Assembly (NCBI GenBank): GCA_944472155.2
Contig: OX235275.1
Location: 26,774,865-26,838,864 of the forward strand
Length of the DNA: 64,000 nt
Direction of reading: 5' to 3'
Source: Trichobilharzia szidati
Lineage: Eukaryota; Platyhelminthes; Trematoda; Strigeidida; Schistosomatidae
The translations under genes were made by a program, and so were the position numbers. The notes under the pieces are model-generated. The model saw nothing but the letters and a program-made list of their open reading frames with translations. It did not search any database and was not told where the DNA came from. Below, piece by piece: positions 1-64,000 of this stretch. Position 1 is the first letter of the stretch, and each line of letters opens with the position of its first letter.

Positions 1-1194
1 GAGATAAACACGTCCACATAACATGAAGTCATCTTGATTTCAGTTGTGAACAAGTAAATTCTACACTGCAAGCAACACGAATAGTAGCCAGCTGTCAGAG
101 TGAATCGATGACACATAATGGTCTGTTTTTCGTCACAATGGTTGCTCAACTATGTCTTCAACGGTCAACTGTAATCATAGAATGCGTGATGCAAATAGGG
201 TAGTAACTAATGGAGAGTGTATCCAAAATAGCTTCGAGTTGATGGACGTTCAATGATGTTATGGGTAAAGATGAAGAGATGAATTGAAAATCAGGATGTC
301 AGAAGATTTCGAATGGATGCTTATACACCGTTCATCCACATGACATATAACTCATGCCTCCTGGTCACCTGGTAGATAGATAGGTCTTGTGGCTGAGACA
401 ACGGATACGTGAACTGATAACCGGAAAGCCATCGCGGATTCAAATATGCATTTCACCTTTAAACATATATTTGCACACTTCGTATCTGGAGTCAGAATAT
501 ATAACAGTCTTCAGGTGTGAATCACGGAAATGCATATAGTCGAAATATTATGAGATACACCAGTCCTTGCTCGACCGACATATCTCTAAAACATCCTGTT
601 TAAGCAGTATTGTATCGTGTCTTGATGAAGAAACACGAGGAAAGTATTCGCGTTGTTTGGCTGGGATTTGAGTAGTCACAGGTTTTCATCATGCACTGAT
701 ATCGGTTTGAGAAGCAGTGGATTGTCGGAGTTTGACTGACTTCATGTTATACCACTAGTTGAGGTCAGTTCGTAACCTAACTTGGAAAGTGATATAAATC
801 GAATCAACAATCTACTGAAATGCTGCCCACAAGATGTTGTTCACTTCTGTGGGAGACCATGATTGATGTGGAATATATAGTCGAAGCACAAAAGCAACTA
901 CACTCAGGATGTGTATAAGGAAGAGCTTTTGCTTTCTTTACATTGAAGGAGTTGTCTGAATGAAAAGTGAAGGCTTCACATCTAAATCGTTCATCTCTGA
1001 AGAGAAGCAGCCGTATCACTTGCACTACTGATACGCATAATCAATACGTTCTCATTCATACTCTCTTAGTGTCTCATTTGTGTTGAACTCTATACTACGC
1101 AGTACTGTTTCTGAACTCAATTATGATTATCATTATTACTTCTTCTTTCGGATAAAAAATCGGACTTCAACAGTTTACTTGTATTTTCCTCGAT

Positions 1195-2440
1195 TTATGA
1201 CGATCTGTTGATCTAGCTCGAAGCTGCTCGTAAGCTTCCAGCTCCGATTAACACGAGCTTCTTCATGTCTTCGTTGGACTCTTGTTCAACTAGCCATCTA
1301 ACGACCGAGATCCATTTGAGCGATGGCCTGATGTGTGAAGTCATTCAGCCGTCTTCTCAAAATGTGTCTGATCTATCACATTTCCTTCTTGGATGAAAAA
1401 TAATTGATCAGCTCGTTCACAGTGCTACTTATGTTATCCCTACTGGCCATCTGATCGTCAGAATGCAGCCTGTATTTTCAACTGTTGATGGGTGTCTGCA
1501 GTCAATAGGAGTTGTTGTTCGTGATACGTGTGCCCAATTTCCTATCCATTTGTAAGAAGTGACTTGACATTACTGCTGGATATCCAAAGTTTGTTCTAAG
1601 TGTTCGGTGTGGTGGATTTCAACACTGTCGTTAGTTGAGTGAAAGTAGTGATCTCGTTGAAATTTCGCTGGTTGATGGTATTTGTTGCTTGTAATTGTTG
1701 CTAAGGTCTCTTCATTAGCGCTGTCTTCTCTAAGGTTATCTGTGTTATGTGTCAAGAATATCATCAGTGACAGTAGGTATCGTCATATCACTTCTCTCTT
1801 CACGGTAGACACTTGGCTGTGTTCTCCGTCGCTGGCGCCACAATGTGTCTGTTGTTGAATGAAGTAGAGAAATGTTTCGGTTATTCCGTAGTGTTGAAGC
1901 AGTTTCCAAATTATTACATGATGAACTCTGTTGTAGGCCTTCTCGAAATTGTTGAAGTTGAAGCAGATATTTGACTAACTAGCATTCTATGCTGTGTTTG
2001 ATGAGGATGGGCAGAGTTGCAACATCATCCACATACCACTTGCTTCTCCTTAATTAATTAAGATTGTTCCATGAGGAGTTCTGCATCCAGAGCATCTCTC
2101 AGTCTCTACAGGATGACGCGACTGAATATTTTGCTTAGCGTGGATAGGAGCGTAATTACTTGTCAATTCTCGCAAATGGTCTAGTCACCGATTTCTGGTA
2201 GTCTGATAAGGTGTCCTTTCGTTACTCCAAGTCCACAGTTATTGATTTCCATTGAAAATGATCTCACTTATTGTATAAACAGTAAACATCGTCACTCACA
2301 TTTTTTTTACAATGGTCAAATAGATTTCGGTGTACACTTCATCTAAAACTTTCACGCTCTTCTGACTGACTGTCACTTTCTATTCTTCATCTGATCTTGC
2401 CCTTGATGTTTACTTCTGACCGCATATCATGTACTTCTAT
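1195..2440 (-). mobile_element. Fossil RTE-clade LINE fragment in unit A
   Basis: Degenerate similarity, on the minus strand, to the better-preserved RTE at 45,081-48,240. Examples are the block around 1,880-1,980 (TAGTGTTGAAGCAGTTTCCAAATT, compare 46,110) and the block around 1,300-1,400 (compare 45,280-45,340). No frame survives. It is inside a MEG intron and was duplicated together with the unit, since the same fossil is at 54,390-55,840. Confidence 0.65.
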
Positions 2441-2744
2441 CGTATTTTAGGCAATTCGGGTGTTTGAGAATTCACGGTTCACTCAGACATTTGATTTTAT
2501 GCATCGATTGTTGTTATGGCTGTAGCTTACTGGGAAGAAATCCACTGATGTCTTGGATAAAACAGAATACCTTCTCTGAATGTGTGAGATAACTTAATTG
2601 ACAATCCATCGCTTCCTCGTTGGCAAACAACTTCGATCACTGGTCCACCTGTATTTCCGTTCCTAAAACACAACGCAGCTTATTTTCTCTGAATCTTATT
2701 GTGCATAGTCGATATCATAGTAGAGCACGAGAATCAGATTCTCC

Positions 2745-2772
2745 GTCTATCTGTCTGTCTGTCTATCTGTGT
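2745..2772 (+). repeat. TCTG/TCTA microsatellite, unit A
   Basis: Short tetranucleotide run of TCTG with TCTA interruptions. The matching run in unit C (56,147-56,183) is longer, a normal length difference between copies. Confidence 0.8.
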
Positions 2773-3673
2773 GTTCACCTTATTCAAATTCACACAAGAA
2801 TGATACACCGAAGGGAAGTACTTTGGACTATTCACTCAAATCACCATTTTTACTGTTCTTCCAGTTTCTATATTCAGTTTGACATCTGTGACCAGCTTCC
2901 TCTCAGACAATGGTCAACGGAGTTGTGTCCTTGTCCTTTCTCTTCAAGTTCAACATTCCACATTTCAAAAGTAGTCAGCATTATAATGAGGTGACAAAGT
3001 TGTGTCTTGTTTTGTTAATCATATTCACAAGTGGTGTACTGTTGAATTGTCGTACGACCAGAAATTTGAAGGTGTGTGAAACAAAACAAAGTGAACTGGA
3101 TACACTGAATAAAATGATGTGGTTAATTAGTCTGATGAGATATCTGCGTGTGAGTGTGTGAGTGTGTTAATAGTAGATAAAAGTGATGCGAGAGTAGTAT
3201 GGAAGCGTTTTGAGAAAATGTGAACCTTAGCGACATATTTCTACAAATACGTAGGCTTGTTGGTCGTAGCCAGATTTCCCTATCAAAATGTGTCATCGAA
3301 CACTGACACACAGCCACAGCTTTAAATTATGACCTTGTGTATTGTCTTTTCCAATCTCGAGATGTACTCATGCACACTTGCACACACTTGTTTTCCTGAC
3401 TGACTGTCTGTGCTCGTTTCTCAAAATTACAGAAACGTGTCATTAGGGATTGATTGGTATATACTTCGGATAGAACAGCACTGCGTTACATGATGTATTA
3501 TAGATTGCTGTTCTACTGAGACATCGATCTTGGAAGAAGGGAATTCTTGTGCGATAATTCATGCTGAGAATTCTATATATTCTGTCAACATCTATTTCAG
3601 AATAAATTGATCATTACTATTACTATTGTCGTTATTATTATTATTATTATTTACGTTACTGATTTCATTTCAG

Positions 3674-3700
3674 TCAATGATACGAATGCAACTGTTGATG
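3674..3700 (+). CDS. MEG copy 1, micro-exon type 1 (27 nt)
   Basis: Acceptor TTTCATTTCAG, donor GTGAGT. It encodes NDTNATVD in phase 1 and is identical to 57111-57137. An AT-rich (ATT)n run lies just upstream and varies between copies. Confidence 0.66.
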
Positions 3701-6700
3701 GTGAGTTATGTGGCTGTACGCATCCTGATTTTGTCATCATTTTTCATTTACAAATGCCTGAACATATCGAATCTCACATAGACACGTACAAATATAAAGC
3801 AACAGATGAGAGGACCTCTTCAGTGTAGGTTGCTTAAATACGACGCATAATTTGCATGATCTCATAGTACACTATTCCTTTCAAAACTCATTTAAGATAT
3901 CAACATAATCGCAAACACTTGTAGATTAGGTGAGTAATTCTGGTGTAGTTTCTGCTGGAGGGTTTGATGGTCAAGTTTCATTGCCCTTCCGACAAACATT
4001 TTCAGTTGTAACATCTATCCAGAGGCTATTACACAAGTGCCGAAGACATTGACTAGGAGGTAGTCGGTATGCACTAGACAGTTCATCCTGTAAATCGAAC
4101 ATGTGAAATGAATGAATTGGCTTCACTGTAATCATGAATAATCAATTGGAAAGCCTTCTGCTTCTCGACTACTTGGAAAACTGGACAGTGCTAGGAGAAT
4201 GTGAGAATGAAGAGGTTAAACCATCGAACATTGGGAAAAGCTGTAGACTAAGACAAAATGAAATGGGAAGAACTGAGAAGGGTCAAGGGAAAATGAAATC
4301 TGTTACTGCGAAGCGGAAATCGTATGCAGCTCTTCAAGACGGTCATCAATTTGAAATATGAAAGCGTTCTTTCTGAATACAGAAATCTGGACTGGCCAAC
4401 CATCATTGCAACAGCTTCAACTTCATGTATAACGAACGACACAAACGAACTATGTAGGATGCTTCTTATGTGCAGAATGTGGAGGCTGTGTGAGCGTCTA
4501 TACGACATCTTGTATCTCTCAAGTGTGAAGATGTTCAGCTTTTTCATGCATATAAACTAGGCTGGCCAATGTTGTGAAATCAGGCAACGAGTCTTCCCAG
4601 TTGTCGTCCTATACATATTGTGGACTACAAGAATGTTTGAAACGGTGTATGCATGAGGAAGAACCAAGACTAGGTAGAACATCTTTCAGAATCGGAGTCA
4701 ACAGGAGATATCCACTGATCGATCTGCATAAATCTCCTCATATATCTCTGTATTCATATGTCAGGATAGAATCCTAGTGTAGTATGTGCCACTGATAAGA
4801 TTTATCAATAGTAATATAAGGAAAAATTCATCGGCTCTGTCTCTCTCTCTCTATTCTGCTTATGCTTTACACTACTGACGGTTTCTCACCGTTCTGTTCT
4901 CAGCTTCGTCATATGCCTAACCTGCTGGAGTAGACAGCCTGTGTTATGTATTGATAGTCGTGGTTACCTCCTAGACATCAACTGAAATGGTGACATCTTC
5001 GTAGTTTTCTGAGTGGATGCACGATGTGTTAGTAGAATCAGTGTAAGCTCTGTCTTTCAGTCATCTCCCTGGAACGTATTCAGGACGGACAGTTCGCCGT
5101 CGGATCACTGAAGACATTCAACTCAGACACGGCCCTCCTTACACAGCTGTTATTCATAGATTTGGAAAGTGACATCCAAGTGAAGTAGAATTCGAATTTT
5201 GCTGTTTCAACTTTCAACCAAGCATCTGCAATTCTCACCAGAAATGTATCCACAAATATTGTATGAGTAATAATCAACTGAATCCATCCTGACGCTCGTT
5301 GAAGCTCGCACTTCTTCTTGTTGTCGTCTAGAACGGAAATAAAAGTTTGAAGAGATAAAGGACGAATATGTTTGCAGGATAATACGAGGTCGTTTTTTTC
5401 ATGGATTGTCGTCGACTGCATACATTTTAAACAAAATCAAATTATAGGTTTCAAGAAAGTTGTGGAACATACTACTTCATAATTACTTTGAGTTATAGAT
5501 AGAAGTCATAAGGAACATAATTCCAGAATTTGATGTAGGCAGACAGATTATTTGGTGTCAAAAACAACTGATTTTATATGGTGGAATTAGATAAGAGGGG
5601 TAGGAGTTCAGATTTCTATTGGAAAACAACACAGATTGGTTAGAGGCATGTTACAGGGTCAGGGTCAGAGAACAGAGTGAATTTACACATCTTGTGGAGG
5701 AGAGTTTAAGAGGGTGGGGGTAAATAGTGAAGTAACATTTTTGTTGTTTTCGTTGGAACGGAAATAAAAGTATCGGAACTTAAACAACCACTCGCACAGA
5801 ACTCGACAAAATGACATCTTTGACATCCTGTAGGAATTCAATTGATAAACGGACTAATTACTAGAGCTTAGAAAGCCCAATGAGCCTAGTTCTAAGTGTG
5901 TTGGTGATGTTCACTGGATTCCATCACACAAAGTTTCAGTTTTGCAACGAAATCTTCGTTTGATATTCTAGGCATTCGTCAGTCAGTTCAGTGAAATTCT
6001 AGTTCCTATAACACTGAGTAAGACAGTATTATGCAATATACAGCCATCAAATTATGCCATTTTGTTGTAGACGGAATGGTACATCACGGAATCAATGGAC
6101 CAATACGTATGATGAAGAATTCTCATTAAAATTCGCTTTTTCATTATTATTATTATTATAATTATTATTGTTAATACTGTTACATTTCTGGAAGCCACTT
6201 TTTGTCACATTCTCATAACCAGACATGGAGTTTACATGTATATACATGCTGCTGTCAGTATATTCAAAAATGTCTCAACGCCTTGATTTATTGACGAAAG
6301 TGTCTTCCAAGGGATTCTGGTTTACTGCATTTGTCCTCACAGACGTAGCCACTCATAAAATATTGATATTATTACAGGGATATTATTCATCCTTTCATCT
6401 CAGTTCCACTCGACTCTCTCCGATGACTTTCAAGGAGTAGGTTGAGGACTGGTCAAAAGCCGTAATCACTTATTCACACGATCTCCTCCATGTCATCGTC
6501 GGATACTCAAATGGGTTCTTGGCGTTCTACGTCCAGTTGAGTATCAATTTTGTCGTACAACTTTCGCTTATCATTTGGTGAGTCAAAGTCGCTTCCCTCT
6601 TTTGACGCACCGAACGGTCACAAAACCATGAATGATGGAAGATATGTCGCTTTGCAAACATTACGGAAAATCTCCGTCCGCTGACCAGAGAGAGTGCTGA

Positions 6701-9700
6701 GCACGCACAAATGAACTTATTCTCGACTAGAATGAGAAGAATCGCCATTTTCAGGATTGATGATTCAGGCCTGTGAAAGCCTTCCGATCGGTATGTCTTC
6801 GTTCAATCTATGCCAAAGCAGGCGTGGAGAAATACATGGAAATAAGAATAGACAATAAAGTAATATGACAACCGCTAATAATAATTGTTCTTGTCGGTGC
6901 TACTCTAAGGTCCACAGACTCAGTGCGTCACGATAACATTGTCAACAGGCCATTTCAGTATCTGAGCAAGAAATGTCTCCGCTGGCATCACACTAGAAAT
7001 CAGAAGTCCGGGAAGAAAGAATTGGCAACAGGAAGGTGTGAAATGCAAAGAACTGACTAATAAACTGGTGAATGGCATATATCATCCGAACACACATCTA
7101 GGAGATTGACGAGTGAAAGCGACCATCTGAGTGACGTGGCGTAGATGATCTGAAGAGGTGATGAAAGCGTATGGGCAATAGTGAAGCCAACATGAGAGGA
7201 TTGCAGAGATGTGCTGCTTTTGTCCTGTTTCACTTGAAACTCAATTGGAGTAGTACTAATAGTAAAAGTAATATGACAGTAATAATTCTCGTCAGGAAAA
7301 CGCCGACGTGCTTGTACATCAAGTATATTTGAAGGAGTATTTTCATCACCAGAGTGCGAAGTGATATGCGGTGATTAGGTCCATGTGATATTTGAACCTT
7401 ATTATAACCAATGACATTATCCATGGAATTACTTCACACTGTCCCATTCAAATTCAGATTCTTCAAACATTTATTCCGCTTGATGAATTTGAATGAAGCG
7501 AGAACAACAGTCTGTGCAGAATAAGATGATACCACGATGTTACTCTGCATTTTATTTGTTTTTGTCAACATATCTGAAAGCAAGGGCTAGTCAAAATTCT
7601 GTTGTGTAGATTTGAAGGAGTATGCTCTACAGACAGATTAGAGGGAGAACGTATATTGAGTAATGACAGTTACCCTCAGAGATTCATTGCTAAGTACGGA
7701 AGATGTGAAGTCTCCAATGTCGAAAGTAGACAGATAGCCCTTTCATATTACCTATGTATATGCAGATTTACACGTATCCGCAGTAGGACATATTTAAACT
7801 CTCAGAAGTGAAGAAAGGGCACACCTTAAAATTTTGAAACATGTAGCAAAATGCCTTCGTCTCAAAGAAATCAACGTTTCCATTAGTAACATTGTCAGGA
7901 GTCTCCTTGAGTTATCAACTGAGAAAATATTTCAATTCTCCTGAAATTCTCTAACCAACCACTAAAACTCAACTTATGTGGTGAGAAAGAGGCAGTTATC
8001 AGTCTGTAATTGCACTGAATGGTGACTGGATTTCTTCACTCTCCTTTTCACTTGGTAATGCGACCTTTCACTTCAACCTCTTGCCTTTATTTTGTTACTC
8101 CTATACCATTGTATGTATACATTGCCAATTTGGTCTAAACTTGATCTGACTGCCAACTAACATCATGTCACCACATCCTCAAGTAGGTTAGAACCGTTAC
8201 TGTGCATAAACTCAATAATGTCGTCAGCATGTAAGCATATGATGAGAGAGAATTCAGCGAAATAAATGATGTTCACAGGATGTTCTGCACAAACCACTGT
8301 TGTTCTTGTTTCACTTTATTCCAGACTGAATTTGACACATACTGTTCTAATGTTCTTGAAGTTTACTTGACCTACGTGTTTGTTTCACGTCTTCTTTCAG
8401 GAATGAATCCATATGTCCTGAGTAGTGGTGAGACAAAATTAAATATTTCACAAACAATAATATTGATGAAAAATTATTGATGATGATGATGGTAGAGAAT
8501 GAGGTGGAATCTGACGAAATGAATGAGAGTTTGTGTGGAGATAAACACATCCACATAACATGAAGTCATCTTGATTTGATTTTTGAGCGAGTAACATTTC
8601 ACTGTAAGCAACACGTGGAATAGCCAGGTAATCCCATCTGCTATTTCTATTGATGTGTTTTACAATCAGAGGCACTCTACGGCCAATATTTTTGTTCCGC
8701 ATTTTGAATCTTACTGATATATGCAATCTGTAATGTGCTTGTGCGACAGCTTGTCTTTCAGTTGCTGTTATTACCACAGACTTATGACTGCATTTCACAA
8801 AAAGGGTCACATTTCTCAGTATGTATCATCTTACTGCGTTTTCTCTCCTGTCATCCTGTTGAATACAATTCATAAGTTTATTTGTTAGTTTGAAACGCTT
8901 GTTGCACTCTCTTGCACGTTTCCTATAAAACAAGAATGTACAGCCTGATTGGTGATATCGTCGAAAAGAAATCCTTTTTCACTGCCACCGTCTTTTCAAT
9001 AATTCCAACGTGTATATTCCTTAATTTGACAAAATTTATATCCGATTGATGGGATGACACAATATTGGGATATTACTCGTATAGATTCATTCTCCATTAT
9101 TACTCTCTTTGAATAACCAATGAGTTTATATTGGTTCACATTCAGGAACAAGAAATCGAACTAGAGGTAAATCACACTGACAGCGTTCAATTTGTATGCA
9201 CAAATTCACAAAACATAATAGAATAACGATGTATACATATCGTGCTTCACTTCTAGCATCACTCCGAAGTTTTACTCTGCTGCACTGAATAATAAGTCTA
9301 TTTCATGTGATTTACAATCCATAATTCCCCTCCACCTTGTTCATTTGTGTCTTCATCGGTAATAACAGCGACGTTTGTTATTTCATTGATTTATCCCCTG
9401 ATCGTGCTGTCATCTCTTCATCACGAACTCCCATTCATCACGTCTGCCTCCGACAGTCAGGATGCCGCCTCGTAGGATGAATTCTTTCAATGAATAAATA
9501 TAGTCTACACTTCATGTTCTGTGAAATTTGAATGTAGACGACTTTTCAGTAAATATAAGCCTTGGGAACATTACCTTCAAACAAGTAAACCATTGAGTAA
9601 TTTGAAATTGCTTTCTTTGAACATGCATCAGGCAGGAGAAATGACAGAATTTTAGCAAAACAATCCATAAAATCATTCTTTATCAACACTTCGCATGATT

Positions 9701-10741
9701 GTCCTGTTACTTTCAGGCGAATCTGAGTCACGTAGGCCAAATCGAACTAGAGGTAAATTACACTGGCAGTTTTCATTTTGCGTTCATGAATTTTCGCATC
9801 AAGAAAGAAATATTATGCTTGTATCTTTCTTAACTTCTAACAATTCATAGTTCAAATATTTCTCCTCAATTGGATCAATAACACGCGAATACCCTTGAAT
9901 ACACGACTTCCAACAGCATTCTCGGCAATATTTCGCACATTGTGTGTTAGAATTTTGTGTTTCAATATATAAATGTAGCATAAGTGTAGACATGCTTCTA
10001 CTACTATCAGTATAATTTTGAGAAATCTGCTCTAAACAGTTGTTGAAATCACTATTATTCCTAATATTAAGATAACTAATTGAATTTCACAAAAATTGAT
10101 AAAACTAGACAGAATGAATCGGTCGGTGTTGATATGTTGTCCACTTTGATGATCGATAAAAGAACGGCAGCATATGATTAACGTGATTTGATGCAGTATG
10201 TGGCTGCATTCAAATTGGGGTATTTCGTTACATTTCAAGTCGTTTCCCATGAACGAGATCTTTCGCCACGGAGCGATTATCACTACAAAATGTATCATAT
10301 AAATCTCGGATATTTAGCTCATGTAATATCAGTCCTTCAAGAAGTAGGATTATGAATGTTTAATTCTTGATCTAAATAATCCGTGTACATATGATGTTGT
10401 TTTGTTGATGGTTGATGGTAGTGGAATTCAGTCGCCATGCATCGAACCATTTGAGAATTGGCAGCTGATTCAATGAGTTGGTGGAAATCACGCCCAAAGC
10501 GTCCAATGTTGAGTTGACATCTTTGTGGGAAGAAGTTCACTAGTCTCAGATAGAAGGATTCGGGCAATACGGGATTCTACTGATAACAATTGCGGTACGT
10601 ATTTTCATACATATACTAGTCAATGCTTTAATTCTACTACTTTGTGTCTCTTTAGGAAGTAGAAGAAGGTGAGTTTATCTTTACGAACTTATCCTTTGAA
10701 TAATCCTTCCATATCGTCGCAGAAAAGTTGTGAATGATTAA
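3674..10741 (+). CDS. Micro-exon gene, copy 1 (3' part; 5' end outside window)
   Basis: Exons in order: 3674-3700, 8401-8427, 9146-9166, 9717-9752, 10656-10668, 10723-10741. They correspond one to one with the last six exons of copy 2. The conceptual tail is NDTNATVD, G, MNPYVLSS, G, TRNRTR, G, ESESRRPNRTR, G, SRRRKVVND, stop. Differences from copy 2 in the exons are one synonymous change each in micro-exon 3 and the 13-nt exon, a few replacement changes in micro-exon 4 and one V/L change at the end; there is no indel or stop. The upstream part, including the signal exon, is not in the window. Another repeat unit probably precedes base 1, because the sequence starts just past where micro-exon 2 ends in the other copies. 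Confidence 0.68.
8401..8427 (+). CDS. MEG copy 1, micro-exon type 2 (27 nt)
   Basis: Acceptor CTTCTTTCAG, donor GTGAGA. It encodes MNPYVLSS in phase 1, the only open frame, and is identical in three copies in the window. Confidence 0.66.
9146..9166 (+). CDS. MEG copy 1, micro-exon type 3 (21 nt)
   Basis: Acceptor TTCACATTCAG, donor GTAAAT. It encodes TRNRTR in phase 1 and differs from copy 2 by one synonymous base. Confidence 0.63.
9717..9752 (+). CDS. MEG copy 1, micro-exon type 4 (36 nt)
   Basis: Acceptor GTTACTTTCAG, donor GTAAAT. It encodes ESESRRPNRTR in phase 1. The 3' half plus the donor duplicates micro-exon type 3. Confidence 0.63.
10656..10668 (+). CDS. MEG copy 1, penultimate exon (13 nt)
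   Basis: Acceptor GTGTCTCTTTAG, donor GTGAGT. It shifts the phase from 1 to 2 and encodes G-S-R-R. Confidence 0.57.
10723..10741 (+). CDS. MEG copy 1, terminal exon with stop
   Basis: It follows a 54-nt intron with acceptor CATATCGTCGCAG. It reads K-V-V-N-D and TAA at 10739-10741 after completing a split arginine codon. Confidence 0.57.
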
Positions 10742-11047
10742 CTCTTATATAGGGAAAGCCATTTGGCTTGTTATCTTTGAAATAATTAAGAATGCAAGTA
10801 GTTCGACTGGTCGGTCTTGAAGTCCATGTCATCAATTGTAACTAGTAGGACAATCAAGATGGTCATATCAGTTCACAGAACACATCAACACTGAAGCAAA
10901 ATGCTTTCCTCTTCCCCGTGATAGTTTAATATTGATAGTCACCACATCAAAGAATAACCATACAAGTAAACGACTGATTCCATGGATTGGAGGAAGTTGA
11001 TCTAAGTAGAGAAGGATTATGTAAGAAAAAGTTAGAGTGAACGCGTG

Positions 11048-11081
11048 AATAAAATGCAGTGTGAATTACAGATGGAATAAA
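11048..11081 (+). promoter_or_regulatory. Candidate polyadenylation signals of MEG copy 1
   Basis: Two AATAAA hexamers, 11048-11053 and 11076-11081, lie about 310-340 nt after the stop codon at 10741. They are the nearest canonical signals I found downstream. The matching part of copy 2 is beyond the window, so conservation cannot be checked. Confidence 0.35.
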
Positions 11082-11089
11082 AAAGATAG

Positions 11090-12148
11090 GATCCCACCCA
11101 ATTTGGCATTAGAAGTTAATGTAAGGATAGGATTATGTTTTTATTTTTCAGATTAAATCTTTTCTACAATTTTAAACATCATCTGATATTAACACTAAAG
11201 TATTAACCTCATCAATAATGACTGAAACAGTGACCGAACTCTTCGAAATCATTCAGCTGATCGTTCTCTTGGATCTTTGTAATTAAACCTTCCCAAAGAC
11301 GCAATATTTTCTATGTGTGATGTTCTCTTAACGCATATGCCGACAAAAGTACATCTCTATGAAGCCTGAAATGCATTCTCCATTTCTAAATTAAGCTAGA
11401 CAATTAAAAATCAACTGTTTCGCTATAATTATTATAGGGTAGTATTTCGTATGACAACCTCGAAGCATGAAAGCCTGAAATGTGGGTTTCAAAAGTATGT
11501 AAATTGAAGGTGCTTCTCTGCCCACTGTGTGGAAAAGTAGTGAAATATATATTTCATGAGTGTGTTGCATCAGTTAATTACACGGTTTGAAATATAAATG
11601 CACTACGATTTGCTGAGATCGAGCACAAGCGGCAAATATGAATCGGTGGAAACCCATCGTATCAATCTTTAGTGATTTTTATTCAATTTGAAGCGATGTC
11701 AACACCCGAATGGAAGTTGTTTCACTTCAATGCCGTTGAGTTCTTTGAAGTTATGCCTTATTTCACTGACTCTTTGTCACAATGCTTAGCATGGTAACGC
11801 AACAAATCGCTTAATCACTAGCATTCTGTCGCTATTGAAGGCAGAACATTTTAATCGCTTACTATCACGCCAGGAAGCTAAACTATTTGAAAGAATTAGG
11901 CGACAACATTAACAAATTTGGCACTCAGAAATATATTGCTCTTCAACTGGTTCTCCATCAACAGCTCCACAGAAACATGTGCATTGATGCATCGAAATCA
12001 CACTAATAATGTGGTGTTCATTGTCTGTAGGAATTATCACTCTAAAGGTGTAAGAAGCGTGAAAAGGATTACAGATTTCAAGACCAGTTAACTTGCAGAT
12101 GTTAGCAGCAAGTTATTGCACACTAAATCGTTTGTAACATAAGGATGA
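11090..12148. other. Intergenic stretch, no gene seen
   Basis: AT-rich sequence after the 3' end of MEG copy 1. I see no long frame, splice pair in the MEG phase, RNA gene or recognisable element before the RTE that starts near 12,149. Confidence 0.5.
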
Positions 12149-13498
12149 CTTAACAGAATAGATGAATTCATTAAGAAAGGGGACGCAAAGCAGTGCGAGA
12201 ACTACAGAACAGTAAGTTTAATCAGCCACCCAAGTAAAGTCATGCTGAAAGTAATATTGAACAGACTCAAAAAGAAAGTAGAGGAAATACTCTCAGAAGA
12301 ACAGGCCGGATTCAGGCCGGGCAGAAGCACTGCTGAACAAATTTTTAACATAAGTGTACTAAACGAAAAATGTCTACAACACCAAAAAATGCTAGTACAC
12401 AACTTTATCGATTTTAAGAAGGCCTTTGACCGTGTGTGGCACGAAAGCTTATGGCAAGTCATGAATAACTACAATATAGATAAAAACATAATTGAGGTTA
12501 TTAAGTCTTTATATAACAAATCTAGTAGTGCAGTATCTCTAAATAATCAAACTGGCGAGTTCTTCAGAACAACTATAGGAGTACGCCAAGGGTGCATTCT
12601 CTCACCAGTCCTCTTTAATTTATTCCTCGAACATATTATGACACAAACCCTACATGACTTTACACCGACACTTAGCATAAACGGAAGACCAATTTCCAAC
12701 CTCATATTTGCTGATGATATAGCCCTCATTGGGGAAAACATTGATCAAGTTCAGGACCTCACCTCAAGACTTGATGTTGCAACCAAATCTGTGGGCATGG
12801 AAATCAGCACAGAAAAAAGCAAAATACTCATTAACGGAGGAAACAACTCAGATAGATGTATCAGACTTGATGGACATGTATTAGAAGAGGTTGAAACTTT
12901 CAAATACCTTGGGTCTACCCTAACAAAAGATGGAAGGTCCACTAAGGAAATAAAAATTCGACTAAACCTAGCCTCTGCCACCATGTCCAAGTTAGGGAAA
13001 ATATGGAAGAGCAACATCAGCGTCTCAGCAAAAATGAAACTCTACTCGTCACTGGTCCTCTCTGTATTCCTATATGGATGTGAGAGCTGGACCCTGAATG
13101 CAGAGACAGAAAGAAGAATACAAGCCTTCGAAAACAAAAGCTATAGAAGGATCCTAGGAATAAGTTACCCTGAAAGGAAAACTAATGAATATGTCTTACA
13201 CCAGGTCCATAGACTGGCAGGAAAACAGAAACCACTCCTTTCAATCGTAAAGAAACGGAAACTACAATGGTTCGGCCACACGGTAAGACATGACACATTA
13301 TCCAAAACGATTCTACAAGGCACAGTAGGAGGAGCACGAAAGAGAGGTCGACCGAATAAGAGCTGGCTTGACAACATAAAAGAGTGGACTGAAATGCCCT
13401 TGGATACGCTACAGAAAATAGCATTAAACCGAGAAGAATGGCGAAGACTGATAGCGCGAACTGTCATAGCACCCCCACGACGAAAGTCAAGGGACTGA
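12149..13498 (+). CDS. RTE reverse transcriptase, N-terminally truncated
   Basis: The frame is open from 12,149 to the TGA at 13,496; the ATG at 12,242 is internal and not a genuine start. RT motifs in order: the NYR...SLISH fingers block, AGFRPGRST, motif A FIDFKKAFDRV, motif B GVRQGCILSP, motif C FADDIALIG with both catalytic aspartates, and the thumb motif FKYLGS. These are followed by the cysteine/histidine-poor C-terminal block with WFGHTVRHD and RGRPNKSW that is common in RTE elements. It would copy element RNA at a nicked target, but without the endonuclease and 5' end it cannot move on its own. Confidence 0.85.
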   Translation, partial: LNRIDEFIKKGDAKQCENYRTVSLISHPSKVMLKVILNRLKKKVEEILSEEQAGFRPGRSTAEQIFNISVLNEKCLQHQKMLVHNFIDFKKAFDRVWHESLWQVMNNYNIDKNIIEVIKSLYNKSSSAVSLNNQTGEFFRTTIGVRQGCILSPVLFNLFLEHIMTQTLHDFTPTLSINGRPISNLIFADDIALIGENIDQVQDLTSRLDVATKSVGMEISTEKSKILINGGNNSDRCIRLDGHVLEEVETFKYLGSTLTKDGRSTKEIKIRLNLASATMSKLGKIWKSNISVSAKMKLYSSLVLSVFLYGCESWTLNAETERRIQAFENKSYRRILGISYPERKTNEYVLHQVHRLAGKQKPLLSIVKKRKLQWFGHTVRHDTLSKTILQGTVGGARKRGRPNKSWLDNIKEWTEMPLDTLQKIALNREEWRRLIARTVIAPPRRKSRD

Positions 13499-13515
13499 TG
13501 ATGATGATGATGACA
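12149..13515 (+). mobile_element. 5'-truncated RTE-clade LINE
   Basis: Starts inside the RT fingers region and ends in a short (TGA)n tail at 13,495-13,513, the typical tail of RTE-clade elements. It lacks the endonuclease and any 5' UTR, as expected from incomplete reverse transcription. The single frame is intact (see the CDS entry), which suggests a fairly recent insertion. The family differs from the minus-strand RTE at 45,081. Confidence 0.85.
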
Positions 13516-13539
13516 TTTGCCAACCAATAGGCGATCGCT

Positions 13540-13727
13540 CAACAAATATGTAGGCGAAAATGGAGATGGATCGGCCATACATTGAGGAAACCACCGAATG
13601 ACATAGCGCGCAATGCAGGCCATCGCTCGAGTGGAATCTGAATGGGAATAGACGAGTGGATCGTCGGTTTCAGGGGTGACATGGAGAAGATCGTGTGAGG
13701 AAGAAATGAGAGAGTTTTGGGAACCGT
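13540..13727 (+). mobile_element. RTE C-terminal fragment, cut by the gap
   Basis: Broken frames encode WIGHTLRKPPNDIAR, WNLNGNRRVDRR and TWRRSCEEEMREFW, matching the C-terminal tail of the RTE at 45,081-45,302 (DIARQAFEWNPKGKRRVGRP and WRRSCEEELKQ). It is in the opposite orientation and contains stops. Its 3' end is lost in the run of N. Confidence 0.75.
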
Positions 13728-14226
13728 NNNNNNNNNNNNNNNNNNNNNNNNNNNNNNNNNNNNNNNNNNNNNNNNNNNNNNNNNNNNNNNNNNNNNNNNN
13801 NNNNNNNNNNNNNNNNNNNNNNNNNNNNNNNNNNNNNNNNNNNNNNNNNNNNNNNNNNNNNNNNNNNNNNNNNNNNNNNNNNNNNNNNNNNNNNNNNNNN
13901 NNNNNNNNNNNNNNNNNNNNNNNNNNNNNNNNNNNNNNNNNNNNNNNNNNNNNNNNNNNNNNNNNNNNNNNNNNNNNNNNNNNNNNNNNNNNNNNNNNNN
14001 NNNNNNNNNNNNNNNNNNNNNNNNNNNNNNNNNNNNNNNNNNNNNNNNNNNNNNNNNNNNNNNNNNNNNNNNNNNNNNNNNNNNNNNNNNNNNNNNNNNN
14101 NNNNNNNNNNNNNNNNNNNNNNNNNNNNNNNNNNNNNNNNNNNNNNNNNNNNNNNNNNNNNNNNNNNNNNNNNNNNNNNNNNNNNNNNNNNNNNNNNNNN
14201 NNNNNNNNNNNNNNNNNNNNNNNNNN
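13728..14226. other. Assembly gap (499 N)
   Basis: Unknown sequence. It separates a plus-strand RTE tail from the middle of a minus-strand LINE endonuclease, so at least one element boundary and possibly a reverse transcriptase are hidden. Confidence 0.99.
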
Positions 14227-15240
14227 GGGGGACAGCTCAAGTGTTTGCAGTGGAATGACAGCATCTAAGCATGTGTTCGAGTTATGGTAGAAGATGCTCA
14301 GAGCTCTCGAGAGGTCATCAGTAGTGAAGTATTCGCTCCATTCGGAGGATCTTAGCACTGATTCTACTAAGGTCCAGTTTGCCTTACTATAGTTCCTATA
14401 TAGTACTTGTTGTGAAGTGCAGGTATGAGCTGCAGTGCTATTCAGTGGAAGTGGCAGAGCACACATTACTGTTTTGTGATCACTACCTGAAAACTTAGAA
14501 CCCACTAAGATTGAGAGGGGGCTTATATCGTGACAGAATATTAAGTCTAGTACATTGTCGCCTCTTGTAGGGATAGTGACAGTTGTTTCCAGCCGAAGAT
14601 GTCCGGTGTCCCTAAGAGCTTGTCGTATTTAGTTGGCCCTTTTAATAAGTCCCAGTTGATTTCGGGTAGGTTGAAGTCTCCACATATGATCTTATGCTCG
14701 TATGGAAGAGTGGATACTTGCTCCAGTACATTTATGAGTTGTGTCTCGTAATCACTAAAGGTGCCAGGTGCTCTGTAGATACATCCTATTAGTAGTGTAG
14801 CACTTTTGAAGTGTACGTTGACCCACAGAGTGTCGTGCATGTCATTGAGTTCCTTATTTTCTAGCTGTAATACAGTAAGTGTGTTCAGGAAGTACATTAG
14901 GCAGCCTCCTCCCTTACCACTCTTCCTGTCACAGCGAAAGTGTATGTACCCTTCGATGCTTACCTCTTCGTCTGGTATATTGGAGTGACACCAGGATTCC
15001 GTAATAATGATTATAGGGGGTTTGTATACCAGCGTGTGTGCCCTGAGCATCGGTAGTTTATTAAGGATAGATCTAGCATTAATAAGTATTAAGTAGAGTT
15101 GAGATTTGAAGTAGTGTTTGAAGTGTTTAAGCTCGTCAATAAGGTTCAAGTGTGGGTCGGCATCCGCTGTTTCCGCGTGGCATATCAACCCTGTGTTGCA
15201 ACTAGTTTTTCCACCTATGTCTATCGAGTTACCATCTATT
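14227..15240 (-). pseudogene. LINE endonuclease domain (frameshifted, truncated by gap)
   Basis: Apurinic/apyrimidinic-type endonuclease that would nick target DNA. Visible motifs: LINARSILNKL, ITESWCHSN (catalytic Glu), IYRAPG, CGDFNLPEINW (Asp/Asn) and, in another frame from 14,505, GSDHKTVMC (Asp-His). The frame breaks near 14,560 and the protein runs into the gap before any reverse transcriptase. Confidence 0.8.
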
Positions 15241-15424
15241 TATTTTAGTGGATAATAAGTTTTATTATTGGATTCACTATACGATGACGTGGTTCTAGGC
15301 TTAGGTAGGTTGGAGAGTTGGGTTGAGGTTTTTATTTGGCATATGCTTGTACAGTCTTTGGGTGTGATTAATAATTCCGTATGTACTAGCCTATGTCTGT
15401 TTTCTTCCTGACAGGAAGCCGACA

Positions 15425-17054
15425 TTAGCGGTACGAGTTCAGAAGAGTTAACATCCCCACCAGCTGTTTGGATAGTGCTGACAGGGATGTGTTGGATAAA
15501 AAATCTTTGGTACCTTGTGATACCCATGACTTGTTAATCTGCCTATTGTGTGGGGACATTCCAGGAGACCTTACATGGGTTTCGTTGTATGCATTGCTGC
15601 ACTGTGGTTTGATTCCCAGAAGGCTTGTTCCGTATAATCTGCCAAAGTTTGTTTGTATGTCATGCCTGGTGGCTGAGCTCCTAATGTTGCCACTTGTACC
15701 ACTTTGCGTGATAGCGTCACTACACCAGCTACCAGTGTGACTTGGCACAGTATGCAAGTAGGTTGTGTCGTTGTTGTCCTTGGACTCTATGTCCTTATAT
15801 TTGTTTTTAGTTTGGTTGCTAGCATGGTTTTGAATATTATTTACCTTAAAGTGTGAGATATTCTTGGGAGTCTGAATATGTTGGGGAATCTTCGCAACAA
15901 GTGGCGTATTTCGGCCTGTTTTGTTACCGAGTTCCATTTGCGTTGTCACGTTTTGGTTAAGAGAGGATGTTGTCAGCTTACAAGAGGGGTTGATTACCAT
16001 CTTATGGCTGTCCATAGACATATCTAGATCCACCGTAGAGGGAGGAGAGGTTACTTTAGGAGTAAGACTATAGCTCACAAGTCTTTCGTTTGGTTTCATT
16101 TTCTCTGGAGCTATTTTTACGGGATTAGAGAGAGGGGAGGCTATGAGTTCTACCGTGTTGGTAGTGTGTATATCTAGTTTAGTGGCTTGAGGTGTCCTGC
16201 CATTTGGTTTATTAAGGTGATTGTAAGCACGCCTTTCAATCACTGTCTTATCTGCTACAACTTTTATCTGTTTGTAGCTTGTGTCCTGTAATAGGATACG
16301 TTGTGTGTTGGTGAATTTTTTAGCCTCTGTCAGGGTTTCGAACTGAAGGCGTATAGGACAGCAGTGGTCGTGCTGACTCTTCTTCAGTCTGTGACATTTT
16401 GTTTGAGTTAGGCATTTTCGCCGCCCTAAGTAAGATGCTTTGAACCTTTTTCAACCCCTCATTATCCGGTATATTGTAGACAATCACACTTAGTTTAGTA
16501 TCAAGTCTTTTGATAACCTCTGTTGTGATGAAGTTTATCAAGGTGTCTATCTTAGATACTGATTCTGTGTCAAGTTCGCCAGGGTTTATGGTCTTAGTCA
16601 AGATGTTCAGAGGGGCAAGTTCACAGACCTGTGATTTTATATCACCAACCTGTGTTGATAGTTCAGATAAGTTGGCCAAATTTTCTGAAAAACCTGCATT
16701 CATATCTTTTCTACACCTTATGTCCCGCATCTCAGTCTTCAGTTCTTCTACAGCCAGCTTTAGTCGTTCCATTTCTGAAGTAAGTGTTGGAGCTGGACTT
16801 GGAATCTGAAGTTTTGTGACACGTACATAGGGTGAAGTGAAGAGGTTTATGTCAGGACCAAGTGCTGAGTTTGTAGAAGCGATGCTACTGCTGTTTGTCG
16901 GCAAGTTTTCGCCCTCAGTTTCAGCCACAGTAGATGGTATTGAACCGGCAGCTCGACGCTCGCGGCGTATTGGCAAGCTGTGTGCCTCATTTCCATACTT
17001 TGTGGGAGTTGTGCTGCTCGTCGTTGCGAGCATATTTATACTATTAGTCATCAC
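15425..17054 (-). pseudogene. LINE ORF1 protein, second of two (frameshifted)
   Basis: The frame runs from ATG at 17054 to a stop at 16320; from about 16,365 homology to the first ORF1 continues in another frame (TSYKQIKVVADKTVIERR, compare FKNVKIVSDKTPNQRQ) to 15425. The core VIVYNIPDNEGLKKVQSILL parallels AIVYNIPDNEPIKSVQHSLL of the first ORF1. Residues about 95-125 (MERLKLAVEELKTEMRDI) form a coiled coil. A single frameshift near 16,365 breaks it. Its position directly before the endonuclease suggests that it is this element's own ORF1. Confidence 0.68.
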
Positions 17055-17300
17055 GTTGACAGGTGACTGAGTTCGTGGCTTTTTGTATGACTAACCATAA
17101 CTAATTAGTGAAAGAGTTATTGGTTAAATTTATGGAACTGGAGAAACACTTGTGCGAGTCTCACAGTTAAAATAGAAATATGTAGCGAATCAAGCTAAAA
17201 TGTAACGCAAACGTTGAACGTACCGCTACTTGGTACCTAGTGGTGTCCCGTCTAGTAGCCCATGTGCTTTGATTATTCATTCTGGGTCCCGTTCTCAGGT

Positions 17301-18671
17301 TTATGAGCCTATAGGCATATTACAACCTAGGCTATTACTGAAATTGTGAGTGTCATTCTGCTGTTTAATCAGCTCGGCTCCTCTTGCGTGTCTGCTAGAG
17401 TGTGATTTTGTGTGGATAGAGCTATTTTTGCTGTTAGTTTTGACCTCGTATAGTCTGTCATCCACAGTTTGTCTACTACTCTTAGTTCGACAAAGAGCAC
17501 TTCCACTCTCGTGTTCCGTCTCCTTTATGGGACCTGCCGTAATGCGTGCATAGCTCTTTTTTAGGCTTACATGCTGCTTGTTGGGCTTGTCACAAGGGAG
17601 ATATGTGGACGCCTGTGGAGAGACCCTGGTTTTAGGGGACTTCTTTTCAGCTTTTACAGGCAGATTACCTTGCTTGGCTCTGGGTGCAGTGTTATCTGCC
17701 GATATTTGTAGGTTATCTGTCACAGAAGCATCTATGTCTACCTCATGTGCGGGGTCGGTAGCTTTCCTAGGAGTGTTCTCAAGAACTTTGAGACTCATTC
17801 CAGTATTACTGCCCTTTTTGGGTTTCCCTTCACCTTCGCGTGTCGCTTGTTCACCTAGTACAATGCAAGTGTCACTTTGTGCTTCAGTGACCTTCGATAC
17901 TTCGGCATTGATGCTATTCATGATTTGTGGTATAATCGTCTTCGTATCTAAGGTATTTTTAGCTACTTGTCGTTGGTTGGGGGTTTTGTCCGAGACTATC
18001 TTAACATTTTTGAATTTCGTGGTGGAGGCCAAAGTATCCCCAGATTTCCTAAATTGTTCTGCTATTATACAGATGTCAAACCTGAAAAGTATGGGACATG
18101 TGCGGTTTAACTCTTTTTTATTTAGTCTGATACACTGACAGGGTGTACTTAAGAGGTTTGCAGCCCTTAACAAGGAGTGCTGAACCGACTTTATGGGCTC
18201 ATTGTCAGGTATGTTGTACACTATGGCGTTCTGTTTAGAAGCAAGTCTCTTAACAACTTCGCTCGATAGATAGTCCATAGCGTTCTCTAGCTCCTTAACA
18301 TGTTCCATTTCAGCATCGGTTGGCTTAGTCTTCAATTTAAACAGTTTTAGGAAAGTGAGATCTCCCAGTTCTTTTTTAAGATGGAAGATTGTTTCTGGTA
18401 CCGGGTCAAGTAGATTTAGTTTCGTCCTAAGGTCATTTATTTGTAGCTGCATGTCGTTTATGATAGAGACTAAGTTAGTAATCTCTGCCTTTGCTGACAG
18501 GATATCTTCCACCTGTATTACAGGGGTTAGCATTATGTTGGAAGTATTTGTATTGGGTGAACTACTAATTATAGCTGATTTTAGGGGTGATAATGCGTTG
18601 CTAGATAAGCTTAAGCTATTTTCTAGATTACTAGAGTTCCTAAGAATACGCTTGTTAGAGTTTTTGCCCAT
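17301..18671 (-). CDS. LINE ORF1 protein, first of two
   Basis: Intact 456-residue frame with ATG. Residues about 55-110 have heptad-like leucines and isoleucines (a coiled coil for trimerisation is likely). Residues about 145-175 contain AIVYNIPDNEPIKSVQHSLL, an RRM-like RNA-binding strand pattern as seen in LINE ORF1 proteins. The rest is polar, rich in S, T, K and N, and probably disordered. ORF1 proteins bind element RNA into particles. The start is supported by the preceding AT-rich leader and lack of an earlier in-frame ATG. No zinc knuckle is seen. Confidence 0.7.
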   Translation of the reverse strand: MGKNSNKRILRNSSNLENSLSLSSNALSPLKSAIISSSPNTNTSNIMLTPVIQVEDILSAKAEITNLVSIINDMQLQINDLRTKLNLLDPVPETIFHLKKELGDLTFLKLFKLKTKPTDAEMEHVKELENAMDYLSSEVVKRLASKQNAIVYNIPDNEPIKSVQHSLLRAANLLSTPCQCIRLNKKELNRTCPILFRFDICIIAEQFRKSGDTLASTTKFKNVKIVSDKTPNQRQVAKNTLDTKTIIPQIMNSINAEVSKVTEAQSDTCIVLGEQATREGEGKPKKGSNTGMSLKVLENTPRKATDPAHEVDIDASVTDNLQISADNTAPRAKQGNLPVKAEKKSPKTRVSPQASTYLPCDKPNKQHVSLKKSYARITAGPIKETEHESGSALCRTKSSRQTVDDRLYEVKTNSKNSSIHTKSHSSRHARGAELIKQQNDTHNFSNSLGCNMPIGS

Positions 18672-18699
18672 TATTATTTGTGATAATATAGCAAAACTG

Positions 18700-19600
18700 A
18701 AAAATGAATATCAGCGAAAACACATGCAAAAGTGTCACCAAATTCGAACGTACACCGACAGACTATTTTGCAGACTGTTCCGACTGACTCTAATGTCAGA
18801 AAGAACAACCAAAATGTAAATTCAGCATACATCGAAATATGTAATTTATATAATAACTTATCCATGCCTGTACAATTGGTATGTTCCTCCATAAACAGGA
18901 ATAAATATAAATATTTCAGTGTTCTGGTGGGGAATTATATAGTACCCCCATACCAACTACAAACATACACTTTTTAATCTAATTTGCATGCTTATATTAT
19001 ATGTTTACAGAGACCGATTTTATATCTACTTCGCAAACATTTGTCAATTTACCGTTGAACACTACCTTCACACAATTTTGAAATTTGACTAATGCTATAA
19101 TACACGATTACACACTTCACAAGTGCCTTTTGGTTTCACGTTGTGGGCATCGAGTAGCCACAACGTCTTTGCACATCGATAGACGTGAAGAAGTACTAGG
19201 AAATTCTTGTACGCTAATTTAGTCAATTAGAGCATGCAACAAACCTCATCTATCAGGCGCGTGCACTTTGAATACGATGTGCATTTTCCTCTCTAACAGG
19301 AAATATCCACTTTTGTGAATTATTCGTTTGGGAAACCTGATCTTCCTATCCGGCGAATTTTATTCAACCATTTCTTCTTCACTGAGTCTGTGTGTGGTAC
19401 TTCCAGCTGTCTTGAACTACTGCCAAAGCTTCAGGCGCTATTTCTGTAGCAACATCCTCTTCACTCTTTCAAATATGCAGGAATTGTTGGTCTGTTGCGT
19501 GATTGCTGTGAAGCCAAATAACCCCAAAGTTACAGTTAAAGTCAAAAGCAGTTACTGATATACTTTATCTTTCTGTTCTGTGCTTTCTATTGTCTTTTGC
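18700..19600. other. AT-rich spacer between two head-to-head LINEs
   Basis: It holds the presumed 5' UTRs of the minus-strand LINE (ORF1 starting at 18671) and the plus-strand LINE (ORF1 from about 19,672). I see no conserved frame or RNA gene. Confidence 0.5.
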
Positions 19601-19671
19601 TGCCAGTCTATTGGACAAAATAACTCCACTGTCTCTTATTATTTAATCATCAGTATTAATTTAGGAGTAAT

Positions 19672-20989
19672 ATGACGATAGAATCTCACCCTAAGATAAG
19701 TAATGGGACACCATACTCCGTAGTCACCAGGACTTCAGCCAAATTAGGCAAACAGGAGAAGGTGATGGACTTTTCGCATACCGGTCTTGAAGACCAGGGC
19801 AAATATTCCCTGCTCGGACAGATTGCCCATGTCGCCACAGTCCTACAGTGAAACTGTGAAAAGTCAACTAAGCGGATGTGGCTCCATCCCTGTTAACACG
19901 ACTAGGTTAATAGAGCCGAGTGGTAAATCTGCACAAAGTGAGAATAGTATTACACCCATATCCACGGTAGGCCTTGAAACAAACAGGAAGGCCAACAAGA
20001 AACGTTCACGACGTCGCAAGACGACAAAAACGTTCCCCAAGAAGGCAGACGATTGCTAGGTCTGTGATTCTGTCGTCGAACAAGTAGACTCTGCTTTCGA
20101 ATGCAACTTTTGTAAGCAATGGTTACATTGTAGATGCGACATCGGGGTACCAAAAGTATATTATGATTTTATGCGTAAGAATCCATGCCCATGGTTCTGG
20201 TACATATGCCCAATTTGCCGTCCTGATGCAGCCTCGTGTAGTTCCTCGAAAGCTAAAGATGGCGTAGAGGTATCAGGGAAAAACGTGAAACGTTTTACTC
20301 TCACCAGCTCAGAAAACAGCACAATTGCACGCAAATCGGGGATACCAAAATCCACACCAGTTAAACTTGCAATTCTTGCCATAACCGCTCCAGACACAGA
20401 GGCTGAAGCACCATGGGTATCTGTCTCTGGGAAAAGACCCTTATCGTCTGCCAGTAATAGTGGCCACGGCACCGAGACACACAAAAATATCCAGTCGCAC
20501 CGGATGAAACAAAACGGTCTTAAAGTGGATGACAAATGTGCGAGGACCGAACCTAAATCCACGGTTAGTGGATCAATTTGTGTAATCCTCTTTAATGTAC
20601 CAGACTGTAGTAGTAGTCTGCTGGAAAATAGGGCCCTGTTTGATCAGGAACAGTGGTCCAGCTTGTGTAGCACACTGGGTCTGGACACCCAACCAGTAAA
20701 ACTATGCAGATTGTATAAAGGCACTGCTGCAACTCAAGGCAAACCACCCCCCCTGAGAGTAACGCTTGGCTCTACCGAGAATGTCGAAAAAGTTTTACTG
20801 ACTTCTCAAGTCCTTTATATAGGGAGGGCCTGCAACATACGTGTTAGGCCAGAGAGGTCATGGAAGGAAAGACAGAGGGCGAGGGAGTCGCCAGAGCTTA
20901 TTCCTTCTGTTTCCATGGTTGTTCACGGCATTCCCGAACTGGTAACTGGGAACGCTTGGGAGAAGCGTTGTCACGATGTACAGCAGTAG
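19672..20989 (+). pseudogene. LINE ORF1 with PHD finger (one in-frame stop)
   Basis: The main frame runs from 19,787 to 20,989 with one TAG at 20,057-20,059; an ATG at 19,672 in a different frame suggests an upstream frameshift. Just after the TAG comes a Cys/His-rich zinc-finger pattern (CDS...CNFCKQWLHCRC...CPWFWYICPICRPD) that matches a PHD finger. A further block (LFNVPDCSSSLLENRALFDQ and LRVTLGSTENVEKVLL) resembles the RRM-like part of CR1 ORF1 proteins. A basic RKANKKRSRRRKTTK-like patch precedes the finger. It would package element RNA. Confidence 0.72.
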
Positions 20990-21429
20990 AGATGGTTAGC
21001 ATCCCGGATGGCTCTGGGAAGTTCAGGAGCCGTCTCTATTTATAGACTGCCTCGACCCACTCACCTTATGTCAATTAACACGCCACGTCTGTTAGCTGTC
21101 AAGTTCAGCTCCGGAGACCAGTTGACTACCGCTCTTCAGAGATGGTACGAGACCACGGACAAGGTCAGCAGACACATTAGCTGCTGCGAGAGCCGGCCTC
21201 GTACCCAAAGGAGAGGACAAAGCGTTGTCAAAGAATATCCCCAACCCCTAGTCACAATACAGCGGTGCAGCACGGACGATGATAGCCAGTGTCATCCAAG
21301 TGCTCCGACTGAACCAGAAGAAAAAGACGCCAACAGGCCAGTTCCTGGGGAATCGGCCAACTAATTCGTAGGATAACTCCTCAACCGACAACCCACATCA
21401 AGTCAACCACCCCCGATTACGGGGACGTG

Positions 21430-22735
21430 GTGAGACTGACTACCAGTTGCCTGTACAGTACTGTGAGAGGGCTAAGAGGAAAAATAGCCGAACTTAGACA
21501 CCTACAATCACAGCTGAACTCCAAAATCATAATACTGACAAAAACCTAGCTAACCCCTACGGTGGCAGACAGCGAAGTCATTATAAAAGAAAGGAGGTGG
21601 AGTCGCCATATATGTTGACAAGCAGCTCAGATGTGTTCACGCAATGGACCCTCCCCTCACTGAGCTCCCTGACTCCATATGGTGCCATTTCACCGTTGGG
21701 TACTGCAAATATCTACTGGGCAGAATTTACTGATCACCTTCACGAGGAGCAGACCACAACCAGGTACTGCTGAATACAATTTCAGCGAACAAGACATGGG
21801 TTATGATCAAATTGCCATAGCTGGAGACTTCAATGCCCCATCTCTTAACTTGATGACGGGATATGCCCATGATAGATTTGATCAAAATCTGCTGCATACC
21901 ATCAGGGAGGCCGAATTCACTGAAAATGTCAGAATGGATACTAGATGGGGCCCAGATGGGAAGCCTTCTAGACTGGATTATGTGCTCATTAGTGGCCACC
22001 TACTAGTGGAAAACGTTCAGATCACGACTTCCATAGGTAGTAGTGACCACGCGGTCATAGTATTCGACATAGTCCTCCGTGAGCGCTTACAGTGGGACAA
22101 TACACAGCCCTATCTGTGTTATAACAAAGCCAATTACACCGAAATGCGAAGACTTTTGTCTGAAGCAAATTGGCCAAAAAATTGGACAGAGCTAACAGTA
22201 GAAGAACACTGGGGAGTGGTAAAGGAGATCATTCACCAGGCGGTCTCAGACACTGTTCCTTTAGTCACACCTAAAGCTAGAAAGCAACGTTCACGGCTAA
22301 AATGGGAGACACAACGCCTTCTACAGGCGAAGCGAAAAGCCTGGTTTGCGTGGCGAGTATCAAAGAGCCGACCCGAACATGAAGTGTACCTTGAACTCAG
22401 GAATCGATGTAACACACGAGTCCGGAGTGATAGAAGGATATTTCATGGAAACCTCGCCAATAACCTTCTCGTGAACCCGAAAAGCCCATACAGGTTTATG
22501 TATGAAAGAAAACCGACCAACCAGGGAGCTTGCAATATAGTGGGTTCTGATGGGAAATCTCTTACTAGTCTTGAAATGGCAGAGACGTTCGGTCTAGTTT
22601 TTCACAGGCAACTAAAATGCAGTGAGGATTTTACCTCCACAAAACATCAAGATTACAATGCAAGACCAACGTGCGAAGAGCTGCTGGGTACATTTCAAAT
22701 TACCCCGGCTATGGTACTCATAAAATTGGGAAAGT
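21430..22735 (+). pseudogene. LINE endonuclease domain (mutated and frameshifted)
   Basis: Motifs over three frames: LRGKIAELRHLQ (21,470), ILTKT followed by TAG at 21,547, GGVAIYVDK (21,597), AGDFNAPSL (21,824), RLDYVLISG (21,970) and GSSDHAVIVFDI (22,040). In the family the second motif reads TETW; here the catalytic Glu is Lys (AAA at 21,541) and the Trp is a stop. The region then continues open to 22,770 as the linker to RT. It cannot be catalytic. Confidence 0.78.
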
Positions 22736-24224
22736 TGACTTCGGGAAGTCTGCAGGTTGCGATGACATAAGACCATCCGTCCTGAAGCAGTGTTCAGAAA
22801 GTCTCTGCCAACCCCTAGGTGATTCGTTTCAACACTTCTTTGATGTAGGGAAACTTCCATGTGAATGGAAACGAGCCAACTTATCCCTTATCTTCAAGGG
22901 TGGTGACCGCCAGAATGCGACCAGTTACAGACCAGTTGCGCTACTCCCAGTGATATCGAAGATATTGGAAAGTCTCATTGACGACCACATGAGAAAATAC
23001 TTCGACGGGACTAACCTACTCCATGAAGCACAGCACGGTTTCAGGAGGGGGAGATCATGTGTGACGAATATTCTACTACCTTGGAACGATTGGACACTAT
23101 CCTGGGATGTAAAGGTACCAGTCCATGTGATCTTTCTCGACTTTGCGAAAGCATTCGACACAGTTCACCATGGTCTGCTCCTTCACAAAATAAGCAAGGC
23201 GGGTGTTTCTGGAGCACTACTCGCATGGCTGAAAGATTACTTAGGTGAGAGAGAACTCTGCACCAAAGTCAACCGCATCCGATCATCCTGGCACACCTCG
23301 GCATCAGGAATTCCCCAGGGTTCTATCTTAGGGCTGTTGATGTTTTTGATTTTTATCAACGACCTGCCCTTTCAACTGAACTGCTCTGCGCTTCTTTACG
23401 CTGATGACGTAAAGACTTGGAGAGCAATAAACTCATCGGAAAACTCCGACAGACTGCAGGCTGACCTGCAAATTCTGAGAGACTGGGCTCTGGCTAACGG
23501 AATGCCTTTCAACTTAAAGAAGTGCAAAGTAGTGCAACTTCATCCCGGTAGGTCACATAGTGTAAATTACACCCTTGGTGGACAGAACTTGAGTTATGTG
23601 CCATCAGAACGCGACCTAGGCCTTATTTTAACAGAAAAGCTAGACACCGGTGTAAATTACACGAGGGACGTCGCCAAAGCTTACGCCACTTTACACTTTA
23701 TGCATAGGCAGCTGGGAGCTCTTACTCCTGAACTATTCCTAACGTTGTATACGACATACGTGAGGCCACTCCTTGAGGTGCATAATATCATTGCTCCTCC
23801 GCTACTCAAAAGGGATGCTAACATGCTAGAAAGTGTCCAGAGACGAGCGACAAAATGGGTGATCGGCCTCCGCAACAAATCATATGAGGAAAGACTGAAG
23901 AAATTAAGTCTTTTCACACTTAGTTACCGTAGTCACAGGGGAGACCTCATCACCGTCTATAAGATCTTAAATGACCAGGCCCACCCTAATGAGAGCATCC
24001 TGCCATTAAGTGATTATAGGCTTCCTCGAGGTAACCCGCTAAGGATAGCACACCAGAGACCAAAGACTCGAGTGCGTTCACATTTCTTTCCGCTTCGAGT
24101 TTGCCGTCTCTGGAACGCTTTACCGGCGGCCGTAACTACAGCTCAATCTGTGGAGACTTTTAAGCGGAAGCTGGACAATCATGCAGAACTGCATGGTTTA
24201 TGTCTCAATGGCTTACCGTCTTAA
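22735..24224 (+). CDS. LINE reverse transcriptase (intact domain)
   Basis: A long open frame, joined to the endonuclease frame by a frameshift near 22,735. In order: SAGCDDIRPSVLK, FKGGDRQNATSYRPVALLPV, HGFRRGRSC, motif A VIFLDFAKAFDTV, motif B ASGIPQGSILG, motif C LLYADDVK with both aspartates, and a thumb with LNLKKCKVVQ-like and DLGLILTEKL blocks. The C-terminus carries the CR1-type conserved tail FFPLRVCRLWNALPAAV and ends at 24,222. All RT catalytic residues are present although the upstream endonuclease is dead. Confidence 0.85.
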
Positions 24225-24480
24225 AATTTAAAACCACACTGTCAATAGATAAGCATACAAACTAAATCCCCACGACCCGTTCTGTCTTCTCCCACTGTAC
24301 CGACTACTCTATATTTTCTTTCTTTCTTTATTATTTCACTTATCTCAGCCTATTTGGTCTACACTACAACCTATTATTATTATTATTATTACTATTCTCC
24401 CTTTATGACTATACCGAATGACCAACAAGTGTTAGGTCAAACTCCATTCACGGCAGCAGCTGAGTCCTAACATACTGCAC

Positions 24481-24664
24481 ACTACAAACCACAATCTTGA
24501 CCAATCCTTGCACCACTCCTCTTGGAGTCTACCAGAGCTAAAGCAGTCGAGTGGCGGGATTTACTACGCATAAGTTCACCGAAGATCTGGAACCTCTACC
24601 TTACAATCAAGAAGCGAGCTCAAAGAAATCACTGGTTTATACTAGCTCGTAATCAGGATATTGG
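24481..24664 (+). repeat. Left direct repeat flanking gypsy fragment
   Basis: About 185 bp from ACTACAAACCACA to GGATATTGGAT, repeated with scattered changes at 26,527-26,714. It borders the integrase fragment immediately. Confidence 0.75.
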
Positions 24665-25764
24665 ATATTGGAAGCCGGTTTTGTTGGCCTGGTATTAATA
24701 AGGAAGTAAGGGAATGGGAACACACGTGCTTAGCTTGCCAAAAGTGCAAGGTAATAGGACACATCAAAAGCCCCCTTGGCACCTTTCATATCCCCGATGC
24801 CCGTTTCGAACATGTCCATATAGATTTAGATGGCCCCCTTCCAGAATCTCATGGATATACCTATATGTTAACCTGCATCGATCGCTTCACACGATGGCCT
24901 GAAGCAGTACCCCTCAAGGATATATCTGCTGAAACTGTCGCACGCGTCTTTGTAGACAGATGGATCGCAAACTTTGGATGCCAATCTTCCATAACAACTG
25001 ATCGCGGGCGGCAATTCGAAAGCGGTTTATTCTTCGCTCTAACTAAAATCCTTGGTTGCATGCGTTTTCGAACTACAGCCTACCATCCATAAGCTAATGT
25101 TTTAGTAGAAAGTCTACACAGACAGTTGAAAGCTGGTTTATCAGCTGCAAATAACACCCATTGGATTGAATCCCTTCCGTTAGTTCTCCTAGGAGTACGA
25201 AACTCCTTAAAAACCGATGCTAGTTGTACTGCCGCTGAGCTGGTATATGGCACGACACTACGACTGCCAGGTGAGTTTGTTTCTCCCTCGAGCTTCCCAC
25301 CAGCGGCAGATCACTTCTCATACGTCAGCAGGCTTACAAACGCAATGCGTTTAGTTAAACCTGCTCCCCTCCAACCTCAGTCCATTGATGTCTTCGTTAA
25401 CCCCTGTTTAAAAAGTTCTTCACGCATATTTGTTCGTCGCGACTCTGTACGTCGCCCTCTAGAACCCCCGTATGACGGACCATATAAAGTAATTAAACGT
25501 ACGGATAAATTCTTCGGCTTAGACAAGAAAGGCCGCGAAGACACCGTCAGTATCGACCGTCTGAAACCGGCTTACTTGGAAGGTAATCCTATTAGCCTAG
25601 AGCTACACGTACCCGATAATCCACAAGTAATTGAATCTCTTTAAGTATTTGAAGAACTCCCTAGCACGGCGAAAGCCACCGAAACTTCGGTCGAGCCCTC
25701 TAAGAGAACGCGTTCGGGACGTCACGTTAGATCCCCAGAATACCTTCACACCTATTTCACATAA
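24665..25764 (+). pseudogene. Ty3/gypsy integrase fragment
   Basis: C-terminal pol of a Ty3/gypsy LTR retrotransposon without gag, protease, RT or RNase H. Visible: the end of the zinc-binding domain ([10 protein letters not shown]), core motif D ([11 protein letters not shown]), second D ([11 protein letters not shown]), and E in VLVESLHRQLK, the DD35E triad, then the GKDY-like SH3 region (YDGPYKVIKR, TDKFFGLD) and a terminal RSGRHVRSPEYL motif. In-frame TAA stops at 25,090 (where the family has Gln after YHP) and 25,642 break it. The enzyme would insert element cDNA. Confidence 0.85.
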
Positions 25765-26526
25765 CTGAGTGGTGCGTTTCACCCTAACCGTACATTATAC
25801 ATGCACTTAAATTAGATATATACATATTTTTTGATGTTTTAAACTTTACATTATTTTACTGCATCGTAGATGCACGTCATTTATTAAAAAAAACACGCTC
25901 ATTTGGTACATTTTCCTCAACAAGGTTCTTAGCATTGTTGTTCTCTTTTCCAGGTGCGACGGGCACTGGACAAGAAACAAACGAAGTATGGGATCCAACG
26001 AACAACATTGAGGAAGCTATGTACAGACACCCTATTAGCATAGGCAGACAGACCAGTAGGCACTCCATCAAGCCACTTGGAAGATTTTTTTTTCACCCAT
26101 AAGGGAACCGTCGAGATTTTTTTACTTCCAGCTGGTCTTGTCTTAGGGTTCTCACAACCCCAATAGGGGGAAGTGAGCTGTAGCGGTAAATAATTTCCCA
26201 AAATTGTTGACCACAGAAATCATCACTGAACATTGGATGCTGACCCTCACTGTTTAAGTCGACTTGTTTAGCTGATGGCTTCCGGTTAAGCATCCCCACC
26301 ATTTGGTACTCCGTCGTATCACGTGCGTGCACGATTACTAGCTACCTAAGCATTCACTTCAACCCGCGATTTGGTCCCGAAATATATTACCTACTTTGTA
26401 TGACTAAGTCTGGTCTTTTGCTTTATCTTTGGTACTCGAAGAGCGAACACTATGGAAGTTGTTGGTATAAGATGTTGCGTTAGTATACTCCGTACAGTTC
26501 GCGAACGTCGATATCCTCAACCACTA
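25765..26526 (+). other. Gypsy 3' region, no gene seen
   Basis: Non-coding sequence after the integrase stop. It could include 3' UTR or LTR, but I found no paired terminal repeat with TG...CA ends. A minus-strand frame of 79 codons (26,332-26,093) is unrecognised. Confidence 0.4.
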
Positions 26527-26714
26527 AACTACAAACCACATTTTGAACAATTCCCGCACCACTCCTCTTAAAGTCTAGACGAGCTAAAGCAGTCGAGTGG
26601 TGGGACTTACTACGCAGAAGTTCACCGAAGATCTGGAACCTTAACATTACAATCAAGAAGCGAGCTCAATGAAATCACTGGTTTATAACATCTCGTAATC
26701 AGGATATTGGATCA
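26527..26714 (+). repeat. Right direct repeat flanking gypsy fragment
   Basis: Second copy of 24,481-24,664, same orientation, from ACTACAAACCACA to GATATTGGAT. It shares the blocks CTAAAGCAGTCGAGTGG and TTCACCGAAGATCTGGAACC. Confidence 0.75.
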
Positions 26715-29700
26715 GCCGCTTTAGAAAGTACTCAATGGTCTGTTGCTTTTATTTTCTGTCAGTTCGTTATAAAGCACTACTCTCAGTTGGTTTCTTCGAT
26801 GAGCATCTGCTTCAAGCTGACGTGGTTGATCCCAGTGGCTGTGACTTCATTGTACAGCTTTCTGATATTCATGCAGAAGCTGTCGGTGAGCTGGTGATGG
26901 GAATTAAGACTATGTGATGATTGTAGGGATTGGAATTATTTCCAGTGTGGACGAAACGCCTCCCTAGTGCTCCGTGAATTTGAATGGTCTTGTACTGGTG
27001 TTGTTTCTTGACAGATTGTACATGAGAATTAATCCAAATCCCACAAAATCCCACAATCTAAATAAATGAGTGTACAAAGTTGTCTTTTAGGGTTGCACAT
27101 CAGATAGCTACACTAAACAGCTCATCAAGGCGTTTTCTACATTGCATTTCATTTAACGTTTCTGAAGACAGATGCTAACAAATGTAATTGCTGTTGATTT
27201 CAAAACTACCAGGTATGGGAATCCTTTTGTCTAACATTTGTGGAACTCTGACGACCACTTCTTATGTGCATGATGATTTATTCACTTACAGTACTCATAC
27301 ACTACTAGTCATCAGAATGTGGATTACCGGGACGCTGACATCTGCTGAATTATGAACGTGACAGTGATACTCTCCTGTAATCATTGCCGTTTCTATGATA
27401 ACCTCTAGATTTTGTGTTGTATGTGCATCAGAAAGCCACCCTTCTTACGACAGCAACTTTGTAGAAGTAGTAACACTGATATCATTGCGCAATCTAATTT
27501 GTTATTTCCACTACAAGACGAAAAGCTGTCTGTTGTCTGGCAGTTTTTGACTTTCTTATCAGTTCGGCCTCTCCTGCTAGACCATTTACATCTGGTCGAC
27601 AGTTGGTCACACTTACTAACAAATGTTTAACAATTTGCTGGACGGTCAGTCAAGAGTCGAGCAAATTCAATTAGTGACGGAATCTGTAATAATGGCCTTA
27701 AATGTACTTATGGCACTGTTAAAGGAACGTCACTCAGCTTACACAACAAGGTCTCTACTTCTCACCCATTTGGCCACTTTTCTTGGTTAAATGTCACAAT
27801 ATCTGGTAAAATTTTCGAATTTAGATTATTCGCATGGCTTATCATAATTAACTGCAGGTCAGATTAGCAGAAAGACCAGCATTATGGAAATCTGGTAGTT
27901 GAACTGCTTTGTTCATATTACTGACCGATAAATGTGCAAAATTGAGTGTAGATTTATGAAATGAACAAATGTTATGGCGATATCGAAATGACACTGTACT
28001 CCAGACCATCCAGTGGAATCTCGATAGTTTTATCCAACCTACACGTCGCATCACTAAGCGGACCAGGTAGGCAGGACAAGAGTTAATTAGTCTGAAAAAC
28101 AGCTGCATCTCCTTGACATTAAAGATCGGATAGTCGGTCGGAAAGGCTGAATATTGCTGGATTCTGTGAGACAGCCAACAAGCTGACAATCAACTCTTCC
28201 GCACATATTCGAAAAGAAGTGGGGGGGGGGATTGAGCATAACAGGCCTTTGAGTGTAGCGGCTGTTCTGAAGCGAAACCTCCAGCGTCCATGAGTAACAC
28301 GGTGAAGATCGTAGGAGCAGCAGATTAAAACTAGTTGGCAGCCATGAAACCACCTGAATGCAACGGAAATTGAGTTGTCTTCACTATTCGTATAGAAACG
28401 ATTTTGCATTAGTCAAAAATTACCTGGCAGTGCTTTCATTATGATTTAATTCTCCTAGAAAGGAAGAGAAAATCATAATTTTATGGAAAAATAAATTAAA
28501 GTTTGAAGATTGCAAATAATTAAACGTATCTTATCAAGTGTGGAAACTTTCTATTGAAGGCCATGTTCCACTCGGAACCCAAGAGAACAATGATAATAAT
28601 AATACCATTCGAAACACTGGAATTCAGAATGAAATATATCTGGTGTTCCACGATGTAATGAATGTCTCACCAATACATCTGCATTCTTCAATATGTAGAC
28701 TATTTGAAACTGTCAGAAAAATATCTCTCTCTTACCTCTGTCCAAATTACGCCTATGCATCATTTCTTCTACAAACAAGAGGTTAAGGAGAAATAATGAG
28801 CGGAGATTTGAAAGGTTAAGGTAATTTCAATTGCTGCTTACTGCACAAATGTCAATGCAGACAGGAAGCAACCACTTATAGTCTGATATCACATAATTAG
28901 TAAATCAAGAGACGGGTGAAGCAAGAAGTGAACAAGCGAACATAGAGAATACGGAGGTGACCAAGATACCTGACTACCAACAACAACAACAAAAGTCAGT
29001 CACTAAGAACGGGAACAAATTGAAGTATGCACGATCCTTCACTTGTCTAGACAGCTTTGTTCCAGTTACAATTAGCAGGATTAAAGACAGTAAAGGCAGG
29101 ACCGAAAAAGAGAAATAGTCATTCATTAATATGAAATCGATGTAGAAATATGCTGCTTCTGACATAGATAACAAAATTCTGATTTTTAATACTAGTGTCA
29201 AGTTCCTCAGTGCTTCAGTATTGCTCAGAGATTGGCTCATCATGTAGAGGAAGGAACTGCGGACTTTTATCAGCCGCAGTCTTCGATTTCTATTGAAGAT
29301 CCTGTAGCTAGAAGCATCGAGCAACAAGGAACTCTAGGATCGAGTCAACCATTAGGCTATTGCGCAACAAATATAACTGAAAACCTTCAGCAAATACTGT
29401 CAATAATCTGCAGTTTTGTAGAAAGATAAAGTTGTCTGTGGCAGGCAACTGTGCAGCTCCTATTCATTGTATAAACGCTTCCATTCCTTTCCCGTCCAGA
29501 TTCGAGCTTATGGCTTCAAGCCTGAGGTTTTAATTTTCACCGGCAATAATTTTGATGTTAGCCCCACGCTCAACCATGCCAATTTAGCGGACTTACTACT
29601 GGTTGGTTGATGTTGTTAAGGAGTGATTCGGGTGGCAATTAACATGAATTACTTGTGCAGTCGGTGAGCACTGAATCTGTGAAACACCCATATACCCAGA

Positions 29701-30290
29701 AGGTGGCGTCAAAGTAATATGACACTGAGTAAATCTGATTATCATAGAGAAATTACCTTCGCTCAGTGGTGCTACAAAATCCACTGGTCCTGCTGAAATT
29801 TAAGTGTGAGAGAGATTGTATTCACCTTGGGAATTAAATCAAACAAATTTTTAAAAGTTCCAATACTTAATGGAATGATTACTTTGTATACAACATGATA
29901 AAATATGCATGCCTAATCTCGCATATAGGGGTGATTTCAGGAACTTGGAACTAGTGGTGATACTACCATTCACTACAACGTATATGTAATTCAATAATGA
30001 CAAATTTAAGGTCGGCTAGGCCAGCAGATAATAGGCCGACTGATTGGTTGTCGATTTTCTGAAGACTAAACCGGTGAGTAGAAAAGTTGTGCAATGAGTT
30101 TACTTCCTGATCACAAAGTAAACTAAACCAGATTTAAGGAATAAACGCTTCTACCTCTGAAGCCATTGACTTGAAGTGTTGCCTTTACTTCTACCTGTTT
30201 CCTGTTGATCTGCGTTTGTATACTGCTGACACGTTTTTGTCAGTAGTGCACACCAGAATGACAACATAATCATGATCAGTAGGCATGAAA
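26715..30290. other. Long stretch without a recognisable gene
   Basis: Contains only short frames. The most coding-like is 29,232-29,426 (+), a 65-codon frame with a normal-looking residue mix (EDPVARSIEQQG), and 29,596-29,784 (-); neither resembles a family I know. There is a G9 run at 28,223. No splice-bounded exons in a consistent phase were found. Confidence 0.4.
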
Positions 30291-30294
30291 ACCA

Positions 30295-30490
30295 TGAGAA
30301 TTACAGTTCACCTTCATATCCGTTTTTCTCATCGAATTGTGAACCATTGGAACACCCTACCGGAACAAGTCGTATCAGCGCCATCTGTTGATTCATGCAA
30401 GGCGAGATTGGACCTCCTGTGTGTAACAAATCGAAAGGATTAACACAGGCATATAGCCTACTATCCTAAATAAATTGTAAACTGTAAACT
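30295..30490 (+). mobile_element. C-terminal tail of a CR1/jockey-type LINE
   Basis: Reads H-I-R-F-S-H-R-I-V-N-H-W-N-T-L-P-E-Q-V-V and APSVDSCKARLD before a stop, the typical end of a LINE RT protein (compare RVCRLWNALPAAV in the LINE at 24,100). A short AAACTGTAAACTGTATAA tail follows. The rest of the element is missing. Confidence 0.7.
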
Positions 30491-31007
30491 GTATAATACA
30501 TATTTTTGACGGCCCCCTGAAACGACCGAGTACGACCAATGGTGAGTGAACTGCTGTCTTTATCTCGAAATGCCCTCATATGGCCATGTACCTTCATAGC
30601 CTCCACTAGGTGAAACCTATTCACTGATTTCACGTGCCAAGGGGTGTCACACGCAGAAGTGAGACGGCAAAACCGGAAGCTGGGCGCTTACAGTCGGACT
30701 GGTAGACGTGTTGATTTACTTGGGGAGGGGAGATGAAAAACCTTGATTCCAAACCAGTGATGCATATGAGCACTAGAAACCTAAAGGAAAGAATAGTGTA
30801 TGATGCTGTATTAGCCCCTGGAAATCATGGGAGCTGTGTGGTCCTTTGAAACAACCAGACAAGTGATATCCCGTATCTCACACAAACTACGACATTCTTG
30901 TGCAACTCATCTCTTCGTGACTATAATGTACCCAATATTTGGTTTTTTCAAATATTTAATCAATCTTTACTCATGTATAAAAATGAAGCAAAACGTCGTT
31001 CGAGTGA

Positions 31008-31085
31008 CATGATATGATTATGAGCAATAATTTGTGCTTGGAACGTCATCAGTGAATGCTACTGTACAACACTGTTTGATTTGTC
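31008..31085 (+). mobile_element. Fossil Penelope 3' end
   Basis: The stretch TGATATGATTATGAGCAATAA and ACGTCATCAGTGAAT matches the 3' non-coding end of the Penelope element at 40,781-40,850 (TGATATGATTATGAACAATAA and ACGTCATCCAGTAAAT). Only the tail remains; an unrecognised frame precedes it. Confidence 0.6.
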
Positions 31086-32090
31086 AAAATAAAATCTTAT
31101 ACATAATGGAGTTATACCCTACCACAGTGCCTAAGTTTCGTACTTATAGCAATAACAATTTAGCGAAAAGAGATTGTCTTATGAAGGCTTTGCACATACT
31201 GTCTCTTAAACAGAAGTTTACTTGCTATAAATGCAGTAGATTCTCGTGAACACACATCATTTTGAAGTTTTCACACATATGAGGAGATATACATTCTTTG
31301 AATTGGTACAACTAGTAATACCAGCGAAGCAATTTTTGTTCATAAAAGCCAAAATAATTGCAAGCATTTCATGTTCTTTGACAATGAAGTACAGAAATAA
31401 ACGATTGCAAACAGAACGGTATTCACCTGGTATGGTTTGCATCTCCATATTTGATTCTGACCCTAAAAGGCAATATTAGTGATAAGAGGTGACAGTTTTG
31501 ACAAAGCTAAACAGTGACAGTCTAACAGCATATGGCAAGACACAGAAGCCAGCGTTTATATTCAATTGGGCAAACTGTTATTTATATACATGCATTTTAT
31601 ATTCTTTAACCAATCACTGAGCTTGTTATTTTGGTTTCGATTAAACAGCATGAAATATAATGTTGAGATACATATATAGTATTCTGTTTCAAATGCACTG
31701 TTGAACTATGGGAATATGTGAGATCAATATTCCGTTTGTACACATCATCTACATTACACCACCACAATAGTAATATTGAATGAATTAAGTGAAGTGTTGC
31801 AGTTTGGTGTGCATATGATTCTAGTTAGTCGACCAAAATGAATTATTACATGTTTAGAGGAGATGGGCAGGAAGGCTTGACTGACCTAGATTTCTTGCAT
31901 GCTGAAAGACATCAGCAAGGCGTATCCACGATCTTAGAGGACCTCATGTTCTTACACAGAATCGAACTCGTGTCACTCATAGCTGCAGTCAGAAATGTTA
32001 CCAATGAGTTATTCGTGCCCGTGACCTACTTCCTGTAGTTCACCAGTTCAGCTTGCATCGTGATGACGAGCCAGCTAACATGTCGTCCAT
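31086..32090. other. No gene seen
   Basis: AT-rich, short frames only, none recognised. Confidence 0.4.
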
Positions 32091-32212
32091 ATTGCAAGCT
32101 GGACTGACAGAATTTAGTCTGCTTGCAATAAACGACGACATGCATGACATTAATTACCACGTAGTGTCCAATCAAAGTATCCAACACCATCCCACAAGAA
32201 GTCAAGTGTCCA

Positions 32213-32290
32213 GCTGAATAGCTCAGTCTAGCTGCATCACTGGCTGATGTGGCTTCGAATCTCAGAAGGGACATGAATTCCTTCAAGATT
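32213..32290 (+). mobile_element. Degenerate tRNA-derived SINE-like head
   Basis: AATAGCTCAGTCTAGCTG resembles an A box and GGCTTCGAATCTC a B box, about 35 bp apart as in tRNA genes, but the cloverleaf does not close. Related sequence blocks (around CTGGACTGACAGAATT and TTGAACTGATAGAATTCAG) recur at 32,097 and 32,430, so a repeat family is likely. Confidence 0.4.
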
Positions 32291-33029
32291 TCTTATACAC
32301 ACAGCTGACTCGTGAGTGTCACGAAACCTGAGTCTGAGGCTTCCTTCCGATTGTCTCTAATCATCTACTGATCACAACTCAGATTGGATCGAGATGGCTG
32401 TCCAGTCAGCCTGGTGATCACGCTGCAAGTTGAACTGATAGAATTCAGTCTGTAACAAACAAAGGCGCAGACGCTTGGAAAAAGATGCTACCAATTATGA
32501 AATCAGAGTAATACCAGTATTTTCTTGCCGTCAGTGTTCTCTATAGTTTCCTAACTATTTAAAAGATTTATAATATGTTGTATAGATTAAGCTTAAACCT
32601 CAAATTACTTATAAAATTTAATAAACCATTAATCCTGTTTGCTGGAAAATAAGAGTATAGTGTCAATTTGAAAAAATTCTGGATACACATGTTGTTTCCT
32701 TGTTTGTCACACTGATCAAAGTGTGGCTAGATGACAATTTCGCTAACGAAGCGTGAAAGTGCATGTTTTCGGAGTGAAGAGTGACTCATTTTGCCGTTTT
32801 TGTCTACATTTCAATGAATAGCTTTACATTCACATCACTCATTAGAAATTCGTTCGACTCAGTTGCGTTGGCGTATAATCAACACACACAGTAGTGACAC
32901 AAGCGGTCTGAGTACTCAACAGATTGCATTCACAAAAAACAGGGTTTTAGATAGATCAAAATTGAAATCAGCGGAAGGAATTCGTATTTCAAGGCTCCAC
33001 AACCGTACTTACCCATACACAAAACGTGT

Positions 33030-33760
33030 TGTAATGATTATTATTCCTTCGGATTCCAAGCGGAACATGAGGCTTCAACACCACGTCTCATCTCAATCTG
33101 TTCTCTGGAGTCCGCTTCAGCTAGCTCAAGAATTGGCCACAGGTTATCATCTCCTCCACACACACTCGTCTAGTAGTTCTGCATTCTGGTTCCACTCGAG
33201 AGGTGACTTCAATGTGTCCCTGATTCATCTCCATTTTCTTCGAAATATTTTTCTGGTGATATGTTCCTGGTTGTTTTTATTTCCAGAGTGCCCGTCCATT
33301 TCATAACCAACATGCAGTGAAGGCAGATGTTGATGGAAGTCAGTAGACACCTGTTTGAAATGTTTTCCATGATGCGCTCACCATGTTTACAACCCAACTG
33401 GAAGAGACAATGGTGTTGAAATTTCAAATCTTGCTCTTCATGGTCAGTGAGTCAAATGGATGCATCAATTTAAGAGTGATGAACGTCAGCCTTGCCTTTC
33501 TGATCCTGGCAGGCTTTGACACCCTCAAATGTGCTGCCTGTAGTTGAAACAATCAAGCCAAAATAGGAGGAAGAAGTGACTTCATTCAAATTTGTTCCCT
33601 CGATTTCATTGGTGCTCGTTGTCATTAGTTGGTGATCCACATCACCTCTGGCTACTCTATCCCCACTTGAAGACCTGACCTTTCACCTGTTTTTGCCTAC
33701 TTCTTGGTTTTCTCCAGTGAGCCTTTGAATTCATGTGACATTCCATATAAATCATCCGTG
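33030..33760 (-). mobile_element. Fossil RTE 3' fragment
   Basis: The order of blocks follows the 3' end of the minus-strand RTE at 45,081-45,800: TATTATT tail, GGAACATGAGGCTTCAACACCACGTC (compare GGAACATAGGGCTTCAACAGCACGTC at 45,113), a TTCCACTCGA block, a TCATCTCCATTTTC block and GAAGTGACTTCATTCAAAT (compare 45,650). Many indels and stops. Confidence 0.62.
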
Positions 33761-35580
33761 AGGTCAACATCTTCTACAGCCTTCTCATCGGTTCAACGTA
33801 GTCCAGCCTTCTCACTGCTCATACAATGTTTGATGTAATATCCAGCCCACCACAACTGGCTTTATCATCGATGAGGGAGAGAACTATTCGATTCTTGAGA
33901 CAAAAACGTTTATCTGTGAGTCATTTGGTTGATAGTGAGAATATATTCCATGGCTTCTACACTAATGTTTCTTCTTTTTATAATGCTGTGCCACAGATGC
34001 TTTGAATTCTACATTTTTATCTTAGCTTTATTACTTTCATTACCAGTCTTGTGTTCCTGTGGTTCTTCGTACATTTCTGTTTAAATTCTGATGAGTACAT
34101 TTGACAGCTTGTTGTAATTTCCTGCCTTACTTATCAAGAGGTTCACAGATACACACGGTATATATCATTGTGGGTGACTAATAAGGGAAGCCGGTTTTTG
34201 CTACAAATTTTAGATTTGGATTGCCTCTTCTTTGATACCCTGCTTGCACTCAGAATGCATCTGTAAACCATTCTCAGGTTCACTAAACATTTCTCAACAC
34301 CGTCAATCCATCGCTTGCCTTGAACGCCAAAGTATGCTTACCCGCAATGAATCAGAATTTATCCAATATGAATTTTATTAGTCGCTGAGAGCTAGCTGAG
34401 CGGTAAAGCTAACAAAGCAGTAGAAATATTTGGTCTGTGCATGCAATAATGTAACCTGGGGAGATGAAGATTCTCTAGGCAGTGAAATACGCTGTTGTGA
34501 ACTTCGTAGTTCTAAAACTGACTTAGAAATCGTCACTAATCACCTCAAACTGTAAATCATTTTGTTATTTTCCACAATACGTTGAGACTGAAATAATGAT
34601 ACACAGGTGAACACAGACACGTTAATGACGAGTGGTGTTTGTCTGTGCCAAAAACAATAAATGATACCTGACTGTTTCCCCAGCTTGCACTGCTTGAGCG
34701 AGAACACCTTAAGACGTGAGCCAGAAAGTATATTTTGCGCCATAAAATGTCATCAAGGATATGTCAATTATTCTGTAATCGTGATCAATCCAATATTGAC
34801 GTTATTCTACGTTGGCCAGTTGTTATTCATATATATTTCCACAGTGAACGTCAACCAGCATATCACATTTCACAACCAGATCGTTTTGTGGTGATTTACA
34901 AGCACTCATGGTTCTGCAAGTGGAAATCAACTCACTTCTAATGCTCATTTGTCCATCATCCTTCTTCGCCAAGTCTAAAATGCCAGAGGACATTTATAGA
35001 CAGGTCTGAATGAAAGTTTTTAAAATAACCAGTGGTTACGATCATTTATTCTGAGGATTATTTGAACCGTCATGGATCGGTTGATCATAAGTGTGCTAAG
35101 ATAATATCTCTGAGTTATCATTGGTTCGTGTGTTTAAAAGGGTGTCACATATGTCATTTTATCTGTGAAAAGTGTCCTACCCTACTCAGAACAAAGAAGA
35201 AGATCCGGATTTCCAACACAGATTGGAAATCAGTTTCTCTGTATGCGTGAGAACGTTAACACATGCGTCACAAAACGCATTTCTGAAAGGCTACAGACTA
35301 TACTATACACAGTTGCCTTTGTCAGCTTCATGTTGAAGATCAAATGGGAAGAAAAATTAGCTTAAGAAATTCTGGGAAAAACTAACCGGGAATCAATCAC
35401 TCGGCAAATACTCAGGAGAAAATGGAGGGTGGATTGAGAACACACCACTGAGAAGACAGTCAAATAATACTGTGCGCCAGACCACCAGTCGAGTCAAAAT
35501 CATGGCATCAAAATCATAGCTTAAAACATTAGTACTTCGACAGATTTCCGGAATCCCTGATTCATTCAACCAATTAATCA
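33761..35580. other. No gene seen
   Basis: Short frames only. 34,380-34,480 has a weak A-box-like start (GAGCTAGCTGAGCGGTAAAGC) without a convincing B box. Confidence 0.4.
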
Positions 35581-35603
35581 CTGTGACTCAGTTTTAGATT
35601 GAA

Positions 35604-36680
35604 TGGCTTGAAAGCACAAGCACCTCCCTCTTCACAAATGTGTCAGTCATTGAGACTATCGACTTCATATGTAAAGAAGCTGAAGACATACACATACCAA
35701 CGTCGGAATTGAGGAAATTGCTACTTTTATGTACTAAAAATGTCCAATTCCAATTCGACGGGCGTTTATTCCGTCAAGTTGATGGTGTTGCAATAGGAAG
35801 CCCTTTGGGACCACTTTTCGCTGACTTATTCTTGTCACGCCTAGAAACCGTTACCTTGCAGTAACATATACAAGAAACGGATCTATACCTAAGATATGTT
35901 GATGACATTTTCATTGCCTGTGGAAGCAGATCAAAAGCCGAAGACATGCTGATAAAATTCAACTCATGCCATCCAAATCTCAATTTCACAGTAGAACACG
36001 AGGAAAACGATACTACTGAATTACTAGACGTTTTTCTGGCGAAAATGAATGATGGCACAATCGAAAGATCTATATTTAGAAAGTCTTCATGGACAGGACA
36101 GTACATGCATTTCAAGAGTTTTGTTCCAATCCAGTATAAAAAGAACTTAGTCAGAACACTGTTCAATAGAGCACGAAAAATTTGTTCTGACAGTACTGCT
36201 GAGCATGAAATAAAATCCCTGAAGGATATCTTATCTAAGAATGGATATCATGAGAAGTTCATTAATAAATACTCTAAGGAAAACAGCCCCTGCAAAACAA
36301 TCCAAACAGTTCCGAAGAAACCTGTCTATATCAGTTTGCCGTTCAAAGGTGATGATGTACAGGAAGTAGTAAAACGAAGACTCCACAAAGCCATCAAGAG
36401 AACTTATTATGCTGCAAAACTTGTTTTCCTTAACACCACTAAGCGAGTGCTTCAACAATCTGGGAAAAACCAGTCGCCAATCATCGACACTTCAAACTGC
36501 TTATATCAATTTCAGTGTGTTTGTGGAAGCAAATGCATAGGTTGTACGGAAAGGAGATTGTCTACTCGCATGATGGAGCATTCGCCGAAATGGTTGAAAA
36601 CAGCTGAGTGCAAAGTGTCGAAATCCACAATAACAAAGCATCTTGCTTTATTATCCTTTATTTCTTGTTTTAAATTGTAA
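35604..36680 (+). pseudogene. Penelope RT plus GIY-YIG protein, N-truncated, one stop
   Basis: Single frame with one TAA at 35,862-35,864. It starts with SLFTNVSVIETI (end of motif A), then motif B VDGVAIGSPLGPLFADLFL, motif C LRYVDDIFIA (YVDD) after the stop, a thumb and linker, and a GIY-YIG nuclease with LYQFQCVCGSKCIGCTERRLSTRMMEH. In typical members the last motif reads YIGQT...R..EH; here Tyr is Cys (CIGCT), which should disable the nuclease. Penelope proteins reverse transcribe at a nick made by their own endonuclease. Confidence 0.8.
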
Positions 36681-36690
36681 TGTGGATGTA
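35604..36690 (+). mobile_element. 5'-truncated Penelope-like element
   Basis: Begins within RT motif A and ends shortly after the endonuclease. The 5' flank (35,550-35,600) and the sequence after the stop (about 36,690-36,712) both resemble a compact block at 43,010-43,165, so the surroundings include another repeat. Confidence 0.78.
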
Positions 36691-36712
36691 ACAACGGCTT
36701 TGATGCATTTGT

Positions 36713-37837
36713 TATATGTGAATTATCGAAATTGCACTGTGAACATTAAACAGTGTTTAAAGTAGAGCTGGAACTAACTCACGAGAATTCGATCTGATGA
36801 TGCATGAACCTTTGTAGTCTGAAATCACCTAGAAAGACAGCAAGAGGGAGAGAGAAAATACAAATAAATGCTTATGTTGAACAATATCACACGTCAGTGG
36901 CAGGTTATCAGTAAACCACATTGTTCATCAAACATGAAGTGTAATTTCCGCTCTAATTGTTTGGTGACATTTGGTTAGATTTTCACAGTACTTTACATTT
37001 GACCATTATGTAAAACAGCATATAGTGCAAGAGATTTGCATTGATAATCTGTTCTGCGGCTGTAATATTTATATCGATCGGTCTCTTCAACACCAACAAC
37101 ACGCAAAACATCCAACCGTGTTTCATTCTTTTATGTACTACTTGTTGGAAATAAGGATGTAACCGATACAACCTGCCTCAACAATATCACTTCATCACTC
37201 ACATGCAAAGTCAACGTTCACCAACTTTCAACGAATCGAACTTCGAATGTTGAGTGCATGTGGCGCCGATCAGAGTATCAGATAAATTGGTAAGGTGGTG
37301 CGAATTAGAATGTATGTTCAGTGGAGGAACGCAACACGAACATTCTGTGAGATTATGAACGTGTCAGCGCGAAACTATAACAGACAGGGATTAGAGAGGC
37401 ACAGAAATGATAACACTGTCAGATCCCAACAGACTGACTGAGGAACACTTATCAACCAAGACAGGAGACAAATGATGCAGTAGAACTCACCTTCTGATTT
37501 CATTGGCCTCCCCACCACATCGACGGAACCTGACAGTTGAGGAAACAAAACTAATCGTGATAGCTTCAGCAGACGTCATATTTTCTTTTTGCAGTTACCT
37601 TTTACCGACCCATTCTTCAGTTGCTCGATTCTCTTCATTGTTCTATCCATTTCTCTGTGCCTGTACTGACGATTGCTCACATTCTTTTGCCATGACTACC
37701 TTTACCTACTGATTTTACATTTTTTTCCAGCCATTGCCTGCCTCTGATTATTCTGGTTTCCATCTTCATTTGTCTTACCCACTGATTTCATCTACCTCTA
37801 TATGTGTAAAATTTGGGCACTGTGGTAGTAAGTAATT
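36713..37837. other. No gene seen
   Basis: Short frames only. No recognised element between the two Penelope blocks. Confidence 0.4.
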
Positions 37838-39049
37838 CCATATTAGTTTGTTTATTAGGTATATCACACAGTGAAACAGTATTATTTACTGGATGACGTT
37901 TCGAACAAAATTTATTGTTCATAATCATATCAATTGTGATCACACGACTTTGACAATTGAGTTTTATAGCTTTCTTTGTTTTCTCTAATTTGTCGTAGGG
38001 GAAGTAGAATTTTCCAGATATCGGGGACAGGTGATGAATCATTCCTATTACATGTATTTGCAGTTGATTCGATAAACAAAGCTTCTGTTATCAATCTCCT
38101 CCTATACCCTGTGACATTAGATTTTAAAACTGTCATCTTATCCCATCCTATTGTATGGTTGTGTATGACTGCATGTAGTGCTATAGCTGAACTATTCTCT
38201 AGATTTCTTATTTTATTCGGGTCAACCAATCTAGATTTTGCTAAGTTTTTATGTTCAGCTAGTCTGACTGCCCCTGTTCTACTAGTTTGACCTATGTATT
38301 TGACCTGACAATCATTGCAGGGTATTAGATAAACTAAATTGTTTTGTTTTAAAGGCTCCACGGGATCCTTTAGCCGACAAAGCTTGTTTCTAATTGAGTT
38401 TGTGGGTTTGAATGCCGTTTTTATTCCTGCCTTGTTGAGAATTCTGCGTAAGGCTTCTGAGGTTCCTTCCTTGTATGGAATTACTACTGATGATTTAGAT
38501 TCTTTATTGTTGGTGTCGTCACCAATATTATTATTATTATCACTATTATCATTATCATTATTATTGTTATTATCACTATCACTATCGCTATTATCATTAT
38601 TTATTTTATTTTTACATTTCCTTACATATTTCCTGACTAATTTATCCGGGTAATTATTAAGTTTCAAGGCTTCTTTTATATATATCAGTTCCTGTTTTAG
38701 ATTTTCTTTGGTACTACTTAATTTTTGTGCTCTGTCATTTAAACATTTCACCAATCCTATTTTTACTGACATAGGATGGGATGATTGGAAGTTCAAATAT
38801 CTGTTTTAGTGTGTGGGTTTCCTGTAAACACTAGTGTTTAACTTCCCATCTTCTTTCCTCTTTACGTTGCAATCTAACATTGGGAGCTCCCATTCCTGAT
38901 TTTCCAATTCATAAGTGAATTGAATTGCTTCAACCTTCGAGTTTATGTGTTCGAAAAACCTATCTATACCTTGTGTTCTAAGTACAGTGAATGTGTCATC
39001 TACGTACCTCCACCATACTTTTGGGGTGGATGGGCCCGAACGTTTCAAT
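37838..39049 (-). repeat. Left arm of 1.2 kb inverted repeat (Penelope copy)
   Basis: Position x pairs with 78,712 minus x in the right arm (39,663-40,874) without any net indel. I see only a few differences: one TAC/CAC codon (around 38,680) and the spacer-side edge near 39,035. It holds the C-terminal half of a Penelope element from YVDD to the 3' end. Confidence 0.92.
37930..39048 (-). pseudogene. Penelope RT C-terminus plus GIY-YIG, left arm
   Basis: Frame from the spacer side: PKVWWRYVDDTFTVL (motif C), a DCNVKRKEDGKLNTSVYRKPTH block, a TAA at 38,806-38,808, then a clean 288-codon frame (38,796-37,930) with the thumb, an Asn/Asp-rich tract and the GIY-YIG domain LVYLIPCNDCQVKYIGQTSR...RLAEH. 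The GIY-YIG motif is intact. The TAA is shared with the right arm, so it predates the duplication. The RT N-terminus is absent in this arm. Confidence 0.85.
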
Positions 39050-40782
39050 ATGAGGAAATTAATAAACCAATAGATACAGTTATGAATAAAGTTAAGAAAT
39101 CCAGAGCGGATCTTATACGCCGAATGAAGCCGTTTCTAAGTGATTCTAAGTGGTTTAATTTAATGCCCAAAACTAATAACCCCAGTAGGATGTATGGTGT
39201 TGTTAGAGTTCGTAAGTCAGGATACACTATTAGGCCTATAGTTGATTTTAGAAATTCACCTACTTATGAATTATCTAAATATTTGGCCATGGTATTAAAT
39301 CCCCTAAAATCCACTCGAAATCTAGACTAACTAATTCTTATGAACTAAAACATAGATTAGATAATTTAAAATTAGATAATGAAGAAAAAATGGTTAGTTT
39401 TGACATTGTCAGTTTATACACACGTATACCAATAAATATGGCAATGGAGGCAGTCAGAAACGAACTCATTTCTGACCAGGACCTCGAAATTAGGACAAAA
39501 GTGCAACTTGAGGATATAATGCTGGGAGTACAGCTATGCCTAACTCCCACAGTCTTTAAATTCCAAGGGAAAATATACAAACAAACTGAGGGAGTTGCCA
39601 TGGAATCACCAATATCCCCAGTGGTAGCAGATATATTCATGAATAAGTTGTAAAGCATAGTGATTGAAACGTTCACCCCTATCCACCCCAAAAGTATGGT
39701 GGAGGTACGTAGATGACACATTCACTGTACTTAGAACACAAGGTATAGATAGGTTTTTCGAACACATAAACTCGAAGGTTGAAGCAATTCAATTCACTTA
39801 TGAATTGGAAAATCAGGAATGGGAGCTCCCAATGTTAGATTGCAACGTAAAGAGGAAAGAAGATGGGAAGTTAAACACTAGTGTTTACAGGAAACCCACA
39901 CACTAAAACAGATATTTGAACTTCCAATCATCCCATCCTATGTCAGTAAAAATAGGATTGGTGAAATGTTTAAATGACAGAGCACAAAAATTAAGTAGTA
40001 CCAAAGAAAATCTAAAACAGGAACTGATACATATAAAAGAAGCCTTGAAACTTAATAATTACCCGGATAAATTAGTCAGGAAATATGTAAGGAAATGTAA
40101 AAATAAAATAAATAATGATAATAGCGATAGTGATAGTGATAATAACAATAATAATGATAATGATAATAGTGATAATAATAATAATATTGGTGACGACACC
40201 AACAATAAAGAATCTAAATCATCAGTAGTAATTCCATACAAGGAAGGAACCTCAGAAGCCTTACGCAGAATTCTCAACAAGGCAGGAATAAAAACGGCAT
40301 TCAAACCCACAAACTCAATTAGAAACAAGCTTTGTCGGCTAAAGGATCCCGTGGAGCCTTTAAAACAAAACAATTTAGTTTATCTAATACCCTGCAATGA
40401 TTGTCAGGTCAAATACATAGGTCAAACTAGTAGAACAGGGGCAGTCAGACTAGCTGAACATAAAAACTTAGCAAAATCTAGATTGGTTGACCCGAATAAA
40501 ATAAGAAATCTAGAGAATAGTTCAGCTATAGCACTACATGCAGTCATACACAACCATACAATAGGATGGGATAAGATGACAGTTTTAAAATCTAATGTCA
40601 CAGGGTATAGGAGGAGATTGATAACAGAAGCTTTGTTTATCGAATCAACTGCAAATACATGTAATAGGAATGATTCATCACCTGTCCCCGATATCTGGAA
40701 AATTCTACTTCCCCTACGACAAATTAGAGAAAACAAAGAAAGCTATAAAACTCAATTGTCAAAGTCGTGTGATCACAATTGA
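39050..40782 (+). pseudogene. Penelope RT and GIY-YIG protein (frameshifted)
   Basis: Three frames in sequence. 39,050-39,330 encodes an N-terminal region (RRMKPFLSDSKWFNLMP, RIRPIVDF-like GYTIRPIVDFRNSP). 39,340-39,653 encodes motif A MVSFDIVSLYTRIPI and motif B EGVAMESPISPVVADIFM. 39,664-40,782 encodes motif C WWRYVDDTFTV, then TAA at 39,904, then a 288-codon stretch with linker and GIY-YIG (KYIGQTSRTGAVRLAEH). A peculiar acidic/Asn tract at residues about 70-100 of that stretch (NDNSDSDSDNN and so on) is encoded by AAT/GAT repeats. Confidence 0.83.
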
Positions 40783-40874
40783 TATGATTATGAACAATAA
40801 ATTTTGTTCGAAACGTCATCCAGTAAATAATACTGTTTCACTGTGTGATATACCTAATAAACAAACTAATATGG
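39663..40874 (+). repeat. Right arm of 1.2 kb inverted repeat
   Basis: Reverse complement of 37,838-39,049. The spacer between the arms is 613 bp. Near-identity over 1,212 bp without indels indicates very recent origin, ongoing conversion, or an assembly foldback. Confidence 0.92.
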
Positions 40875-42438
40875 TATTCATCTCTCTCTTTCTTCCGAGT
40901 TCCAAATTAGTGTCTGCCTGTTACGTGCCATTCACTAATCTCCCAGTATTATTTAACCGACTTTGTTCATGATTGAATGTAATTAAAATCGATCCACCTA
41001 CTGACGATATCCATAATAACACACTACACCACACCATACCATAATATACCCTGCTACCACTAGCCAGTATATGCATAATATGCTTTATTACATTCCATTA
41101 TATTTCTTTATATAATAAGCTTTTGTGTATACAAGTATATTTTAATAAGTCTCGTTTGTCTTGACCCAACTGTTAACAGACTGAAAGGTTTCTAAGAATT
41201 AATTATATGGTTTATCTTTTATTTTACTTTCGACTAATGTGCGTATCGGCATATCTACGTCAATTTAATTAGAACAAAACATAAACGAGGTCATTCACTG
41301 TCTGCTGAAAACTCTGATACAACAAAGTGAGAATTTCTGTAGTTAGCCACGGCGTATCTTTCTATTAATAACTTGATTATCTAAGGATTGAAATTTTGAA
41401 GCCAGTGATCCGAGTATGATATTACCGCTCTGGTTATCTACTGATTATTTGATCGTGTAAAGTGTCCGGTTTAGTTCGACTGAAACTTCTATAGCCCTAA
41501 TATACTGAGTATAAAGACAAATCTTCCTCTGCCTTGCTTTCCGAAGCTGAAGTCCCACAGAGTGCTGTTCTCTCTCTATCTCATGTTTGCGCATGCCTTC
41601 TTCTCTATTTTTACATGACTTGCCTGTGTTTGGAGAAATCACTCAGCTGGTTATGCTGATGATCAGAACATCTCGTTTCCTTTAACGTCACAATCTGCAT
41701 GTCACAAACTGAACAGATTTCTGTCGGATATCAACCTGTGATCTCGTGTAAATATTCTTACCTTCCCATCTCTCTAAATGGTGTAATTTCAACTTCATCC
41801 TTCAGGCCAAAAGCTGATCCACATGGACTGGTTCCTTCACAAGATGTTTGTTGCATAGCACGCATTGAAGTAGAATCATAGTCACTCACTGAATAAATTG
41901 GAATAGTTCTATTCAATGAACTTTCTTCTATGCATACGTTCTGTCTGACCTTATACTCAAGAAAGTTAGGACAATCAGGTATCATTCAACCTACACTTTC
42001 ACAACTCGTTTAACTCTTGCATCTTACCTACAGTGATTCACTGCTCAGTCATAGTCTTTCGCAGGCTACGCAGAAAGGACTATGTCATGTTGTACAGAAT
42101 ATGGGAGATTGTCGTTGAGACTAGTGGTGTGCCATTAGGGCGGCCGGATCATCACTATTGTAGCTGACGCTAGATATGTTATCAATCTATAGAATCTGAC
42201 TCTCAACGCTCTTCATACTGACAAGTCTCCTCGCCATGCATCTCACCAGATAACATTAGAATTTATCACAAAAGATTATGTATGCGTGCGACGAACTAGG
42301 TAACCCGAAGATATGCCATCTGACCCGCATTCTATGTAGTAGAGATAGTGCAAAGCGTCAAGCGTACAACTTTTCATGTAACTAGCGAAATAACTGGCTG
42401 TCTTACCCTCTCTTATTTGTTATCCAAGTTGACAGACA
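40875..42438. other. No gene seen
   Basis: AT-rich, short frames only, no recognised repeat. Confidence 0.4.
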
Positions 42439-42546
42439 ATGTTTCAATCTTATTGCAGTTTCAGCTGTAATATCATCATCATCATCATCATTAGTTCACA
42501 CTTCCTGTACACTTCTAAGTGTATTGTCTGTGCTAATACCAAAACA

Positions 42547-42834
42547 ATGGCTATGATGAATTCTGGTCACATGTATCCTGCTGCATATTATTTTCTGTGT
42601 TTAAGTTTGCTGTTGTTTGAGTTAATTAGTTGCCAAATTGTAGTAAATGCTGAGAATTCTACACTGTTCGAGAAGTACTATTTTAGAATAAAGCGGATTA
42701 CCGTGAATGGTAATATTGTTATGATTGAAGACTGTGTGGTTTCTCATTTTCACAGTTATTCGACAAAAAATAATCCTTATCTACTTTTCAGTGTCCTCTG
42801 GTCAGAAATATTCAACTTCGAAATAATATTATGA
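42547..42834 (+). CDS. Unrecognised ORF with signal-peptide-like start
   Basis: ATG at 42,547 opens 95 codons. Residues 11-30 (PAAYYFLCLSLLLFELISC) are strongly hydrophobic and end at a plausible cleavage site, and an NST sequon follows. The frame could instead be a first exon ending at G before GTAATA (42,712), which would also be phase 1. I find no TATA box or downstream exons, and no homology to a family I know. The part around 42,650 (TGCTGAGAATTCTA) loosely resembles MEG intron sequence at 3,566. It could be a MEG-like first exon, a pseudogene or chance. Confidence 0.3.
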   Translation: MAMMNSGHMYPAAYYFLCLSLLLFELISCQIVVNAENSTLFEKYYFRIKRITVNGNIVMIEDCVVSHFHSYSTKNNPYLLFSVLWSEIFNFEIIL

Positions 42835-43009
42835 CTGGGAACGTTAGAATATCTATTCTGAAGTCACGATCTTCAGAAAACCTATTCTTCCTAAACCAGA
42901 TAGGCCATTACAGGATACCTCTTCAGGTTTGATGATGAACTCCGACCAGTGACATTGACTGAGAGCGCCAATGAAATACCATAGGAATCGAATGTCTTCC
43001 AGAACGGCT

Positions 43010-43165
43010 GATTCATCCAACTTACATACATCAGTGAAGCAGTTTTAGATTGAATGGGTTAAAAGTATCAGCCACTATGTTGTCCAAATACTGTATTGAA
43101 TAGAACAGACTCGAGATAGAACAATTGTTATGTGAATGTAACGAAGGTTTTGATGCATTTATTAT
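43010..43165 (+). repeat. Short block resembling both flanks of the 35.6 kb Penelope
   Basis: GATTCATCCAAC and CAGTTTTAGATTGAATGG match 35,558-35,605. About 60 bp later, TGTGAATGTAACGAAGGTTTTGATGCATTT matches 36,682-36,711 (TGTGGATGTAACAACGGCTTTGATGCATTT). The coding middle is missing. Confidence 0.5.
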
Positions 43166-45080
43166 TACGTTGGTTTTATGTGTTGTCATGAGAGAACTCT
43201 ACGTGGGCTGAACACTATTTCATCTGCAATTATTTGTGTTGTTTTATGCTGGTATTTTGCCTTCACCACATGCGAAGTGTAATGATAAATTTTGGTGGGC
43301 GTGAATTTTGGTTTCGTATATTCTGAATTGAAATGAGCTTTTATATCTGAAAAATATAGTTAACATTTCAGATTTTATTATTCACATCGTTTTGAACACA
43401 TAGTTGAGTAGTGGCCTTCAGTGTGAGAAACGCGAATTCAAACGTATCAATTTCAATAAACCAAAGGATAGAGACACTAAAATTAGGATTTACTGAAAAT
43501 TATGTGAGAAGACATCTATCTCGCTGTCGCACTCAACCACTGCTGATTTTTCATCGTCCTGAATGTGCACAGCTGAAATGACAGAATGAAGATTTTTACA
43601 CCCTACAGCCCAATTGCTTGAAGCGAAGTCAGAGCTCAAGTTTCCGTCTAAATTGAATTAACACAGCAGTAACGAGAAGGGTGAGAATACAGTGGTGGTC
43701 AAATGAACAGGAAACAAATTCATTGACGAAACATGAAAGTCGCTTGAAGAGGATCGTGTTCAATCTTCCTGCAGTCACCTCTGAAGCAAGAACACAAGAC
43801 AAACCTTTCACCGACAAATCACACGACAAAATGGTTCTGAGAAATTGATTAATGTGAAGAGTCTTTCACTCCGTCTTTCGGCACACCTCAGTATGTCAGT
43901 ACAAATGTTCGCGTTTCGCAATGTATAATTCCTAATGTTCTAAAGTTGACTTGTAAGGATTAGTTTTGATTTACGAGTTGATCACTGATTGATGTGTAGG
44001 TCCGACTTACATATGTACATATATATATATATGATCAGGAAATTGTTGCGTTAGTGACATCAGACATAACACAGCCTCTAGACAAGGGGGTCGAGTGCAT
44101 AACGGAGGAAATGAAAACTAATCGGCTACTAATGCGTCAGCTGAAGACGACTCTAGGGAAGTTAACCAAAAAGCAGATATGGTGCTAAAGCTGTTTGATC
44201 CACTCGTAACTCAAGGAGATAATAGTAGGAATACGAAGAAACATTCAAAATAATTTCACAACTTGCATTCAAGAACGTTAAATAAATTGAATGAACACAA
44301 AGATATTAAAACAATATAAAGGCGTATTTTAACTTGGATGATGAGTGCAACTAATACATGTAAGCACATCAGACAGTACAACTTCATTTTTGAAACAGAA
44401 ATAAAACATTGAGAAACTATGGCACTGGAAGACCTATTTATCTAACTTCATTGTAGAGAATTAACCAACCGTAATATTGAGAGAAAAAACATAATGAACC
44501 AAAATCGTAAGAGAGTTTCCACCTTTTGTGGCACTGACAGAGTGAACCTGTAGCTGTCAGACACACAACATTTGCCTTATTTCTATTATTCCGATTAAAA
44601 CTTGATAAGCAGCGAAGTCGGTTAGTTGACGTTGCTTGTTAATGTGTTGTAATACTTCTGTCAGTCATTAAGTTGACATCAGTCTATACGATGAGAGGTA
44701 GTTTTTATTCAAGTTAACGCCACTGTCAGTCATCTTGGCGCATTTCAACTTACAGATGATAGTGATTAAAAGCAACAAATCACATTGGTTGTTGAATCGA
44801 CACCAACATATGACCTAATCTCAACTACCAGCCAGCGTCATAGGCGGGTATGTACATACACGCCTTATCCCACTTGAAGGACCCCACTGGGCGCTAGGTC
44901 ACTAGACAACTTCGTCCCGTATAAGACCAATCGCCAGGAAGCCTGAAGAGAGTTGAATTTTATTTGTCAGAAATAACAGATCACTCACCAGTTATAAAGG
45001 CTATTGAAGATATGATCAAAACTTGTTTTTGCATCAGATGGTTTTTAGAACTATTTGGATATCAACCAGTAGACATTCTT
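43166..45080. other. No gene seen
   Basis: Short frames only. A small (TA)n run lies at 44,017-44,031. The block at 44,840-44,940 is less AT-rich (GGACCCCACTGGGCGCTAGG) and may be a repeat edge, but I cannot name it. Confidence 0.4.
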
Positions 45081-48000
45081 TTATTATTATTATTGTTCCC
45101 TTGGTTTCTTAATGGAACATAGGGCTTCAACAGCACGTCTCCACTTGTTTCTGTCTTCTGCTGTACTTTTCACTTGCATCCATGTTAGTCCGTACTGTTT
45201 CAGCTCCTCTTCACACGATCTCCTCCATTTCACACTTGGACGTCCCACTCGCCGTTTCCCTTTCGGGTTCCACTCGAAGGCCTGACGCGCGATGTCACCC
45301 AACGGCCCCCTCAGCGAGTCTCCAATCCATCTCCACTTTGTCCCGCATATTTGTTGGGCGATTGGTTCTTGCTTTGTTTGTTCCCTTAGTTTCTTGTTGG
45401 CGACAGCTGTTGATGAAGGTCTGCAACGTGTTGGAATTATTCTTTGTGACCCGCCAAGTTTCTGATACGTATAGAAGAACTGACTTCCCGTTTGTATTTA
45501 AAGTTAAAATTTTGTTGTTGATGCTGAGTGAAGAAGATTTCCAGATTGGTTTCAGGTTGATGAATGTGTTTCTCGCCTTCCCGATTCTCGATTTGACATC
45601 CTCGTCCCTTCCTCCTGTAGTTAATACAGTGCTTCCTAGATAAGTGAATGAAGTAACCTCTTTCAAATCCCTCCCGTTGATGGTGATTTGCGCTGGATGT
45701 TCCTTCTGTTGTTTTTGTTGTTGTTGTTGGTTGGTTACTTTCATAACTTCCGTCTTGTCTATGTTCACCTGGAGTCCTGTCTTTGCTGCTTCTTCGACCA
45801 GTTTGTCGGTTTTCGCTTGTAAGTCTTGGATTTTGTGTTGCATCAAACATAAATCATCCACGCGCGAAATCCAGGTCTTCTAGGTTCTTCACGTCGGTCC
45901 AGGATATCCCTGTCTTCTCGATTCCCACTGTCTGACGCATAATCCAGTCCACCACAATTAGGAATATCACTGGTGATAATAAGCACCCTTGTCCGACCCC
46001 TGTGCTTACTCCGAACGCCTCGCTGAGTTTTCCGTTGTGGATCACTTGACATATGCCGTTGTCGTACAGCTGTTGAATAAGGTTGATGAATATTTAGGGT
46101 ACGCCGTAGTACTCCAGTAGTTTCCAAATTACTTCGCCGTCAACGCTGTCGAAGGCCTTCTCAAAGTCTATAAAGTTGAGATAGAGGTTTGATTGCCATT
46201 CCATGCTTTGTTCGACGATGATGCGTAGAGTTGTAATTTGGTCAGAACATGATTTGCCGTTCCTGAATCCAGCTTGTTCTCGTCGGAATTCTGCATCCAG
46301 TGCCTCCTTTATTCTCACCAGGATGATGCGACTCAGGATTTTACTTGGCGTCGACAGGAGCATGATTCCTCGCCAGTTCTTGCAGAGTCCTAGGTCGCTC
46401 TTCCTTGGTAGTTTCACGAGGTAACCTTTTCTCCAGTCAGTAGGCACCTTTCCCTCCTTCCAGACCTTTAGCAATAATGGAGTCAGCATATCTGCTGTCG
46501 TTTCTGCGTCCGCTTTCAGTGCTTCCGGGGGTATTCCATCTGGTCCAGCTACTTTTCCTGCTTTCAGGAGCTTGATTGCATTCATGACTTCAGTTTTCGT
46601 TGGATGATCGGTATGTGTACGTGCTGTTGTTGGTATTGGTGGACGGGTTGCAGGTGGTGGTCGGTTCAAGAGTCCTTTGAAGTGGTCCACCCATTGTTTA
46701 ATCTGTCTTTCTTCCATGTTAATTGGGTTCCCTTGGCTGTCTTTTATAGGTTTCACTTGCGTTGATCTCTTCCCGGATAGAGACTTGGTTATCTGATATA
46801 GTGTCCTCAGGTCTCTTTTGCCTGCTACCTTCTCAGCTTCAGTGGCCAGATTATCGTAGAATTGTCTTTTGTCCTTCCTAGCACTCTTCTTCACTTCTTT
46901 GTCCAGTGCTGTGTAAGTTGAACTCAGCGTCTCCTTCTCTGGTCCGTCATTGCATTGAATCATTTTCTTTTTCATCATTCTCCTCTCCTCTATTAGCTTC
47001 CAAGTGTCCGTTGAGAGCCATTCCTTATCTTGTCTCCTCTTTCTTCCTAAAACCGTTGAACACGTTTCGTTGAAAATCACCTTCAGAGAGTTCCAATGGT
47101 CTTCCACGGATGATTCCTCAGTGGTGCTACGTAGTGTTTCCTGCTTTGCTCTGACAGTTGCATTGAAAGTGTTCTTTGTGGTTATGTCCTTCAGTTTTGA
47201 GTGTTGAGCTTGCATTGTGGGCTATCCCCAGCTATCCTCGAGGCTTTCAGCTTCACCTTGAAAGTGCCTTGTACTAGATAGTGTTCTGAACCCACATCTG
47301 CTCCTCTCTTCGACCTTGTGTCCAGTAGGCTCCGTCTCCAATTCCTTGAGATTGAAATGAAGTCTATCTGGTGAAATGCATGTCGCCTTGTGTATATCCT
47401 TGTGTTTGAACACACTGCCACCAATCAACAAATCATTGAAGGCGCAGAAGTCTGAGAAGAGTTCGCCATTTTCGTTCATTTCACCGAGGGCCTCGCGACC
47501 CATGGTGAGTTCTCCTCCTGTATTGTCTCCTCCCAGTTTCGCTTTCATATCACCTATCAGGATTCTGATATCCCCATTTGGGACGTTGTCCATTACTGCT
47601 TGTAGTTGTCTGTAGAAGGCCTCCTCCTTCTCTTGTTCTGAGACGTTTGTAGGCGCATAGCATTGAATGATTGTAACCTTCCTTCCTTTTGAGTTGAACC
47701 TGGCTGTCATTATCTTGGAGGAGATTGGTTCCCACCGCATGTGAGCTTTGGCTGCTGTTGGTGACATCATGATGGCTACTCCCTCGGTGTGCTCGTGATT
47801 GTGCTCTGGGTGACTGGAGTAGATTATTTTCTCTCCAGTTGGTAGTTGGCACGTTCCACATCCGTTCCATCTGCTCTCGCAGATTCCCAATACTTCTATT
47901 TTATATCTTCTCATTTCTGAGGCTATCTGGGCAGCCTTTCCAGTTTCGTATATTGCACGAATATTCCACGTCGCCATCCTTATTTTTGCTTTCATCGAAA

Positions 48001-48240
48001 GAAGACACATCGGCTGACTGGCTTCCAGAAGGCTTTCACCAGCCTGCGTCATTTCACTTCCCCCATTCCAGCGAAAAATAAGGTTACTGTTGATAATTTT
48101 AGTATTTGTATATATTTGTGCGTTGAAGATTTTGTAGCAATTTGGTTAAGTTTTGGGGGTGTAGTTGCTAGCACCACGCCCCAACCCTCCCTTTTTATCC
48201 GGGCTTGGGACCGGCTAGAAAACTATTGAGCTAGTAATCT
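45081..48240 (-). mobile_element. RTE-clade LINE (SR2-like), nearly full length
   Basis: Read on the minus strand: a 5' leader (about 48,240-48,053), endonuclease, RT, C-terminal domain and a (AAT)n tail at 45,095-45,081. At about 3.2 kb with endonuclease and RT in one polyprotein it fits the RTE clade, the group that includes SR2 of schistosomes. Frameshifts and stops make it inactive. Its 5' end lies about 150 bp from the TATA box of MEG copy 2, in divergent orientation. Confidence 0.83.
45090..48052 (-). pseudogene. RTE endonuclease-reverse transcriptase polyprotein (broken)
   Basis: ATG at 48,052. Endonuclease motifs: MATWNIRAIYETGK, GICESRWNG (Glu kept), IQCYAPT, ILIGDMKAKLG (family GDFNAK; Asn replaced by Lys) and, after a frameshift near 47,350, GSEHYLVQG (family SDH; Asp replaced by Glu). 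RT: AGPDGIPPEAL, KNWRGIMLLSTPSK, AGFRNGKSCSDQI, motif A FIDFEKAFDSV, a TAA at about 46,094, motif B TGVGQGCLLSP. Motif C (FADD) is split by a small insertion at about 45,865. The thumb (FTYLGSTV) and C-terminal WRRSCEEELKQ follow in shifted frames. It would nick DNA and prime reverse transcription. Confidence 0.83.
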
Positions 48241-48382
48241 AGGCGAGGTTGTTTTGAGTATGCTCACATTGATATTGTTGTTATTGGTGAAATGAGTACA
48301 GACACAGACATCTGAGACGGACAGTCAAAAGCACCACTTTTCTTTGATTGGTTTTTAATGAAAGTGATCAAATTTTCAAAGC

Positions 48383-48390
48383 TATATAAG
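48383..48390 (+). promoter_or_regulatory. TATA box of MEG copy 2
   Basis: TATATAAG lies 50 bp upstream of the ATG at 48440, so a start site near 48,412-48,418 would leave a 5' leader of about 25 bp. It sits in an ordinary AT-rich stretch, but the exact TATATAAG match followed by a signal-peptide exon with a consensus donor makes it credible. The 5' end of a minus-strand RTE lies about 150 bp upstream. Confidence 0.6.
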
Positions 48391-48439
48391 AGCTCAAAAA
48401 TAGATTATTCGAGTAAAGAACAACAACCAGAAGATCACG

Positions 48440-48497
48440 ATGGGTTCCTGCTCCTTACTCCTGATTACATCATACTTGGTGACGATGGGACTAGTCG
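48440..48497 (+). CDS. MEG copy 2, exon 1 (signal peptide)
   Basis: ATG at 48440 opens 19 codons plus one base, encoding MGSCSLLLITSYLVTMGLV, a short hydrophobic signal-peptide-like segment with little charge. The exon ends in G followed by the donor GTAAGT at 48498, so the intron is phase 1, the same phase as every downstream micro-exon. The upstream base context is A-rich (CACG before ATG). No homologous first exon is visible for MEG copy 1, whose 5' end lies left of the window. Confidence 0.7.
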
Positions 48498-51400
48498 GTA
48501 AGTCATTAATGAAACATTGTTCATATATGTAAATTAAAATACACAGACGGTATACGCATAAGTGTGAAAAGCACAAGATTTTAGTTCGTTTATGAAAGCG
48601 TATCACAATTTCATGTTTGATCTCTACTAATCCAAGCGTTATCCACAGTATATTTATATATGACCGAATTTAACAAAGCTAACACAATGAACGATTCGCA
48701 GTCACCCTTTCCTAACACTAGATTGCTGGTGTATCCGTTGGGAGTGCAATTAAATTTGATTAGTTATCAGGTGAACTGACCATACATACCTGCCTTCTAT
48801 AAGAGCACGGAACTATTTAGATTCGCATTCTGTAGCCTACCGACCTGGGCGCCCTTTATCCTCAGGGTTTGTTTCTTACCATTATTTTTATTATTATTAT
48901 TTTTGTATATATATGTGCACAAGTAAACAGTTACTCTGATCATTTACCTCCTCAGTGAGTCATTCGCTGAATGGCAAGACTAAAGTCAAAATACCCTGTT
49001 TACACGACTCATGAGACATGTGATCATATACCACAGTAGCATATGTTATGGCATTTTAGAGAGCAGGCTTTCGATAAATGACACCACCACCTATTCACCA
49101 TCCTTACAAGCAGCTTCTTACCTGAAATGTTTCAATATATGTCTCTTGTAATGATTATATTAAGAATCACTGAAAACACTCAGCAGTATAGCTCTGAATT
49201 AATTTATGTTTGGAAAGGTCAGTGAATTTCATTCATGACCGCAGGTTATGCTTTATTCTTCTTTAAGGCTTGTCAATACCAATCGTTCAAGAAATTGTGA
49301 TTGATACAAATGGCATCATATAGTTGTAACAACTCAAACAGTCCCTTCTGCACGCACATCTTATGTTTTCTAGAGTTTAGTCAAGTTGTAGGCAAGACGA
49401 TAAGGGTTTGTGTTCCCTTTTTATTGACAGTTCAACAGTTGACGATATATAGCTTATTCCTGCACAGAGGTAGACAAAGAAAACTGACTGGGAAGGCTAA
49501 GATTTATTGTTGCAGCGTAGAGGCAGTATCACGAGATGTTGTAGGTAATGGTATACTAACTTAAAAAAAACTGAAATTAACAGATCATGGGAGAAACATT
49601 GACTATTAATACATCTGATTCTATCCTAAGAAATTTGAAATTGTGTTCATTTAATTACTGAAACTACATTTGGTTAAAGGTCAGAAGATTCTCAATAGGA
49701 AGCAGAACATATAACTCTGTGTCATCATATGTATTTCTGAAATATAACGAATATGTAGGTCAGTAGCATGATACTAATTGCCTCGAACTAACAGTTAGAC
49801 AAGATGACCTTAGTAAACCTCTAAAATAGCAGCTAAATTGAGGTACATTGCAAAAGCCAGCGTGAGATGACACGTAGTGAAAATAATAAAAAATAAATAA
49901 AATCAGAAGAATCGTCATTTTCAGGATGGATGATGCAGGCTTTTGAAAGCCTTCCAATCTGTATGTCTTCTTTCACTTAATGAAAAGCAGGCGTGGGGAA
50001 ATAAATGGAAGTTCCGTACCATTTTGAAGGCTGTCTAGGCCAGTCGGCATAGAAGAGAAATAAGAATATACAATAATATAATAATTACAGGTCCTGCAGC
50101 AATGTCCAGTCGTGAGCGGTTTTAAAGAAACTTTGTCATACTGGTAAAGGCAACCTACTCAAACGCAGACAGGCAGCAAGCCGTTTAGGAGATGAGATTA
50201 GGAGTTGAAATGTGATGTGATGAAATTTATTTTGTATTGTCGGGGATGCTCACAGACTCGATTTCTGGTCAATTTCTTCACAGATCTGCGGATGCATATT
50301 AACCTCATTGAATTTGGCAAAGTGTGTGTTTGTGTGGCGTTATTCACTGAAACCAGAGTCAGTGAGTGAGTAATGTAGAGTATTAAACCTGAGCTATTTG
50401 AGTTCAAGTTTGACACAATGTACGAATTTAATTAATAAAAAGGAATAATTACTAGAGTTTAGTAAGCCCAATGAGCCTAGTTCTAAGTGTGTTGGTGATG
50501 TTCATTGGATTCCATCAGACAAAGTTTCAGTTTTGCAAGGAAATCTTCGTTTAATATTCTAGGCATTCGTCAGTCAGTTCAGTGTAATTCTAGTTCCTAT
50601 AACACTGAGGAAGACAGTATTATGCAATATACAGCCATCAAATAATGCCATTTTGTTGTAGACGGAATAGTACATGACGGAATCAATGGACCAATAAGTA
50701 TGATAAAGAATTCTCATTAAAATTCGCTTTTTCATTATTATTATTGTTTTTGTTATTACTGTTACTTTTCTGGAAGCCATTGTTTGTTTAATTCTCACAG
50801 GCAGACATGCAGTATACATGTATGTAGGTGCTGCTATCAATAAATCCAAAAATGTCTCAACGCATTAATTTATTGACGAAAGTGTCTTCCAAGTGATTCT
50901 GGTTTACTGCATTTGTCCTCACAGTCGTGGCCACTAATAGAATATTGATATTCTTACAGTAGTATTATTCATTCTTTCATCTCAGTTCCACTAGACTCTC
51001 TCCCATGACTTTCAAGTAGTAGGTTGAGGACTGGTCAAAAGCCGTAATCACTTATTCACACGATCTCCTCCATGTCATCGTCGGATACTCAAATGGGTTC
51101 TTAGCGTTCTACGTCTAGTTGAGTATCAATTTTGACGTACAGCTTTCGCTTATCATTTGGTGAGTGAAAGTCGCTTTCCTCTTTTGGCGAACAGATCGGT
51201 CACAAAACCATAAATGATGGAAGATATGTCACTTTGCAAACCTTACGGAAAATCTCCGTCCGCTGACCAGAGAGACTGCTGAGCACGCACAAATGAACTC
51301 ATTCTCAACTAAAATCAGGAAGAATCGCCATTTTCAGGATGGATGATTCAGGCCGCCTTTGAAAGCCTTCCGATCGGTTTGTCTTCTTTCAATTTATGCA

Positions 51401-54400
51401 AAAGCAGGCGTGAGGAAATAAATGGAAATTCCGTACCATTCTGGAGGCTGTCTAGGCCAGTCGGAATTGAAGAGAATTGAGAATAGAAAAAAAAATAAAA
51501 CAACCGCTAATAGTTGTTCTAGTCGGTGCTACTCTAAGGTCCACAGACTCAGTGCGTCACGATAACCATTGTCAACAGGCCATTTCAGTATCTGAGCAAC
51601 AAATGTCTTCGCTGGCATCGTACTGGAAATCAGACGTCCGGGAAGAAAGAATTGGCAACAGGAAGGTGTGAAATGCAAAGAACCGACTAATAAACTGGTG
51701 AATGGCAAATATCAACCGAACACACATCTAGGAGATTGACGAGTGAAAGCGACCATCTGAGTGACGTGGCGTAGATGATGTGAAGAGGTGATGAAAGCGT
51801 GTGGGCAATCGTGAAGCCAACATGAGAGAATTGCAGAGATGTGCTGCTTTTGTCCTGTTTCACCTGAAACTCAATCGGAGTAGTACAGAGAGTAAGAGTA
51901 ATGTAACAGCAATAATTCTCGTCAGGAAAACGTTGATGTTCTTATACATAAACTATATTTGAATGAGTACTTTTATCACCAGGGTGCGAAGTGATATGCG
52001 GTGAATAGGTCCATGTGATATTTGAACCTTCTTATAACCAATGACATTATCCATGGAATTACTTCACACTGTCCCACACAAATTCAGATTCTTCAAACAT
52101 TTATTCCGCTTGATGAATTTGAATGAAGCGAGAACAACAGTCTGTGCAGAATAAGATGATACCCCGATGTTACTCTGCATTTGATTTGTTTTTGTCAACA
52201 TAGCTGTAAACGAGCGCTAGTGAAAATGCTGTTGTGTAGAGTCGAAGGAGTATGCTCTACAGACAGATTAGAGGGAGAAGATATATTGAGTAATGACAGT
52301 TACCCTGAGAGATTCATTGCTGAGTACGGAAGATGTGAAGTCTCCAATGTCGAAAGTAGACAGACGACCCTTTCATATTAACTCTGTATGCGCAGATTTT
52401 CACGTATCCACAGTAGGACATGGTTTAACTGGCAGAAGTGAAGGAAGGGCACATCTTCAAATTTTAGAACATGCACTAAAGTGCCTTCGTCTCAAAGAAA
52501 TAAACGTTTCCTTTAGTACTATTGTCAGGAGGCTACTTGAGTTATCAAAGGAAAAATAATTTCAATTCTCCTGAAATTCTCTAACCAACGACTTAAGCCA
52601 GACTTATGTGGTGAGAAAGAGGCAGTTATCAGTGTGTCGTTGCACTGCACGGCAACTGGAGTTCTTCACTCTCCTTTTCACTTGGTAACGAGCCCTTTGA
52701 CTTTAACCTCTGGCCTTTGTTTTGTAACTCCTATACCATTGTATGTATACATTGACACTTTTGTCTAAACTTGATCTGACTGCCAACTAACATCATGTCA
52801 ACACCTCATCAAGTAGGTTAGAACTGTTACTGTGCATAAACACAATAATGTCGTAAGGCGGTATGCAGGCAGATGACAAGGGAGAGGTCAGCGAAATAAA
52901 TGATGTTCACAGGTTGTTCTGCACAAACCACTGTTGTTCTTGTTTCACTTTATTCCAGACTGAAGTTGTTCTCATGTTCTTGAAGTTTACTTGACCCACG
53001 TGTTTGTTTCACAACTTCTTTCAGGAATGAATCCATATGTCCTGAGTAGTGGTGAGACGAAATTAAATATTTCACAAACAATAATATTGATGAAAAATTA
53101 TTGATAATGATGATGATGACGGTAGAGAATGAGGTGTAATCTGACGAAATGAATGAGAGTTTGTGTGGAGATAAATACATCCACATAACATGAAATCATC
53201 TTGATTTGATTTTTGAGCGAGTAACATTTCACTGTAAGCAACACGAGGAATAGCCAGACCTCACAGTGAATCGATGACACTTATCTGTCTATTCGACGTC
53301 ACAATGGCTGCTCAACTATGTCTTCAACGATCAACTGTGATGATGGAATGAGTGATGCAAGTAGGGTGGTAAATAATGGAGAGAGTCTCCGAGATATATC
53401 TTCGAGTTGATGGACGTTCAATGATGTTATGGGTAAAGATATAGAGATGAAGTGAAAATCAGGATGTCAGAATATTTCGAATGTATGCTTATACATCGTT
53501 CATCCACATGACATATAACTAATGCCTCTTAGTCACCTGGTAGATAGATAGGTCTTGTGGCTGAGACAACGGATACCTGAACTGATAACCGGAAAGCCTT
53601 CACGGATTGAAATATGCTTTTCACCTTTATACTTGTATTTGCTCACATCGTATCTTAAGTCAGAAAATATAACAGTCTTCAGTTGTAAATCACGGAAAGA
53701 CATATAATGGAAATAATATGAGTTTCGGGGGTCCATATAGGGCAGTCATATCTCCTAAAGTTACTTTTTGAGCAGTATTGTATCGTGTCCTGATGAAGAA
53801 ACGCGTATACTTTATTCGTGTTTGTTGGTGGGAAACCTATTGGTCGCAGGTTTTCATTATGAGCGGAAATTGACTCAAGAACCAGTGGATTGTCGGAGAC
53901 TGGCTGACTTCATGTTATACCACTAGTTGAGGTCAGTTGGTAACCTAACTTGGAAAGTGATATAAATCGAATCAACAATCTACTGAAATGCTGCCCACAA
54001 GAAGTGTCACTCTATTGTGTGCAAGCATGATTGGTGTGGAGTATATAGTTGAAGCACGAAAGCAACTACACTCAGGATGTGTATAAGGAAGAGGTTTTGC
54101 TTTCTTTACACTGAAGGAGTTGTCTGAATGGAAAGTGAAGGCTTCACATCTAAACCGTTCATCTCTGAAGAGAAGCAGCCGTATCACTTGCACTACTGAT
54201 ACGCATAATCAATTCGTTCTGATTCATACTCTTTTAGTGTCTCATTTGTGTTCAACTCTATACTACGAAGTACTAAATCGTGATATGCGTCGTTACATTC
54301 CTCACTGTTTCTTAACTCAGTTATGATTATAAATATTACTCCTCCGGCTATCGAGTAGAACATTGGACGTAAACAGATTGATTCTTCATTTTTCTCGGTT

Positions 54401-57400
54401 CATGATGACATCTTCAGCTGGCTCCATAACTGCTCGTAAGCTCCCAGCTGCGCCTCACTTGATCTTCATCAACTCATAGTCGCACCCTTGCTCACCTCGC
54501 CGTCTCCCGACCGAGTTCCATTTCAGCGATGGCCTGATACGTGATGTCACTCAACCGTCTCCTCAGAATGTGACCGATCTATCTTCGTTTCTGCTTGGTT
54601 TATAGATTATTGATTGACTCGCAACTGGTGTTTCTTTTGCAATTCCTCCCAGCCATTAGTTCTTCAGGATGAAGCCTGCGTTTGCAAATGTTGATGGGTG
54701 TCTGCAGTCAGTAGGAGTTGTTTTCGTGACGCGTGTGCCCAGTTTCCTATCCATTTGGAAGAAGTGACTTGACATTACTGCTGGATATCCAAAGTTAGTG
54801 CTAAGTGTTCGGTGTGGTGGATTTCAACACTGTCGTTATTTGAGTGAGACAATGCTGCCTGGATAAGTGAAAGTAGTGATCTCGTTGAAATTTCTCTGGT
54901 TGATGGTATTTGGTGCTTGTAATTGTTGGTAAGGTTTCTTCATTAGCGCTGTCTTCTCTAAGGTTATCTGTGTTATGTGAATTCCTCTCCTGCCAACTTG
55001 TTGGTTTCCACCCATGGATCTTCTCGTTTGTATGAGATAAGAGATTAATAATCCTCAATTCCCCCATCAATTTGAGTCCTTCTTCCGGTCCGAAGTAGGT
55101 CGGTCCTCTCAGACTCCACGATCTGCTGTATGATCCAGTTCACCACAGTCAAGAATATCATCAGTGACAGTAGGCATCGTCATATTACTTCTCTCTTCAC
55201 GGTAGACGCTTGGCTGTGTTCTCCGTTGCTGACACAATAATGTGTCTGTTGTTGAGTGAAGTAGAGAAATGTTTCGGTTATTCCGTAGTGTTGAAGCAGT
55301 TTCCAAATTATTTATGAACATGATGAACTCTGTTATAGGCCTTCTCGAAATTGTTGAAGTTGAAGCAGATATTTGACTAACTGGCATTCTATGCTGTGTT
55401 TGATGACGATGAGCAGAGTTGCAAAATCATCCACATACCACTTGCTTCTCCTTAATTAATTAAGATTGTTCCATGAGGAGATCTGCATCGAGAGCATCTC
55501 TCAGTCTCTACAGGAGGACGAGACTGAATATTGTGCTTGGCGTGGATAGGAGCGTAATTACTTGTCAGTTCTCGCAAATGGTCTAGTCACCCATTTCTGG
55601 TAGTCTGATAAGGTGTCTTTTCGTTACTCCAAGTCCACAGTTATTGATTTCCATTGAAAATGATCTCACTTATTGTATAAACAGTAAACATCGTCACTCA
55701 CAACTATTTTACAATGGTCAAATCGATTTCGGCGTACAGTTCATCTTAACCTTTCACGCTCTTCTGACTGACTGTCACTTTCTATTCTTCATCTGATCTT
55801 GCCCTTGATGTTTACTTCTGACCGCATATCATGTACTTCTACCGTATTTAAGGCGATTCCGGTGTTTGAGAATTCACGGTTCACTCAGACATTTGATTTG
55901 ATGCATCGATTGTTGTTATGGCTGTAGCTTACTGGGAAGAAATCCACTGATGTCTTGGATAAAACAGAATACCTTCTCTGAATGTGTGAGATGACTTAGT
56001 TGACAATCCATCCCTTCCTCGTTGGCAAACAACTTCGATCACTGGTCCACCTGTATTTCCGTTCTTAAAACACAACGCAGCTTATTTTCTCTGAATCTTA
56101 TTGTGCATAGTCGATATCATAGTAGAGCACGAGAATCAGATTCTCCGTCTATCTGTCTGCCTGTCTGTCTGTCTGTCTATCTGTGTGCTCACCTTATTCA
56201 AATTCACAAAAGAATGATACACCGAAGGGAAGTAAGTACTTTGGACTATTCGCTCAAATCACCATTTTTACTGTTCTTCTAGTTTCTATATTCAGTTTGA
56301 CATCTGTGACCAGCTTCCTCTCAGACAATGGTCAACGGAGTTGTGTCCTTGTCCTTTCTCTTCAAGTTCAACATTCCACATTTCAAAAGTAGTCAGTCAG
56401 CATTATAATGAGGTGACATAGTTGTGTCTTGTTTTGTTAATCATATTCACAAGTGGTGTACTGTCGTGTTGAATTGTCGTACGACCAGAAATTTGAAGGT
56501 GTGTGGAACAGAACAAAGTGAACTGGATACACTGAATATACTGATGTGGTTAATTAGTCTGATGAGGAATCTGCGTGTGGGTGTGTGGGTGTGTTAATAG
56601 TAGATAAAAGTGATGCGAGAGTAGTATGGAAGCGTTTTGAGAAAATGTGAACCTTAGCGACATATTTCTACAAATACGTAGGCTTGTCGGTCGTAGGCAG
56701 ATTTCCCTATCCAAATGTGTCATGGAACACTGACACACAGCCACACAGTTTTATATTATGCCCTTGTGTATTGTGTTTTCCAATCTCGGGATGTACCCAT
56801 GTACACTTCCACACACTTGTCTTCCTGACTGACTGTCTGTGCTCGTTTCTCAAAATTACAGAAACGTGTCATTAGGGATTGATTGGTATATACTTCGGAT
56901 AGAACAGCACTGCGTCACATGATATACAATGGATTGCTGTTCTACTTAGACATCGATCTTGGATGAAGGGAATTCTTGTGCGATAATTCATGCTGACAGT
57001 TCTATATATTTTGTTAACAATTTTTCAGAATAAATTGATCATTACTATTACTATTGTCGTTATAATTATCATTAGTAGTATTATTATTTGCGTTACTAAT
57101 TTCATTTCAGTCAATGATACGAATGCAACTGTTGATGGTAAGTTATGTGGCTGTACGCATCCTGATTTTGTCATCTTTTATTTACAAATGACTGAACATA
57201 TCGAATCTCACATACACACGTACAAATAGAAAGCAACAGATGAGAGGACCTGTTCAGTGTAGATTGCTTAAATACGATGCATAATTTGCATGATCTCATA
57301 GTACACTATTCCTTTCAATACTCATTTGAAATATCAACATAATCGCAAACACTTGTAGAATAGTTGAGTAATTCTGGTGTAGTTTGTGCTGGAGTGTTTG

Positions 57401-60400
57401 ATGGTCAAGTTTCATTGCCCTTCCGACAAACATTTTCATTTGCAACACCTATCCAGATGCTATTACACAAGTGCCGCAGACATTGATCAGCAGGTGGTCA
57501 GTATGCACTGGACAGTTCATCCTGAAAAACGAACATGTGAAATGAATGATTTGGCACCACCGTAATCATGAATAATCAATCCATTGGAAAGCCTTCTGCT
57601 TCTCGACTACTCGGAAAATTGGATAGTGCTAGGAAAATGTGAGAATGAAGAGTTAAAACCATCGCACATTGAGAAAAGCTGTAGCCTAAGAGAAAATGAA
57701 ATGGGAAGAACTGAGAAGGGTCAAGGGAAAATGAAATCTGTTACTGCGAAGCGGAAATCGTATGCAGCTCTTCAAGACGGTCATCAATTTGAAAGGTGAA
57801 AGCGTTCTTTCTGAATACAGAAATCTGGACTGGCCAACCATCATTGCAACAGCTTCAACTTCGTGTATAACGACACAAACGAACTATGTACGATGCTTCT
57901 TATGTGTAGAATGTGGAGGCTATGTGAGCGTCTATACGACGTGTTATGTGTCTCAAGTGTGAAGATGTTCAGCTTTGTCATGCATATAAACTAGACTGGT
58001 CAATGTTGTGAAGTCAGTAAACGAGTCTTCCCAGTTGTCGTCCTATACATATTGTGGACTACAAGAATGTTTGAAACGGTGTATGCATGAGGAAGAACCA
58101 AGACTAGGTGAGACATCTTTCAGAATCGGAGTCAACAGGAGATATCCACTGATCGACCTGCATAATTCTCTTCATATATCTCTGTATTTATATGTCAGGA
58201 TAGAATCCTAGTGTAGTATGTGCCACTGATAAGATTTATCAATAGTAATATAAGGAGACATTCATCGGCTCTGTCTGTCTCTCTCTCTATTCTGCTTATG
58301 CTACACATTATGGACGGCTTCTCTCCGTTCTGTTCTCAGCCTCTTCATATGCCACACCTGCTGGAGAAGCCAGGTTGTGCTGTGTATTGGTAGTCGTGGT
58401 TTCCAACTAGACATCCACAGAAATGGTGACATCTTCGTTGTTTTCTGAGTGGATGCACGATGTGTTAGTAGAATCGGTGAAAGCTGTGTCTTTCAGTTAC
58501 CTCCCTGCAACGTCCCAGGACGAACAGCTTCGCCGTCGGATCACTGAAGGCATTCAACTCAGACACGGCCCTCCTTACATAGGTGTTATTCATAGATTTG
58601 CAAACTGACATCCAAGTGAAGTAGAATTCAAATTTCGCTGTTTCAACTTTCAACCAAGCATCTGCAATTTTCACCAGAAATGTATCCACAAATATCATAT
58701 CAGCAATAATCAACTGAATCCATCCTGACGCTCGTTGACGCTCGAACTTCTACTTGTTGTTGTCGTCTAGAACGGAAATAAAAGTATCGGGACTTAAACA
58801 ACCACTCGCACAGAACTCGACAACATGACATGTTTGACATCCTGTAGGAATTTAATTGATAAACGGACTAATTACTAGAGTTTATTAAGCCCAATGAGCC
58901 TAGTTCTAAGTGTGTTGGTGATGTTCATTGGATTCCATCAGACAATGTTTCAGTTTTGCAAGGAAATCTTCGTTTAATATTCTAGGCATTTATCAGTCAG
59001 TTCAGTGTAATTCTAGTTCCTATAACACTGAGGAAGACAGTTTTATGCAATATACAGCCATCAAATAATGCCATTTTGTTGTAGACGGAATGGTACATCA
59101 CGGAATCAATGGACCAATAAGTATGACGAAAAATTCTCATTGAAATTCGAATTTTCATTATTATTATTTTTGTTACTGTTATCACTGTTACTTTTCTGGA
59201 AGCCACTTTATGTCAAATTCTCATAACCAGACATGGAGTATACATGTATGTAGGTGCTGCTGTCAATATATTCACAAATGTCTCAACGCCTCGATTTATT
59301 GAGGAAAGTGTCTTCCAAGAAATTCTGGTTTACTGCATTTGTCCTCACACACGTGACCACTCATAAAATATTGATATTATTACAGTAATATTAGTCATTC
59401 TTTCATCTCAGTTCCACTAGACTCTCTCTTCGATGACTTTCAAGTAGTAGGTTGAGGACTGCTCAAAAGCCGGAATCACTTATTCACACGATCTCCTCCA
59501 TGTCATCGTCGGATACTCAAATGGGTTCTTGGCGTTCTACGTCCAATTGAGTATCAATTTTGTCGTACAACTTTCGCTTATCATTTGGTGAGTCGAAGTC
59601 ACTTTCCCCTTTCGATGCACCGAACGGTCACAAAACCATAAATGATAGAAGATATGTCGCTTTGCAAACCTTACGGAAACTCTCCGTCCGCTGACCAGAG
59701 AGACTGATGAGCACGCACAAATGAAGTTATTCTCGACTGGAATCAGAAGAACCGCCATTTTCAGGATGGATGATTCAGGCCACCTTTGAAAGCCATCCGA
59801 TCGGTATATCCACTGTCAATTTATGCAAAAGCAGGCGTGAGGAAATAAATGGAAATTCCGTACCATTTTGGAGGCTGTCTAGGCCAGTCGGAATAGAAGA
59901 GAAATGAGAATAGACAATAAAATCATATGACAACCGCTAATAATTGTTCTAGTCGGTGCTACTCTAAGGTCCACAGACTCAGTGCATCACGATAACCATT
60001 GTCTAGGAGATTGATGAGTGAAAGCGACCATCTGAGCGACGTGGCGTAGATGATGTGAAGAGGTGATGAAAGCTTATGGGCGATTGTGAACCAACATGAG
60101 AGAATTGCAGAGATGTGCTGCTTTTGTCCTGTTTCACCTGAAACTCAATCGGAGTAGTACAGAGAGTAAGAGTAATGTAACAGCAATAATTCTCGTCAGG
60201 AAAACGTTGATGTTCTTATACATAAACTATATTTGAATGAGTACTTTTATCACCAGGGTGCGAAGTGATATGCGGTGAATAGGTCCATGTGATATTTGAA
60301 CCTTCTTATAACCAATGACATTATCCATGGAATTACTTCACACTGTCCCATACAAATTCAGATTCTTCAAACATTTATTCCGCTTGATGAATTTGAATGA

Positions 60401-63400
60401 AGCGAGAACAACAGTCTGTGCAGAATAAGATGATACCCCGATGTTACTCTGCATTTGATTTGTTTTTGTCAACATAGCTGTAAACGAGCGCTAGTGAAAA
60501 TGCTGTTGTGTAGAGTCGAAGGAGTATGCTCTACAGACAGATTAGAGGGAGAAGATATATTGAGTAATGACAGTTACCCTGAGAGATTCATTGCTGAGTA
60601 CGGAAGATGTGAAGTCTCCAATGTCGAAAGTAGACAGACGACCCTTTCATATTAACTCTGTATGCGCAGATTTTCACGTATCCACAGTAGGACATGGTTA
60701 AACTGGCAGAAGTGAAGGAAGGGCACATCTTCAAATTTTAGAACATGCACTAAAGTGCCTTCGTCTCAAAGAAATAAACGTTTCCTTTAGTACTATTGTC
60801 AGGAGGCTACTTGAGTTATCAAAGGAAAAATATTACAATTTTCCTGAAATTATGTGATCAACGATTAGAATCCGAATTATGTGCCGAGAGAGAGCAGTTA
60901 TCAGTCTGTCTTTGCACCGCATGGTAACTGGATTTCTTCACTCTCCTTTTCACTTGAGAACGCGACCTTTGACTTTAACCTCTTGCCTTGATTTTGTAAC
61001 TCCTATACCATTGTATGTATACATTGACATTTTTGTCTAAACTTGATCTGACTGCCAACTAACATCATGTCACCACATCCTCAAGTAGGTTAGAACTGTT
61101 ACTGTGCATAAACACAATAATGTCGTAAGGCGGTATGTAGGCAGATGACAAGGGAGAAGTCAGCGAAATAAATGATGTTCACAGGTTGTTCTGCACAAAC
61201 CACTGTTGTTCTTGTTTCACTTTATTCCAGACTGAAGTTGACACAAACTGTTCTCATGTTCTTGAAGTTTACTTGACCCACGTGTTTGTTTCACGTCTTC
61301 TTTCAGGAATGAATCCATATGTCCTGAGTAGTGGTGAGACGAAATTAAATATTTCACAAACAATAATATTGATGAAAAATTATTGATGATGATGATGATG
61401 GTAGAGAATGAGGTGTAATCTGACGAAATGAATGAGAGTTTGTGTGGAGATAAATGCATCCACATAACATGAAGTCATCTTGATTTGGTCTTTAAGCGAG
61501 TAACATTTCACTGTAAGCAACATGCGGGATAGCCAGGTAATCCCATCTGCTATTTCTGTTGATGTGTTTTGCAATCAAAGGCACTCTGCGGCCAATATTT
61601 TTCTTCCGCGTTAGGAATCTTACTGATATATGCAATTTGCGGTGTGCTTGTGCGACAGCTTGTCTTTCAGTTGCTGTTATTACCACAGACTTATGACTGC
61701 ATTCGAGAAAAATAGTCACATTTCTCAGTATGTATCATCTTACTGCATTTTCTCTCCTGTCATCCTGTTGAATACAATTCATAAGTTTATTTGTTAGTTT
61801 GAAGCGGTTGTTGCACTCTCTCACACGTTTCCTATAAATACAAGAATGTACAGCTTGATTGGTGATATCGTCGAAAAAAAATTCTTTTTCGCTCCCACCA
61901 TCTTTTCAATAATTCCAACGTGTATATTCCTTAATTTGACAAAATATATATCCGATTGATGAGATGACACAATATTGGGATATTACTCGTATAGATTCAT
62001 TCTCCATTATTACTCTCTTTAAATAACCCATGAGTTTAAATTGGTTCACATTCAGGAACAAGAAATCGAACAAGAGGTAAATCACACTGACAGCGTTCAT
62101 TTTGTATGCACAAATTCACAAACCAAAATAGAATAACAATGTATTCACATCGTGCTTCACTTCTAACATCACTCCGATATTTTACTCTGCTGCACTGAAT
62201 ACTAAGTCTATTTCATGTGATTTACAATCCATCGGTGGCACAGTGGTTAGGACTCTCGCCAACCATGCACATGGTACGGGGTTCGACCCCCTGACGGCGC
62301 ACACCCGATATCTATGATCGGCCTGTAAATTTGGGCTACCGATATCCATGCTGAAAATTCCACACCTGTACCTACAAATACGGTGTGGCATCAAGCTGTA
62401 ATAAAAATATAAAAAATATAAAAATTATAAATAATTCCCCTCCTCCTTGTTCATTTGCGTCTTCATCGGTAATAACAGCGACTTTTGTTATTTCATTGAT
62501 TTATCCTCTGATCGTGCTGTCATCTCTTCATCACGAACTCACATTCATCACGTCTACCTCCGACAGTCAGGATGCCGCGTCGTAGGATCAATTCTTTCAA
62601 TGAATAAATGTTGTCTACACTTCATGTTCTGTGGAATTTGAATGTAGAAGACTTTCCAGTAAATATAAGCCTTGCGCACAAAACCTTCAAACAAGTAGAC
62701 CATTGAGTAATGTGAAGTAGCTTTCCTTGAACATGCATCAGGCAGGAGAAATGACAAAATTTTAGCAAAACAATCCATAAAATCATTCTTTATCAACACT
62801 TTGCATGTATGTCCTGTTACTTTCAGCCGAATCTGAGTCAGACAGGCCAAATCGAACTAGAGGTAAATTACACTGACAGTTTTCATTTTGTGTTCATGAA
62901 TTTTCGCATCAAGAAAGAAATATTATGCTTGTATCTTTCTTAAGTTTTAACAATTCATAATTCAAATATTTCTCCCCAAATGGATCAATAACACGCGAAT
63001 ATTCTTGAATACACGACTTCCAACAGCATTCTCGGCAATATTTCGTGCATTGTGTGTTAGAATTTTGTGTTTCAATGTATAAATATAGCATGAGCGTAGA
63101 CATGCTTCTACTACTATCAGTGTAATTTTGAGAAATCTGCTCTAAACAGTTGTTGAAATCGTTATTATACCTAATATGAGGATTACTAATTGAATTTCCA
63201 AGAAACTGATAAAACTAGACAGGGAGAATCGGTCGGTGTTGATAGGTTGTCCTCTATGATGATCGATAAAACAACAGCAGCATATGATCAACGTGATTTA
63301 ATGCAATATGTGGCTGCATGCAAATTGGAGCATTTCGTTACATTTCAAGTCGTTTCCCATGAACAAGATCTTTCGCCACGGAGCGATTATCACAACAAAA

Positions 63401-63851
63401 TGTATCATATATATCTCGGATATTTAGCTCATGTAATATTAGTCCTTCAAAAAGTAGGATTATGAATGTTTAATTCTTGATCTAAATAATCCATGCATGT
63501 ATGATGTTGTTTTGTGGATGGTTGATGGTAGCGGAATTCAGTCGCCACACATCAAACTATTCGAGAATTGGCAGCTGATTCACTGAGTTGGTGGAAATCA
63601 CGCCCGAAACGTCCGATGTTGAGTTGACATCTTTGTGGGAAGAAGTTCACTAGTCTCAGATAGAAGGATTCGGGCAATACGGGATTCTACTGATAACAAT
63701 TGTGTTACGTAGTTTCATACATATACTAGTCAATGCTTTAATTCTACTACTTTGTGTCTCTTCAGGAAGCAGAAGAAGGTGAGTTTATCTTTACGAACTT
63801 ATCCTTTGAATAATCCTTCCATTTCATCGCAGAAAAGTTCTGAATGATTAA
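48440..63851 (+). CDS. Micro-exon gene, copy 2 (complete model, 8 exons, secreted glycopeptide)
   Basis: Proposed spliced CDS: 48440-48497, 53025-53051, 57111-57137, 61307-61333, 62056-62076, 62827-62862, 63766-63778, 63833-63851. The lengths sum to 228 nt, i.e. 75 codons plus stop, with no internal stop. Order of parts: hydrophobic signal peptide (19 residues), G, MNPYVLSS, V, NDTNATVD, G, MNPYVLSS, G, TRNRTR, A, ESESDRPNRTR, G, SRRRKVLND. Every intron up to the penultimate exon is phase 1, so each internal micro-exon can be skipped without a frame change. N-glycosylation sequons are NDT, NAT and two NRT; the C-terminus is strongly basic. Known of the class: schistosome MEGs encode short secreted, variably spliced peptides from gland or tegument, with symmetric exons of 36 nt or less. 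I infer membership from architecture and do not recognise a numbered MEG family. Extra exons between 48,500 and 57,000 are possible. Confidence 0.72.
49870..50070 (+). repeat. Extra dispersed copy of part of the unit
   Basis: A short block resembling 6,727-6,850 and 51,305-51,480 (the stretch around CAGGATGGATGATGCAGGC and GGCTGTCTAGGCCAGTCGG). It lies outside the tandem units, about 350 bp before truncated copy B, so it is either a dispersed repeat or debris from an earlier unequal exchange. Confidence 0.6.
50424..53256 (+). repeat. Intragenic tandem unit, copy B (truncated, 3' third)
   Basis: Corresponds to copy A from about 5,850 to 8,620. It contains micro-exon 2 but not micro-exon 1, and runs directly into copy C at about 53,257. 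Homology starts abruptly near 50,424 inside the first part of MEG copy 2. Confidence 0.85.
53025..53051 (+). CDS. MEG copy 2, micro-exon type 2 (first instance, 27 nt)
   Basis: Acceptor CTTCTTTCAG ends at 53024 and donor GTGAGA starts at 53052. Read in phase 1 it gives MNPYVLSS flanked by split glycine/valine codons; the other two frames contain stops (TGA, TAG), so only the phase shared with exon 1 is open. The 27 nt are identical to 8401-8427 and 61307-61333, while the surrounding intron has substitutions and indels. It sits at the end of the truncated repeat copy at 50,424-53,168. Confidence 0.65.
54390..55840 (-). mobile_element. Fossil RTE-clade LINE fragment in unit C
   Basis: Paralogue of 1,195-2,440, with its own indels. 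It resembles the RT and C-terminal part of the minus-strand RTE at 45,081-48,240 but is broken by many stops. Confidence 0.65.
56147..56183 (+). repeat. TCTG/TCTA microsatellite, unit C
   Basis: Expanded counterpart of 2,745-2,772 in the same intron position. Confidence 0.8.
57111..57137 (+). CDS. MEG copy 2, micro-exon type 1 (27 nt)
   Basis: Acceptor TTTCATTTCAG ends at 57110 and donor GTAAGT starts at 57138. In phase 1 it encodes NDTNATVD with split flanking codons (V and G), giving two overlapping N-glycosylation sequons. The exon is identical to 3674-3700 in copy 1. The donor differs (GTAAGT here, GTGAGT there) but is consensus in both, which is what selection on splicing would leave. 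Confidence 0.68.
61307..61333 (+). CDS. MEG copy 2, micro-exon type 2 (second instance, 27 nt)
   Basis: Acceptor CTTCTTTCAG ends at 61306 and donor GTGAGA starts at 61334. It encodes MNPYVLSS in phase 1 and is identical to 8401-8427 and 53025-53051. It ends the second 8.3 kb unit, so the model contains this peptide twice with NDTNATVD between. Confidence 0.68.
62056..62076 (+). CDS. MEG copy 2, micro-exon type 3 (21 nt)
   Basis: Acceptor TTCACATTCAG ends at 62055 and donor GTAAAT starts at 62077. In phase 1 it reads TRNRTR with a split glycine codon in front. Against 9146-9166 in copy 1 there is one difference, ACT to ACA, which is synonymous. It contains an NRT sequon. The following intron carries a SINE that copy 1 lacks. 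Confidence 0.65.
62233..62432 (+). mobile_element. tRNA-derived SINE in a MEG intron
   Basis: A 200-bp block absent from the homologous place in copy 1 (around 9326, where TCCATAATTCCCC is continuous). It starts with a pol III A box (TGGCACAGTGG), has a B box (GGTTCGACCCC) about 40 bp on, and ends in an A-rich, AT-tailed stretch (62,400-62,432). A tRNA-like head plus A-rich tail inserted precisely into one of two paralogues is the signature of SINE retroposition. It lies in the intron between micro-exons 3 and 4. No hammerhead core (CTGATGA) is visible, so I do not equate it with the Sm-alpha family. Confidence 0.78.
62827..62862 (+). CDS. MEG copy 2, micro-exon type 4 (36 nt)
   Basis: Acceptor GTTACTTTCAG ends at 62826 and donor GTAAAT starts at 62863. 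In phase 1 it encodes ESESDRPNRTR preceded by a split alanine codon (glycine in copy 1). Compared with 9717-9752 it has several substitutions but no indel, stays open and keeps both splice sites. Its last 14 nt and following intron start are the same as those of micro-exon type 3, so one arose from the other. Confidence 0.65.
63766..63778 (+). CDS. MEG copy 2, penultimate exon (13 nt)
   Basis: Acceptor TGTCTCTTCAG ends at 63765 and donor GTGAGT starts at 63779. The 13 nt enter in phase 1 and leave in phase 2, encoding G-S-R-R and two bases of the next codon. Copy 1 has one base change (AGT to AGC, serine in both). Its length is not a multiple of 3, but the following exon restores a frame with an immediate stop. 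Confidence 0.58.
63833..63851 (+). CDS. MEG copy 2, terminal exon with stop
   Basis: A 54-nt intron separates it from the 13-nt exon; its acceptor follows CCTTCCATTTCATCGCAG. The exon completes an arginine codon and reads K-V-L-N-D then TAA at 63849-63851. The copy-1 counterpart reads K-V-V-N-D and stops at the same place. The 3' UTR and polyadenylation site probably lie beyond the window. Confidence 0.58.
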
Positions 63852-64000
63852 CTCTTATATGACGAAAGCTATTTGGTTTGTTATCTTTGAAATAATTAAG
63901 AATGCAAGTAGTTCGACTGGTCGGTCTTGAAGTCAGTGTCGGAAATTGTAACTAGTAGGACAATCAAGATGATCATATCAGTTCACAGAACACATCAATA

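Follow-up and report, generated by a model that had tools for sequence, protein, structure and literature searches.

Does a chain of eight very short putative exons, spread over some 15.4 kb of a trematode chromosome, constitute a micro-exon gene (MEG), and if so, is it one of those already described? MEGs are secreted at the blood-fluke host interface and are easily overlooked because of their tiny exons. Following the analysis of the whole 64,000-nt stretch of DNA (the window), we conclude with a probability of about 80% that a micro-exon gene of the avian schistosome Trichobilharzia, probably T. szidati, is present there in two tandem copies, called here gene A and gene B. Gene B, the copy in which the chain had been noticed, is probably a new MEG-type gene outside any recognised family.

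The exons of gene B extend across 15,412 nt of the window, and their coding parts (58+27+27+27+21+36+13+19 nt) join into 228 nt that read in one frame from ATG to TAA, giving 75 residues. This reproduces what the first-pass annotation had proposed. All introns are of the GT-AG type, the longest of them reaching up to 4.5 kb. The gene B features are as follows.

48382..48390, + strand: TATA-box-like site CTATATAAG, beginning 58 bases 5' of the gene B ATG
48440..48497, + strand: exon 1, coding part, 58 nt, with a hydrophobic N-terminus MGSCSLLLITSYLVTMGLV
53025..53051, + strand: exon 2, 27 nt, phase 1-1, MNPYVLSS
57111..57137, + strand: exon 3, 27 nt, phase 1-1, encoding NDTNATVD with two sequons
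61307..61333, + strand: exon 4, 27 nt, phase 1-1, the same sequence as exon 2 and again encoding MNPYVLSS
62056..62076, + strand: exon 5, 21 nt, phase 1-1, encoding TRNRTR with one sequon
62827..62862, + strand: exon 6, 36 nt, phase 1-1, encoding ESESDRPNRTR with one sequon
63766..63778, + strand: exon 7, 13 nt, not symmetric (begins in phase 1, ends in phase 2), SRRR; alternatively the start of the last exon
63833..63851, + strand: exon 8, coding part through TAA, 19 nt

It had also been claimed that all internal exons are symmetric and of phase 1, and this has to be amended, as exon 7 is the exception among the six. The 3' end of exon 6, its donor and the start of the following intron are similar to their exon 5 counterparts.

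In the predicted product, hydropathy in nine-residue windows reaches its maximum (2.34) at residues 6-14, inside exon 1, and the sequence beyond the first 20 residues is hydrophilic (GRAVY -1.0 to -1.2). The MNPYVLSS repeat is present twice, as had been noted, and the two NRT sequons are joined by NDT and NAT, making four; the product contains neither Phe nor Trp. From the hydrophobic N-terminus and the four sequons, the earlier description of the product as a secreted glycopeptide is a fair inference. If it resembles other MEG products, such a peptide would be disordered and would act outside the worm, and its hydrophilic character past residue 20 gives no hint of a membrane-lytic role like that demonstrated for MEG-8.2.

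Whether such a chain could arise by chance was approached by counting candidate exons. The splice scoring matrices were general metazoan ones, and the cut-off of 15 for the summed splice score was set after the gene B exon scores were known; under these settings gene B contains seven intervals of 9-60 nt that are open, symmetric and of phase 1 (four of them two duplicated pairs, hence five independent ones), compared with 0.44 on average and never more than 3 in 300 Markov-1 simulations. The same criteria returned none in the 37.4 kb that separate gene A from gene B and four on the entire minus strand of the 64-kb window, and looser cut-offs gave nine in gene B, seven in gene A, six between the copies and eleven on the minus strand. 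Among all strong splice-bounded intervals of 8-60 nt (unrestricted intervals), seven of eight in gene B were multiples of three versus one of eight between the copies, and all eight were open in the frame of the chain versus three of eight between the copies.

The second line of evidence is gene A, a set of tandem counterparts of gene B exons 3-8 at positions 3674-10741 of the window, 37.7 kb from gene B (10741 to 48440).

3674..3700, + strand: gene A counterpart of exon 3, 27 of 27 nt the same as gene B
8401..8427, + strand: gene A counterpart of exon 4, 27 of 27 nt the same as gene B
9146..9166, + strand: exon 5 equivalent in gene A, with a single silent difference
9717..9752, + strand: exon 6 equivalent in gene A; four bases differ, falling in two codons and changing the residue of each
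10656..10668, + strand: exon 7 equivalent in gene A, with a single silent difference
10723..10741, + strand: exon 8 equivalent in gene A, ending in TAA, with a single difference that turns Leu into Val
50405..53257, + strand: exon-2 unit of gene B (exon 2 with flanking intron), duplicated at 58829-61536 in two aligned pieces
58829..61536, + strand: exon-4 unit of gene B (exon 4 with flanking intron), the duplicate of the exon-2 unit

The two copies diverge by 7.8% overall, and across exons 3-8 gene A keeps every splice dinucleotide and an intact reading frame, as does gene B. Two AATAAA signals (at 11048 and 11076) lie 3' of the gene A exon 8 counterpart. The duplication also acts within gene B, where the MNPYVLSS exon is repeated together with its surrounding intron; the cores of the two units are 96.5% identical to each other, and either one is 91.3-91.5% identical to that of gene A. 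Both the tandem copy and this exon-plus-intron duplication were absent from the first-pass annotation.

These counts and copies bear on two other explanations. It is very improbable, in our judgement, that splice-like sites form the chain purely by chance. Symmetric phase-1 pieces always chain in frame, and 228 nt in one frame is therefore weaker than it appears; the looser cut-offs also yield candidates between the copies and on the minus strand, where some persist under the stricter cut-off, and the minus strand of gene B has two unrestricted intervals, both multiples of three. However, chance would have to account for seven candidate exons where 300 simulations gave at most three, for the openness and the lengths of the unrestricted intervals of gene B as compared with those between the copies, and for a first piece in which an ATG opens a hydrophobic N-terminus downstream of a TATA-like site. 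Somewhat less remote, but still unlikely, is that a genuine MEG ancestor left duplicates of which one or both are untranscribed and decaying. The exons of the copies diverge no less than the introns, neither of the two changed codons in exon 6 keeps its residue, and several retroelement ORFs lie between gene A and gene B, all of which would be consistent with decay. Purifying selection on the exons was not shown, since 7 of 143 nt differ where 10.9 would be expected from size-matched non-exon segments (P = 0.23). On the other hand, neither copy has lost a splice dinucleotide or gained a stop or a frameshift in exons 3-8 despite the overall divergence, and MEGs are reported in PMC4350168 to have high dN/dS.

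A different matter is whether the eight exons are the whole gene. That the gene is of MEG type, with the chain being only one of its forms or incomplete, is compatible with the two-copy reading, and we would give it even odds. Additional exons might be present, for example an 18-nt one ahead of each MNPYVLSS exon, or the 3' end might differ.

51983..52000, + strand: candidate extra exon, 18 nt, CEVIC, outside the eight-exon chain; copies at 60257-60274 and 7353-7370

The 18-nt candidates at 51983 and 60257 score up to 15.4 in gene B, although no donor in the gene B set scores lower than that of CEVIC (6.1), and the gene A copy, at 14.0, stays under the cut-off. The 3' end of gene B is ambiguous in that retention of the last intron, of 54 nt, leads to an in-frame stop and a product ending after SRRR, and skipping of exon 7 would give one ending in EKF; both ends are in frame, but the exon 7 donor has the highest score of the gene B set (12.2), which favours splicing there. 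No AATAAA or ATTAAA polyadenylation signal was found from exon 8 of gene B to the end of the window. A larger number of exons would also be closer to what is usual in schistosome MEGs, namely 10 to 20 as given in PMC10526429, and 17 in meg-8.2 as given in PMC12998952.

The assignment to the MEG class, which the first-pass annotation took from the architecture, stands in part. In PMC4671649, MEGs are described as having long flanking exons, micro-exons of <36 bp and a signal peptide encoded wholly or largely by the 5' exon, and 26 of the 33 micro-exons in MEG-26 to -32 are symmetric; PMC5825161 gives a micro-exon size of 6 to 36 bp and about 80% of the MEG coding length in short symmetric exons. 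Gene B is found in a Schistosomatidae genome and has internal exons of 27, 27, 27, 21, 36 and 13 nt, five of the six being symmetric. It resembles the class further in its small product, hydrophobic exon 1, internal exons of no more than 36 nt, introns of no more than 4.5 kb, tandem copy and nearby retroelements, and the spacing between the two copies is below the 50 kb at which MEG clusters are called in PMC4350168. Its flanking exons, counted by their coding parts only, are 58 and 19 nt. Unlike the class, gene B has 61% (138 of 228 nt) of its coding length in short symmetric exons, the chain being a predicted exon set, and its eight exons include none of 15 nt, which is the main size according to PMC10526429. 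The same source gives the motif FL-phi-phi-F-X6-W after the signal peptide for all S. mansoni MEGs; this aromatic motif, described for S. mansoni only, is impossible in the gene B product because Phe and Trp are lacking. The lack of the motif and an exon number of eight against 10 to 20 slightly reduce our confidence in the reading. Hammerhead elements are reported near S. mansoni MEGs in PMC4350168, and an Rfam scan of the window at the gathering score returned no matches, hammerhead elements included.

The lack of a protein match also weighs against the assignment. A protein search with the gene B product, covering entries of 41-131 residues in a database that may not include the S. mansoni MEG entries, gave nothing at E up to 10, with one candidate sharing words, and thus no similarity to the numbered families MEG-2, -3, -4, -8, -9 and -26 within those lengths. 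MEG-2 (ESP15) and MEG-3 (Grail) are Schistosoma families secreted by eggs and larvae. Gene B is like these in its short product (MEG-2.1 isoform peptides are numbered to 88 and 52 in PMC10399815) and in tandem clustering (PMC4350168), and unlike them in the blank search and in being hydrophilic past its start, whereas MEG-2.1 is described as hydrophobic. With MEG-26 of the esophageal gland it shares internal duplication and a repeated exon pattern, as in SmMEG-26.2 (PMC5825161), but MEG-26 has an amphipathic helix in place of a hydrophilic, four-sequon stretch after a hydrophobic start. The claim that the gene is undescribed gains support from the protein search and from four strings of the gene B peptide, which had no occurrence in the literature searched. 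It is unproved, because PMC6362228 reports 10 MEG transcripts from T. szidati and 4 from T. regenti. These were annotated by BLASTp against six S. mansoni reference entries, and some are not close to S. mansoni MEGs according to that report; they come from the same or a sister species, and gene B may be among them.

If gene B works as its sequence suggests, it would be transcribed and its product secreted from gland or egg. Exon 1 would supply the signal peptide, the frame-neutral phase-1 cassettes would each add a short module, either MNPYVLSS or one with one or two N-glycosylation sequons, and the last exons would add an arginine-rich tail; skipping of cassettes could then produce variant peptides acting at the host interface. 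The sequons lie whole inside these cassettes (two in exon 3, one each in exons 5 and 6, none in the MNPYVLSS cassettes). Perhaps skipping sets the number of N-glycans, from 0 to 4, on one secreted basic peptide, with exon-plus-intron block duplication adding spacer cassettes, and this defines a Trichobilharzia MEG family, but we regard this as a long shot.

The locus adds one gene to an already known kind, and its importance is therefore moderate. As a clustered pair, though, it displays duplication at the levels of gene, exon unit and micro-exon, which indicates how MEGs may grow, and it provides a concrete test of whether Trichobilharzia annotation overlooks MEGs.

Other searches concerned the product and the rest of the window. 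Pfam returned no family for the gene B product; exon 1 alone gave a bee toxin hit (E 0.13, 12.4 bits where the cut-off is 25), which was rejected, and the only PDB match to the product, a chain of the flagellin hook family (6xi1, E 0.0018, 21.7 bits), was taken as chance. A tRNA scan of the window with the bacterial setting found none, and an ORF at 42547-42831 whose start is hydrophobic had no Pfam match above the cut-off. A reverse transcriptase search gave 2377 hits and said nothing about the species, as no schistosome was named among the best 120 of them; the genus came from an ORF1 search. A retroelement ORF in the window showed 96% identity over 97% to a T. szidati protein, and six of the seven matches in this ORF1 search were from Trichobilharzia, the seventh being from Schistosoma mekongi.

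All eight exons claimed in the first-pass annotation for gene B, a micro-exon chain running from ATG to TAA, were found on the plus strand when the sequence was checked, and the joined 228 nt encode MGSCSLLLITSYLVTMGLVGMNPYVLSSVNDTNATVDGMNPYVLSSGTRNRTRAESESDRPNRTRGSRRRKVLND.

Exons of gene B, located by sequence
48440-48497, + strand, exon 1
53025-53051, + strand, exon 2
57111-57137, + strand, exon 3
61307-61333, + strand, exon 4
62056-62076, + strand, exon 5
62827-62862, + strand, exon 6
63766-63778, + strand, exon 7
63833-63851, + strand, exon 8

Introns 1 to 7 measure 4527, 4059, 4169, 722, 750, 903 and 54 nt, and a TATA-like site starts 58 bases upstream of the ATG. The internal exons had all been described as symmetric (a multiple of three in length) and phase 1, which is true for five of six, the exception being exon 7 with 13 nt. 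The chain does read through in the single frame proposed, but this is weaker evidence than it looks because symmetric, open, phase-1 pieces join in frame in any order.

The number of strong micro-intervals is a better test than the shared frame. At a splice score of 15, a cut-off chosen post hoc from exon scores already known and applied with general metazoan matrices, gene B contains seven symmetric, open, phase-1 intervals, the 37.4 kb between the two gene copies none and the 64-kb minus strand four; Markov-1 simulations of gene B (n = 300) gave a mean of 0.44 and a maximum of 3 versus the real 7. A looser cut-off raised the count in gene B to 9 (5.8 per 10 kb); gene A, the tandem copy near the window start, then had 7 (6.4 per 10 kb), the stretch separating the two 6 (1.6) and the minus strand 11 (1.7). 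When intervals of 8-60 nt were counted with no frame or other length condition, multiples of three made up 7/8 in gene B (six independent, given two duplicate pairs), 5/6 in gene A (two with a common acceptor), 1/8 between the copies and 5/12 on the whole-window minus strand, these 12 including 2/2 opposite gene B. Gene B's eight are the six internal exons and two copies of an 18-nt candidate.

Positions 1-10888 mostly align to 53168-63998, piecewise, at 79 to 93% identity, and a second comparison of the gene A and gene B regions gave 7.8% mismatches over 10,341 aligned positions.

Gene A counterparts of gene B exons
3674-3700, + strand, exon 3
8401-8427, + strand, exon 4
9146-9166, + strand, exon 5
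9717-9752, + strand, exon 6
10656-10668, + strand, exon 7
10723-10741, + strand, exon 8

Every splice dinucleotide is retained in these exons, which translate as VNDTNATVDGMNPYVLSSGTRNRTRGESESRRPNRTRGSRRRKVVND (first residue assumed); the first exons would lie beyond the window edge. The copies differ at 7 of 143 exonic nt, where size-matched segments drawn at random outside the exons predict 10.9 (P = 0.23), so conservation alone is no proof of selection. For identity in both 27-nt exons, the chance was P = 0.04.

Gene B contains two related units, one around exon 2 (core 51727-53257) and one around exon 4 (core 60002-61540). These cores share 96.5% identity; the gene A copy (7097-8630) matches them at 91.3 to 91.5%, and 101 of 151 two-state sites pair both gene B cores against it. 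Either an exon may have been gained in gene B after the gene duplication, or conversion may have homogenised both units. By eye, exons 5 and 6 have their 3' ends, donor and start of the following intron in common, which suggests an older micro-exon duplication. The 18-nt candidate micro-exon, with peptide CEVIC and outside the earlier chain, lies at 51983-52000, 60257-60274 and 7353-7370, about 1 kb upstream of every MNPYVLSS exon (exons 2 and 4 of gene B and the exon 4 counterpart of gene A) in 3/3 copies.

By its gene architecture the locus is probably a micro-exon gene (MEG), at roughly 80%, and we assign gene B to no numbered MEG family. It comes close to the description of schistosome MEGs in PMC4671649: flanking exons, a micro-exon centre (26/33 micro-exons symmetric), a first-exon signal peptide (putative in gene B) and a small product. 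Non-symmetric exons can be included (PMC10526429), and tandem clusters and species-specific duplications are reported in Schistosoma (PMC4350168). Our confidence was lowered slightly, to this level, by three differences from the published accounts: the gene B product has neither Phe nor Trp, both of which belong to a motif that follows the signal peptide and is said to be common to S. mansoni MEG proteins (PMC10526429); gene B has 8 exons, none of 15 nt, whereas MEGs have 10 to 20, mostly of 15 nt (PMC10526429); and short symmetric exons make up 61% of its coding length versus about 80% (PMC5825161).

A protein database in which T. szidati and T. regenti are represented by at least some entries yielded no similar protein in the length range 41-131 residues with an E value of 10 or lower, and four peptide strings of the product did not occur in the literature searched. 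Ten T. szidati MEG transcripts have been published, annotated through BLASTp against six reference entries (PMC6362228); the gene B locus could be among them.

The frame, splice signals and duplications can be read directly from the locus; gene B would be transcribed, its peptide secreted and glycosylated, and exons skipped. The sequons (predicted N-glycosylation sites) are at residues 30, 33, 50 and 62. Since each is contained within a single cassette (a frame-neutral phase-1 micro-exon), skipping would alter glycan number with the frame unaltered. That glycan number would be set in this way is our boldest reading, and a proposal. The mature peptide is predicted to be basic, with a pI of 10.7, and hydrophilic, with a GRAVY of -1.0 to -1.2. 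Past residue 20 the nine-residue hydropathy maximum is 0.68, and so hydrophilic a peptide does not suggest a membrane-lytic role like that demonstrated for MEG-8.2 (PMC12998952). MEGs occur in schistosome egg and larval secretions (PMC4671649, PMC13219023), and by analogy with these a soluble host-interface peptide appears more likely than a membrane-lytic one.

Perere-3 and hammerhead SINE kinds of element are reported near Schistosoma MEGs (PMC4350168). The Rfam scan found no hammerhead in the window; a reverse transcriptase remnant has its ORF edge 295 bases upstream of exon 1 of gene B. This retroelement, at 45295-48145 (-), is in separate ORFs with RVT_1 (E 5.6e-13) and DUF6451 above cut-off and an endonuclease match below it. 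Another retroelement ORF, 17301-18707 (-), has 96% identity over 97% to a protein of T. szidati (a member of Schistosomatidae by lineage look-up) and 78% over 82% to one of T. regenti, with 6/7 matches in Trichobilharzia and 1/7 in Schistosoma mekongi. These matches are good support for Trichobilharzia as the source genus and make T. szidati the likely species. Between the two genes, a 95-residue ORF with a hydrophobic start (42547-42831, +) matched no Pfam family above cut-off. A run of 499 N occupies 13728-14226. Inverted arms of 1216 bp each (37834-39049 and 39663-40878) are 99.5% identical and carry an ORF whose resemblance to GIY-YIG (E 0.0031) does not reach the cut-off; we tentatively label this element Penelope-like.
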